Positions 1-64,000 of a DNA stretch of 64,000 nt are shown here, piece after piece. The notes beneath the pieces are model-generated. The model was not told the DNA's origin and did no database searches. It saw nothing but the letters and a program-made list of their open reading frames with translations. Position 1 is the first letter of the stretch. Every line of letters starts with the position of its first letter. The translations under genes were made by a program, and so were the position numbers. The DNA is taken from contig CM054057.1 in NCBI GenBank assembly GCA_028641055.1, forward strand, positions 401,626,814-401,690,813, given 5' to 3'. Origin of the DNA: Alopecurus myosuroides (lineage: Eukaryota > Streptophyta > Magnoliopsida > Poales > Poaceae).

Positions 1-600
1 GGTGGAAAATAGAAATCAATCACATAGTGAAACATGCTATTTTTACACATGTGTATGGTTGGGGATTTCATCCTCAAGCCAAAATACAATGGGACCAGTG
101 GGCTATGGCCTACTAATACCAAGTAAAAATAGGTACTAAGCCTCTGGTTACTCATGAAAAACTTTGCATACAAGATAAAAATATAAGGCTATTTAATCTA
201 GTGAAACAATACTAGTGCATAATGATAGCAATGCTTACACATGCTTTACTATTAAGAGACATGCAAGCTAACATAGGTACAAGCATCAAAATAACAGTAC
301 CTAAATGTTACTGGACTCAAGGAAAACATAGCACAAAAATCTACTAAGAAAATATACACAGATTTAGCTCTCACAATACTTCCAATTAATAAACTAGAAG
401 GTGACCAATGATATTTTGTTTTTATTCGAGTTTCCAATCATGCACACACTTTCTAGGGTAGATTTATTGTAATAAAACAACATAATAACAAGTCCTAACA
501 ACTCCATATAAGTTAGGAAGCAAGATTGAATAAAACACAAATTCATTTCAATCAAGAGCACACAAAGAAATAAAACAGGAAAACTGCTGTTTTCTAGATC
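1..600 (-). repeat. LTR-like fragment related to the R1 LTR
   Basis: This stretch is a diverged relative of about 5030-5760 in the R1 LTR. It has the same order of landmarks: an AGTGGG-containing block, a CCTCTGGTTACTC-type block, and a run ending in AATAAACTAGA. It could be part of the R1 3' LTR, or of another LTR of the same family. Homology fades near 600 and no clean LTR edge is visible. Confidence 0.5.
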
Positions 601-1106
601 TATCATATCCATTCCATCGTTCACTTTATTTCTAAACCTCGAATCTCATAGTACCTACAACGTCTACTAAGATTTGGTTTCCAAAATAGATACACATGAT
701 ATCCTATTGACTCGTAAACGAATAGGTCATCATTTTATTTTCTCGTGACTTCTCCTTTTTACCAACTAGATTAAAAAGTGTCGTAAGTCACTTAATTCTT
801 TGGTTTAGAAATAGTTGCCAGTAGTTCACATGCTTTGGTTAGGTGTCCACCTAAGAGTAGGCAAAGCATGTTAGTCTTGTTAGCTTTCTATTTAATCATG
901 TTTGTCCGACAAGATACGACTAGCGTCATCGTACGTCGAATATTGAATTGTGCTCCTTTGATTGGCTTTTTAGGGGGTTGCGCATCATGGCATGTGAAGA
1001 CTTCTTTTTGCACATTTCTCCAGAGGAGGGAGGTATATAACTTTTTAAAAGGGGATTTCTCTTGTTTGGTCTTTTAAAAGGGAACATAAAAAGGTGCGAC
1101 ATTTAG
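601..1106. other. Unassigned sequence, no recognisable gene
   Basis: No convincing coding region. A short plus-strand open frame at 835-1077 has no recognisable motif. The minus-strand string TGTCGCACC begins near 1101 and could be an LTR edge, but no polypurine tract precedes it, so I do not call it. Confidence 0.3.
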
Positions 1107-1348
1107 TCAACAGGGCCAAAAAGAGTCTTTTGCAAACAGACAAAACACATAGGTTTTGGTCAGTATTGGTTGGTTTTCTTCACGCCTTTTCTTCTTTGAG
1201 GGCTGTCGTTGTTGGATCTTTATTTGTTGGAGTGCAGCATTGGTAGCAACGCTAGCATCTCGTGTGGCTTGATGGTCCTCTATTATTAGGCCCAAAGGTG
1301 CTTTCATGGATTGTGGGGGAGATGGTGGTGGTTCACGACGGGTCGCAT
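1107..1348 (-). pseudogene. R1 gag N-terminal remnant
   Basis: Minus-strand reading shows REPPPSPP, then a VEAL/IMEDRQASRD-like stretch and ALQQ. This matches the first about 45 residues of the G1 gag (REPPPPPPP, LLMEDRQASRDESAATITALQQL). The start codon at 1346-1348 is in the right place, but one base is missing just after it relative to G1, so the ATG is out of frame with the gag homology. The rest of gag and all of pol are absent. Confidence 0.7.
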
Positions 1349-2170
1349 TATGAAGCGAAAAAAAAAGTATAAGTCTAAGCAACAAATTCTTGTTTTTGAA
1401 TGCTATACAAACATTTTTGCTTGCAAAAATTTAACAGGAGGCGATTCAAAAACAAGAGCGGGGCAAGCACAAATCTGCAAATTTTGAGCACCCCACAAAC
1501 ATATAGAAGCCTAGATGAACCAAATTCTACACCACACAATAGCCCAAAGTCCTACGGACACACATAAGCAAGCCATAACACACAAGCAAGACTCCATTGG
1601 GGCTACGTCGGGGAAGGCGACTCATGGGGTCATCGCTAAATTACTCCAAACTAGACTGATCCAAAAATCCTAGAAGTGGCTGAAGAACTATATCTACTTC
1701 TGACCATCATCACTGTAGAGCTAGGCAATTATTTTGGTCTTCTCGGGTCATCGGCAAGTATAAATTTTTTTGGATAGAAACAAGATACTAGAAGTAAAGT
1801 TTTGATAAAACTTTTAACTGAGAGAGGGAATACTATGCAACAATCTGTTTTTGAAACCCCAACTATTTTCTGAGCAGAAAACTTCAAAAATGAGAGATGT
1901 TTCAAAAACAGAGCGGAGCAGTTGCAAACAAGGAAGAAATAAACTCTTAACCGAGAGAGATACCAATTCTGTAAGGCCCGCCCTTCGAACCACTGTTCAA
2001 GGACGCCCTTCATATGCATTTAGAATCTTTTGAAAAGATCAGAAGGAGGGAAAATATACTAAAATTCCCTTAGATAAAAATAATGCAGATAGTAAATAGG
2101 TTTTTACTCAAAAATACTTTTCTTTCCTATCTGACGTCCATGCTAACTAAGGTCTCCTAAGGTCAGGATG
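1349..2170 (-). other. R1 leader with remains of the pre-gag region
   Basis: No gene. Read on the minus strand, about 1740-1560 resembles the sequence downstream of the G1 pre-gag frame, including a GCGATGACCCCA-like block. About 1480-1390 resembles the G1 spacer before gag (GCCCCGCTCTTGTTTTTGAA). The pre-gag coding frame itself is missing, so an internal deletion lies near 1740-2150. Confidence 0.6.
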
Positions 2171-2183
2171 GCTCTGATACCAA
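2171..2183 (-). promoter_or_regulatory. Primer-binding site of R1 (tRNA-iMet type)
   Basis: The minus strand reads TTGGTATCAGAGC, the usual complement of the 3' end of initiator methionine tRNA. It lies three bases downstream of the LTR end CCTTACA. This identifies the 2187-8287 LTR as the 5' LTR of a minus-strand element. Confidence 0.9.
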
Positions 2184-2463
2184 CTCTGTAAGGACCCCAG
2201 ACCGGCAGTCTGAAACCCTACGTATGCATACATTCACGATCCCAGAAAGATCAGTCGTGAACAACATACACAGTTGGCACACAGAAATACATCATCCATT
2301 ACACGAATACATAAAGGTATTACACAAATGATCACATGATCAAGTTTAAGCAACTGCCACAAAGGCAGGCAACTTAACAAACACAGCGGAAGACAATTAA
2401 AAACACAACGTAGTTGAGCCCAAGTCACGCCTTAACCTACAGGCTGCTGACCCGGAGACGATC

Positions 2464-2531
2464 CTAGTTCGCAAAGCCGTCAACTCCGTACTTCTCTTCA
2501 TAGATCTCCTTCGGAGACTCCTTCTCCAAAT
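2464..2531 (-). CDS. R1 LTR acidic mini-gene, candidate terminal exon
   Basis: A 68-bp minus-strand segment directly after a splice-acceptor-like CTTATCAG. It reads in one frame to a TAG stop. It opens with an incomplete codon (AT) that becomes Asp after a preceding G. The peptide is rich in Glu and Lys, contains IYEEKYG and ends GFAN. G1 has a 68-bp equivalent at 18855-18922, and G3 and G4 have 65-bp equivalents. The function is unknown. Expression and splicing are inferred. Confidence 0.5.
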
Positions 2532-3069
2532 CTGATAAGTAGATACCAGGGGCGAAACCATAATGAGTACATTTGAATGTACTCAGCAAGACATCCATCA
2601 TGTCACTTACCAACATGCAACTATGCTTATATGGTGGAATAGGTAGGCTATAAATAGGGTTCACTACCAATGGTGTTCATATATGATGACACCACAGTTG
2701 CAGTCAGGTTAATCTATATCTTCGTTGAAGAAGATACTTCAGAAGAAAATAATATAGTTTTATTTCTCTTGTAGATATCACATGTACAAGAGTTTTTGTA
2801 AAACTTTGTTAAAGAATATTTTCTCTTTGCAAAACTTCTTGGAATCAGTTTCCAGAATTCTTGCTTAGAGTAGAAAAGGTTTTGTTTGCAAAACATTTTG
2901 TTTTGTATAACATCATCTGGCTTTTCATCATCGACGATACCTCCACGGTATATGTTTCCATTCCTTTCCGAACTTCACAAGTTCAACACTTCCTTTCCAA
3001 AAATTCTCTTTTCAAAAACTTCCTTTTTGAAAACATTGACACAATGCTAGCTACATGGCCATTCAACTG

Positions 3070-3126
3070 TCCATATCCGAGGACGCGGCTTCTTCGAAAA
3101 AGTTATACTCTGCAGAGGTGTACACA
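3070..3126 (-). promoter_or_regulatory. Conserved CTGCAG/TTCGAA block in the R1 LTR
   Basis: Minus-strand order: GTGTACACC, CTCTGCAGAG, a TTTTTCGAAGAA near-palindrome, GCCGCGTCCTCGG, ATATGGAC. The same order occurs in the LTRs of G1, L2, G3 and G4, although most of the surrounding sequence has diverged. The role is unknown. It lies inside the candidate intron between the two acidic exons. Confidence 0.7.
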
Positions 3127-3849
3127 TCCACCAGATCCAGTACACCTCCCGTGAACAATCACGGACTGTAACAACAGTATGTAAACATCAGGTATCTGAT
3201 CATAACCATCCACTATGTTCAAGCTAGAATATGCCTATCTCTCAGTTGGGTTTTACCACATCCCCGGCACCGAGCTAATCCCCGCCAAGCCAGGATGCCT
3301 CAACTGATGCATCCGGAGGGAAAATTAATCCCACACTTTATATGTCTCCACGACATTCGGTTCAGAGGATCGCATCCCCTATAGCACATTGAGATAGCAC
3401 ACACTAATAAGAACAAACTTCAAGTTAAGCCCCTTGCCCATGTTGGGGTAGGGTGGCAGTACGGTAAAGGTTGTCCGGCGAAGACTAGGTTATGTGTCAT
3501 TTTTGAAAACACCACTTTCTCAAAAATGACCACTTCCACATTCCTCCGGAGAACAAGGATCCGCCTTTTCTCCGGGTTTTTCCGTAAAGCCTTTGTTTTG
3601 TAGAATCACAATTTTAGGGTGTCCACTTAGGGACTAGTATATTTGATGGTAATAAATACCATATGGTGGCTTATGGGCTTGGTATTACCAAGTTTAACTA
3701 TTGGCATGATAGTAACCTATAATATAGTATAGTAGTAATTTCCACCTCAAAAATAGTTTTGATAATCAAGTTTTTGTAAAACTTCAGAGGTAAAACATGC
3801 ATGATAGATAATGGTAAGTATTGTATCAGCAAGCATCAGGATGGCTTGC

Positions 3850-3930
3850 CTGGTATCTCCTTGTGTCCCTGGTTTTGGAGTGACTGGAACTTGAAACAGA
3901 GCTTCCCGACACTTCCTTCCTCTTCGTTTT
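3850..3930 (-). CDS. R1 LTR acidic mini-gene, candidate internal exon
   Basis: An 81-bp minus-strand segment, preceded by GCGTTAG and followed by the GC-type donor CAG|GCAAGC. In phase 1 it reads ENEEEGSVGKLCF and stays open. The G1 counterpart is also exactly 81 bp and begins with the same six residues. It ends with one leftover G, which matches the phase of the exon at 2464-2531. Confidence 0.5.
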
Positions 3931-6269
3931 CTAACGCCGTAAAAGGAATAAAGGACACACATTCAGAACCAATCAAGGCAAGCAACCATACATAAAAATA
4001 CATACAGCAAGGAAATCTAATAATAACCAATCACACAATTCTTAATGGAGGCAAACAATCAAACAAAACTACTTGGCAGAAATGCCATTTAATAAGACAG
4101 CTTAAGGTTGGAGGAACATATCTCACAACCTCAATATCATGGATTCAGTGGGTGTGCCACTCTCATACCAAGACATTAATAAACCCAAAATATACTTAGT
4201 TTCACAAGGGTGAGACTACTAAAAGTATATAAAACATGCACCACATTAATCATGGCAATGGGTCTATCAACCAAACAACAAAAAGAAAAAGGTAGCTATC
4301 CTACTAAGTCTAAATTCACATCAAGAACAATTTAGGCACATGATTTGCAAAGGTTACTTGTACAAATCAGTGGGCCTACACAAGTGTAACAATGTAATAG
4401 ACTCACCACAAAACACACAATTTCTCATAGTGAGAACAATAGAAACTATGACTAAAAAGGAGGAATCCTATAGACATGTTTCTATTAAAAGTTTGCTATG
4501 CAAGCATGCATAATAAGTAAAGTAATAAAATGCAAACAAGGAACCATGTTATCATAATGGGAATGAAAACATGTCCTCATGCAAGGATACACAAATATCT
4601 ACCAAACACAAGTTGGCAGAAAAATAATTCAATACAAAAACTGCTAAGGAAACTAGTACTACTCACACATGAAGAATCAATGGATGAATTTCAATCAAGT
4701 AATTGAAATACAACCAGAGGGTCCATGTCATAAAAACAGGAGTGAAAAACATCTATACTTGCTATAACAAAGATATCCCATTTAGCAAAACAATGCATCA
4801 ATTTGCAGGGCAACTCCTACATACTAGTAGTAATAAAAAAGGCAGTACTTAGAGGAATCAATCAACACTCCAAGATGGATTTTTCCTAGCAAGCCACACA
4901 TGATTATAAACACTTACAAACATAAGCATACCCATTTTTGTTTAGCACAAAAATTCCCAAAGCAAAAATACTAGGCACTCACTAGTTATAGAACTATATA
5001 AAAGAAATGCTTCTAGTGTGGGGGAAATAATGTTTCCACCAAAAATGCAATGACACCAGTGGGTGTTCCACTAGAATAACAAGGCATTAAGAGGTCACAA
5101 TGCCTCTGGTCATACTTGACAAAAATTATCAAAAACCTAAACTAGCACCTAGTGCCATAACAATACTAGCAGAAAATAATAGGGTGCTTAATAAGCAAGG
5201 CAATGCTACTCATGCTATTATTTTCACACCAGTGAAAACTTTAGGGGTCAAGTACTCATAACAACCTTATCAAAATGCTACTGGTCCTATGAATACAACA
5301 CAAAAATATGTGGTTTTACAACCACAAATTCTTATGTCAAAAATTCCACACATGAGGGAATTTTTCCATAACATTCTCATAGTAATGACTAAATTACTCA
5401 TGCTTCTCTACCAACTCAAATGCAGTCTAGCAGAGGTGATACTAACAAAATATAAGTACCAACATAGTATTGAATCTAATATCCCAACACAACAATTCAA
5501 TCACTTGCACACAAATTAATCAATCAAAAATTATATGCAAGTAATAAACTAGAGATAAAACATATGCTACTAATATAAATCCTATTTCTTCTCAACTCAA
5601 GTCCACACATTCTAACATGCCAAAATAGCTAAGTAACACTTGGAAAACAAGTTCACACAACTTTTACATGCTAGAAAACAATATTGCAACACAAAAATAT
5701 AATCACAACAATAAATTAGCTAAAATGCCAAAATGGCAGAAACAGGTGAAACAAAGATCTGTCCACCAAATTTTCTAGGATGCTCAAAAAAATAAACCCT
5801 TCTAGTTTTGGATAGTACTAAACATATACAAGACCATCCAGTTGAGTTTGCATCAAAATTCATCTTTACTTAATTTATAAAAATCACCAAAGTGCTCTCT
5901 GGTGCTTTACCAAATTGCATGCCATTTCAAAAATACTATGAATTTGGAAACGAGGTTACTTGCTCCTGTTAGGAAATTTCAAGGGCTTTCCAATGCAATT
6001 GGCCTCACTTCATTATGAGTTGTGAAATAAAAATGGTGCTCATTTTGGTGTTTCTGGTACCTGTTGCCAAATCATTTTTCATGTTCAAAATAATCATCCA
6101 AATGTAGATCTACAAATTGGATGTGGTTTAGATTTTGTTGCTTTACATCTGTGAATTTTGGTTTGGTAAAATTCATCTTTTAATTTGCCTTTTTGATCCA
6201 AAAGTAAACAGGTAACAATCTGTCAAAAATATATGGAAAAGAAACAAGACTTGGGCCAGATCTGCTAAA

Positions 6270-7060
6270 TGGGCCGGCCTGGATCTACTGCTACCGCGGG
6301 GGAAGCTAGCCATAGGTCGCTGACGCGCGGGCCAGACCACCACGGTGGCATCCACGCGGGCTAGCGCGGCCCCACTGGCCAGTTCAACTAATTTGCGCGC
6401 GGTTCAGGGGGGGCTGGCGTCAGCGTGACGTCGCCACGACGTCACCGCCGGCGGGAGCTGCTCCGGCGAGCTCGAATCGAGCGAAATTGACCATCGTTTC
6501 GCGAATCAAATGCACCTACTCGTTGCTCTAGACGCGGGCTACCAAAAGCGCATGGTCTCGTTTCCCGGAAGTCCACCGGAGGAGGGCGGCAACGGCGATG
6601 CGGCGGCGGCCGGACTGCTACACGACGCGGGGTCGAAACCGAGGGAGAGGGAGGGGAAAAAGCACGGCGGGGGTCCGCCTCCTTACCCTAGACGCGTAGG
6701 AGGAGTCGGTGAGGTCGGAGGGTGAGCGAAACCGCGGCGATTTGCCGCCGGAGTTCGTCGGGGGCCGAAGAGGAATCGGGACGGCGCGGCCTCCTCGTTG
6801 CGCTTCGGCTCGATCCCTTCCGCAGAGAGGGCAAGTACGACGTGGCGGAGACGATGGGGACCATGGCTGCCAGCGGCGAGCACCGCAATGGCCCAATCGA
6901 CGGCGAGGGGTTTCGGCTAGGGTTTGGTTCCTTGGGATTTCGGAGAGAGAGAGAGGGGGTGAGCTCTAGGGGAGAGAGAGGGGGCATGAGCAGACAAGGG
7001 CACATGGGGGCCCTCTTTATCCCCAAGGGTTCCTTCCCTTCGAAGCCATGGGTAGGGGTG
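6270..7060 (-). promoter_or_regulatory. GC-rich promoter/leader segment of the R1 LTR
   Basis: A GC-rich block in an AT-rich LTR. On the minus strand a GGATAAAGAG TATA-like string near 7015 is followed by AAACCCTAGCC, an ATGG start context near 6860, and a donor-like GGTAAGG at about 6681-6687. Several overlapping Arg/Pro/Ser-rich frames run through it. I do not call them genes because the frame compatible with the downstream exon stops just before the donor. Confidence 0.4.
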
Positions 7061-8287
7061 CTGTTCTCTACAGGGAGCTAGAGGTTGAAGATGATGACTG
7101 GGATTACATTTTGGTCCCTGCAATTTACAACTAGGTCCCTGTCCTCTCTGAAAAAGCCTGTTTTCACCAATCAAACAAGGTTTAAATTTTAAATCCTTTT
7201 GCCCAAAATTCTAATTAGTTAAGATACACAACATATGTGAAAATTGGCTCAATTAGATAAACATGATAATTCAAAGTTGTTCAAATTTGAATTCTTACAT
7301 AAATGGACATTGAATTTATTAACCTACTTAGGAGCTTCCAAAAATGATAATTTTTGGCACACATTCCTTATTTGATGTGTTCCTTATGTGGTAGAAAATT
7401 CAAGTCATTTTGAGTTACTTAATATAACAAACTTGTTCAAATTTCAAAAAGGTGCTGTCAAGAAAACAGGGTTTTTTGGCAACTTAAATTATTCAAAAAC
7501 TTGTGCCCTTTTGGTTTTCATCCTTATTTATGCTATAGAGCATGTGGTATTTATTTCATGGAATTTGGAAAAAGTTTGTAGAACAAACTTGTTCAAAATC
7601 CCAATTGTTGCTGTGGAGAAAAACCATGTTTTCAGGACTTTAATGGATTCAATTTTTGGTCTCCTCTTGTGTGTGTTCCTTATTTGATATAAGGAAGCAA
7701 TGGTATGAATTTCAAATCATTTTAAGAAAGTTTCCAATAGTAACTTGTTTGAGTTTTCTGTTTCTGGAAATATTGGAATTTCTATTTAATAAGGCACTTG
7801 GCTTTTCTTTAACAATGATTTGCCAAAATATTTATGTGACTAGAGATAGCAAGTCAATGCTCTCCAATACCTTTGTTTTTAAGCTTGCAAGGTTGGAAAA
7901 ACATTTGATAAGATTTTGGTGAAGCATCTAAGAATGCCTCTTTTTCCTGATAATCTTTTAGGGAAATTTATTAAGTGTTTCTTCTTTCTTAAATTTAGAA
8001 CTTGGAATAATATTCAACAAGTATTGGATTCATAAGATGTTTTTGGGAAACTCTTTGATCAATATTTACTTTAGAAAATATTGCCAAGGTCATTGGAACA
8101 ATATGTTGAATATTTGGTTTTATCCCTGGAACAATATGTTGAATATTTTTAGTTTACTGCTTTGCTATCCTTTTTAAGTTTGTTTAGTTGCACTTAAACA
8201 AACACAAACAAACACAACCAAGGTTTATTAGTCAAGCAATTAGCAAAACAACTGTGTTAACAGGTATTCCAAAATTGGGATGTGACA

Positions 8288-9096
8288 GAGACTGGTACGC
8301 GGAGGTCACTATCCGTGCACCTCTGGCTAGCCCGACAGTGGAGGCCTACGTCTTTCGTGCTGTTGATCGTTCTTGGACCGAGGCAGCCGTGCGGGTGATT
8401 CAGGAGTCAGTGGCACGACTGGCACACATTGGGGAGTACATGTTCATCGGTTCCCGGTTCGAGTTGATTGGGAGGCGCGATGAGGAGGGCATACCACTTC
8501 CTGTTGAGCCAGACACTACCACTGTTGGTCCTCACTTGGACGAGATGGAGATTCTGTTGTACCGCACTCAGCACAGGTTGGACGATCAGCGACTCGCTCA
8601 CCACCTTGGCACATTGGTGCAGCACACACTGATAGCCGAGACTGACGAGCTGAGGGCTGAGCTTCAGGACAGCCAGGAGGAGAGTGGAGCACTAGCACAG
8701 CAGTTGTCTCAGTTGAGGGAGGAGTTGGAGGCCACCACCGCGAGGAGCCGTGCCTTGGAGAGACAGCTGCGGGCCACCCGTCTGAGCCGTGCTCGTCTCA
8801 CCAGCAGGGTGACGGCTCTGGAGGGGGCTAACTCAGTTCTGCACACTAGGCTTCACATAGCTCGTGACGACATAGCCGCGAGAGACTCTGCCATAGAGGA
8901 GCTTGAGGAGGAGGGCGCAGAGCTCAGCAGGGAGATTGAGGAGCTCCTGCCAGTAGAGGATGTTCCGTCCGACTTGGAGGGGATGGATATGAGTGAGGCT
9001 AGCGAGCAGGATGATGATGACCTGTTTGGCGAGGAGGAGGAGGAGGACCCTGAGGAGCGTATCTTCGAGGTTGGGGACAGTGACGACTCTGTGTAG
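8288..9096 (+). CDS. G1 pre-gag protein, 5'-truncated
   Basis: Open frame upstream of gag ending at a TAG at 9094-9096. About 270 residues are genuine. The first 33 residues of the longer open frame (from 8188) come from antisense R1 LTR and are artefactual. The N-terminal part resembles the G3 pre-gag protein around Y-A-(x)n-VQQAAYVSLTVLR (here AAVRVIQESVARL, then F-x-I-x-SRFELI). The middle is a predicted coiled coil rich in Glu, Arg and Leu (ELRAELQDSQEE, QLSQLREELEA). The tail is strongly acidic (EEEEEDPEER). No enzyme motif is visible. Such a frame before gag is not part of the canonical gag-pol set, and its function is unknown. Confidence 0.7.
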
Positions 9097-9473
9097 TCAC
9101 AGCCTCCTCACCCTTAGCACTTGATGCTGGTCTAGATGCTAGATAAGTATGCTAGATCGTTTTGCTAGTAGTAACCTTGCGATGACCCCACCAATCGCAC
9201 CCCTTGTAGCTCGATGAAGCCTTCCTTGTAAGATATGGCTTGTAATGTGTGTGTGTAATGTCAAAAACTCTGTTTAGTTATTGTGATGAATGGAATGTTC
9301 TGCTTGGTTCCTTGATGGTTGTCATTACTTTGCGTTCATTTCATCCGTGTTTGCGACTGCCCCGCTCTTGTTTTTGAAACATATCACTCGTAATCCTTTT
9401 TCTTATGTTAAAGGTACTGGGTTTTCGAAAACAAGAATATACTTCTAAAACTTACACATGTTTTCACTTCAGA
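9097..9473 (+). other. G1 spacer between pre-gag and gag
   Basis: No gene. It contains GCCCCGCTCTTGTTTTTGAA, also found in the R1 leader. It ends with a pyrimidine-rich TTTTCACTTCAG directly before the gag start codon, which looks like a 3' splice site. G3 has a comparable TTTCCATTCAG at the same place. Confidence 0.55.
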
Positions 9474-10082
9474 ATGGCACCTAGTCGCGAACCCCCACCG
9501 CCACCACCACCCACAGTGGAGGCGCTGTTGGCCCTGCTGATGGAGGATCGCCAGGCCAGCCGAGATGAGAGTGCAGCTACCATTACCGCTCTGCAACAAC
9601 TAGCTGCTGCCGCCAACAATAATGGCAATGGCAATGGTGCTCGCTCGAGACTGAGAGACTTTCAGCACACCAACCCCCCAGTCTTCACTAGGATTGTGGA
9701 GCCTCTCGATGCCGACGACTGGCTCCGCACCATTGCAAACAAACTGGAGGTTGCTTCAGTTGAGGAGAATGATAAGGTCCTGTTTGCCTCCCATTTCCTT
9801 GCTGGTCCTGCCAGGACTTGGTGGGAGACTACACGTGAGACTGTTGCTGCTGGTCACGTGTTCAACTGGGAGGATTTCTCTACAAGATTCCGCAAGTACC
9901 ACATTCCCCAAGGAATGATGGCACTTATGCGTGAGAAATTTCTGAAGCTGAGGCAGGGAAGTATGCCTGTGTCTGAGTACTGGGAGAATTTCACTACTCT
10001 GTCCAGGTATGCACAGGATGATATAAATACTGATGCTAAGAAAAGAGAGAGGTTCTTAAATGGGCTGGATGATGAGCTCTAG
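9474..10082 (+). pseudogene. gag: G1 gag, N-terminal part ending at an in-frame TAG
   Basis: I chose the ATG at 9474, where homology to R1 gag begins (MAPSREPPPPPPP). An earlier in-frame ATG at 9405 lies in the spacer. The frame covers the Retrotrans_gag region with LDADDWLRTIANKLE, ARTWWETTRE, FRKYHIPQGMMALMREKFLKLRQG and SVSEYWENF-type motifs. TAG at 10080-10082 interrupts it within DDEL-x-CALV. The frame then continues without a shift at 10083. A CAG to TAG transition is the simplest explanation. Confidence 0.9.
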
Positions 10083-13000
10083 TGCGCTCTAGTGGTGGTT
10101 CCATTCCAGGACTTGGAGACCCTTGCAAATGCTGCTATGGTGCTGGAGCACAAGCGGAAATCTGCTGATGATAACCGCAAGAGGAAAATGACTGTGCATG
10201 GAGGACCTAGTGCTCAAAGGACTCGCAACACTCCGTATGCGAGGCCACCATCCCACAAGGCGCCTGCTTATGCACCTCGCCCCAACCACAACTATGCACC
10301 AAGGCCCAACAACTACAACCACTCTGCACCTTATGCACCAAGGTACGGAGGAAATAGCTATGGTGGTAACCATGGTAATCATTCTGGGAATAATCATGGA
10401 AACCGCTATGGAGGCAACAATAGTGGAAATGGGAACAACTCCAACAATGCTCCCAAACCTAACCCAAGCCCAAGGCCTTCTGGAGGTTGCTTTGCCTACG
10501 GAAAGGAAGGTCACTTTGCTCGTGAGTGCCCCACCAAAGCTACTGCCACAGCCCAGCCTACTGCAACCAAGATGAACCATGGTCCTTCCACTGGACGGCA
10601 GAATAGGATGAAGGGACACCTGAACCACGTCACTGCTGCAGAAGCTCAGGAGGCACCAGACATGGTGATGGGTACGTTTCCTATCAACTCGGTGCCAGCC
10701 GCAATACTGTTTGATTCTGGTGCATCGCATTCTTTTGTCACTAAACCGTTTGCTGAGAAAAGTGGTATGAAGCATTCCCGTATGCACAACCCTATGTTAG
10801 TACAAATACCTGGGGATAGTACTAAAGCCAACCTAATTTGCAATGAAGTACCAGTAGAAATACAAGGAAAAACTTTTCATGCTGATCTTATAGTGCTGGG
10901 ATCCAAAGGGATAGAAGTGGTACTCGGTATGAACTGGATGGCCAAGTATAAGGGGGTTATTGATTTCACTAAGAAATCTATTGAAATGATCTCTGAGGAT
11001 GGGGAGAAAGTTGCGTACACTGCAACTAGACCCTCGTCGCAAGTTCACTGCCACACTGGTATAGCCCACCCTGACCTTGAGGAAGTCCCGGTCGTTTGCG
11101 AATACCCGGATGTTTTTCCTGAAGAGTTACCCGGTATGCCCCCTGATCGGGATATCGAGTTTGTGATCGAGTTAGTGCCCGGAACTGGACCCATAGCACA
11201 GAAGCCCTATCGGATGAACCCAAAAGAATTAGATGAGTTGAAGACCCAGCTGGATGACATGTTGAGAAAAGGTTTGATTCGCCCTAGTGCATCGCCATGG
11301 GGATCTCCGATCATTTTTGTGGAAAAACGGGACGGTACCACTCGTTTATGTGTGGACTACCGCAAGTTGAATGATGTTACCATCAAGAACAAATACCCGT
11401 TGCCCAAAATTGAAGACCTGTTTGACCAGCTGAATGGGGCTGTAATCTTCTCGAAGATCGACCTTCGGACTGGTTATCACCAATTGAAAGTCCGTGATAC
11501 TGATATTCCCAAGACTGCTTTCACCACCCGTTGCGGGCTGTATGAATACACCGTGATGTCCTTTGGTCTAACCAATGCCCCTGCCTATTTCATGAATCTC
11601 ATGAATAAGGTATTCATGGATTTTCTAGACAAGTTTGTCGTGGTGTTTATTGACGACATTCTCATATATTCTCGGAGTGAGGAAGAACACGAAGAACATC
11701 TGAGAATTGTGCTCGGAACACTTCGTGAGCATCAATTGTATGCTAAGTTTAGTAAATGTCAATTCTGGTTGACGGAAGTCGGGTTTCTTGGACATGTAGT
11801 ATCTGCGGGAGGAATATCTGTTGACCCTACTCTAGTTCAGTCTGTGGAGAAGCGTGCTGCTCCGACCAACCAGACTGAAGTCAGATCCTTTCTGGGTTTG
11901 GCAGGATATTACCGCAAGTTTGTTCAGGGATTCTCGAGTATAGCCAGACCCCTCACCCAGTTGCTCAAGAAGGATAGCAAGTTCCTACGGACGGACAAGT
12001 GTGAAGAGAGTTTCAATGAGTTGAAGCATCGACTTGTGACCGCTCCAATCCTTATTATGCCGGATATCACCAAGAATTTCGACGTATATTGTGACGCTTC
12101 TAAGCTTGGTCTTGGAAGCGTACTTATGCAAGAAGGGAAAGTGATATCTTTTATATCCCGCCAGTTGAGACCCCACGAGTTGAATTACCCCACTCATGAC
12201 TTAGAGCTTGCTGCTGTTGTTCATGCCCTCAAGACATGGCGACACTTTCTCATGGGAAGAAGAGTGGAAATTTACACGGATCATAAGAGTTTAAAGTATA
12301 TCTTTACTCAACGTGAGCTCAACATGAGGCAGCGCCGCTGGATTGAGCTCATTAAAGATTATGATCTGAGTATTCATTATCACCCTGGGAAGGCAAATGT
12401 GGTTGCAGATGCTCTTAGTCGAGAGCCGGCCTCTCTAAATGCTATGATTCTAGTAAGGCAGCCCGAGTTGTGGAAAGAGCTTGACCAACTTGGCATTGAA
12501 GTGGTCAGCCATGGTATGTTGGACGCCATAGAACTTAAACCAACTCTGGTTGACCAAATCAAAGAAGCGCAGAAAGGCCAGAAAAGTATTGATGGTATTA
12601 AGGCCCGCATGGAGAAGGAGAAGGTTGCTGGGTTTACTATCGATGCTGATGGGGGATTATGGTATGAAGGCCGTATTTGTGTTCCCTCTGAGTCTGATCT
12701 CAAGCAGACCATCATGGTCGAAGCTCATGAGACCATGTATTCTATCCATCCTGGAGGAACAAAGATGTATCAAGACATGAAGGAGAGATTCTGGTGGCAT
12801 GGAATGAAGCGAGAGATTGCTTCATTTGTAGCCAAGTGTCATGTCTGCCAGCAAGTGAAAGCTGGGCACCAGCGTCCCGCTGGCTTGCTCCAGCCGTTGC
12901 AAGTACCTGTTTGGAAATGGGATGAAGTAGGGATGGACTTCATCACAGGACTTCCTAGGTCCAGCCGAGGAAATGATTCTATATGGGTTGTCGTGGACAG

Positions 13001-13145
13001 GCTCACGAAAGTTGCTCACTTTATTCCTGTCCGGACCACCTATCGTGGAGATCAACTTGCTGACCTTTACATTACTCGGATTGTCAGCCTGCACGGAGTC
13101 CCGAGCAGGATTGTATCTGATCGAGGTACACAGTTCACATCCTAA
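10083..13145 (+). pseudogene. pol: G1 gag C-terminus, protease, reverse transcriptase, RNase H, integrase N-part
   Basis: Same frame as the upstream gag. Residue numbers count from the first Met at 10092. A Gly/Asn-rich linker is followed by a zinc knuckle at 133-146 in which the second Cys is Tyr ([14 protein letters not shown]). Next come the protease DSGAS at 208-212 and RT at about 390-590 with FIDD at 519-522. RNase H has Asp668, Glu705 and Asp730. The integrase zinc finger is His879, His886, Cys916, Cys919, and the first two catalytic Asp are at 949 and 1010. A TAA at 13143-13145 stops the frame just after GTQFTS, in the integrase core. The Tyr substitution probably disables the knuckle, so two stops plus this change make the copy non-autonomous. 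Confidence 0.93.
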
Positions 13146-13991
13146 TTTTGGAAGAAGTTGCACGAGAGTTTGGGAACCAAATTAGCTTTTAGCACAGCCT
13201 ATCACCCACAGACTGATGGACAGACAGAGCGTGTGAACCAAATTCTGGAAGACATGCTCCGTGCTTGTGTGTTGTCCTATGGAATTAAGTGGGAAGACTG
13301 TCTGCCGTTCGCAGAGTTTTCTTACAACAACAGTTATCAGTCTAGCTTGCAAATGGCCCCTTTTGAAGCACTGTATGGACGTAAATGCCGCACACCTCTG
13401 AATTGGACTGAGACTGGAGACAGTCAGGTTTTTGGTGTGGACACTTTGAAAGCTGCAGAAGAGCAGGTTCAGCTTATTCGGGAACGTTTAAAGACAGCTC
13501 AATCTCGTCAGAAGAGTTATGCTGATACGAAGCGTCGTGATGTCTCTTTCAGCATTGGAGATTTCTTGTACCTTCGTGTTACGCCACTCAAAGGGATGCA
13601 GCGTTTCCATGTCAAGGGAAAGCTGGCACCCAGGTATATTGGCCCTTTTAAGATCTTGGCACGTCGTGGCGAAGTTTCTTATCAGTTAGAATTACCTGAG
13701 GAGCTATCTGCGTTTCACAATGTTTTCCATGTGTCATTGCTCCGGAAATGTCTACAAGTACCTGAGAAGGATCTCTCGTATCAAGACATAGATTTCAGGA
13801 CCATTGATATCAATGATGACTTGACGTATCGTGATAGACCCCTGCGGGTTCTCGAGGAGATTGTGCGCGCTACCAGGAGGCGAGCTATAAAATTCCTTAA
13901 GATTCAGTGGACGAATCACTCTGAGGAAGAAGCTACCTGGGAGCGTGAGGATGATATCAGGAAGGAGTTCCCTGATTTTCTTAAAGCCTAG
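13146..13991 (+). pseudogene. G1 integrase C-part with chromodomain
   Basis: Continuation of gag-pol in the same frame after the TAA. It contains the last catalytic Glu (HPQTDGQTERVNQ), the GPF-like C-terminal integrase region (LAPRYIGPFKILARRGEVSY), and a chromodomain in the last about 50 residues (PLRVLEEIVRATRRRAIKFL, then QW-x-NHSEEEATWE). The chromodomain is thought to target integration to heterochromatin in this clade. The frame ends at a TAG at 13989-13991, 30 bp before the polypurine tract. Confidence 0.9.
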
Positions 13992-13999
13992 ACCCGCTA

Positions 14000-14034
14000 A
14001 TCTCGGGACGAGATTCTTTTAAGGGGGGGAGATT
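14000..14034 (+). promoter_or_regulatory. G1 hairpin and polypurine tract
   Basis: AATCTCGGGACGAGATT forms a perfect 7-bp inverted repeat with a 3-base loop. It is followed by AAGGGGGGGAGATT, the polypurine tract for plus-strand priming, which abuts the LTR start TGTAACACCC. The same arrangement occurs in L2, and a weaker one in G3. Confidence 0.85.
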
Positions 14035-14899
14035 TGTAACACCCGTGTTTTTAAGCACTTGTTTAATATTAAATTAGCAAGCCTCTTAAGACTTTTGTAA
14101 GACAATTAAGTGGACAACATGTTTTGTAGCCATGATTATCTATGCAATTTAAGTGGTGTGTTTCTTCTCACTCACTTGAGGATTTTCCCTGATGATTGAT
14201 TATTTTCTGCCTGATGTTTTTCAACTGGAAACCCTAAGAAATTTCTTCTCAAAGTTTGGGGAATACTTGATACACTCATGATAGCATTATTTAGTCATGT
14301 CTTGACCAAGGAAACACTTTGGTTGGGATTTAAATAGCTTTGGGAATTTATTTCCTATTTAAACATTTAGCAGAAAAACAACATGACTAGTTGTTTTCCA
14401 CACTTGTTTTCAGGAAGCAAACATATTTGATTTGTTGTTTTCTTGTTGTATTATGGTTGAACATGTTATGTAGTACAACCATATGCCACTGGTTTAAATT
14501 TAGCAATTGGAAAACAATCTAATCCATGATTGTTTTCCTAGTATAAAAATATTGAAAAACCAATTCTATTTGGAAAAACAGAAACCTAGCTTTTTGGGAA
14601 GTTGTTTTCAGAGGGTTAACCAACTCAATTTCTTGTGTGATTGTTGTTTTCTCAAACTAGAAAGTACATAAAACAATCAGCAACTTGAATTTCCAAAATC
14701 CAAGTTCAATTGCCCATTCAAACAGAAGCAAACTTTTGCTTCAAACCCCTGTTTTTCCAACACTTAGTGAAAATTTCACTAAGTCTTTTTCTGAATTTTC
14801 TGAAAACTGTTTTTGAACCAAACTTTGGAGGTTTGTTTCTCTGCCAATTCTTCATGGATTTAAATAAAATTGGTGTCTAATGTGATTGCCTTGGATCCC

Positions 14900-15760
14900 T
14901 CTGTAACCCCATGTGCTTGTTGGCCCGAGGCATGCCTTAGCAAGGAAGAAAAGAGGAGGGAAAGTAGGGCTCGGGTAGGAGGGGGTGTGCTAGTGGCATG
15001 GCCTAAAAACCCTCATGCCTCTCTACCCTAGCTCCACTGTGGTGACTAGTAAGTTTGGCACCGCCCCTGGCTCGGGAGACAACGAGAAAACGGCCCCCCA
15101 ACCCCTCTGCTTGCCAAACATGCACGCACACTTGTGCACCGAGAGCACCCACACGGGCCCCGTGCCTACAAAGCCCCAACGGCCGTGCCGTTTCGCCACC
15201 GCACACCACCACCCTCCACGCCTCCACACACGAGAAATCAACCCGTGCCTCGCCGTGTGCGAGGGGCACGGGCAGATTTTCGCCGCCGGCCACCGCACGA
15301 TCCACCGAAGGAAAGCGATCAACACCGTGCGTAAGAGCTCGGCATTCTTGCGCGCACGAGTGTCCCGTAGCCCTGGCCACCTCCCTGACATCATCCGCGG
15401 TGTGTTTGCTTGCAGGGATACCCGCGCCATCGCCGCCGTGTCCGCCGTGCCGCCGCGGAGAGGAGCACGCCGTCGAGGAAACGATCACCGCCACCACCGC
15501 GCCACCAGCCTCCCACGACCCCACCGCCACCACGCGCCGCTCCACAGCTGCCCTTGGTAAGCACCCTGCCCGCCCCGTGTATGCCCGTAGAGTGTTCGAC
15601 GCCGGCCTGGACGCGCTAGAGGGGAGGAGGAAGAAAGGACACGGGCCGTTGATCGCAAGATCAACGGCCACGCTTGAACGGGCGCTTCCCGCGTCCCCCG
15701 CCCCCGCGCACGCGCTGCTGGGCTAGACTAGGCACTAGCTGGGCCACGCTTGGCGAATCC
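14900..15760 (+). promoter_or_regulatory. GC-rich leader of the G1 LTR with candidate 5' splice site
   Basis: The segment is GC-rich with several overlapping open frames. One plus frame from ATG at 15055 stays open to 15726. At 15557 a donor-like TTG|GTAAGCACC interrupts this frame in phase 1, the phase needed by the acidic exon at 17542. Donors of the form GTGAGCACC lie at comparable places in the G3, G4 and G5 LTRs. No clear TATA box. Coding is uncertain because the first-exon frame is not conserved in the other LTRs. Confidence 0.4.
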
Positions 15761-17541
15761 GGCCCATCTAGGCTTGTCTCTGTTAAAATTTTAAATCAAA
15801 TTTTTTCTGGCAGAAGTTACCTGTTAGCTTTTGGCCTAGTAAATTTAGCAAACGATTTTATTTGGCTTTTCCAATTTTTGTACATGTAGCCATACAAAAT
15901 CACAACCACCTCCCTTTGGCAGAATAATGTTTTGACTTTCAGTTATTTTTCTATAGCTAGTTTACCAGACAGTACCCTTAAAATGGAAATGAATAGAACT
16001 TCACAAATACAAAACATTTTTGAGCAAACTCAACTGTTTTGGAAATCCCTTATCAATACCTACCAGTATAATTTTAGTTTGCACCTAGGTAAATTACCAT
16101 TTGGAAATGCCATCCATTTTGGTGAAACATCTGTGAGCTATTCCAAGAATTTTAGAGGGAGTTTGGGACATTATTTTTGAGTGGGACCAATTGGAGAGGC
16201 TTTGTATTGTTAAGGACTATCACATCCTAGAAGTATTTAATTTTTGGAGCCATAGAAAAAATTAGGGAGACAGAACAAGTTTTAGCACTTTTCTGCCTAA
16301 TTTTAAATTCCCAGATCTTGTTTTGTATGTTCTTATTGTGATATGCAAATGTTGTTTTCTTGTTTGTAATGTTGTTTTCTAGTGTGTTTATGATGTTTAC
16401 AAGTTATATGAACATTCTAGAATGAATGGTTTGAGTGGTAGAATTTTTAGAATTATGTTTCATGCATAGATCTTGCTCATAGCTTATTTTCTACCTAGGT
16501 TTTTGAGTAGATTTTTAGATATGTATTAGGCCTATTTGCTAGATTAATTTTCATGGAACCAGTACCATTTTGGTACTGTTATTTTGGTTACAGCACCTCT
16601 GGTTACTTGGTGCTTGTGTTTGAAGTAGATTTAAATAGCAATGCTTAAGGTCTAGATTTCCTACTAGATTATTCATGCATTCCTTTTGTCTTGTTTTCCA
16701 CTAAGGAAAAATATGATTCTTTGTGGTTGAAAACAGAGGATGAAATGTCCTTGTGGCATTGTTATCCTTGTGTTTTCACCTCTGTTAATTTTCCCTCAAG
16801 TATTAGAAATTGCTTGAGTATCATTTGTGTGCCTAGATTTAATTCCCTCACATGTGTAGCAATTTTAGTCTAGTTTTTCCTTGGATAATAGCTAGACTTA
16901 TTATTTTGTTTTGGAGGATCCAGTAGCATTTTGGTACTGATTATAGGAGTATTTTACTTCTGTTAGTTTTCACAATTGTGCCTAAAATTAACAAGTGAAG
17001 TGTAAACTAGTCTAGTATTTTTCCCAAGTTTCTACTAGTATGAGTAGGAGTTTGTGAGACTAGTTTGTTTGTTTTGAGCAATTTTATAAAAGTGACCAGA
17101 GGCTTATTAACCTCTTGGTGAGCATTTTGCTAGTGGAACACCCACTGGTATTTTTGCATCATGGTGGAAAATAGGCTTGACTTGTGGTCATGAGTTTTTT
17201 CACCACTTGAATATTTTAGCAATTATATGTGCTAGCCATAGAGATTGTTGGGGGAGTTTTTAGACATCAAAATGTGTTTTATGTGACACCCTACTGTCTA
17301 GTAACATGTGCTTTACCCCCACTGGTCCATGATGCTCTTGACTTAAAATCATTAAGTTTCACCACACATAAACACTAGGAAAAAGCAGATTTTCCCACTA
17401 TGGTTTTCTTGTCAATTTTCTTAAGGGATAATTGAATGTCTTGAGTGTTACATTTTAATTGCTTGCTGTATGTATCACTTGTAGCATTGTTTGTCTTGGT
17501 TGGCTCTGAAAGTGTGCCTTTATTTCTTTTTACGACGTTAG

Positions 17542-17622
17542 AAAACGAGGAGGAAGGATTTGCTGAAGAGGGGTATTGCAACTCCTGTTACTTTCAGGAC
17601 CAGGACCATCACTTGTACCAAG
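17542..17622 (+). CDS. G1 LTR acidic mini-gene, candidate internal exon
   Basis: An 81-bp segment after ACGACGTTAG and before the GC-type donor AAG|GCAAGCC. Phase 1 reading begins ENEEEGFAEEGYCNS and stays open to the last base. The R1 equivalent is the same length. The leftover G joins the first two bases of 18855-18922 as an Asp codon. The protein function is unknown. Confidence 0.55.
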
Positions 17623-18370
17623 GCAAGCCATCCTAATGCTTGCTGTATAAATACTTATAATTATCTATCATGCATGCTTTTCACTTCTGAAGTTTTCACA
17701 AAACTATACTCTCAAAACTATTTTTGTGGTGAATACTACTACTATTAATATTATTAGAAGAAGGAAATCATATTAATAGTCAACTTGGTATTACCAAGCC
17801 CTTAGCCACTAAATGGTATATAATATACCATCCACCAAATTAAAACTTGGGTTCTTAAATGAACTAAATAAAATGTGCTTTGTAAACAAATACCCTATGA
17901 AGGAAAAACCCCGGAGGAAGGGTGAGACCCTGTCTACCGGGAGAATGCCATGAAGGGAAATTTTCAGAAATGTTTACAAAAGACACATAACCTAGTCTTC
18001 GCTGGACAACCATTATCGTACTGCCACTTTACCCCAATATGGGTAGGGGCTTGATTAAAAACTTGTTATGGTTAGTATGTGAGCTATCTCAAAGTGCTAT
18101 AGAGGATTGGATCCTCCGAACCGAAATGTCGCTAGGAGTGAGCAGACGGGACATCTAAAGTGTGGGATTAATTTTCCCTCCGGATGCAGCAGTTGGGTCT
18201 CCTGTCTGGGCGGTGTGTGACACGGCTTGCCGGGGAGGGGTAACCCCAATTGAAGAGATAGTCATGTTCTAGCTTGTACATAGTGGATATTCAAGATCAG
18301 TTATCTGATGTTCTCATAGGTTGAGGACAGTCCATGGTTGTTTCATGGCGGATTCTGGATCTAGTGGAAA

Positions 18371-18428
18371 TGTGTACACCTCTGCAGAGTAAAACTATTT
18401 CGAGATAGCCGCGTCCTCGGATATGGAC
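18371..18428 (+). promoter_or_regulatory. Conserved CTGCAG block in the G1 LTR
   Basis: Reads GTGTACACC, CTCTGCAGAG, TATTTCGAGATA, GCCGCGTCCTCGG, ATATGGAC. Same order as in R1, L2, G3 and G4. It lies inside the candidate intron, about 430 bp before the terminal exon. Confidence 0.7.
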
Positions 18429-18854
18429 GGTTGAATGGCCATGTAGCTAGTATTGTGTCAACTTTTCAAAAGAGGTTTTGAAGGACGGCTTTGTACCTGC
18501 GAGGTACTATGGAGGAATGACTTGGTATCTGCGAGATACTGATGAGAAGGAAACTATTACTACAAGTTTCTGAAAAGAAAACTTTCTTTTCTAAAAGTCT
18601 TATAAAACCTCCAAGATATGTGATATCTACGAGAGAAAAACTACATTATTTTAAAAGGATTTTTCACTAAGAAAGAAACTTGAAGAATCAACCATGATAA
18701 ATCTTTTATATGTCATGGGTAGCTTAACCATATGTATGGCCTACCCACTCCACCAAATAAGCATGTATGCATTTATTGTAAGCTCATAAAGGATGTCTTG
18801 TTGAGTACATTCAAATGTACTCATTTGGTTTCGCCCCTGGTATCTACTTATCAG

Positions 18855-18922
18855 ACTACGAGGAGCCACCCCAGGAGGAGTTCTACGAGGAGGAGTTCTA
18901 CACTGATGGCCCTGCGAGTTAG
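18855..18922 (+). CDS. G1 LTR acidic mini-gene, candidate terminal exon
   Basis: A 68-bp segment after CTTATCAG, open to TAG at 18920-18922. It is very acidic (EEPPQEEFYEEEFY), starts with Asp after joining, and ends GPAS. It matches the R1 exon in length and the G3/G4 exon in its first residues (DY). About 275 bp of LTR follow, enough for a 3' UTR. Confidence 0.55.
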
Positions 18923-19197
18923 GATCGTCTCCCAGTCAGCAGCCTGTAGGATGAGGCGTGACTCGGGCTCTACTACGCTATGCTTGTCGTCTTCCGCTGT
19001 GTTTATTTTGAATGTCTGTCCTGTGTGACAGTTATCAAGAACTTGGTCATGTGACCATTTATGTAAGACTCTAATATTCGTGTAATGGATGATGTATTCT
19101 GTATGCCAACTACGTATGTTGTTCACAACTGGTTATTCTGGGATTGTGAATGAATGCATATGAGGGGTTCTGAACCTTCCGGTTTGGGGCCTCTACA

Positions 19198-19566
19198 GCA
19201 AGGCTAAGTTTGTAAAAGATAGAGCACTCACAAAGTGAGCTCCCCCTATTTTTCACAAACCAAGCCCTACTAGAGCAAGCATTTGAACAATTACAAATAG
19301 AGAGACAAGGATAAGGCATAATGAATAATGATAAATAAGAGATAGCTTCACCACAAGGTCTCTCACAAATAACAACCATTGTTCACTTAAACACGCAAAT
19401 CGAAATCAACTAAGATAGTGGGAACACAAGTCATAAGAGGCAAATCAAGTTCAACGACTTGTGTTCCGAAGCAAATAAAGCAAAGTGGAGAAGACACAAA
19501 GCTACTTCTCCCCCTTTGGCATCGAGACACCAAAAAGGGGCGAAGAGAACAACGCGGTCCAAAGGC
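19198..19566 (-). other. S1 3' non-coding region
   Basis: No gene. The minus strand has AATAGGGGGAGCTCACTTTG near 19230-19250, which is purine-rich like a polypurine tract. The sequence after it does not match the start of the S1 LTR (TGAAAGTGCAAAC), so it is not the LTR edge. G1 cut the element here. Confidence 0.5.
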
Positions 19567-21186
19567 TCAGTCCTCATCCTCGTAGTCCTCATCATCATCC
19601 TCCCCTGGTTCCGTGTCACCATCATCATCATCAGCTCCACTCCCATCATCATCATTCCTCTCATCATCATCATCATCGTCACCGGAGGCGAAGTCACCAA
19701 GGTCCTCATCCTCTGGATCATCCTCAGGCTGATCATCAACAAAGTCTTCCTCAATCTCCGGGGTCCTAGCATGGTGAGTCGAGGTAGAAGGAGCCGAGGT
19801 GACATCCTCAAAGTCACCCCACGGAAACTGATCAATGTTCCACCCCTCATAGGACATAGTCACAGAAGCGGTGGGAGGGGTGGGTGGAGTAGTGGGAGGA
19901 GTACCCATAGGAGGTGTAGCACCAAGGCCCGCATGGTCATGCAGCTTGGTGATCATCTTCTTCAGCTCGCGTCTCTCCTTATAAGCAGCATGGTTCTCCT
20001 TGTGCACAGCCACAGTCATGCATAGAATGTTACGCTGGAACCACGTGAGCTTCTTCATCTCATCCTGAGTCTCCTCCCTGCTAGAGCGGCGAGAGGGAGG
20101 ATCGGCATTCTTCCTCCTAGAGCGAGAAGGTGCCTCAACATCCCCCATGGGAGTGTCATCATCACGAGAGCGGCCGGTCAGAATATGAAGAGAGCCAACA
20201 GGGTGCACAGTATCGTGAGCTAAGCCAGGCAGCTGGTCAAGAATGAGCCTCATCACATATGGAGCATAGACAGGCACCTTCTTGATCTCGATCATAGCAC
20301 AGTAAATCTCCTCCTTAATAAAGTGCATCACATCAATCTCAAAACCCTCTCCATCAGGGCCAGCAAGGTGACACTGGAAGGCCTGATAAAGGAGGTTCAC
20401 TAGGCCACCACGAATAGCATCTACATTCCCAACCTTGGGAGCAATGTTGCAGCGAAAGAGACGAAGACAAATGTTGTATACCCTCTTCAAATTCTTGGCA
20501 GTGCCGCAGCTGGAGAGCTTGTCATACATAGGAGCCATGCGCTTCTTATCATAAGCAACTCCATGAACATGCATACGCTCACCATTCCCTTCTCCCCAAG
20601 GGTAACCAAGAAGCTCAGCAAATCGTTCCATGGACGACTCGCACTCCACTGTCCCAGACATCCACTTCATAGTGACCTTCTCATCTTCAGCAAGAGTGAC
20701 AGTGGCAAAGAACTGCTGAATCATAGGAGGGTTGTAGTTCTGCTGAATGCCCACAAGATGCTCGAGACCCAGCTTCCTAGTGATCCAGACTGCCTCCTCA
20801 AAGTACTCGGAGCTGCCAAGTGCCTCTAAGTCAAGGACTTTCTGTGGACACACGGGCTTCCTGAACCGAGTATAGATCTCATCCATGATCAACTCGGACT
20901 CCCTCCTCCAATAGTGGGCTGAATGAGCAGTGCGGGGCATCTCGAAGAAAGGATGACCCCTCATAAGCCTGTACTCCTTCTTGCTCAAGGAAACCACTGA
21001 GGATAAAGAATCATATCTTGCCTTCTTTGCTATTTCAGCATTCACTCTGCGCTCGTGCTTGTTTTTCTGACGCCTCTCACTCTCAAAGGCACCCCTCTGA
21101 CCATAAAGACCGGTGGCTTCATCAGTAATCATGAAGTTGCGGGAGTGAGACGAGAACCACGCTTGACACGGGACTTCTGCTTGATC
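19567..21186 (-). CDS. S1 env-like protein, main exon
   Basis: A 540-codon minus-strand region in the position of the Sirevirus env-like gene, after pol and in the same orientation. The open frame extends to 21252, but I place the exon start at a good splice-acceptor-like TTTGCCTTTCAG at 21187-21198. The body has a compact domain around IQQNYNPPMIQQFFATV, FAELLGYPWGEG and VNLLYQAFQCHL, reminiscent of the putative plant transposon/ATHILA-type ORF domain. The C-terminal about 80 residues are mostly Asp and Glu after a Thr/Pro-rich linker. I see no clear signal peptide or transmembrane helix in this exon, so envelope function is unproven. Confidence 0.75.
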   Translation of the reverse strand, partial: DQAEVPCQAWFSSHSRNFMITDEATGLYGQRGAFESERRQKNKHERRVNAEIAKKARYDSLSSVVSLSKKEYRLMRGHPFFEMPRTAHSAHYWRRESELIMDEIYTRFRKPVCPQKVLDLEALGSSEYFEEAVWITRKLGLEHLVGIQQNYNPPMIQQFFATVTLAEDEKVTMKWMSGTVECESSMERFAELLGYPWGEGNGERMHVHGVAYDKKRMAPMYDKLSSCGTAKNLKRVYNICLRLFRCNIAPKVGNVDAIRGGLVNLLYQAFQCHLAGPDGEGFEIDVMHFIKEEIYCAMIEIKKVPVYAPYVMRLILDQLPGLAHDTVHPVGSLHILTGRSRDDDTPMGDVEAPSRSRRKNADPPSRRSSREETQDEMKKLTWFQRNILCMTVAVHKENHAAYKERRELKKMITKLHDHAGLGATPPMGTPPTTPPTPPTASVTMSYEGWNIDQFPWGDFEDVTSAPSTSTHHARTPEIEEDFVDDQPEDDPEDEDLGDFASGDDDDDDERNDDDGSGADDDDGDTEPGEDDDEDYEDED

Positions 21187-21490
21187 CTGAAAGGCAAACA
21201 CAAAACAAAAAAACAACAGAGAGAAACAAAAAAAAATGAGCATCATGTCCAACGAGGTGAGGAAACACTACAGATGCTCCAGAAGATGCAGCTGAAAGAC
21301 CACACCGGAGTCTCCGGTCTGAGACACCGGAGTCTCCGGTCTGAGACACCGGAGTCTCCGGTCTGATAAACAGCAAAGTGCAGGGTTCTTAACAGGGGGT
21401 ACTACTGGTGAATCTAAGCATGTTCTTAACACAAAAACTAGCCATAGGAAGTTCTACCAACAGTAAGTGCAACATCCCCAAAGAAATCAC
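21187..21490 (-). other. Candidate intron of the env-like gene with three 22-bp repeats
   Basis: Non-coding. It contains three tandem 22-bp units starting at 21304, 21326 and 21348, each with the palindrome ACCGGAGTCTCCGGT followed by CTGAGAC. It is bounded on the env side by the CTTTCAG acceptor. On the other side a candidate donor ACTAG|GTGATT lies near 21490. The phases of that donor and the acceptor do not agree, so the exact upstream splice site is unresolved. Confidence 0.4.
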
Positions 21491-21810
21491 CTAGTTTTTC
21501 AGATCTAGATGCAAAACAGAGAAAAACGTGGGGAGATGTTGTACCCTTGCTTCCTTGGCCTGCCATTGTCCCTCCCACGGATGGGAGAGGCAAGGGGGAG
21601 GTTGGGGGACGACTTTGGGCGGAGGAAATCGCCCGGGACGGCTCCTAGCGGTGGCGGCGGCGCAGCAGTGCTTTGGGGGGGCGTGGGGGAAGTGGGGAAT
21701 GAAACCCTAACTTCCCTCAGCCCCCAGCTTAAATAGCACCCGCAGCACACCGGAGTCTCCGGCCTGGCCGGAGTCTCCGGTATGGTACACCGGAGTCTCT
21801 GGTCTTTCGC
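21491..21810 (-). promoter_or_regulatory. Internal promoter and first exon of the S1 env-like gene
   Basis: Minus-strand order: three palindromes CCGGAGACTCCGG (21803 to 21749, the outermost degenerate), a TATA box TATTTAA at 21729-21735, TTAGGGTTTC, and a GC-rich leader. Then comes an ATG at 21564-21566 in a strong plant context (GACAATGGC) that opens a short frame beginning MAGQGSK. This is the layout of a Pol II promoter. The palindromes match those upstream of the TATA box in the S1 LTR. Confidence 0.55.
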
Positions 21811-22258
21811 CAGAAACACTACCCAAAAGTACATGTAATGCTCAAAAAAACAACAAACATGAGATTTTGGCAGGAAAAACAGAAGCAACACAAGGAGGGA
21901 AAAATGTACTCAAAAACAACGAGAAAAACGAAGAACGTCAAATGGTGAGTACATCCCTTAACAAAAATGCCAAAAGCTCGCAAATAAGAACCAATTCTTC
22001 ACGGAAGAGGTTGGTGGCCTAGGCCACCATGTAAGAGTTCATGGTATGCAACCACGAAGATATATCTTGGGGGCATTGCCATTACTCAACATTGAAGCTC
22101 ACAATTCAACATTTAGACAAAGAGAGATCACAATGAATTTTTGCTTTGGGCATAATGGGGGGAGGGAGAACCCAATGTGTTAGGATAACACTCCCCCTAT
22201 GTCCATGCCTACACCTAGACTCGAAAACGTTTCATCTATGGGGGTGTGTGCAAGATAG
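21811..22258 (-). other. S1 pol to env-like intergenic region
   Basis: No gene. It carries the 3' end of the pol region and AT-rich sequence leading into the internal promoter. A C-rich run near 22190-22200 (plus strand) reads as a purine-rich GGGGGAG on the element strand. Confidence 0.4.
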
Positions 22259-25200
22259 TCAAGTCAAGCTCCTTGAATCAATCACATTTAGCTCATTCCT
22301 CAAGAACAAGAATCTTGCATCATCAAGAGGCTTCGTGAAAATATCCGCAAGATTGTCCTTGGTGGGCACATAAGATAGTGCAATATCCCCTCTTGCCACG
22401 TGATCACGGATGAAGTGGTGGCGAATTTCAATGTGCTTCGTCCTTGTGTGTTGCACCGGGTTGTAAGCAATCTTGATGGCACTTTCATTGTCACATAAGA
22501 GAGGCACTTTGTCCAAATGGACACCATATTCCTTAAGAGTTTGCCTCATCCATAACAATTGAGTGCATGCACTAGCGGCGGCAACATACTCGGCTTCGGC
22601 GGTGGAAAGTGATATGCAATTTTGCTTCTTCGAGGACCAACTTACAAGGGACCTACCAAGAAATGGGCAAGCCCCGGAAGTTGACTTCCTATCATCTTGA
22701 TCACCCGCCCAATCGGAATCCGTGTATCCATTGAGAGAAAATTGTGCCCCCTTTGGGTACCACAAACCAAATCTTGGGGTATGAACCAAATAACGAAAGA
22801 TCCTATGAACCGCCATTAAATGGCAATCCTTAGGAGCCGCTTGATACCTTGCACACACACCTACACTCAAAACGATATCGGGCCTAGATGCACAAAGATA
22901 GAGCAAAGAACCAATCATAGAACGATAAAGCTTTTGGTCCACATCCTTACTCCCTTTTGGATTACGAGAGAGATGACACTTGACTTGCATAGGAGATGTC
23001 TTGATCTTTGCATCTTGGAAGTTAAACCTCTTGATCATATCTTGGGTATACTTGGCTTGAGAAATGAAAGTCCCACGAGCCAATTGCTTGATCTCATGGC
23101 CAAGAAAGAATTTAAGCTCACCCATCATAGACATCTCGAACCTGTCAGTCATAAGCTTAGAGAACCCATTATTGAAAGCTTGGTTAGTTGAGCCAAAGAT
23201 GATATCGTCCACATAGAGTTGGCATATGAAAAGCTCTCCCTTTACTCTCTTGGTGAAGAGAGTGGGGTCAATCTTCCCAACTTCGAAACCATGATCATCT
23301 AACAACTCCCTAAGGTGCTCATACCAAGCACGAGGTGCTTGTTTGAGACCATAGAGAGCCTTGTCAAGTTTGTAAACGTGGTTAGGAAAGTTGAGATTCT
23401 CGAACCCCGGAGGTTGCTTGACATATACCTCCTCTTTTAGTGGACCATTCAAGAAAGCACTTTTCACATCCATTTGTTGCAATTTGAAATTATGTGAGGA
23501 TGCATAAGCAAGGAGGATACGGATGGACTCAAGGCGAGCCACGGGCGCGTAGGTTTCATCAAAGTCAATGCCTTCAACTTGGGTGTAACCTTGAGCGACC
23601 AATCTTGCCTTGTTCCTAATGACAATGCCATTCTCATCTTGCTTGTTCTTGAAAATCCACTTGGTGCCAATAACATTGTGGCAATCCTTGGGTTTCTCAA
23701 CCAATCTCCAAACTTTGTTGCGCTCAAAGTTATTGAGCTCATCATGCATAGCTTCAACCCAATCGGAGTCCTCAAGAGCTTCATACACTTTCTTAGGCTC
23801 TACCATAGAGATATGAGCTTGATGCTCACAAAAATGAGCCAATTGCCTTCTAGTGGATCTTCTAGTTTGAACATCCTCCAAGACCTTGTCATCTTGGGCA
23901 TCAATTTGCTTCAAAGCTCTCCTTATCCTTTTGATGCGACGGGCTTCGATCTCCTCATTATTGCGAGGAGGGATCACTTGATCATCTTGATCATTCGGGT
24001 CCCCATCTTGACCATGGTGGCCTTGATCATCAACATCGTCATCAACAATATCTTCAATACTAGCTTCAACTTGAGAAGAGGATGAAGAGGATGATTGATC
24101 TTGGCCTTGATCTTGACTCGCATTAGAGAGAGGAGTGGGTACGACTTGCGGAGTCACTTGATCAACGAGAGGAGGGTCTTGAATATGTTCTTGGATAGGT
24201 GTAGTAGTTGGCTCCTTGGCTTGATCTTCTAATGTAGAGGAGGGCTCCACTTGGGTAGAGCATAGTCCTTCTCGAGTCGCCATAAGGTGTCCCTCGATGG
24301 GGCGGAAGAATCCCACACCCATCCTTCCTATGGCTTCTTGAGGCATTTCAACATCTACATTTGAAACATGAAATTGCGCCACTTGGGAGCCGTCATTTTC
24401 CTCGAAAACCACACTACAAGATTCTATGACAATCCGTGAGGCTTTGTCATAGACTCTATAAGTGTGGGATTCGGCACCGTAACCAACAAAAATACCCTCA
24501 ATAGTTTTGGATTGAAATTTCGACAACCTAATAGCCTTGATCAAATAAAAGCACTTACAACCGAATACACGGAAGTAGGATACGTTGGGCTTGTTGCCGG
24601 TGAGGATCTCATATGGGGTCTTGCTCAAGCCTTTGCGGATGTAGAGGCGGTTGGAGGAGTGGCAAGCGGTGGGTATGGCCTCGGCCCATAAATATTGGGG
24701 AGAAGAGTACTCCGCCAACATGGTCCTTGCCATATCCAAGAGAGTGCGATTCTTCCTTTCGGCAACACCATTTTGTTGAGGAGTGTAAGTGGCGGAGTAT
24801 TGGTGACGAATGCCTTCTTCACTAAGAAATTCATTCAATGTATAGTTCTTGAACTCCGATCCATTATCACTCCTAATAGCCATGATTTGCACATTGTGTT
24901 GACGTTGCACTTCGTTGGAGAAATCGATGATGGTTTTTTGGGTCTCACTTTTGCACTTGAAGAAATAAACCCAAGTGTATCTTGAATAATCATCGACAAT
25001 CACCAAGCAATACTTCTTGCCGCCAAGACTTGCCTCGGGCACGGCACCAAAGAGATCAACATGGAGAAGCTCCAAGATCCTCTTTGATGAAATAATAGTC
25101 TTGGCCTTGTGCACAATGTCATGCATCTTCCCTTCAACACACGACCTACAAACGCGATCCTTTGCAAAGGAAACATTTTCTTTTAGTCCAACAATAAGGC

Positions 25201-25682
25201 CACTTTTGTGAAGACTTTGCAAAGTTCTCATGTTGACATGGGATAGGCGGCGATGCCACAACCATCCCAAGTCCGCCTTCCCGAAAAGAAACATTGCTTG
25301 AGTGTTGGTTGACTTCGAAAAGTCCACCACATACAACTCATTTTCAACATGTCCCACGTGAACGACGTCAAGAGTCTTGCTCCTCAAAAGGACCACAATA
25401 TCACCATCAAAGAAGACGGAGAGACCCATCTTACTAAGAGAGCGGACGGAAAGTAAATTGTAACCAAGGGATTCGACAAGCATGACGTTCACGATAGTGA
25501 TATCGGGATCCACCACAACCTTGCCAAACCCGGATACCTTAGACTTGGACGAGTCCCCATAGGTGACGGTTGCTTGGATGTCATTTGGTTGCAACTCCGT
25601 CACAAGTTCTTTGCTTCCGGTCATATGATTAGTGCATCCACTATCAAGAATCCATTTAGTCCCACCGGAAGCATAGTCCTAC
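22259..25682 (-). CDS. pol: S1 pol: protease, integrase, reverse transcriptase, RNase H
   Basis: Open from just after a TAG at about 25683 to a stop at 22259. The first Met is at 25624. Upstream of that Met, in frame, is the protease DSGC motif. Counting from that Met: integrase zinc finger His124, His129, Cys159, Cys162; catalytic Asp190, Asp253 and Glu289; an Asp/Gln/Ser-rich linker at about 455-555; RT with YVDD at 804-807; RNase H with TDSDWAG at 968-974 and the SLSTAEAEY block at 1005-1013. This is the copia order. The 1121 codons contain no stop and all key residues are present. Gag is in another frame, and the TAG just upstream is preceded by in-frame coding-like sequence, so it may be a CAG to TAG change. 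Confidence 0.95.
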
Positions 25683-25688
25683 AAGAGA

Positions 25689-27263
25689 TCATTGACTAGA
25701 GTTAGGACCCAAGTTGGGTCCCCTTATGTTAGTAACAAGGGTCTTTGGGACCCATATAGTGTAGTCAATGAACCCATCAATTGGACCAACATATTTAGCT
25801 TGCACAACACCGTAATAATCAACATATAAGAAATGGTGTGGATTGTTAGTTCCCGCGGAGGTGCTACGAGTAGTGGTGTCCCTCATGACATTACTACTCG
25901 AGGCAACGTTGCTTGCTTGTGCGGGTGTGCTATGAGTAGTGTTGTCCCTAATGACAATACCACCCGAAGCACCATGTTGGTTCTTCTTCTTGTTCTTTTT
26001 CTTGGCAACATAGCCAAGACCTTGCTTACCCACTTGTTTCCTAGGAGCACTCAATTGAGGTCTAGTGATGAACGCGTTTGAGCTTGGGGCAACCACTTGT
26101 GGGGTGGGGAGCACCACCTTTTCGACTAGAGTGCTTTTGCCCTTGAGCCTTGCTAGCTCATCCTTCAACCTAGCATTTTCCTCAATAATATTTGCATGAT
26201 CACAAGAAGAAGTAGAAGTGCTAGGATGGTTAGATTGAGTAAGTTGAGTTTGGAGTTGTTCATGCAACTCTTTGAGGGATGAGTGTTGGCTTTCCAAAGC
26301 TTTGTGAGCATTGGTTAGCTTTTCAAACTCCTCGGTTAGTTTACCATGACCAACCCCAAACTCGACTTTATCCTTTTTAGCCTTTTTATATTTAGCAATA
26401 GCAAGATCACGTTCCTTAATGATTTTAGAGACAAGTTCATTATGAGTAGTTTCAATAGTTTCAAGTTCATCCTCTAGAGAAACTCTACCATCGTGCTCTT
26501 CTTCAAGAGTCATTGAGAGGGATGCAATTTCATCCGCATCCCTTCTCTCAACCTCACCTTTCTTCTCAAGGGCCTCTTGGGCCTCTCCCAATTGCCTCAT
26601 GAGATGCTCAAAGTACTTCTTGGTCTCCCCTTGCATGTTAGACATAAAACGGTCCAAGGAAGCCCTTTCCTCTTCTTCTCTAAGACTAGCAATATGTTCT
26701 AGTTCACTAGGGGTCTTAGAGTTAGGAGAAGATGATACCTTCGTGGTCTTAGCCATGAAGCACTTGGCATTGCTTTGAGGAAGATTTTCATTGGGGGATT
26801 CAAAGAGAGATGACGAAGATGGAGTGGAAGCAATAGCTAGAGCGGCCACTTCACTTGTTGTTTCTTCTTCTTCATCACTCCCGGAATCATACTCCTCTTG
26901 AGTCAAGAGCACAAACTTGGTGGGGGTTTTCTTGTTGAAAGGTTTCTTCTTGAAATGAGGTTTCTTGTATTCAACCTTGGACTTGTCCTTGCGGATGAGC
27001 TTGCCGCTATGGTTCTCTCTATTCTCGTAGGGGCACTCCACAATGAAATGATACTTGTCTTGGCAATTGAAGCAAGATCTCACTTTTTGAGCCCCATCAT
27101 TACCATAACGAGACTTGGTCTTCTCCTCAACAAATTTCTTGCCTTTAGGGGGATTGTTCCAAAACTTTTGCACGGTGAGAGCAATTAGATCCTTTAGAAC
27201 GGGATCATGTTCTTGTTCCTTCAATGGAGGCAATGCTTCTTCACCATCTTCATCATTCTCAAC
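25689..27263 (-). pseudogene. gag: S1 gag, C-terminal part with zinc knuckle
   Basis: Same frame as 27264-28262, separated only by a TAA at 27264-27266. Early in this part is a knuckle CFNCQDKYHFIVEC (CX2CX4HX4C). Basic and Ser-rich stretches and a long coiled-coil region full of Glu and Lys (EEHDGRVSLEDELETIETTH) follow. The C-terminus includes IWVPKTLVTN, which is shared with S2. The length is typical of the large Sirevirus gag. Confidence 0.85.
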
Positions 27264-28262
27264 TTATCTTGACAACACCTTGGCCTTCAAAGCAACGGAA
27301 GCTCCTTGATGCATTCCAATAGCCCTAACACGGTTGTCAAGAGCATTCTTGGTTTGCACTTTGTAGGAGCTCAATTCTTGCATGACTTGGGTAGAGGTCA
27401 TGGTGGAGAAATCATGTCTCCCTTGAATGCTCTTCATATCCGTGCCCTCAAAAGGCATCACAGCAATTATGAACTTCCTCTTGATCCAAGCATCATCAAT
27501 ATGTGTTGCACCCGCATTAGAGAAAGCGGTGGCAAGAGATTTGAGTCTTCGATACATGTCAACATGATCTTCTCCATCACGCATGAAAAATCCTTCGGCC
27601 TCATTGGTCAAGGTGTCATAGCGATTTCTTTGCATGCTCTCATTCCCAACAAACATGATGACAAGTGCATCCCATGTTTCTTTGGCGGTGGAGAAGTGTT
27701 GAAGATGCGGCATGTGATTGGGGCCCACGGCTTGATGAAGGATGGATAAAGCGGTGTAATTGAGTTGGCAATCTACAACCTCTCTTCTTGTGAGATTCTT
27801 GGGATCATATGGCTTGTATCCATCACGAGTGATTCTCCAAAGATCTATACAAGAAGAGTTCAAGTGAGTCTCCATGTAGTATTGCCATTCACGAAAAGAA
27901 TATGCATCAATTTTAGGTGGATCTCCTCTAGGAATTATATGAGGAAAAGGGATGGGAGGATCGGGAGAATATTGGCCTTCAACGGCATGATATTCTTCCT
28001 TTCTACTCGCACCCTTCTTAGCGGATTGTTCGGCGGAAGCAGTTTTAAGTGGTTCACCATCAACCCCTTTCTTGGCACCCTCCGTTTCCGGAGGGGATGA
28101 GTCGACCACCTCCGGTTCTTTGGCTTTGAGGAGTGTTGTCATGAGTTGACGCAACTCCTCAAATTTAGTGTCTATGGATGAGGTCAATGATTCTCTCAAA
28201 GCATTGAGATCATTCATGGACACATTTCCATCGGACGGAGCGTCATCCAACTCATCTCCCAT
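27264..28262 (-). pseudogene. gag: S1 gag, N-terminal part ending at an in-frame TAA
   Basis: Starts with an ATG at 28260-28262, about 55 bp after the LTR. It has the UBN2/copia gag motifs: F-REWQYYMETHLNSSCIDLW, SILHQAVGPNHMPHLQHFSTAKETWDAL-type residues, and the YRRLKSLATAFSNAGA region. The stop occurs at VLSR-x-VEND, after which the frame continues. One stop in an otherwise well-kept gag suggests recent inactivation. Confidence 0.88.
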
Positions 28263-28302
28263 ACTTAAACTCTTAGGCGGTTAAGCCCGATAGAAGAGCC
28301 GA

Positions 28303-28315
28303 GGCTCTGATACCA
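28303..28315 (-). promoter_or_regulatory. S1 primer-binding site (tRNA-iMet type)
   Basis: The minus strand reads TGGTATCAGAGCC, two bases after the LTR end TTTCA. It defines 28318 as the inner edge of the S1 5' LTR. Confidence 0.92.
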
Positions 28316-28317
28316 AT

Positions 28318-28830
28318 TGAAAGTAAAGTATAGGCACCTAGAGGGGGGGTGAATAGGTGCTACGACCAATTTTAATTTTTCTTAAGATTTAGGCTTGACA
28401 AGAAGGTAAATTCTCTAGATTATGCAACTAGGGGTGAATTTACCTATATGACAAGGCAAGAAATTAAGGCAACTAGAACAACACTTAATACAACTAGTAC
28501 AACAATAAATGTAACAAGTACTAGTAAGAAAATAGGGAGGAACGAGATAACCGATGGAAGCACACGGAGACACGATGTATTCCCGAGTTCCTCCTTGTTA
28601 AGGGAGTACGTCTCGTTGGAGGGGTGTGAGCTCGCCACGAAGGCCTACTCAACGCCACGAAGGCCTCACCCTATTCTCCGATGAACTCCGCCACAAAGGC
28701 CTAGTTCACCTTCCACTATTGAACCCCTTTGAGGCGGGGATCGAATCCTTTACAAACAAGTTTGGGGCACACACCCACAACTTAATTGGGGGCTCCCAAC
28801 ACTCACAAATCACCAAGAGTAGCAAGAAGC
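28318..28830 (-). repeat. S1 5' LTR, inner (U5-side) part
   Basis: Begins TGAAAGTAAAG on the plus strand next to the primer site. The last five bases before L2 are GAAGC, one copy of the L2 target duplication. The rest of the LTR resumes at 39736. It includes the gggggg-containing sequence typical of Sirevirus LTR ends. Confidence 0.88.
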
Positions 28831-31800
28831 TGTCAGACCCCGGACCCAGAGATATACATACTGTTATGTGCTCCTAGTCATGGACTCACAAGGGCTTCAG
28901 GGTTACCAGCCCCGGCCGCAACAAACAACGGCAGGCAGACCAGATTCATCGGCACGTAGTCCGGATCCCCGGTCTACTACTCCTTGTATCCATGCTAGTC
29001 ATAACCAACTGTGCATACCCAAGCGTCCACGAGTCGGATGAAACTGAAGGAACGGGACCAAAGTTATACAGAGCTGCTATGTGTCCAGAAAGTGCAACAA
29101 CAATCGAGGGTTACTGGGGTTACCTCGCCCCAGGCCGATCATATCGACAGGCGGGCTCGGACATGGATCATCGGCTCCACAACCCCTCGACTGTGACAAC
29201 TATGCAGGCATAGCCAAAACTGTATAGCAATGAGCTCGAAACCAACAACCGATCAAAGCAACACTCTAGACATGAAGTTGTATTAAACAGATGTTACTAG
29301 AGTATAGCTTACAAGCAGAGGTCACACGACCCAACATTACATCAGACAACGGAAAGCAAATTATGTTGCTAATCAACAAGAACCAAAAAGGCCTAAGAGG
29401 CCGCAACATAAGGCGACGTCCCAGCCCATAGATTCCAGGCTGCTACCTGGGAACCCCAAACTACTCGTCGATGTCCACGTTGAAATACCACCGAAGTGAG
29501 GAACTCCACCTGAACCAAATTGAAGCAAACATGAGTACGGGAGGTACTCAACAAGACTTAATCAACCTATCATATATCTGCTAACTTCAGAAAGGGTTTT
29601 ATGAAGGCTGATTTGCGTAAAGCAATCTTTGTTTTGCAAGTTGAGGAAGGGATAGCACGTCTCATAGAATATTTTGAAAACAGATGAGGAAGCTACTCAA
29701 CTACTGAAATCATCATCTTTTTAATCCACCAACTCATATCAGCACATCGTGCTTCAAAGATCACCACCTCAAGTTGTTTCGGTAACTCATGCTACAAGGT
29801 AACCCCTCTCGGCATCTCCGAGGAGGCATCCTTCATTCGTTATCAGCAAGTTTTAATCATTCCGTTTAAGTTGTCTATGATCACAGAATCCGTCACCAAG
29901 TCGTCCTTAACCGCGGACACGGCTTTTCGAAAAGATTTAACCCTGCAGGGGTGTACAACTTTAACCACACGCACCAACCAACTCTTAATGCCACTAGATT
30001 AGCACTATTCCGGGAAGTGCCGGCAGATGGAGGTTGACCACGACCTTTCCCTTACTTCGCCTATTCCATGAGTCGCTCCGAGTAGAGATGGACCGCCAAT
30101 AGGGAGTGGCCATCTCCTGCCGGGTCTCTATCGTTGTGCGCGATGCTCGACGGTTGCCTACCCACATTGCGCCGATACATCCCCACATCCTAGTTTTGAA
30201 AGTGTTTTGATATCCCCGCAAATCGAAATGGAAAGCCCGAACTAGGCAACTCATGGAACAAACTAGGCAAGCTGAGACCGAGGGGAATCCAATCCCTCGT
30301 GTGGATGCACGCTCAGTCTTGGCTCGAAGACGAGAACTCGCTCCTAGGGGCATGAACGAGACAACCACCACAGACCCTCTGTGATCTCGTCATCCACACC
30401 TTTAAGTCATATTAAACAAGAATCTCTTAACTTACCACAACATACTTTCATACTAGATTCATTCTCGGCTCTGATTCACCAACCGGATGGAGCAGAGATA
30501 ACAGGCATGTATGACTAGGCATGGCATATTTGAGGCTTTGGCGGTGAACACAATCAAACCTATGGATGCTAGGAGTAGTGGATCAGGTATAAGTAGGCTA
30601 TGCATCATATAGGACAACTCTAACTACTGACACAAAATACATTGGAATCGAATGCATTGTACGAGAATGAAAAGTCTTTCAAAATCATATATGGGCAGAT
30701 AAGAGGTTATGCTTGCCTTGCTTCAAGAAAACCAGAGAAAGTCTTCAGGAATAAGTGCTTGACTTGTCGGTTAGGATCAAGTATTCGCCATAGCGTTGTC
30801 GATCTTCTCTTCGGGGTCACGTTCTACCGATCAAAAGCAAAACACCGGGAGAGAAACAACAATCAAACATGGCATCGATGCAATGCGCAATATGTATGCA
30901 TGAGCAAGTTAATGCACTGAAATAAAGCCCTAAGCATGATCGTTGGGTTGCTAGGTTTCATATGTCCGTTAGGTATTTTTACTGAATTTATCCCGAAGTA
31001 GACCCCGGAGGGGGTTTCGGGCGATTCTAAAAGTGAGTGCAATTTTAAAAGCCCAAATGGGTTTGAAAACATCATAAATAGGTTCCAATTGTCATTTTGA
31101 GCAAAATGGCATATAACTTTTAATTTTCTAATTTTATTGAATAAAAACTTATTTTCTCCATTTTAAATGATTAAACAATATTAAATAAAGGCCATTTTTT
31201 GGAATTTCTCAAACATGTGTGAAAATGGTATTTTTGGAAAGAGAACATTTTTATGAACATAACCATATATTCACTTTATTTTTCTGGTCAATATTTTATT
31301 AGTTATTCAAATTACAAAATTAATTCATTTTCTGAAATTATTAAACAGAAGGAAATATGACATCACAGTGAGGTAATGCCGATGTCATGCTGCTCTGCTC
31401 CTCACAGCCGAGATCAAATTCGATCAAATTCGGATTCAAAACGGAAATCAAAGTACATAGCGAGGAAGAGGAGATCGAGGGGAACTAGGGGATGCCAACC
31501 GGTGACCATTTGGTCGCCGGAATCCTCGCCGGCGACGAGGTCCGACGGCGGCCGAGGAGGGTTCACGGTGGCAGGGAGCTACGGTGCACGGGAGGGAAAG
31601 CGGAGATGACGGGGGGGCTCACCACAGCGAGGGGAGGCTAGAGGAGGGGTCGGGGTAGGCAGTGGCGGCCGGAATCCGCCGCGGCGAGCTCGGGAACCGG
31701 CGGCCGGGTTCGGAAAAGAATGGCCCGATTCGGCCATTCCGGGGCGTCTCCGCAAACGCGAGTGAGCGAGGGGGTAGAGAAGAGCACGGCGGGGCTGGTG

Positions 31801-32397
31801 GTGGCTCCAATTCGACCCGCCGTGGCCGGAGTCGTCGGCGCCATGGAGGCCAGCCCTTACTAGGGTTCCGGTTTGGGAGTTACAGAGAGGGAGGAATAGG
31901 GTGAGGCGAGTGAGGGAGAGAGGACCAGCACGGAATCGACCTGGAGGCAACCCTCTTCCGCGGCAAACACCCAGGCAGGAGGTGGCATCGGGGGAGGTGG
32001 ACACGCAGCTGCCTCCCTGTCCAGAGGTAGAAGACAAAGGGGATTTTCCCCATAACCCCCTGGAAAGTTCAGAAACCACAAAGAGGTCCTTCTCTCTTTA
32101 AAAACTGAAAAGGAAACAACCTTTTGAGGCCTTTTTGGAAAGAATAAAATTTGGCAAAAATAGGATTTGGAAAGCTTATGAAATTTCCAACCTCACCATG
32201 TACTCCTTTGGTGAAATTGAAATACTTTTCAGAACAAAATTTCGGAAACTATTTTAAGTACTTTTTGCTGGAGTTTTCTCAAACCATTTAAATTCCAAAT
32301 TTAAATTGGTTGAAACATGATTTAACTTTTTGTTTCCATGCATGTATGATATGAACACACACCACACCCCTAATGTATCAAAAATTGGGGTGTTACA
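28831..32397 (-). repeat. L2 3' LTR (3.57 kb)
   Basis: Minus-strand start TGTAACACCCC at 32397, end GGGGTCTGACA at 28831. A GC-rich segment lies at about 31370-32080 with an ATGG context and a GTGAGCCC donor near 31617-31622. The CTGCAG block is at 29905-29957. A degenerate terminal exon-like piece ending GACGAGTAG is at 29461-29509, and AGGCCTAAGAGGCC lies near 29390. Compared with the other L2 LTR, 28831 to about 30540 shows one substitution, whereas about 30550-31800 shows many single-base gaps. Confidence 0.95.
29905..29957 (-). promoter_or_regulatory. Conserved CTGCAG block in the L2 3' LTR
   Basis: Minus strand: GTACACCCCTGCAGGG, TTAAATC, TTTTCGAAAA (perfect palindrome), GCCGTGTCCGCGG, TTAAGGACGAC. 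It is the counterpart of the blocks in R1, G1, G3 and G4 and is repeated at 37250-37304 in the other L2 LTR. Confidence 0.7.
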
Positions 32398-32440
32398 AAT
32401 CTACCCCCCTTACAAGAATCTCGTCCCGAGATTCCCGAAG
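32398..32440 (-). promoter_or_regulatory. L2 polypurine tract and upstream hairpin
   Basis: Minus strand: AATCTCGGGACGAGATT (7-bp stem, 3-base loop), CTTG, TAAGGGGGGTAGATT, then the LTR start TGTAACA. It is nearly the same as the G1 equivalent at 14000-14034. Confidence 0.88.
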
Positions 32441-35400
32441 GAGAAGAAAGAAGGAACACCGGTTTTGAACGATCTTCTCGAACCTTACGGTTCTCTTGTT
32501 GAAGAGGTTGATCCGTAGCACCTTGAAGTATTGAACGGATACACCTTAGGTAAGAGGGAAACTCTTAGGGAATGATCTTCACGAAGATCGAGTATCCCAT
32601 GGGTAACTCATGACAGGATGTTCATAAAGAACTGTTGAGTTATCGTGCATGAAACACATCAAGGTAACGGAATGAATAGTAGATGGTTTCAAGTTTGCAG
32701 ACGGTTGGTCTTGAAAGGATTTAGAATATGAGCTTTGCATAAGACTTTAAATCCTTTTGTAGAAAAAAGATTGGACAACTTGTGAAACCGAGGTTTTCTT
32801 CGAACAGATAACCAAGATGGAAAGGATTGTCTGGGATATCACAACGCAATATCCGTAGACGAGGGAAAACACGAGAAAACACTGTAATTCGTGTGTCAGA
32901 GAAAAAATTGATACAGGATCATGTTCACTCTTCGGGGTGGACACAGAAAAGGAACTTTCATTCCGTTAAAGTTTGTCAAAAACTTTGTCAAGGATCGGGA
33001 TGTTACTTCACGACGGAGGATGAGTAACCAAAGAATGTTGGAACACCGTAGTTAGGGAGGAATTCTTGGACACACCATAAGACTGGTTAACCAACGAGGA
33101 TTGAAACACCGAAAGAAAGTATGGAACCTCTTTCCTATGTGGTTTCGACGTAGCAATACGTTTACCACATGGTTAAGATCCCACGGCTGAAGTGACTGAC
33201 AAATTCACACAATGTGTGAGATGAACAGAACTTCAGGTATAAACAACTTGAGAAAGGGAACTGATCAACGGCGGTTACAAAACACCACGAATTGTTCTCA
33301 CGAGGAACTTGTTTCCACCAGAACAAAGGTTTTGGATGTTCAACGAAGAGATATTGGAAATATCAACTTCCAACTTTATCCTTGATGTTCTAGATACCGA
33401 CAGCAGGCTCACGACAAGCCTTCTATAGGTTATTCAGTCAAAGATGAACTCCGGTTTGGAAAAACGGGGAGGAAAACTTGTTAGGAATGAGCCACACAAG
33501 AATTTTCACGGAGAGTGGCTGTTCTTACGGATTCAAAGAGATATGACATTAGGTCTTCCGGCTAATTGTGTCAACCACCGCATCAACCATGCCGTATTTT
33601 AAAAAGACCTAATTCAGTACCCTTGAGGAAAACACAAGCCATCATTGCTGCTTGAGATTCAGCTCTGGTTAGTGGATTGAATAACTGAGACTCAACGTGT
33701 TTGATTGAAGGGATTGCACCGGTTACCAACGAGATACATATGCTAGATTCTCAAGATATGGACGACGATGTCAAGCTCAAGAAGATGAGCAGGATTACGG
33801 AACTCATGGATTAGCAACTTGCGGAAGACGGTAGCATCTACGTGGTTTAGTTGTAACAGAACACATTGGAGTCCTTGTGGGAAAGATGATAACAAAGATC
33901 GCCAAGATCTTGGACTTCTTCTCTCAAGGAAAATCAGTCAGTGATTTAGCGTGGATGCAAACTTCTTCAAGGAATGGAGGCAACAACCAACCATCTCAAG
34001 ATTAGTCCACACATACATGACCGACTTGAAGTTATTCCCGAAGGAACAAGAAAACTCTACTCGGATCCACGGCGACAACTTTCACCATAAGCACATGAAC
34101 CGGAGTAGGTTACTTCGAACACCCAGAACACAAACTTCGTGATGACACAAAGATGGTTCTTGAAAGTTTCCAACGTTAGTGCCAGGTGTTCAACATGAAC
34201 CTCTTGTAACTTGGAGATATAAGAATGTCATTGATGGGCTCAACAACACACTTATCAAGACACTCCAGGAAGAGGGACTTAGATGATACATGAACATGGC
34301 AAAATGTCGGTTAGGCTAAAGGACATGAAGGTGTACCTAGGAAAGACACCATGAGTGAAAACACCATCAAGACAGTCCTTGGAGCTGAACTTGATTTGAC
34401 GATAGCCCAAATCAAACCAAGGGTGGAGTGATAGCATGTCCACTACGGAGATACTATCCTGCTTTAGTATGAACAGAACTGGACATTCCGTTGCAAAGGA
34501 ACAAGTTAGGAAGAGCTCTGGTCTTTCAACTCTCCAAGTTGTTGTTTAAGCTCAACCAACTAGTTCAGGGTACCCAGCATAGTTTCTTGGAGAAAAGAGT
34601 AGTTCAAGCTACCCCTCGTATAGACATCACGGTCAGGTAACAACCTGGTGATACTTCTAGAAAGACAACCAGAATATCACAACCCACCGGTATGTCTTGG
34701 AGTTCGAAAGAAATCTTGCTTTTCAAGGCAACTGATATGATCTTGGGAGCTTCGGCATAAACCTAACTCTCTGATCGAGAAGGTGCAGCAGAATGAACGG
34801 ATTTGATAGCACGGTCAACTTTAAATAGAGACCGGGTGATCGAAAGTGCTAAGAAGGATACAGATATTTTCTTAGATTTTCAAAGCAATAAAAATTGCTC
34901 AGAATATCTGATGCACACATCGACACACATACCCAACCTTCTCGAGCATTTCAGCTTGGAGGATGGGGAAGTGGAGACGTGCAAGAGCATCACTTCATCA
35001 ATAAGGCCATGAAACTCAACACAACCTCTTGATATATAAGAGTGTGATACTTAAAGGTAGAACAGAACATAAGCTACTGAAACTTCTTTATTCTGCGGAT
35101 TACAAAACTTTGACCTAGTCCTAGAGATGAACAAGGTACTGGAGTTTGTTTCTCCTGACATCCAAGGAGAAATATTCTGACGGAAAACAAGAGCAAATGC
35201 ATTGAATCAATCCAACACACATATGCAACTTGGTTTCAAAGCAACAGATGGATATTTGAGTGCAACTGGAAGGTAGGAACATGCTCCGGAGAATCCAGAG
35301 ATCATGTGGAATGCACAGGGTGATACTCATTTGTAAAACCCATGCAAAAGAGTTGGTATAACTGAAATAAGAACGAAGATGTGGAATTCAGGATGATCAC

Positions 35401-36158
35401 TCTTGTTGTGATCCCTTCTTGATTACAAGGGAAAACCTACGGCTATTGGAGCTGAAACTACCTAGCCATCCTGAGGTAGAAGATATTCCTCAGGATCCAA
35501 AGAACAGAACTTGGGTTAAAGGTCAGCATCCTGTACTGATAGAGTGAGCATCACATGGTTATAAAACCACATGATTCAACCCACCACCATTCAGCACATT
35601 CCGGGACCTTCGGTTCAAGTCCAAGGTTAAAAAACCAAAAAGAAAGGAGTAACTACTATCTGAGTGCCTTGAAGGACACTACGAATAGTAATCACGGGAA
35701 GTCTTTCAAAAGACACACAGCTCCGGAAGAATTGGAGTGGAGGGTATAGGGTACATTCGAGATGGAAGGAAATCTCGTGGTTCAGGATTTTGAAACTTTG
35801 AAACATGTAGAAATGTGGAATCTATACAACTTTGAGAGATTATGAATGGAAGGAAATCTCTCAGTTTAAAAGATAACGGAACACGGAACACACGCGACTC
35901 TAGAAACTCATAACTAGGTCAACTTGGGTAAAAAACGTCCTTGCCAGAGAAGGCACCTAGGTTTTGGATGACTAGAAGAGATAGCAAAACCTTTTCAAAC
36001 CAGAACAGGTAAGAAGACCCAGAGTTAGAGCGATACCAGATAAGGAGTAAAAAGAATCCTAAGAAGGTTTTCACAACACATTTGAAGTTTTCAAATAGTT
36101 TTCACAAACACTAGACTCGACATCGATCAAGCAATAAGGTTTTCCTACAGGCAGTCCT

Positions 36159-36170
36159 GCTCTGATACCA
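36159..36170 (-). promoter_or_regulatory. L2 primer-binding site (tRNA-iMet type)
   Basis: Minus strand TGGTATCAGAGC, five bases downstream of the LTR end TGACA at 36176. It marks 36176-39730 as the 5' LTR. Confidence 0.92.
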
Positions 36171-36175
36171 AGACT

Positions 36176-39100
36176 TGTCAGACCCCGGACCCAGAGATAT
36201 ACATACTGTTATGTGCTCCTAGTCATGGACTCACAAGGGCTTCAGGGTTACCAGCCCCGGCCGCAACAAACAACGGCAGGCAGACCAGATTCATCGGCAC
36301 GTAGTCCGGATCCCCGGTCTACTACTCCTTGTATCCATGCTAGTCATAACCAACTGTGCATACCCAAGCGTCCACGAGTCGGATGAAACTGAAGGAACGG
36401 GACCAAAGTTATACAGAGCTGCTATGTGTCCAGAAAGTGCAACAACAATCGAGGGTTACTGGGGTTACCTCGCCCCAGGCCGATCATATCGACAGGCGGG
36501 CTCGGACATGGATCATCGGCTCCACAACCCCTCGACTGTGACAACTATGCAGGCATAGCCAAAACTGTATAGCAATGAGCTCGAAACCAACAACCGATCA
36601 AAGCAACACTCTAGACATGAAGTTGTATTAAACAGATGTTACTAGAGTATAGCTTACAAGCAGAGGTCACACGACCCAACATTACATCAGACAACGGAAA
36701 GCAAATTATGTTGCTAATCAACAAGAACCAAAAAGGCCTAAGAGGCCGCAACATAAGGCGACGTCCCAGCCCATAGATTCCAGGCTGCTACCTGGGAACC
36801 CCAAACTACTCGTCGATGTCCACGTTGAAATACCACCGAAGTGAGGAACTCCACCTGAACCAAATTGAAGCAAACATGAGTACGGGAGGTACTCAACAAG
36901 ACTTAATCAACCTATCATATATCTGCTAACTTCAGAAAGGGTTTTATGAAGGCTGATTTGCGTAAAGCAATCTTTGTTTTGCAAGTTGAGGAAGGGATAG
37001 CACGTCTCATAGAATATTTTGAAAACAGATGAGGAAGCTACTCAACTACTGAAATCATCATCTTTTTAATCCACCAACTCATATCAGCACATCGTGCTTC
37101 AAAGATCACCACCTCAAGTTGTTTCGGTAACTCATGCTACAAGGTAACCCCTCTCGGCATCTCCGAGGAGGCATCCTTCATTCGTTATCAGCAAGTTTTA
37201 ATCATTCCGTTTAAGTTGTCTATGATCACAGAATCCGTCACCAAGTCGTCCTTAACCGCGGACACGGCTTTTCGAAAAGATTTAACCCTGCAGGGGTGTA
37301 CAACTTTAACCACACGCACCAACCAACTCTTAATGCCACTAGATTAGCACTATTCCGGGAAGTGCCGGCAGATGGAGGTTGACCACGACCTTTCCCTTAC
37401 TTCGCCTATTCCATGAGTCGCTCCGAGTAGAGATGGACCGCCAATAGGGAGTGGCCATCTCCTGCCGGGTCTCTATCGTTGTGCGCGATGCTCGACGGTT
37501 GCCTACCCGCATTGCGCCGATACATCCCCACATCCTAGTTTTGAAAGTGTTTTGATATCCCCGCAAATCGAAATGGAAAGCCCGAACTAGGCAACTCATG
37601 GAACAAACTAGGCAAGCTGAGACCGAGGGGAATCCAATCCCTCGTGTGGATGCACGCTCAGTCTTGGCTCGAAGACGAGAACTCGCTCCTAGGGGCATGA
37701 ACGAGACAACCACCACAGACCCTCTGTGATCTCGTCATCCACACCTTTAAGTCATATTAAACAAGAATCTCTTAACTTACCACAACATACTTTCATACTA
37801 GATTCATTCTCGGCTCTGATTCACCAACCGGATGGAGCAGAGATAACAGGCATGTATGACTAGGCATGGCATATTTGAGGCTTTGGCGGTGAACACAATC
37901 AAACCTAGGGATGCTAGGAGTAGTGGATCAGGTATAGTAGGCTATGCATCATATAGACAACTCTAACTACTGACACAAAATACATTGGAATCGAATGCAT
38001 TGTACGAGAATGAAAAGTCTTTCAAAATCATATATGGGCAGATAAGAGGTTATGCTTGCTTGCTTCAAGAAAACCAGAGAAAGTCTTCAGGAATAAGTGC
38101 TTGACTGTCGGTTAGGATCAAGTATTCGCCATAGCGTTGTCGATCTTCTCTTCGGGGTCACGTTCTACCGATCAAAAGCAAAACACCCGGAGAGAACAAC
38201 AATCAAACATGGCATCGATCAATGCGCAATATGTATGCATGAGCAAGTTAATGCAATGAAATAAAGCCTAAGCATGATCGTTGGGTTCTAGGTTTCATAT
38301 GTCCGTTAGGTATTTTTACTGAATTTACCCCGAAGTAGACCCCGGAGGGGGTTTCGGGCGATTCTAAAAGTGAGTGCAATTTTAAAATCCCAAATGGGTT
38401 TGAAAACATCATAAATAGGTTCCAATGTCATTTTGAGCAAAATGGCATATAACTTTTAATTTTCTAATTTTATTGAATAAAACTTATTTCTCCATTTTAA
38501 ATGATTAAACAATATTAAATAAAGGCCATTTTTTGAATTTCTCAAACATGTGTGAAAATGGTATTTTTGGAAAGAGAACATTTTTATGAACATAACCATA
38601 TATTCACTTTATTTTTCTGGTCAATATTTTATTAGTTATTCAAATTACAAAATTAATTCATTTTCTGAATTATTAAACAGAAGGAAAATATGACATCACA
38701 GTGAGGTAATGCCGATGTCATGCTGCTCTGCTCCTCACAGCCGAGATCAAATTCGATCAAATTCGGATTCAAAACGGAAATCAAAGTACATAGCGAGGAA
38801 GAGGAGATCGAGGGGAACTAGGGGATGCCAACCGGTGACCATTTGGTCGCCGGAATCCTCGCCGGCGACGAGGTCCGACGCGGCCGAGGAGGGTTCACGG
38901 TGGCAGGGCGCTACGGTGCACGGGAGGGAAAGCGGAGATGACGGGGGGGGCTCACCACAGCGAGGGGAGGCTAGAGGAGGGTCGGGTAGGCAGTGGCGGC
39001 CGGAATCCGCCGCGGCGAGCTCGGGAACCGGGCGGCCGGGTTCGGAAAAGAATGGCCCGATTCGGCCATTCCGGGGCGTCTCCGCAAACGCGAGTGAGCG

Positions 39101-39730
39101 AGGGGGGTAGAGAAGAGCACGGCGGGGCTGGTGGTGGCTCCAATTCGACCCGCCGTGGCCGGAGTCGTCGGCGCCATGGAGGCCAGCCCTTACTAGGGTT
39201 CCGGTTTGGGAGTTACAGAGAGGGAGGAATAGGGTGAGGCGAGTGAGGGAGAGAGGACCAGCACGGAATCGACCTGGAGGCAACCCTCTTCCGCGGCAAA
39301 CACCCAGGCAGGAGGTGGCATCGGGGGAGGTGGACACGCAGCTGCCTCCCTGTCCAGAGGTAGAAGACAAAGGGGATTTTCCCCATAACCCCCTGGAAAG
39401 TTCAGAAACCACAAAGAGGTCCTTCTCTCTTTAAAAACTGAAAAGGAAACAACCTTTTGAGGCCTTTTTGGAAAGAATAAAATTTGGCAAAAATAGGATT
39501 TGGAAAGCTTATGAAATTTCCAACCTCACCATGTACTCCTTTGGTGAAATTGAAATACTTTTCAGAACAAAATTTCGGAAACTATTTTAAGTACTTTTTG
39601 CTGGAGTTTTCTCAAACCATTTAAATTCCAAATTTAAATTGGTTGAAACATGATTTAACTTTTTGTTTCCATGCATGTATGATATGAACACACACCACAC
39701 CCCTAATGTATCAAAAATTGGGGTGTTACA
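36176..39730 (-). repeat. L2 5' LTR (3.56 kb)
   Basis: Pair of 28831-32397 in direct orientation. On the minus strand the GC-rich leader (39250-38700) has an ATGG at about 39176 and a GTG|GTGAGCCC donor-like site near 38950-38956. The small differences from the partner LTR are mostly single-base insertions or deletions between about 37890 and 39120. Confidence 0.95.
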
Positions 39731-39960
39731 GAAGCCTAGGTTCTCCACATGAGGAAACCCTAGGCCAAGATTCCTCAAGCAAAGGAGAGGGGAAATGAAA
39801 TCCGGTTGGTGAAGACGTAGATCGGGGCCTTCTCCTTCAATCCTCCAAAGATCTAGACTTTTGGGTGGTTGGATTGGGAGATCTAGCAAGGTGGTTGAGC
39901 TCCAACAATGGTGTCTTTAAGTCTGGTCGAGCTAACTGAAGGTAGGTGGAGGGGAGGGGG

Positions 39961-39968
39961 TATATATA
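39961..39968 (-). promoter_or_regulatory. TATA box of the S1 LTR
   Basis: The minus strand reads GGGGTATATATACCCCC, about 48 bp downstream of the nearest palindrome. It is the likely core promoter of S1. L2 sits about 230 bp downstream of it and separates it from the S1 genes. Confidence 0.75.
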
Positions 39969-40015
39969 CCCCTCATCAATGCAAAGAGCCGTTGGAGCAT
40001 TTCTGGCGAAAACAC

Positions 40016-40532
40016 ACCGGAGACTCCGGTGTAAAGGCCGGAGACTCCGGTCTGGGCCGGAGACTCCGGACAGATTCCGGTGTCCCAATTCTTCAGAGAA
40101 AATCCACTCCGGAGACTCCGGTCTGGTGGACCGGAGACTCCGGTCTTGGCGCTTCGAATAGGCACAGAGGGAGTCTGTGGTCTTGCGGATGAAGGATAGT
40201 TGTGCTCACACCGGAGACTCCGGTAAGTATCCGGCAAGTCTCCGGTGTGGGTAGAGTGTGCGACACCACCAAGTCCTTAGCGAAAATCTCGAAGAAGATC
40301 CCACACCGGAGACTCCGGACAGTCTCCGGACACTCTCCGGTGTGGGTACAGTACGCGACACCAAAGTTCCTTAGCGAAAATCTTGGACCAAATCCCACAC
40401 CGGAGACTCCGGACAGTCTCCGGACACTCTCCGGTGTGGGTACAGTACGCGACACCACAAGTCCATAGCAGAAAAAGCCAGGGAGAAATCTCCACACCGG
40501 AGACTCCGGTCTGGTGGACCGGAGACTCTGGC
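40016..40532 (-). repeat. S1 LTR palindrome array (ACCGGAG-A-CTCCGGT)
   Basis: About ten copies of a 15-bp palindrome begin at 40016, 40037, 40056, 40108, 40130, 40210, 40305, 40399, 40496 and 40518. Some have one or two mismatches. Three are embedded in a 94-95-bp tandem unit with phase points at 40245, 40340 and 40434, each ending in CTCCGGTGTGGG. Palindromic CCGG motifs in the U3 are a known trait of Sireviruses. Confidence 0.85.
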
Positions 40533-40703
40533 CTGAAGAAAACTCCAGTGAATCAGACTTGAATCTCTAGCTCCTTTTTGTACCACAATACCACCATCGA
40601 TAATAAGTTGAAGTGAACCCCTGAAATACATCAACACCTATTAGAGTACATGTGTTGTTAACAAACACCAAAACAAGATGATTTAAGCGCGTTTGCACTT
40701 TCA

Positions 40704-41517
40704 AGAGGGTGGGCTCGCGGCCTAGGGTTATAAGGAGGGGGAGAGCGAGCTCGTGGCCGTTCCCTGCTCGCTGCTGTCGACGTGGACACGCGCAGATGCG
40801 CGCCGTACGAAGGTAGGAGAAAGGAGGGGGGTAGCAGGCCGTGGGTTAGGTGGGCTGGGCCTGCTGCCTCCCTCTGCGTTTCTTTTTAATTTTTCTTTCT
40901 GTTTTTTTTTGCTGAAAAGGAAAAGGAAGAAAAAGATAGGGTTTTAAGGGTTAGAAAAAATTAGGAAAAATTGTTATAGGTTATTTATGATAACAGCAAC
41001 AATTTGCAAACTTCTGTCAAATATTTCAAATTAGTTGCTGTTTGTTTTTCATTTGAATTTGAGTTAATTTTTTGGTATTAATTGATTAGATGAAAAGAAC
41101 AATTTAAAAGTTTTTAGTTTCAAGTGTAATAGTAACAATGATTGATTTGTTTTGTAATTTTCATAAACTTCAAAATGGTTGCTGTTTGGAAACTTAATTG
41201 AATTTGAATGAAATTTGAATTAAGTGAATTATTAAAAAGAACAAGTTAATAGTTTGAGCTTTCTATTTTAATGGAAACAAATAGCTGTTTTTATTTGAAT
41301 ATTTTTATTTGAAAATTGTAACAGAGCAAGTATGAAACAAAGATTTGAATTTTGTTTGAATTTCAATGGGAAAACAAAGGGAAAACAGATGGAAAACAAA
41401 GAAAACAAATGGAAAAGAAAGCAAAACAAATGCAATGAACATGATGTCATGATGCAAAACATAAATTTAACAGAAAGCAAACATTCTAGGGGTTGTTTTC
41501 ATACTTGGGATGTTACA
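40704..41517 (-). repeat. G3 3' LTR fragment
   Basis: Minus-strand start TGTAACATCCCAAG at 41517. It matches 51116-51935 with scattered substitutions and small indels and stops at the S1 insertion. A TTATAA box (40728-40733) lies close to the break. The missing 3.6 kb includes the GC-rich leader and acidic exons. Confidence 0.93.
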
Positions 41518-41559
41518 AAACGCCCCCCCCCTTGAAGGAATCGCGCCCCGAGATTCCTA
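41518..41559 (-). promoter_or_regulatory. G3 polypurine tract
   Basis: Minus strand CCTTCAAGGGGGGGGGCGTT directly before the LTR start. Upstream is AATCTCGGGGCGCGATTCC, an imperfect version of the hairpin seen in G1 and L2. Confidence 0.85.
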
Positions 41560-42714
41560 CTAAGAAGAGAAAAGGTCTGGATACTTCTTGCGAAGATCCT
41601 CTTCGGTCTCCCACGTTGCCTCTTTATCGGAATGATGAGACCACTGCACTTTTAAGAACTTGGTGCTCTTGTTGCGAGTCTTACGTTCGGTCTCATCGAG
41701 AATTCGAACAGGGTGCTCCTCATAAGAGAGATCTTCTTGCAGTTCAATGGAATCATGATCAACTGCACGATCTGGATCTTTGAAGCACCTCTTGAGCTGT
41801 GACACGTGAAACACATCGTGCACCTTGGATAGCTTTTCTGGAAGTTCAAGACGATAGGCATTTTCTGCACGCCTTGAGAGAATGTTGAAAGGACCAATGT
41901 ATCTTGGTGCAAGCTTTCCTTTGTCACTGAAACGATGAGTGCCTCTGAGGGGAGTTACACGGAGATATGCTTTGTCACCAGGTGCATAGATCATATCCCT
42001 GTGCTTGCTGTCATAGTAGCTTTTCTGACGAGACTGCGCAATCTTGAGATTGTCACGAATGATGCGAACTTTCTCTTCGGCTTCCTTAACAATGTCAGGG
42101 CCTAAGAGTGAACGTTCACCAGCTCCAGACCAATTGATTGGACTCCTGCATCTGCGGCCATAGAGAGCCTCAAATGGTGCCATGCCTAGGCTTGCCTGGA
42201 AGCTGTTGTTGTAGGAGAATTCAGCATATGGAAGACATTCCTCCCATTTCATGCCAAAGGAGAGACCACATGCTCTGAGCATATCCTCGAGAATCTGATT
42301 GACTCTTTCGACCTGCCCTTGAGACTGAGGGTGGTAGGCTGTGCTGAACAGAAGTTTGGTGCCCAATGCTTCTTGAAAACTCTTCCAGAAATGAGAAGTG
42401 AATATGCTTCCACGGTCTGAGCTTATTTCCAATGGAACACCATGAAGAGGAACAATCTTTGCTGTGTAGAGCTCTGCTAACTGGCTAGCTGAGATTGTTT
42501 CTTTGACAGCAAAGAAGTGAGCTACCTTAGTGAGACGGTCAATGACAACGAAGATTGCATCGTTGCCCCTCTTGGACTTTGGAAAACCAGTGACGAAGTC
42601 CATTTCAATCATGTCCCACTTCCACTCAGGGATTTTCAGAGGTTGGAGAAGACCGGCTGTTTTCTGATGAACTGCCTTAACACGTTGACAAACGTCGCAT
42701 TCAGAAACGTTCAC
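41560..42714 (-). pseudogene. G3 integrase core and chromodomain
   Basis: Starts inside the integrase zinc finger (CDVC, Cys6 and Cys9). Catalytic Asp39 and Asp100 follow, then Glu136 in GQVERVN, a GPF-type region (LAPRYIGPFNILSRRAENAY) and a C-terminal chromodomain (PVRILDETERKTRNKSTKFL, then EEATWE-like KEATWE). It is in a different frame from the upstream part. Compared with G1, 11 bases are missing between the zinc-finger His and Cys pairs, which explains the break near 42714. The chromodomain places G3 in the same clade as G1. Confidence 0.92.
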
Positions 42715-45700
42715 GTTTCATGCCAGGCCACCAATACAGTGTCTTGAGATCCTGGTACATCTTTGTACTTCCAGGGTGTATGGAGAGAGGAGTTTCATGA
42801 GCCTCCTTGAGAATGACACCTTTGAGACTTTGAGCTTGAGGAACTGCAATGCGTCCTTCGAAGAACACAGTTCCCTTGTCATCAATTGAGAAGGACTTAA
42901 ATTTCTCCTTGCCTTCTTTGATGTGTTCTACCATCTTCTTGATTTCAGCATCACGAAGTTGTTCAGAACGAATCTTGTCCTCGAGAGTTGGACTGGCTGT
43001 CAAGTTTGCAAGATAGCCTTGAGGAACAAGACCAAGGTTCAGCTTCTGGAATTCTTCATGAAGAGGAGGTTGGCTTTCCATGATCATGAGATTATTGCAA
43101 TACGACTTGCGACTGAGAGCATCGGCCATAACATTAGCCTTGCCTGGAGTGTAAGAAATGGTAAGATCAAAGTCCTTAATCTTTTCAATCCATCTCCTTT
43201 GCCTGAGGTTTAGATCTGGTTGAGTGAAGATGTATTTCAGACTCTTATGATCGGAAAAGATTTCAGTGCGATTACCCAACAAGTATTGTCTCCATTTCTT
43301 GAGGGCAAACACAACTGCTGCAAGTTCAAGGTCATGAGTGGGATAATTGAGCTCATGTGCGTTCAACTGACGTGAAGCATAAGCCACAACTTGACGTTCT
43401 TGCATAAGAACTGCACCTAGACCTTGGAGAGAAGCGTCACAGAATATCTGGAAAGGTTTGGAAGGATCTGGGCCAACCAGAACTGGTGTAGAAGTGAGTT
43501 TAGTCTTCAGGAGATTGAAACTTTCATCACACTGTGGAGACCAAACAAACTTCTTGTCCTTCTTTGTGAGGTCAGTGAGAGGTTTAGCAATCTTGGAGAA
43601 GTTTTGGACGAAACGACGGAAATAGCTAGCCAAGCCAAGAAAACTTCTTACTTGCTTCACCGTCTTTGGAGGTTTCCAATCAACAATTGCTTTAACCTTT
43701 TCTGGATCAATGGCTATGCCCTTGGCAGAGATGACATGACCAAGGTAAGCAACTTCTGAAATCCAGAACTCACATTTGGAGAACTTGGCATAAAGACGAT
43801 GCTCGCGAAGCTTCATGAGGGTTAGACGAAGATGTTCTTCATGTTCTTCCTCGGATTTTGAGTAGACAGGAATGTCATCAAGATATACCACAACGAACTT
43901 GTCGAGGTATTCATGGAAGACAGAATTCACGAGTCGAGAGAATGTCGCCGGTGCATTGGTGAGACCAAAGGACATGACGGTGAATTCATATAGACCGTAG
44001 CGAGTGGTGAAAGCTGTTTTTGGAATATCCTCTTTTCTGATCTTTATTTGATGGTAACCCATTCTCAAGTCCAACTTGGAGAATATTGTGGCTCCAGCAA
44101 GTTTTTCAAAAAGATCATCAATACGAGGAATTGGATACTTGTTTTTGATGGTTTTCTCGTTAAGAGGACGATAGTCAACAACGAGTCTCTTTGTGTGATC
44201 CTTCTTCGCAACGAACAGAGTTGGGCAACCCCAAGCCGAGGAACTAGGTTGAATGTAACCTTTTTCCATGTACATATAAATTTGTTCCTTTAACAACTTC
44301 AGCTCGGGAGTTCCTATCTTGTAGGGATGCTTAGAGATTGGAGCAGTACCTGGCTCAAGCTCGATCACGAACTCAACTGCTTTGTCCGGAGGCATCCCTG
44401 GCAACTCTTCTGGAAAGACGTCAGGGAATTCGCAAACCACCGGAACGTTTTCAAGTGAAGGTAGAGGTTTTGCATCGAGGCTGCACAGCTGAAAGGAACT
44501 TGATTCATTTGGAGAATAGATTATCTGGCCAGAAGGGTGGAACATAGTTATTGACTTTTGAGCACAGTCAATCCTTGCTTTATTAGCTTTCAGCCAATCC
44601 ATACCAAGAATGACATCAATGTCAGAACTTCCCAGCAACATGAGAGAGGCAAGGAAAATGTGGCCTCCAATTAGGATTTGATTATCCTTACTTATCTTGG
44701 AAGTCAACATTTGAGATCCCGGAGAGTGGACAGTGATTTGATTGCTTAGCGGAACCACAATTAGGTTGTTTGTTGTGGCAAAAATCTTTGACACAAAAGA
44801 ATGCGATGCTCCGGTATCAAACAACACTTTAGCTGGAAAAGAGTTTACGGGTAATATACCGAGAACGACGTCAGGAGCTTCCTCAGCTTTGTCGATCTTG
44901 ACATGATTCACCCTTGCGGTCCTCCCGACAGGCCTGTTGTTGGAGTTGAAGGCTTTAGGCGGGGGAGCGCGCACCATTGCCTTGTTTGTGTTGGGACGAG
45001 GTGGTGGTGGAGGTAGCTGCCTCTGCATGCACTTGTCAGCGTAGTGCCCCGTCTGCTTGCACTTGTAGCAAGTGACGACACGAGGAGGCCCTGGTCTTGG
45101 TTGCCCCATCGAAGCCCTCTGATCATGCATCTGAGCAGGGTTGGGTGGGCGGGGAGCGAAGCCTGGAGAAGCTTGGGCGTATGGAGCCCGAGTGACAGCA
45201 CCATTTGGCACCCAAATGCGGCGCTTCTGCGGAGGGGTGGTCATGTTGGAGGAGGAACCACCCTCACGCGAGTGCTTGCGAGACTCCTCGAACGCCTTGC
45301 GCCCGTTTTCTTCATTGAGCGCGGTGTTAATGAGCTCCTCGAAGTTGTTGGACTTGATATTGGTGAGGGCGTACTTGAGTTCCGGGTTAAAACCTCTGCG
45401 GAACCTTGCCATCTTCTTAGCCTCAGTGGCCACCTCATCACCAGCGTAACGAGCGAGGCGATTGAACTCACTCTGATAGCCAATGACGTCCAACTTGCCC
45501 TGCTTGAGTGAGCAAAACTCTTCACGCATCCTTTCCATGAGACCATCTGGAATGTGGTGCTTCAGGAAAGCTTCCTTGAAACAAACCCATGTGATTGGAA
45601 AGCCAGCTCTCATGGCCTGGTAGTTTTCCCACCAAGTAGCTGCCTGATCCTTCAGCAGATAGGAGGCATACTTGACCTTGTCTTCCTCAGCAACGTGAGC

Positions 45701-45937
45701 AATCTCCAGAGCCTTAGCTATCTCACGGATCCAGTCATCAGCGTCCAGAGGCTCGCGTGTGGCCACGAAAGCTCTCGGACCCAGACTGAGGAACTCCTTG
45801 ATGCTGACTCGTGGAGCATTCTGGTTGTTGTGCTGGTTAGTCTGAAACTGGGCCATCTGTGCCATGACTTGGGTCATCTGAGTCAACAGCTCCGTGATTG
45901 GCGGTGGCTCAGGCGGGTTGTTCCTTGTTGGCGGCAT
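42701..45937 (-). pseudogene. pol: G3 gag, protease, reverse transcriptase, RNase H
   Basis: A 1078-codon frame starting at an ATG right after a splice-acceptor-like TTTCCATTCAGG. Gag has [17 protein letters not shown] and a complete zinc knuckle (Cys290, Cys293, His298, Cys303). The protease DTGAS is at 374-378 and the RT YLDD at 685-688, followed by Ile-Pro where family members usually have Ile-Leu. RNase H has Asp834, Glu871 and Asp896. The integrase zinc-finger His are 1047 and 1054. The frame ends prematurely after GMKRE because of the 11-base loss. Otherwise there is no internal stop. Confidence 0.93.
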
Positions 45938-46146
45938 CCTGAATGGAAATGCATTTTAGCACAACAATAGAAAAGGATAGACTTGGAAACCGAAAGAGAG
46001 ATTATTCCGACGCATGAATAGATAACCAACAGGTACATCATCACATGTTCAAATACATCAGAATATCCAACACACCATAAATGGTTCGAATGCCAAAGGA
46101 TAACTAAACATAGCTAAGAATGGATACATCGGTACTCCCATGCTCA
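45938..46146 (-). other. G3 spacer between pre-gag and gag
   Basis: Short non-coding gap. It ends on the element strand in a pyrimidine-rich TTTCCATTCAG before the gag ATG, as in G1. Confidence 0.5.
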
Positions 46147-47079
46147 TCACGCAGGACGGCGGCTAGGAGTACGGCGAGAGGTACGGTGAGGAGCACGCCC
46201 ACGAAAGTAGGTAGAACGACGATCCACATAGATCTGACGTGGTCTGAGAGCGACTCTAGGTGTGGTGAAGTACATAGCGTCGACTCCCTGTGCTCCAAAG
46301 CGTGGAATCCCAGTGTAACCAGCACCGAGGTTGAGGAGTGGACCTCTGATCGGCTCGTAACCTCCAGCATCTGGCAGACGACGACCAACTGGCTGATCGA
46401 AACGTGCAAAGCGCTCATCTCCAACAAAGTCTGTGGTGTAAGTCGCCAGACGAGTCAAAGCAAGGTAGAGCTGCTCTCTGACTGAAGCCAACTCCTGAGA
46501 TAGTGTGCTGGCAACTGCGTCACTGTGCCTCACAAACTGAGCGGTGGTGTGCAGCCTGGAGTTATCATGCTCGTAGACATCCAAGTTGTCGTAGAGAGTG
46601 AAGTGAGCTCCCTCCGAAGTGATGTAACCACGGGGGATGTGGCGATAGATAGAATCGTCAAATCCCCAGTAGTCAGCACGAAGGACGGTGAGACTCACAT
46701 AAGCTGCCTGCTGCACAGCCATATCCACTGTGGAACCTACTGCCTCGTAGCGGTGGACTACGCTCATGCCATCATCTGACAGAATGTAGACGATAGCCTG
46801 GTAGTAGGTCTGGTCAAACTCTCGCTGCTGCTCGTAGACCTGGTACTCTGGTGCCCAACGGAACCCCAGAAAAGTGACCATGTCTCTCAGCATCTCCGGA
46901 TAACCGGCAGTGCTCTCGCAACGAGTCATACGAACCACCTGCGGGTAGAACCTGAGATCCATCTGCAGATGATCGGGGAAGTTTTGATTAGACGCCGGTA
47001 GAAGAACTGAAGTGGAAAGCAACAACAAGGTTTCAACGGACGAAAGGATGTTGAGAAGAACAGGATATCGAAGCAACAT
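46147..47079 (-). CDS. G3 pre-gag protein
   Basis: A 310-codon minus-strand frame between the primer site and gag. The true start may be the Met at codon 40 (MDLRFYPQVV), because the first part is hydrophobic and lies in leader sequence. The middle (MAVQQAAYVSLTVLRADYWG, then HFTLYDN) corresponds to the G1 pre-gag region. The tail is Arg-rich (RGRAPHRTSRRTPSRR), unlike the acidic G1 tail. No catalytic motif. Its retention as an open frame in two families suggests a real but unknown function. Confidence 0.75.
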   Translation of the reverse strand: MLLRYPVLLNILSSVETLLLLSTSVLLPASNQNFPDHLQMDLRFYPQVVRMTRCESTAGYPEMLRDMVTFLGFRWAPEYQVYEQQREFDQTYYQAIVYILSDDGMSVVHRYEAVGSTVDMAVQQAAYVSLTVLRADYWGFDDSIYRHIPRGYITSEGAHFTLYDNLDVYEHDNSRLHTTAQFVRHSDAVASTLSQELASVREQLYLALTRLATYTTDFVGDERFARFDQPVGRRLPDAGGYEPIRGPLLNLGAGYTGIPRFGAQGVDAMYFTTPRVALRPRQIYVDRRSTYFRGRAPHRTSRRTPSRRPA

Positions 47080-47487
47080 TGGGGAAACACGAGACCAAAC
47101 ACTCCTGAGGTACTACGGAAAACCCATCCAGGCTTCTAAAGGATCAATATCTACTGCTTAAGGAATAGAGGATCTGCTTCCGGGGCTTACACGCCTCCGT
47201 TCTCAATCGTGAGTAGGCAACATGATAAATCATGTCACAACCACCTCCATTCTATGGTCTAGTAGATATAACTATCCTAGAGAAACCAGGATACGAGAAA
47301 CCCTAACTTGAAAGTTTAGATGAGAAGAGAAAACAACGTTGCACTTCCTTACCAGAAAAAGGGAGGGTGGGTGGGGAAAGAAATAAAAGAACAGAATTCC
47401 TACTCTCACGTTTCATTTTTCCTATATAGCTACAAAATAGTTTCTAGACTCAACTGCGACCAGTAAAAGGGATCCTACAGGCAGACA
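47080..47487 (-). other. G3 leader
   Basis: Non-coding leader between primer site and pre-gag. About 47100-47480 is nearly the same as the G4 leader at 63660-64000 in the opposite orientation, confirming that the two elements belong to one family. Confidence 0.7.
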
Positions 47488-47500
47488 GGCTCTGATACCA
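47488..47500 (-). promoter_or_regulatory. G3 primer-binding site (tRNA-iMet type)
   Basis: Minus strand TGGTATCAGAGCC, two bases after the LTR end GGGTGCGACA at 47503. Confidence 0.93.
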
Positions 47501-47972
47501 TTTGTCGCACCCGGACTTCTAGAGGATACTCACAGTCCGCTAAACAGTAGAGAAAATGGCTTACGGGGCATACCGGCACCCGCATCTCAATATGAGCAGG
47601 CCAACACGTAAATGTGTGACAACCATTCTCTACTATCCATCGTCTGCGCAAACCATCCCATAGAAATCAGGACACTTCCGTTGACGTACTTCATAACATA
47701 CACACATGGTACGTCAACGGCATTAGAACAACTGATATCACAACATATCTCTAAGACAGAAAAGATTGAAATAAGTTGCAAATAGCTCTCACTAGAGCAG
47801 AGATAGCAAATACAATCATCCAGAGGACACATGTCCCAACAATTCATCATTATAACACAGCGGAAGCATCCAAAGTGTCTGAGTACAGACAAGATCCAAA
47901 TAGGCCTAAGAGGCCGGAAACAAAAAGACGGGGCCCATCCACGATGTCTCGGATCCTGCCCGGGTCCGCTAT

Positions 47973-48037
47973 CTACTCGTCAGCAGCCTCGTCATACTCC
48001 ACGTAGTAGCCTCCATGGGGATCCTCGGAAACGTAGT
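47973..48037 (-). CDS. G3 LTR acidic mini-gene, candidate terminal exon
   Basis: 65 bp after TTTCCGCAG, open to TAG. The peptide starts DYVSEDPHGGYYVEY and ends in an acidic tail. G4 differs by one synonymous base (GGA for GGT). The phase matches the exon at 49251-49328. Confidence 0.6.
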
Positions 48038-48449
48038 CTGCGGAAACCACAGCCCCAAAGGGGTCAGTACAGACAAGTACTGGCAAGCAAGACTCACAAG
48101 ATACCATAGTGTACCCGGCAACACCAAGTACAGATGCTTTGGGTTCAACGGAAGAATAGGTGATACAAAAGTGCGGCAGCAGGCTGCTCTAACCAACTAC
48201 AGAAACACGCTACAACATCCGGCTAAAAGAGAGGGATAAGATAGCGTATCGTAACCAACTATAACTAACCTCAAACAAACCCATCCTGGATCTCGCCCCT
48301 TATCCAAAGAAGCAATCCGAGGATAACTCACATAGTTGGATTAATGATGGTTCAAGTTATTGTGTCAATAAGCTATTACTAGTCAAGTTATCATTAGTTA
48401 GGTGTAAGTTGTTCTGAGTACTTGTTAGCCAGTACTTTCACCAAGTCAA

Positions 48450-48505
48450 CCATAACCGCGGAAAACACGGCTTCTCGAGAAGATTTAACCCTGCAGGGGT
48501 GCACC
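48450..48505 (-). promoter_or_regulatory. Conserved CTGCAG block in the G3 LTR
   Basis: Minus strand: GTGCACCCCTGCAGGG, TTAAATC, TTCTCGAGAA (perfect palindrome), GCCGTGTTTTCCGCGG, TTATGG. It lies in the candidate intron, about 410 bp before the terminal exon. Confidence 0.7.
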
Positions 48506-49250
48506 AATTTGGCCGTACACGTAAGAATATCCCGCCAGATGGAATGCCTTCCACCAAGCGAGGCACTCAACACAACCCAACTCTTCTTCGCATCAAGCCC
48601 AAAGAACCCCGTGCAATTGAGCGCACGGCTAATCAAGCCCCACGAAGAAAAGGGACCCTCATAGCACTCTAAGAACGTGTCTCCCTAAATGCTGACTACA
48701 AAAATTCCACCCTGGCCTCGGGTTCGTACCTGCATATGCGTGCGGCAAATGGAAAACCCGAACTAAATGAGGCGATTTGGACGAGATGCGAATCGAATCA
48801 AATTGAGGGGGGCGCCCATACACGCTTCCCACATGCGGATAGTGCGCTCATCATGGATCAGTAGACAAGACCCTTTTCCTAATTAGGTCGACACTAGCAG
48901 GCCTCAAAACCACGTCGGGCCTCCTGCCGGTGCCTTATCATCAAATTAGCATTACCTCAAACATTAACAGGTTGATTGTTTGAACATCGAGCCCCAGAAC
49001 ATAATAAATATGGTAACAGAAATAACGGACAGCAAACTCGAGCAAAAACAAACCTAAGCATGCTAGTAAGACACGGGCAACAAGCAACGGGGTTATAGGT
49101 GTGGAGGTGAGGCTATATCAGGGTTAAAGGATAACATGTGATAGGATCGGAACACAAGCAACGATTCATAAGGCTAGCAGAATAGACAACGGAAAGTATC
49201 GGTATCCAATGTGGAAAGGAACACAATGGTTCATGTGAGTGAATACTTGC

Positions 49251-49328
49251 CTGCAAACTCAGCAGCCTGGTACTGAGCTAACTCCTCAGAAGTAGTGTCG
49301 TAAACCTCGTCTGTCTCAACGTCGTCGT
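49251..49328 (-). CDS. G3 LTR acidic mini-gene, candidate internal exon
   Basis: 78 bp between CTCGAATAG and the consensus GC donor GCAG|GCAAGT. Phase 1 reading: DDDVETDEVYDTTSEEL, then AQYQAAEFA. G4 differs at three bases, two of them synonymous. GC-AG introns normally need this strong donor context, which supports real splicing. Confidence 0.6.
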
Positions 49329-50379
49329 CTATTCGAGAAGAAGCAAACAAACAATGCAGAGAGACAAACAATCAATAACATGGCATAATGCACAATCATG
49401 GGATGATGCATGACAATTTAATTTATGCATCAAAGGTAAGCTAGTTGACATGGTAACTTAATTAAATGGACCCCTATGCAATTTGGGTTGCATATGGAAA
49501 GCCCATGAATTTAGGTTGAAATAATTGTTCTACAACTAACCAACAGGTGAAAGTGGATTAGCATGATGCATGGATGAGGAAAACAAAAAGAAAACAACAA
49601 TAGATCCAATTTGAAATAAAGTTTACCAAGTTTGGAATTTTATTTATTAAGTTATGAAAATTTGCTTCTTAAAGGAGTTACACAAGCATTTGTTGTTTTC
49701 ACCAATTTTAATTGTTCAAAATAGATGACAAAATTCATATTTGGAAAGAGCAAAAAAAATTAGGTGGAATAAATGTTCATTTATTGAAAAAGGATTTATA
49801 ATGAATTAATTATGAATTAAACAAGTTGAACAAGATTTAAAAGGATTTAAATCAAGTATGAATTTATTTGAATTTTTATTTGTTCAAAACATTAAATCAA
49901 ATTCATATTTGAAAAGTTTATACTTTTCTGGTTTGAAAACATATTTTATAAGTTCAAAAAGAAATTAATTTGACCAAGTTATTAATTTAGCAATTTTAAA
50001 TGATTTAAACAAGGTTTAAATTAATTAACCAATTTTAATTATTCAAAACATGAAACAAAGTTTATATTTGAAAAGGTGGTTCAATTTGGCATGGAAAACA
50101 TATTTTATATGTGTTATTTGAAATAAGTTTGATTTAGTTATGAAATTAACCAAATTTGAAATGATTTGTTTGAATTTGAATTTTGTAAACATTTGAAATG
50201 TTCAAAACAGAAAACAAATGATTTAATCAGATAGAGAATTAAATTTGGTTCAGTATACCTATTTTATTTGTATTATTTGGATTTGAAATTCAAAAGATAT
50301 TTGCATTTGGAATTTAGGGACCAATCTGTAAATAAAATGGACTGAAACTTAAAAGAAAAAAATAGCCAGAACGATTTAC

Positions 50380-51115
50380 ACCCCGCAGTGGCCCAGCCCA
50401 GGCCACTGACAGAGGGGCCCTGGGCCACGGTGGCCCGCGTGTGTGCGCGTGGCTGCAGTGCCGCTGACAGGGAGGCCCACCTGTCAGCGCTCGCGGTGCA
50501 AAAATTGGTGGTTTATTCCGCAAGGGGCAGGGATCGAACACTCGACCCCGTGAGCGCGTGCGTGTGCTGTTGCCACTGCGGTGGCGAATCGTTTTTGTCG
50601 GTATGGGAGGCGCAGGGAGGATATGGTTCAGTTAGCGCTGCTAACTGAAACTGAATTTGATTCAGTTGACTGAACCTGTCGACAGATCGGTGCTCGCCGG
50701 CGGTGACTGCTGCACTGCTGCTACTCACGGTGGACGCGCTGGTGCTCGTGGGTGTGCGCGTGCTTGTGACGTGACGCAGAGAGAGGGAAAGGGGGGTGGA
50801 AAAGATGGTGCTCACCGGGAGGAAAATCAGAGGGAGGTGCTCGGGGCAGTGGACGACGGCGACAGCGAGCTGGACGGCGGCGGCGCTGCAGCAGCTCTCT
50901 GTGCTCGCTGTGGTGTCGAGGAAGTAGAGGAAGCCATGGGGGCTTCGTTCCCGTGGCTAGCCAGGCCTGGAGGTGGCCAACTCGGCGGCGATCATCGGAG
51001 TACAGTGGCGGTGGTGCGGTGGGTTCAGAGGTGGGGTGGTGCCGCGACAGAGAATAGCGGGAGAGAGGGGGAAACGACGGCGGCGAGAGAGGGAGAGAGG
51101 AGGGAGGACTAGGGC
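50380..51115 (-). promoter_or_regulatory. GC-rich leader of the G3 LTR
   Basis: A GC-rich block with a short frame from ATG near 50936 (MASSTSSTPQ) that resembles a frame in the G4 LTR but stops at TGA before the donor. A Pol III B-box-like TGTTCGATCCC is on the minus strand at 50530-50540. Best read as a transcribed 5' leader with a splice donor. Coding is doubtful. Confidence 0.4.
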
Positions 51116-51935
51116 AGAGGGTGGGCTCGCGGCCTAGGGTTATAAGGAGGGGGAGAGCGAGCTCGTGGCCGTTCCCTCCTCGCTGCTGTCGACGTGGACA
51201 CGCGCAGATGCGCGCCGTACGAAGGTGGGAGAAAGGAGGGGGTAGCAGGCCGTGGGTTAGGTGGGCTGGGCCTGCTGCCTCCCTCTGCGTTTCTTTTTAA
51301 TTTTTCTTTCTGTTTTTTTTTTTTGCTGAAAAGGAAAAGGAAGAAAAAGATAGGGTTTTAAGGGTTAGAAAAAATTAGGAAAAATTGTTATAGGTTATTT
51401 ATGATAACAGCAACAATTTGCAAACTTCTGTCAAATATTTCAAATTAGTTGCTGTTTGTTTTTCATTTGAATTTGAGTTAATTTTTTGGTATTAATTGAT
51501 TAGATGAAAAGAACAATTTAAAAGTTTTTAGTTTCAAGTGTAATGGTAACAAATGATTGATTTGTTTTGTAATTTTCATAAACTTCAAAAATGGTTGCTG
51601 TTTGGAAACTTAATTGAATTTGAATGAAATTTGAATTAAGTGAATTATTAAAAAGAACAAGTTAATAGTTTGAGCTTTCTATTTTAATGGAAACAAATAG
51701 CTGTTTTTATTTGAATATTTTTTATTTGAAAATTGTAACAGAACAAGTATGAACAAAGATTTGAAATTTGATTTGAAAATTCAAATGGAAAACAAGGGAA
51801 AACAGATGGAAAACAAAGAAAAACAAATGGAAAACAAAGCAAAACAAATGCAATGAACATGATGTCATGATGCAAAACATAAATTTAACAGAAAGCAAAC
51901 ATTCTAGGGGTTGTTTTCATACTTGGGATGTTACA

Positions 51936-52663
51936 TGTTTGATTCAGGTTATTGATAACACAAGCATTACTAGAGGAGAGGAGCATGGAGTCATGGTGCC
52001 ACACATGGAGGAATACATGGGACAAGATGATCATGAAGGCACAAGAAAGGAGAAGAAGCTAGAAGCTAAAGAAGGGGGGATTGAGAGCATCAAGGACATG
52101 TCCTTGCTTGTTTTAGCCCCATAATATTGTGTTGCGTTTGAGAGGCTTATGGGGGCACCAAGGACATGTCCTAGGTAGTCCCACACGAGAGAAATGAGTA
52201 CATGCGAGTCCATTGGCCATCCCTCCTATTATGGGTCGGTTTGTATCCCCCTAGTCGAGTCCAACTTGTTAGTGAGTACAAACCCGAGTTAGGTCCAGGG
52301 GTGGTGCGAATTATTCTTGTGGCCACATCCCCTTCTCTTATATATCTCCAACCTGCGAGTTTGGAGGTTTATACTACGTATACCATAAACCCTAGAACCT
52401 CTAGGTGATATGCTCGAAGCATTCATCTTGAAGTAATACAGCTGCAAGTTTTGTGTGCTATCTGCTGTTCCATTGGGAATTAGTAGATACAGGAACACTA
52501 GTAGTTGGTGTCTACTCGTGCAAGTGTGTGGATTTGCGAATATCCAAGGGATTGGTTGTTGTTGCAATTGTCATAAGGAATTAACCGGAGAGTTCGTGGA
52601 GATACACAAGTTATCATCCAATTATCAACTGTGAGTTCATCGAGAAGATCGGGCATCCCCTTA
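51936..52663 (+). repeat. Right part of an LTR interrupted by G3
   Basis: Non-coding. A TATATA box (52338-52346) is followed by R-like sequence with AACCCTAGAACC, then about 300 bp ending CCCCTTATCA at the edge of integrase-derived sequence. This looks like the promoter-to-end part of a plus-strand LTR whose left half would lie beyond G3. The family is not recognised. Confidence 0.5.
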
Positions 52664-53127
52664 TCACGGTTGACCGGTTGGGAATTGTCCTGAGGCTCCA
52701 CAAGACGGATGGCAGTTCCTCTATCCACTATCCGGGTGCCCTCTTGAGTGGGTCCACCAGTCGGGGCTTGATGCCGGCTAGGATCAGGCTGTTTGCTCTC
52801 TCCACTTGGCCGTTTGACTGGGGCGGGCTACGAATGCCAGGTCCAGTCGGATCCCCTTGTCCCGCAGAATCTCGCGAAGGTGCCCTTGGTGAATTTCGTG
52901 TTGTTATCGGTGATGATGCTACGCGGATAGCCGTAGAGGTAGATGATGTCCTTGAAAAAGGTGATGACGGTTTGGTCATCCAGTTTCTTGATCGTCTTGG
53001 CCTCGACCCACTTGGTGAATTTATTGATGGCGACTAGCAGGTGGGTCATGCCGCTTCGGGCCGTCTTGAATGGGTGCACCACGTCCAGACCCCACAGGGC
53101 GAAGGTCCAGGTGATGGGGATGGATCT
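52664..53127 (-). pseudogene. Tat-type Ty3/gypsy integrase fragment
   Basis: Minus-strand pieces in more than one frame read ITWTFALWGLDVVHPFKTA, HLLVAINKFTKWVEAKTIK, SIITDNNTKF, SNGQVERANSLILAGIKPRL and ELPSVLWSLRTIPNRS. These are the integrase core motifs of Tat/Retand-type elements, with catalytic Asp, Asp and Glu recognisable. Frameshifts break it. It is bounded by an LTR at 53128 and by LTR debris on the left. Confidence 0.85.
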
Positions 53128-53998
53128 TGTCGGACCTACAGATACCAGGGTATCCTGGGCCGTCTGCTGCTGGCCCAACCCATCAGGTACGAAAGGAGTC
53201 TGTACCAATCTATCGCAAAGTGAAGGGAGCCCCTAGCGGTTTCTCGCCAATGCCGGCCCCTTTGAGAGGAGTCTTCCTTGATAAGTCCATCGCGTATCAC
53301 CGGGGAGGAGCCCTGCTTCGCCCCCGCTCCTTCCCGGAAGGAACCTCGCCAGTTGGGAGACAACCCATGTGAGGGTGACGTCCTGGCCCCTGCACGGATG
53401 ACGAAGGCACCGCAGGCGACAGAGCGACTTTGGCCGTAGTTGCCATTCTCGTGTATAAAGTGCAGAGCACCGCTGCGCACACCAAAACCTGTTCTGGGGC
53501 TTTCCTCTTTGGTGCAAGAAGACCGGTCCGCCGCTAAAAGATGGAGGGAGCATCACTGGAGCCCCCACCAACCTTCCATGGATGGTGGCGACCATCCTCG
53601 ACGACTGGCAAAAGCATGTGTGGCAGAGCGCCGCAGTGTACTCCTTTGGCACCTTGTGGTAGCCCTTTCCTGCCCAATGAGCGGGAAAGAGGGCCAAGTG
53701 CCGATATAAGTAGGCTGCCCCCGCCACCGTAGAAAGGGGCAGATGAGTGAGCTGAGTAGATAGAACACCGGAACACCCCACTTATACTTACATCTCACGA
53801 TGCAATCAACCAGACAAGCAGGAGTAGGGTTTTACACCATCACGGTGGCTTGAACCTGAGTAAACTCTCCGTGTCTCCATTGTTTTCCTTCGAGGCCTCC
53901 CTTCCCGAAGCCTTCCGAGGTGCGATAGAACGTGGTTAGCCCCCAGTGTTTGAACCTTTACGGTTTACCCTATCATTGACAGAACAGCCTTTCTGACA
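53128..53998 (+). repeat. T2 5' LTR (871 bp), Tat-like element
   Basis: Starts TGTCGGACCTAC, ends TTTCTGACA, and is followed by a primer site. TATAAG is at 53705-53710, with R/U5 after it. It is inserted into the integrase fragment. It is GC-rich compared with the surrounding LTRs. Confidence 0.75.
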
Positions 53999-54000
53999 TT

Positions 54001-54018
54001 TGGCGCGCCAGGTAGGGG
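54001..54018 (+). promoter_or_regulatory. T2 primer-binding site
   Basis: TGGCGCGCCAGGTAGGGG, two bases after the LTR end. This primer-site type differs from the iMet type of all other elements here and is common in grass Tat-lineage elements. Confidence 0.8.
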
Positions 54019-54711
54019 GCTAAGGCGTTTTCTTGCATCTTCGTCGCCATGGTCACCTTCCGCACCGACCAGACCGGCCGCAGGGCGCGGTCCTAGAAGC
54101 GGAACGACATTGGCAGCCTCGTCACCGGCTTCTCCAACATCGGACTCTCCCACTCTCGTTCCCCTGCGCCACGCTGCGGGCTTGACACGACGCCCGTCGG
54201 TAAGTTCCTCGCGGACCCGAAGCGGTTCATGCAGTCTCCTGCGCAGGAGACGCTCGCCGTTGCAGCCATCAGCTGTGCACACGCACGGTCGACAACGCTC
54301 ATAGGAAGCCCTGCCTGGAGCACAGGGACCATCGCTTTGTCCCCCTGAGCCCGGCACCGGTGATTCTCGGTTGGTCCACACCACCGAGGTCACCCCAGCG
54401 CCATCGGCTAACTAGGAGCAGACCGGCTCCACAACGGCGACCGCGCCTATGGTCAGGCCAGCGGAACCCTACCCACGCAAGGCTCGGCACAGTCGGACGC
54501 GCGGCACGACATCCTTCGCCCTAGAAAACGCCACCGCCGACTCAGAGTGGCCTAGCTACTGAGAGCAGCATTTGAGCGCCCGGGCAGGGTGCTGCTACGC
54601 GTTCGACATGGACCTGTGGAGGGCATGGTGGCCTTCAGCATTCTGACCTCGCCTCCCTCCTCGCTACACCAGCGACATCCCCCCGTTGGACTTCCCGTGG
54701 AAGTAAGACAC
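54019..54711 (+). pseudogene. T2 internal remnant, degenerate gag
   Basis: An ATG at 54050 opens a short frame (MVTFRTDQTG) that stops within 20 codons. The rest shows Pro/Ser/Arg-rich reading in several frames without an intact gene. Probably the eroded start of gag. It is cut by the LTR at 54712. Confidence 0.45.
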
Positions 54712-56869
54712 TGTAACACCCAGGGTTTCCCAATTAGAACTTGATTGTTTTTCTTTTTGTGCATCTCATGTCATCTTGCATCATCATTCACCACCCTAAA
54801 TTTAAGTTCACCGAAAACTTTTGATTTGTGTACCTCTCAAGATTGCAAAAATTATAAAATGTTTTGAGCCTTCTAAATATCTCAAAGTCCTTCTTTTGTT
54901 TTTTTGAAAATGATAAAACAAAGAAAAAATGTTTCGAGGCAGCTAGCCAGGCCAACCAGCCCAGGAAGCCCACCCACCAAATCGAGCCCACCTTCTCTTC
55001 TTCTCCGTATGGACGGGCACGAGGAGAGCTTGACCCCCTCCCATACCACAACCACCACCACCTCCTCCCATGGTCCCCTCTTCCCCCTCCTTATCTACCC
55101 TGAATGCGCCCAAGAACCGTAGCCTCCCCTTCCCCTCTCCCTCCTGCCGCCGCCGCCACCTTTTCTTTCTCCTTCTCCTCTCTGTTTCTCTGAAAGCGTT
55201 GCACACACACCTACACACCGTAGAACCTCGTCCTCGTCCCGCGGCCACGGTTCCTGTTGAGGCGAGCTAGCCGCGGGAATGGAGCCGCCGTGCTATCTAC
55301 GTCGTGCATGCTGCAGATCAGGAGCCGAGTCCGCCCAGTTCGTCCCTGCCGTAGCCATCTTCCTCCTCTGTCCCTGAAATGCCGGTGACATGTTTGTGAC
55401 AACCAACACGGCAACGGCCCCTTCAACCTCGTCCTTGAGCCTCTCATGGTGAGCACCACCCTCGGGACTCCTTCCCATACCCTCCCCTTGCTCTGTGTGC
55501 GCGCCTTCGAGCGGCAAAATCGCGTCATGCTCGCTGCAGGACGTCGTCGTTCTCGTTCTGTCCCCATCCCGTTCTCTGAATCTTTGGGTGTCAAAACTTC
55601 AGTTAACCGCGATTCCTGTCTCTTATTCAGACGAATCTATATCCTATCACAAGCATGCAACACAGTCCAGTGGCTGACCCCTCCGTCCGTCCCCCGGTGC
55701 GGTAGAATACCATCTCCTTTTTAACTCCTATTACCGCGCGACGGACCTTACCTGTCATTGACCTTGCGCGCCACGTCCGCTTCCCAGTCGCCTCGTCAGC
55801 GCCCGCGTGGCACAGGGACCCGCTGGTCAGCCTCTGCAGCTGGCTCTGCCTCCGGGGAGAAAATCCCAGATCCAGATCTGGATCTGGAATCTTGCACCCA
55901 GGTCCTTGGCGTTCCTGTTTTTACACCGGAACCCTCCCACTCCCTGTTTCCCTCACAACCGCGTCCCTGCAATTTTCAGAAAACACCCCAATATTGTAAT
56001 GCTTATAACTTTTGTTTTACAATTCCAAATAATGCAAACTTTATGTCTAATTTTATCAGAAAAATGCAAGGAACCTTAATATGTCATCCATGTTCATGTT
56101 TGCATATTTATTATTGCATTGTAATAGTGTTATGCATGTTCACCTAAATAAGAAAAACATGGAATGTGTTGGGGGTATTTAATTCAATTTGTGCCCTATT
56201 CCATTTAACTTGGTTTAGCTCATCTATCAATTGTTCTCCATGCTAAACAACATTTAATTTGATGGCTAGCTAAATAACTTGAACCTTCTATATAATTGTT
56301 GGGATTCCGATTCCATTTACATTGGTTTAGTTGCATCCCGCATGTCATGCATATAAAACAGTATCATGCTGGATATTTTTACCTAGTAGTAATTGTTGCA
56401 TCGGGTGTTTCTTTTAGTGCTTTTCTTCTTCACGGATAGGACGTTGAGATAATGTGTGCAACGATAAGTTCTGCTACCTCTACAAGCTGGATTCCAGGCA
56501 AGCTTTACTCACTTGCTACCTATGGCTGTCGTTCCTCACTTGTTATGGATGCTTTTCGTTGTCTTTATTCTAGCCTTATGATTCGATGCTTGTGTCTCGA
56601 TCCTATTATATGTTTACGTTGCAGCCATGATATAGCCTCATCCCCACCTCCTATGACCTGTTTGTTTCTTGTTTGCCTCGCGAATCGTAGCGCATGCTTA
56701 GGTTCTTTGGCGAGTTTGGTTCTTTGTCACCTGACTACTATGATAGGTTGGTTCAACTTAATTTAAAATGATCTTAATGCTTGGGGTAATAATAAAATTT
56801 GAATTCGAGTTAAGACACCGGCGGGAGGCCCGTCGAGGCTTTTGGTCCCTCTGGTGTCGCCTTAGGAAC
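54712..56869 (+). repeat. G5: truncated chromovirus LTR
   Basis: Starts TGTAACACCCAGGG. It shares the G4 layout: AT-rich start, CCTTATCTACC near 55091, a GC-rich leader, the donor ATG|GTGAGCACC at 55449, an AT-rich stretch, a degraded acidic exon (56440-56497), then sequence matching about 62220-62580 of G4. It stops near 56869, where S2 gag begins. No CTGCAG block or terminal exon remains. It is a distinct family from G3/G4. Confidence 0.75.
56440..56497 (+). pseudogene. G5 LTR acidic exon remnant
   Basis: Flanked like the G4 exon by GGATAG and CAG|GCAAGC, and begins with the shared GACGTTGAGA. It is 58 bp, not a multiple of three, so the frame is lost. The splice signals survive but the coding sequence does not. 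Confidence 0.45.
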
Positions 56870-58155
56870 AAGGGTCCTCTTTTGTTAGCAACAAGGGTCT
56901 TTGGAACCCAAATACTCCAATTATAATCATCACCATAAGAAGTACCAACATATTTAGAATACACATGACCATCTCTAGATTTCATAAGAACATAAGATGG
57001 GTTGTATTTTCCTGCAAAGTCATTATGAGTGGTTCTCCCCCTAGAGGTGTCACCACCCACAATGGTGTTGGTCTCCTTTTCCTTGGTCACCTCTCCCTCT
57101 TTCACAAATCTTACTTCTTGTGAGTAAGAGGTGACTTTCTTCTTGTTCTTCTTCTTGTACTTCTTCTTTGACTTGGCTACATAGCCAAGTCCCTCCTTTC
57201 CATTCTTGACTTGTTGAGGGGCCACATCATTGAGATTCTTCTCACTTCCTACAAGATTAGTTGCACTACAAGATATGATAGGAAATTTATTCATGCAAGT
57301 AGATGAGGATGACATAGCTTGCTTGTTTGATTGTTGAGCTAGGAGATTGTCACGAGACTTGGTTAGCTTGTCATGAATTTCTTTAAGAGACATGAACTCC
57401 TTCTTTAGTTTTTCATGACTAGTAACTAGTTCCTCGTGAACAATTCCTAGATTTAAATCTTCATGTTCAAGTGTTTTAATGAGAGCAAGAGATTGTTCAT
57501 TATATTTTCTAAGCTTAGAGACACTCATGGCAAAGTTTTCTTCAAGACTAGATAATTTCTCCTCAAGAGAAGCACGAGTGGAATGCTCATTCTCAAGAGC
57601 CATTTCAAGATCTTTGTCATTGCAAGTGTGACCTCCATGGCTTTCTAAGGACATGATAATCTCCTCCTTTTCATCTACAAGAGAGTTAGCCTCATCAAGT
57701 TGCTGCAAGAGGGCATTAACTTTCTCCTTAGTCTCACCTTTGAGGCTAGCTAGCCAAATGCCTAACTCTTTTGCCTCACTATCCTCCTCACAAACATTTT
57801 CAACACAATCCAATAATGAGGGAGGGTTAGTGGTAATGGTCTTGGAGTTAGGAGAGCATACCGAGGTGTCTTTTTCCATAAGACATGTAGGTCGGGTAGC
57901 CACAATTTCATTGGGGGATTCAAATAGAGAGACCGATGGAGATGATGCGGTAGCTATGGCGACGTGAGCAACTCCAACCACTTCATCTTCTCCTTCATCT
58001 CCGGAGACATAGGTTTCAAGAACCGCCCCTTCTTGGACATACAGAGCCCTTGGCACTCTTCTAGCGAAGTTCTTGTTTTGTGGAGCCTTGGCCTTGTTTT
58101 TGCGAACAATCTTGCCTTCATTTTCTTCTCTTGGCTCAAAAGGGCACTCCTTCAT
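56870..58155 (-). pseudogene. gag: S2 gag, C-terminal part
   Basis: Begins inside the zinc knuckle (MKECPFEP) and continues through a coiled coil (LEENFAMSVSKLRKYNEQ) to IWVPKTLVANKRGP, which matches the end of the S1 gag. Residues beyond RGP come from antisense G5 LTR. It is one frame away from the N-terminal part. Confidence 0.85.
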
Positions 58156-59468
58156 GAAATGTTTGCACTACCACAGTTGTAGCATGTCCTTGGTCGCTCC
58201 CCCTTCTTCTTGTAGTTCTTGTTTCGTGGAGGTCTTGGAGAGCCGGCCTTGTGATCTTCCCACCTCTTCCAATATCCATGCATAGCGAGAGCGATGCACT
58301 TGTGAGCCCCGGTGTAGATGTCCTCATAGTCTTCCTCATCATCATCCTCTTCTTCACTTTCATCAACTCGAGCCATTGCCTTTGACTTCAAAGCGAGGTT
58401 GGGTGACTTTCCCATCCCTCTAGAGCGAGCTAGAGCATCATCCGCACTCCTGTGTGATAGAGATATGGCGATGAACTCACTAAGCAGACCAATGGAGTTG
58501 AGTGTGTTGTAGTCCGCTCTTGTACGGATGCTAGTGGAGAGATTCTTCTCAAAGGGTGTAATGGATTTGACAAATTTCCTCTTTATCCACTCATCGGAGA
58601 TCTCTTCCTTTCCAAAGTCTCTCAATTGATTGGCGAGAGTGACAACTCTTCTATATAGCTCTTCGGGGGTCTCATCCTCTTGCATAACGAAGTTCTCGGA
58701 GTTGTCAATGGCCACATCATACTTGGAAGATTGGATGCTAGCATTTCCTTGAAACAAGGTGTCAAGTTTGTCCCAAGCTTCCTTGGCAGTCTTGCAATCA
58801 CGAATGTGAGTGAGATGCTCCCTTGGGAGAGCCTTCTGGATGATAACGAGTGCAGTCTTGTTGAGTTGAGATTCCACATCCTCCCTTGGAGTCAAGTTGC
58901 TTGGGTCATGTGTATGAAACCCATGAATCACACTCCTCCACAATGAAGTGCACGATCCAGAAATATGTGACTCCATTTCAAACTTCCAAGAAGAGAATTC
59001 ATTAGTGTTAAGCATGGGAGGAATTCCAACATTAAGAATGTGTGGAATGGAAACAATTGGGTGAATGGAGTCATAATTTTGAGGAGGTGGAACTTGTGAG
59101 TGGACCCCGGAACCATTAGCCGTTTGAGACTTGGAGACACCAGAACTCTCCTTTGCCTTGGCTTTAGCCTTTTGTGCGGCTTTAGCCTTAGCTTTGGCAA
59201 TGTTCTCTTCAATTTGGGAATCGTCCGGAACCGTTTCCTCTTCCGAACTATCCTCATCGATGACGTGGGGAGATTTTGAGGGCCCCTTAGGTTTACCCAT
59301 CATGATCTCCAACATCTTATTGATGGAGGAAACCTCCGAGCCTACAGTAGAGCTAACCTTGGACAATTGAGTTTGAATAGTACAAATCGTTGTCTCTAGG
59401 ATAGCTATAGTTTCGGCCATTATGGAGAGCTCCTCCTTAGAAGATTCGGGATCATCTCCGTTTACCAT
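58152..59468 (-). pseudogene. gag: S2 gag, N-terminal part, frameshifted in the zinc knuckle
   Basis: A 438-codon frame from ATG at 59466-59468, about 40 bp after the primer site. It has an Ala/Lys-rich stretch (AKAKAAQKAKAKAK), gag motifs (SWKFEMESHISGSCTSLW, KTAKEAWDKLDTLFQG) and the start of a knuckle (CYNCGSA). A missing base, compared with the CX2CX4HX4C spacing, shifts the frame just before the knuckle His, giving a stop at 58152. Confidence 0.88.
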
Positions 59469-59505
59469 GATACTCTTAGGCGGTTAAGCCCGATAAAAGA
59501 GCCGA

Positions 59506-59518
59506 GGCTCTGATACCA
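59506..59518 (-). promoter_or_regulatory. S2 primer-binding site (tRNA-iMet type)
   Basis: Minus strand TGGTATCAGAGCC, two bases from the LTR edge at 59521. Confidence 0.9.
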
Positions 59519-59520
59519 AT

Positions 59521-59624
59521 TGAAAGTACACAAAGGTCAATAGAGGGGGGCGAATAGGTGACCTACAAATTTAAGTCTTTTTTCAATTTTAGTGGGGACT
59601 TTGGAAAGTTAATAACTTGGTTAT
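59521..59624 (-). repeat. S2 5' LTR fragment
   Basis: About 100 bp of LTR end (TGAAAGTACACAAAGG with a GGGGGG run) similar to the S1 LTR end at 28318. It is cut by G4. The five bases before G4 are GTTAT, the expected target duplication, whose partner lies outside the window. Confidence 0.8.
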
Positions 59625-60069
59625 TGTAACATCCCAAGTATGAAAAACACCATTAGAATGTTTGCTCCTTGTTAATTTATGTTTTGCATCATGTCATCAT
59701 AAGCATTGCATTTGTTTTCACTTGTTTTTCCATTTGAATTTCAAACCAAATTTCAAATCCTTGTTTCATACTTGTTCTGTTACAATTTTTCAAATGAAAC
59801 TTTCAAATCAAACCAATTATTTGTTTCCAATAAACTTGAAATTAAAAACTATTAACTTGCTTCTTTTCAATAATTCAATTAATACCAAATTCACTCAAAT
59901 TCATTTGAATTTCAAACAGGAACAAAATTTAAATTTTTGAAAAACAAAAATTTGCACATCTCGGCTTTTGTAAATAATAACCTATAAAAATTATTCCCTA
60001 AATTTTTAAACCCCAAAAACCCTTCTATTTCTCTCCTTTTCTTTCTTCTCTTTTCTGCAAAAAAAAACA

Positions 60070-61060
60070 GAGAGAAAAATAAAAAAAACGGGCTAGGGGA
60101 AGGCAGACCAGGCCAGCCAGCTGGGCCAGCCCAGCCCACCTTCCACCCCAGCCAGTGCAGCACGGCCCGCTCCCTCCTTTCTTCTTTCTCCGTACAGCTG
60201 ACGCGCCCTGACGCAAGCACGCACCACCGCACCTCCCCCTCGCCACCTGCTCCCTTTTCCTCCCCTATTTCTACCCCGGGAGCTCCCAAACCCTAACCCT
60301 AGCCCTCTCCTTCCTCCCTGCCGCTGCCATTCCTCCTCCTCCCTCTCAGATCACCTCCGTTTCTTCTCTGAACTTTCTGAAACTTCCGACGAGCAGCCAT
60401 GGCAGGAGATTGATGGGGTTGGTGTAGGGGTGTTGGTCATCGTCGAGTCTCCGCGGGCACGGGAACGGGATCACCATGCAGTCCTCTCCCTCCTCGCTTC
60501 ATCGACAGGGCCTGGGAGGCCTCAGATCGCCGCCGCCGTCTCCATCATCGTCGTCGGCCACCGTCACCTCGTTGAGTACCACTGCTCCCTCTACTTCCCC
60601 TCGGTGAGCACTGCCTGCACCCCCACGTCCTCCTCTGTTTCTCCTGCGTCACGCGCACGCACACGGTGCCCTCGCACGCACACGGGCAGCAGCAGCGCAT
60701 TGTCGCCGCCGGCGAGCGCATCTCCGTCAGGTTCAGAAAGACTGAACCTTTTGGTTCAGTTTCAGTTAACACCACGAGATCCACCTCAAAACCGCGCGTT
60801 CCCCTCCTCTGTCACGAAACGATCCGCACCGCAGTGACCAGATCCAACGGTGCGCAATGCCACGGCGCGGGTTCGATCCCCCGCAGCGCGGAATAAACCC
60901 AACTTTTTGCTCCCTTGCCACGCATGCACGCAGGGCCCACCTGCCATTGGCCGTGGATGCCACGCAGGCACACACACGCACGCCATGCAGCGCCAGCTGG
61001 GCGCTGGCCCACAGGCCAGTGACCCAGGGCTGCTCTGCCCCGCGTAGAAGAAATCCCAGG
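60070..61060 (+). promoter_or_regulatory. GC-rich promoter/leader of the G4 LTR
   Basis: GC-rich, with a telo-box AAACCCTAA downstream of a weak TATA-like string. A Ser/Pro-rich short frame from ATG near 60476 (MQSSPSSLHR) runs to the donor at 60604 but in phase 2, whereas the next recognised exon needs phase 1. It is therefore either untranslated leader or there is another exon between. Confidence 0.4.
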
Positions 61061-62127
61061 GGCCTTTTCTGAAGTTTCTTTTCGCATCCAAGCCCCTGGA
61101 CCAAATCTGAAACTTTTAAATTCACAAACTAGCCCCTGTAAATTCAAATTCAAATAACTTGTGCATTTAAAATCCAAATTTAATAAATAAAATATGTTTT
61201 CCATACCAAATTTAATTCTCTACATGTTTAAATCATTTGTGTACTGTTTTGAACATTTCAAATGTGTTCAAAAATTCAAATTCAAACTACTATTTCAAAT
61301 TTGGTCAAATTCATGACTAATTCAAATTTAATTCAAATGGCACATATAAAATATGTTTTCCATGCAAAATTGAACAAGCTTTCCAAATATAAACTTTGTT
61401 TCCTGTTTTGAATAATTAAAATTGGGTAAATAAATTAAATCTTGTTTAAATCATTTAAAATTGCTAAATTAATAATTTGGCCAAACTAAATTCTTTTTGA
61501 ACATATAAACTATGTTCAAACCAGAAAAATATAATCTTTTCAAATATGAATTTTATTTAATGTTTTGAACAAATAAAAATTCAAATAATCTTATAATTGA
61601 ATTAAATTCATTTAAATCTTGTCCAAACTTGTTTAATTCATAATTAATTCATTTTAAATCCATTGTCAACAAGTGAAACATGTATTCCACCTAAAATTTT
61701 GTGTTCTTTCTAAATATAAATTTTGTTATCTATTTTGAACAATTAAAATTGGTGAAAACAACAAATGCTTGTGTAACACATTTAAGAAGCCAAATTTCAT
61801 AACGTAATAAATAAAAATTCCAAACTTGGTAAACACCTTTTCAAAATTGAAGCTATTGTTGTTTTCTCATTGTTTTCCTCATCCATGCATCATTCTAATC
61901 AACTTTCAAATGATGGTTAGTTATAGATCATTTAATTCAACCTGAACTCATGGGCTTTTCCATATGCAATCCAAATTGCATATAGGCCCATTTAATTATG
62001 TTACCATGTCCACTAGCTTATCTTTGATGCATCAATTAAATTGCCATGCATCATCCCATGTTTGTGCATTATGCCATGTTATTGATTGTTGTCTCTCCGC
62101 ATTGTTTGTTTGCTTCTTCTCGAATAG

Positions 62128-62205
62128 ACGACGACGTTGAGACAGACGAGGTTTACGACACTACTTCAGAGGAGTTAGCCCAGTACCAGGCTACTGAGTT
62201 TGCAG
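62128..62205 (+). CDS. G4 LTR acidic mini-gene, candidate internal exon
   Basis: 78 bp between CTTCTCGAATAG and GCAG|GCAAGT. Phase 1 reading DDDVETDEVYDTTSEEL, then AQYQATEFA. It is the orthologue of G3 49251-49328. The final unpaired G matches the terminal exon phase. Confidence 0.6.
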
Positions 62206-62950
62206 GCAAGTATTCACTCACCTGAACCATTGTGTCCTTTCCACACTGGATATCGATACTTTCCGTTGTCTATCCTGCTAGCCTTAAGATTCGTTGCTTG
62301 TGTTCCGATCCTATCACATGTTATCCTGTAACCCTGATATAGCCTATCCTCCACACCTATAACCCCGTTGCTTGTTGCCTGTGTCTTACTAGCATGCTTA
62401 GGGTTGTCTATGCTCGAGTCTGATGTCCGTTATTTCTGTTACCTTATTTATTATGTTCTGGGGCTCGATGTTTAAACGACAACCTGTTAATGTTTGAGGT
62501 CATGCTAATTTGATGATAAGGCACCGGCAGGAGGCCGGGTATGGTTTTGAGGCCTGCTAGTGTCGAACTCAGGAAAAGTTCTTGTCCTCTAGATCCATGA
62601 TGAGCGCGCTAACCGCATGTGGGAAGCGTGTATGGGCGCCCCCCTCAACTTTGATTCGATTCGCATCTCGTCCAAATCGCCTCATTTAGTTCGGGTTTTC
62701 CATTTGCCGCATGCATATGCAGGTGCGAACCCGAGGCCAGGGTGGTAACTTTTGTAGTCGGCATTTAGGGAGACACGTTCTTAGAGTGCTATGAGGGTCC
62801 CCTTTTCTTCGTGGGGCTTGATTAGCCGTGCGCTCAACTGCACGGGGTTCTTTGGGCTTGATGCGAAGAAGAGTTGGGTTGTGTTGAGTGTCTCGCTTGG
62901 TGGGTTTGATCCCCGTCTGGCGGAATATTCCTACGTGTACGGCCAAATTG

Positions 62951-63005
62951 GTGCATCCCTGCAGGGTTAATCTTATCGAGAAGCCGTGTTGTCCGCGGTT
63001 ATGGA
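62951..63005 (+). promoter_or_regulatory. Conserved CTGCAG block in the G4 LTR
   Basis: GTGCATCCCTGCAGGG, TTAATC, TTATCGAGAA, GCCGTGTTGTCCGCGG, TTATGG. It is slightly degraded compared with G3 but in the same order and at the same distance from the terminal exon. Confidence 0.7.
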
Positions 63006-63413
63006 TGACTTGGTGATAGGGCTGGCTAACAAGGATTAGACAACTTACACCTAATTGATAATAATTTGACTAGTAATAGAATTATTGACACAATAACCTG
63101 AACCTTCACTAATCCCACTGTGTGAGGTATCCTCGGATTGCTTCTTTGGATAAGGGGCGAGATCCAGGATGGGTTTGTTTGAGGATAGTGGTAGTTGGTT
63201 CCGATACGCTATCTTATCCCCTTCTTTTAGCCGGATGTTGTAGCGTGTCTCTGTAGTTGGTTAGGCAGCCCGCTGCCGCACTTTTGTATCCCCTATCTTC
63301 CGTTGAACCCAAAGCATCTATACTTGGTGTTGCCGGGTACACTTTGGTATCTTGTGCGTCTTGCTTGCCAGTACTCGTCTGTACTGATCCCTTTTGGGCT
63401 GCATGTTCTGCAG

Positions 63414-63478
63414 ACTACGTTTCCGAGGATCCCCATGGTGGCTACTACGTGGAGTATGACGAGGCTGCTGACGAGTAG
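63414..63478 (+). CDS. G4 LTR acidic mini-gene, candidate terminal exon
   Basis: 65 bp after ATGTTCTGCAG, open to TAG at 63476-63478. It reads DYVSEDPHGGYYVEY after joining with the upstream G. The stop is 156 bp before the LTR end. Confidence 0.6.
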
Positions 63479-63636
63479 ATAGCGGACCCGGGCAGGATCC
63501 GAGACATCGTGGATGGGCTCCGTCTTTTATTTTCCGGCCTCTTAGGCCTATTTGGATCTTGCCGGTAAGCCCCGTAAGCCAATTATCTACTGTTTAGCGG
63601 GCTGTGAGTATCCTCTAGAAGTCCGGGTGCGACAAA

Positions 63637-63649
63637 TGGTATCAGAGCC
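63637..63649 (+). promoter_or_regulatory. G4 primer-binding site (tRNA-iMet type)
   Basis: TGGTATCAGAGCC, two bases after the LTR end. It shows that this LTR is the 5' one. Confidence 0.93.
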
Positions 63650-64000
63650 TGTCTGCCTGTAGGATCCCTTTTACTGGTCGCAGTTGAGTCTAGAAACTAT
63701 TTTGTAGCTATATAGGAAAAATGAAACGTGAGAGTAGGAATTCTGTTCTTTTATTTCTTTCCCCACCCACCCTCCCTTTTTCTGGTAAGGAAGTGCAACG
63801 TTGTTTTCTCTTCTCATCTAAACTTTCAAGTTAGGATTTCACGTATCCTGGTTTCTCTAGGATAGTTATATCTACTAGACCATAGGAATGGAGGTGGTTG
63901 TGACATGATTTATCATGTTGCCTACTCACGATTGAGAACGGAGGCACATAAGCCCCGAAAGCAGATCCTCTATTCCTTAAGCAGTAGATATTGATCCTTT
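63650..64000 (+). other. G4 leader
   Basis: Non-coding leader, nearly identical to the reverse complement of about 47100-47480 in G3. The pre-gag frame would begin just beyond the window. Confidence 0.8.

Follow-up and report, generated by a model that had tools for sequence, protein, structure and literature searches.

The window, a stretch of 64,000 nucleotides of contig CM054057.1 of Alopecurus myosuroides, holds four LTR retrotransposons or parts of them (G1, G3, G4 and R1). The proteins of G1 and G3 contain gag, protease, reverse transcriptase, RNase H and integrase followed by a chromodomain, according to Pfam matches that include Chromo, and an additional frame, ORF0, lies between the primer site and gag in G3, G1 and another G1-family leader (L055). 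The LTRs are approximately 4.0, 4.4, 5.2 and 6.1 kb long, all above 3 kb, with borders taken from alignments and primer sites. In domain order, ORF0 and LTR length, these elements match Tekay-type chromoviruses with ORF0 (the Retrosat2/RIRE3/RIRE8 group), which are likewise described with LTRs above 3 kb, an ORF0 before gag and a Ty3/gypsy pol (PMC3485330). The initial annotation had named four chromovirus elements; pol with a chromodomain lies in the window for G1 and G3, while R1 and G4 are represented by an LTR plus the leader or the start of gag. The G3 ORF0 product has no match in Pfam, and gag-pol found no relatives among viral contigs. The elements are laid out as follows.

G3, minus strand: primer site at ~47494, then ORF0 and gag-pol with chromodomain; 3' LTR starting at ~41518
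41560 to 45937, minus strand: G3 gag-pol with chromodomain, split over two reading frames
46147 to 47079, minus strand: G3 ORF0, 310 aa
G1, plus strand: 3' LTR at ~14033-19198
8188-9096: G1 ORF0 (part)
R1, minus strand: 5' LTR at ~8285-2183, plus leader
G4, plus strand: 5' LTR at ~59621-63630, plus leader

LTR pieces of the G1 family occur as a pair ~11.3 kb apart (G000:C6:58155446 and 58166747) that is identical across the 260 nt compared, and from identical LTR pairs the family was probably active very recently. A young non-autonomous element in the window, D1, has LTRs that are 99% alike, with 10 substitutions packed into 16 nt (38670-38685 against 31337-31352) and many single-base indels; these differences may reflect assembly error.

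Acidic segments in the LTRs

Each of the four LTRs contains an internal segment and a terminal segment, hereafter exon 2 and exon 3, which the initial annotation had presented as a spliced acidic mini-gene. A further upstream exon is predicted in the LTRs of G4 and G3.

60304 to 60603, plus strand: final 300 nt of the predicted G4 LTR exon 1; G+C-rich; short upstream ORF at 60399
60604 to 62127, plus strand: G4 predicted intron 1, A+T-rich, with 28 ATGs
62128 to 62205, plus strand: G4 exon 2, 78 nt, acidic frame, phase 1 to phase 1
62206 to 63413, plus strand: G4 predicted intron 2, GC donor, CAG acceptor
63414 to 63478, plus strand: G4 exon 3, coding part with TAG stop
50816 to 51115, minus strand: final 300 nt of the predicted G3 LTR exon 1, whose donor is at 50815
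49251 to 49328, minus strand: G3 exon 2, 78 nt
47973 to 48037, minus strand: G3 exon 3, coding part with stop
17542 to 17622, plus strand: G1 exon 2, 81 nt, in the 3' LTR
18855 to 18922, plus strand: G1 exon 3, coding part with stop
3850 to 3930, minus strand: R1 exon 2, 81 nt, in the 5' LTR
2464 to 2531, minus strand: R1 exon 3, coding part with stop
56440 to 56497, plus strand: exon-2 homologue in another LTR fragment (56.5 kb), length 58, with a GCAAGC donor and splice-like borders; acidic frame lost
38059 to 38164, minus strand: D1 exon-2 homologue, start and phase unchanged, acidic at its start, then a stop

The description of the eight segments holds in its particulars. All lie at these coordinates on the sense strand, with internal lengths of 78, 78, 81 and 81 bp and terminal lengths of 65, 65, 68 and 68 bp; in all four LTRs the internal segment is preceded by AG and followed by GCAAGT or GCAAGC, and the terminal one is preceded by CAG and ends in TAG. 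Intron 2, predicted at 1208, 1213, 1232 and 1318 nt, spans the 1208-1318 bp first reported, and the phase-1 joint frame is open in each of these four LTRs. The D1 homologue of exon 2 is unequal in length between the two LTRs of that element and, like the 56.5-kb fragment, has borders resembling those of exon 2 around a frame that is not open. High acidity, claimed for all four peptides, is true of G3, G4 and G1 (33-37% Asp plus Glu, net charge -16 to -17), which contain neither lysine nor arginine, whereas R1 is only mildly acidic (23%, -5). Comparison of the acidic peptides with Pfam gave nothing above the cut-off (one weak match, G1, E 0.13), and comparison with solved structures gave nothing better than two weak matches at E 0.5.

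When candidate exon pairs on the sense strand are ranked by acidity, the described pair comes first of 40 in G4, 97 in G3, 130 in G1 and 49 in R1, and locally resampled LTRs reach the observed acidity in 0, 0, 0 and 1 of 150 trials, under candidate rules for both comparisons that were written after the finding was known. In G1 and R1 both exons stay open in a second, basic frame as well, phase 0 (17542-18922; 3930-2464); by acidity, the phase-0 reading of these segments ranks 108th in G1 and 39th in R1.

Between G1 and R1 the exons differ at 61 of 149 sites, compared with 312 of 1174 in intron 2 (Fisher P 0.0005), and have no indels, which at the indel rate of the intron has P 0.04. By codon position the changes number 18, 21 and 22, with no silent excess. 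This pattern is compatible with a coding segment that is either fast-evolving or relaxed, and is by itself no proof of coding. A G1 query returned 40 places at 99-100% identity, a set too young for a substitution test.

Copies of the G3/G4 family

The genome searched comprises 3.57 Gb, with at least 7 contigs of 352 to 782 Mb. A 300-nt query that covers G4 exon 3 and runs past it produced 53 matches in the 40 candidates scored out of 1475, and the resulting set consists of 38 LTR copies from the same genome (L011-L048), used together with G3 and G4. BLAST matches to both exon 2 and exon 3 are present in 38/38 fetched copies.

Borders resembling splice sites are widely retained. The exon 1 donor reads G/GTGAG in 34/38 copies and also in G3 and G4, even with exon 1 itself highly variable; AG precedes exon 2 in 38/38; the exon 2 donor is GC in 35/38 and GT in 0/38; and the exon 3 acceptor is CAG in 36/38 and TAG in 1/38. 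Donors were weighed with an approximate matrix. It is the conservation of these sites that supports the predicted splicing of the LTR segments. A genome search for exons 2 and 3 already joined, allowing at most 3 mismatches to the G4 spelling, found none, so spliced LTRs are apparently not copied back, as expected if unspliced RNA is the template.

Two further sequences recur in the introns. A block of intron 2 that contains small palindromic sequences (CCCTGCAGGG or CTCTGCAGAG) is common to otherwise diverged LTR families, at 62945-63015, 18370-18440, 37230-37306, 48404-48519 and 3028-3138. A packaging or dimer structure was considered for it and rejected, with one compensatory pair in five sequences and folding z scores of -0.18, 0.96 and 0.90 for the three sequences folded. 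Just 5' of the exon 3 acceptor, six LTRs carry the inverted repeat AGTAC...GTACT (63370 and 18804, plus strand; 48081, 2583, 36893 and 29548, minus strand).

Indel frequency, on which the initial annotation had proposed to judge the segments, separates exon from intron in this family. Relative to G4, the 39 rows formed by the 38 copies and G3 show 323 indel events in intron 2, one in exon 2 and none in exon 3, with 10 in the 74 nt 3' of the stop. For exon 2 the intron 2 rate predicts ~22 events where 1 is seen (0.33 against 7.17 per kb per copy), although some indel-free 60-nt windows exist in intron 2 too. After L031 was dropped for a gap, the joint acidic frame is open in 38 of 39 rows including G4, the exception being a stop in L029. 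The divergent copy L032 retains the length, the stop and the acidic and aromatic character of the peptide.

Substitutions point the same way in part. The pN/pS ratio is 0.40 in the acidic frame (0.35 in exon 2, 0.54 in exon 3), against 0.78 and 0.86 in the other two frames, while exon pS (0.074) is near intron divergence (0.0705); in G4 against G3 alone, 3 of 4 exon changes are silent. The family-wide comparison of exons with intron that had been proposed favours coding by this ratio but not by a count of distinct changes, in which 19 of 67 are silent and 48 are replacements, most of them private to one copy, with no silent excess (P 0.41). Changes were also assigned by parsimony to an intron 2 tree with a midpoint root and ties broken at random, in which 9 of 37 nodes have support of at least 0.9. 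Internal branches have seven exon changes, of which 5 are silent (P 0.017), and both replacements hit one residue; all 7 lie in exon 2, the low change of exon 3 being biased by its inclusion in the query. The internal rate is 0.049 per site in exons against 0.197 in intron 2, 31 of whose 209 windows are no more changed on these branches than exon 2. Of the 94 exon changes placed on terminal branches, 31 are silent (P 0.10), and the rate there is 0.657 against 0.752 in the intron. Constraint on internal branches followed by decay on terminal ones is the pattern expected of a retrotransposon protein, selected between transpositions and decaying after insertion.

The exon-2 peptide occurs with few changes, unspliced, in seven short protein records from other sources; in the protein collection, exon 2 was found in these seven short ORFs and in nothing among proteins of ~196-625 aa. 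A degenerate exon-2 pattern was found elsewhere in one bacterial contig (L001) and one viral contig (L002), the latter unrelated over the part examined. Genome queries with R1 exon 2 and with a 191-nt leader piece gave no matches and are uninformative.

The two LTR segments are probably coding in the G3/G4 family, as judged from patterns of sequence change. One alternative is that the introns merely shorten the leader of the gag-pol mRNA, with purine-rich exons that serve as splicing enhancers and are acidic by coincidence. Removal of both introns does lower the number of ATGs in the LTR leader from 57-110 to 6-21, the borders are retained in LTRs whose frame is broken, and the G1/R1 exon changes are spread equally over codon positions. 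A non-coding leader nevertheless fits poorly with a low pN/pS confined to one frame, with the third-position excess on internal branches and with a single indel event in 39 rows, and peptides free of lysine and arginine would be unlike the usual translation of purine runs. This account is therefore unlikely, though it retains some weight.

Candidate starts of translation

The initial annotation had described a two-exon gene hidden in the LTRs. Coding is supported in the G3/G4 family; a gene complete within the LTR is not, as it lacks an AUG route. No exon-1 AUG reaches the acidic frame in 36 copies, a result that holds for the fetched ones at every listed donor, and in the window exon 1 has phase-1 stops in G4 and R1 and no AUG in G3 and G1 over the stretch examined. 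Exon 2 has no AUG in the four window copies.

A gene contained in the LTR could still be expressed from an exon 1-2-3 transcript if the acidic frame were entered by non-AUG initiation after a short upstream ORF, in the manner of the RTBV leader, which has an AUU start besides its short ORF and splice donor (PMC5902531). A short exon-1 ORF is indeed present in 34/36 copies (at most 12 codons, mostly 4, 7 or 8), and AUGs are rare after it, the final 140 nt of 36 copies having 6 in all; GTA and TAG are, however, equally rare there (7 and 7). Nor is phase 1 of exon 1 favoured, with stops within 20 codons in 4 of 36 copies against 1 and 1 in the others, and the copies have no near-cognate start codon in common. 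Folding of 8 copies against base-shuffled controls gave no consistent hairpin signal (z -2.8 to 1.5). The leader resembles those of RTBV and CaMV (PMC5902531) in its short upstream ORF, splice donor and possible non-AUG ORF, and differs in that no shunt hairpin is shown here and the element is not a pararetrovirus. Initiation of this kind is accordingly considered rather improbable. As a separate observation, exactly one AUG is present in the last 240 nt of exon 1 in 25/36 copies, though subfamily sequences differ.

A start inside intron 1 was also considered, as read-through ORFs P0001-P0007 run into exon 2. It was rejected because G3 and P0005 use another frame there, and it is further disfavoured by intron 1 itself, which has no indel-free 60-nt window across 33 aligned copies (an alignment that omits L027, L031, L032 and four copies without a mapped donor).

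A candidate first exon lies instead 3' of the primer site.

63721 to 63784, plus strand: G4 leader AUG exon 3' of the primer site, 21 codons and one base, phase 1; donor CTG/GTAAGG at 63785
47353 to 47416, minus strand: G3 leader AUG exon, phase 1; donor at 47352, between the primer site (~47494) and ORF0

A strong donor between primer site and ORF0 is found in 6/6 internal regions of the G3/G4 family. The leader AUG opens 21 codons ending in phase 1, as exon 2 needs, in 20 of 27 leaders (5/7 and 15/20); the further 20 are the plus-strand members of 40 places scored out of 705 candidates, and identity is 99-100% throughout. In 6/27 (2/7 and 4/20) changes in T-run length put the exon out of phase, and 1/20, left uncounted, has a changed donor base. 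The G1 family offers no equivalent in the one leader available (L055), where the strongest donor lies inside ORF0 in phase 2 and no fitting AUG precedes ORF0; one out-of-frame AUG inside ORF0 does fit the phase of exon 2. The R1 and D1 leaders have no fitting AUG exon. In the G3/G4 family, a closer acceptor for the leader donor also exists, one base upstream of the gag AUG. The leader AUG exon is thus the best start known for G3/G4, and is not proven.

Phase-1 donors conserved among G3-family copies also lie inside gag-pol (44604, 44259, 43773 and the GC donor 43143), so other first exons are possible. Joined to exon 2 of the 3' LTR, such a donor would place an acidic tail on a truncated Gag or Pol. 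The C-terminal pol ORF, however, has no well-matching phase-1 donor common to G1 and G3, and phase-1 donors elsewhere differ in place between the two, which makes such a fusion very unlikely. Chance open frames, neither spliced nor coding, would suit the shortness of the segments (26 and 21 codons, with exon 3 bounded by its first stop) but are scarcely credible in view of the acidity ranking and resampling, indel avoidance, pN/pS, conserved splice sites and internal-branch silent changes.

A predicted spliced RNA and its relatives

The reading preferred here is that, in the G3/G4 family, the two LTR segments are the final exons of a small acidic protein and that its mRNA is a multiply spliced transcript of the retrotransposon, whose coding part begins in the leader AUG exon; the probability of this reading is put, on sequence evidence, at roughly 0.45. 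Transcription would start in the 5' LTR, and the AUG exon just after the primer site would be joined to exon 2 of the 3' LTR by splicing that removes ORF0, gag and pol. With the GC-AG intron 2 then removed, translation would stop at the TAG of exon 3. Through its weakness the GC donor may let some of the RNA escape splicing and serve reverse transcription, and the protein, whose only source would be spliced RNA, might regulate the element's own RNA, for example its nuclear export, by analogy with CERV of Cer1.

ORF0 itself lies in an intron-like segment (47352 to 45938, minus strand; likewise at 9473, plus strand, and in L055). A strong donor stands before ORF0 in G3 or inside the start of ORF0 in the G1 family (L055), and in G3 and G1 a pyrimidine-rich CAG stands one base upstream of the gag AUG. 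ORF0 could be translated from unspliced RNA and gag-pol from spliced RNA. A broader scheme, in which expression resembles that of lentiviruses and one leader donor serves alternative splicing to an ORF0 RNA, a gag-pol RNA and a doubly spliced RNA for the acidic regulator, with the conserved weak GC donor setting the balance of spliced and unspliced RNA, is offered as tentative and somewhat doubtful.

Several known systems share parts of this arrangement. In the C. elegans Ty3/gypsy element Cer1, CERV is a protein of 517 aa encoded by five exons, of which three use the gag frame (PMC10309623). As described for CERV, the predicted product would be a non-Gag-Pol protein of a Ty3/gypsy element, translated from a multi-exon spliced RNA (predicted here) with unspliced RNA as the genome, and both are divergent between species (PMC10309623). 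Unlike CERV, the predicted protein has ~68 aa, is acidic and has its last exons inside the LTR, and the two are likened by description, not by sequence. BARE1 and EVADE also separate a translated spliced RNA from the RNA that is copied, although in the accounts cited their intron is located at the end of gag or removes protease to give Gag alone (PMC3735527, PMC12786077); here the LTR itself holds the predicted introns, and the exons lead into a peptide of their own. For the Retrosat2/RIRE3/RIRE8 group, the main text of the published account mentions no LTR introns or coding exons, containing the words 'intron' and 'exon' 0 times and 'splic' once (PMC3485330). Among the matches listed in a search of titles and abstract openings in the open-licence literature, no description of coding or spliced exons inside a plant LTR was found.

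If the preferred reading is true, the G3/G4 family would consist of plant elements that carry a retrovirus-like accessory gene. The length of these LTRs, 4-6 kb, would be explained in part by selected coding sequence and conserved introns within them, and the split between translated and replicated RNA would become testable in an abundant element group.
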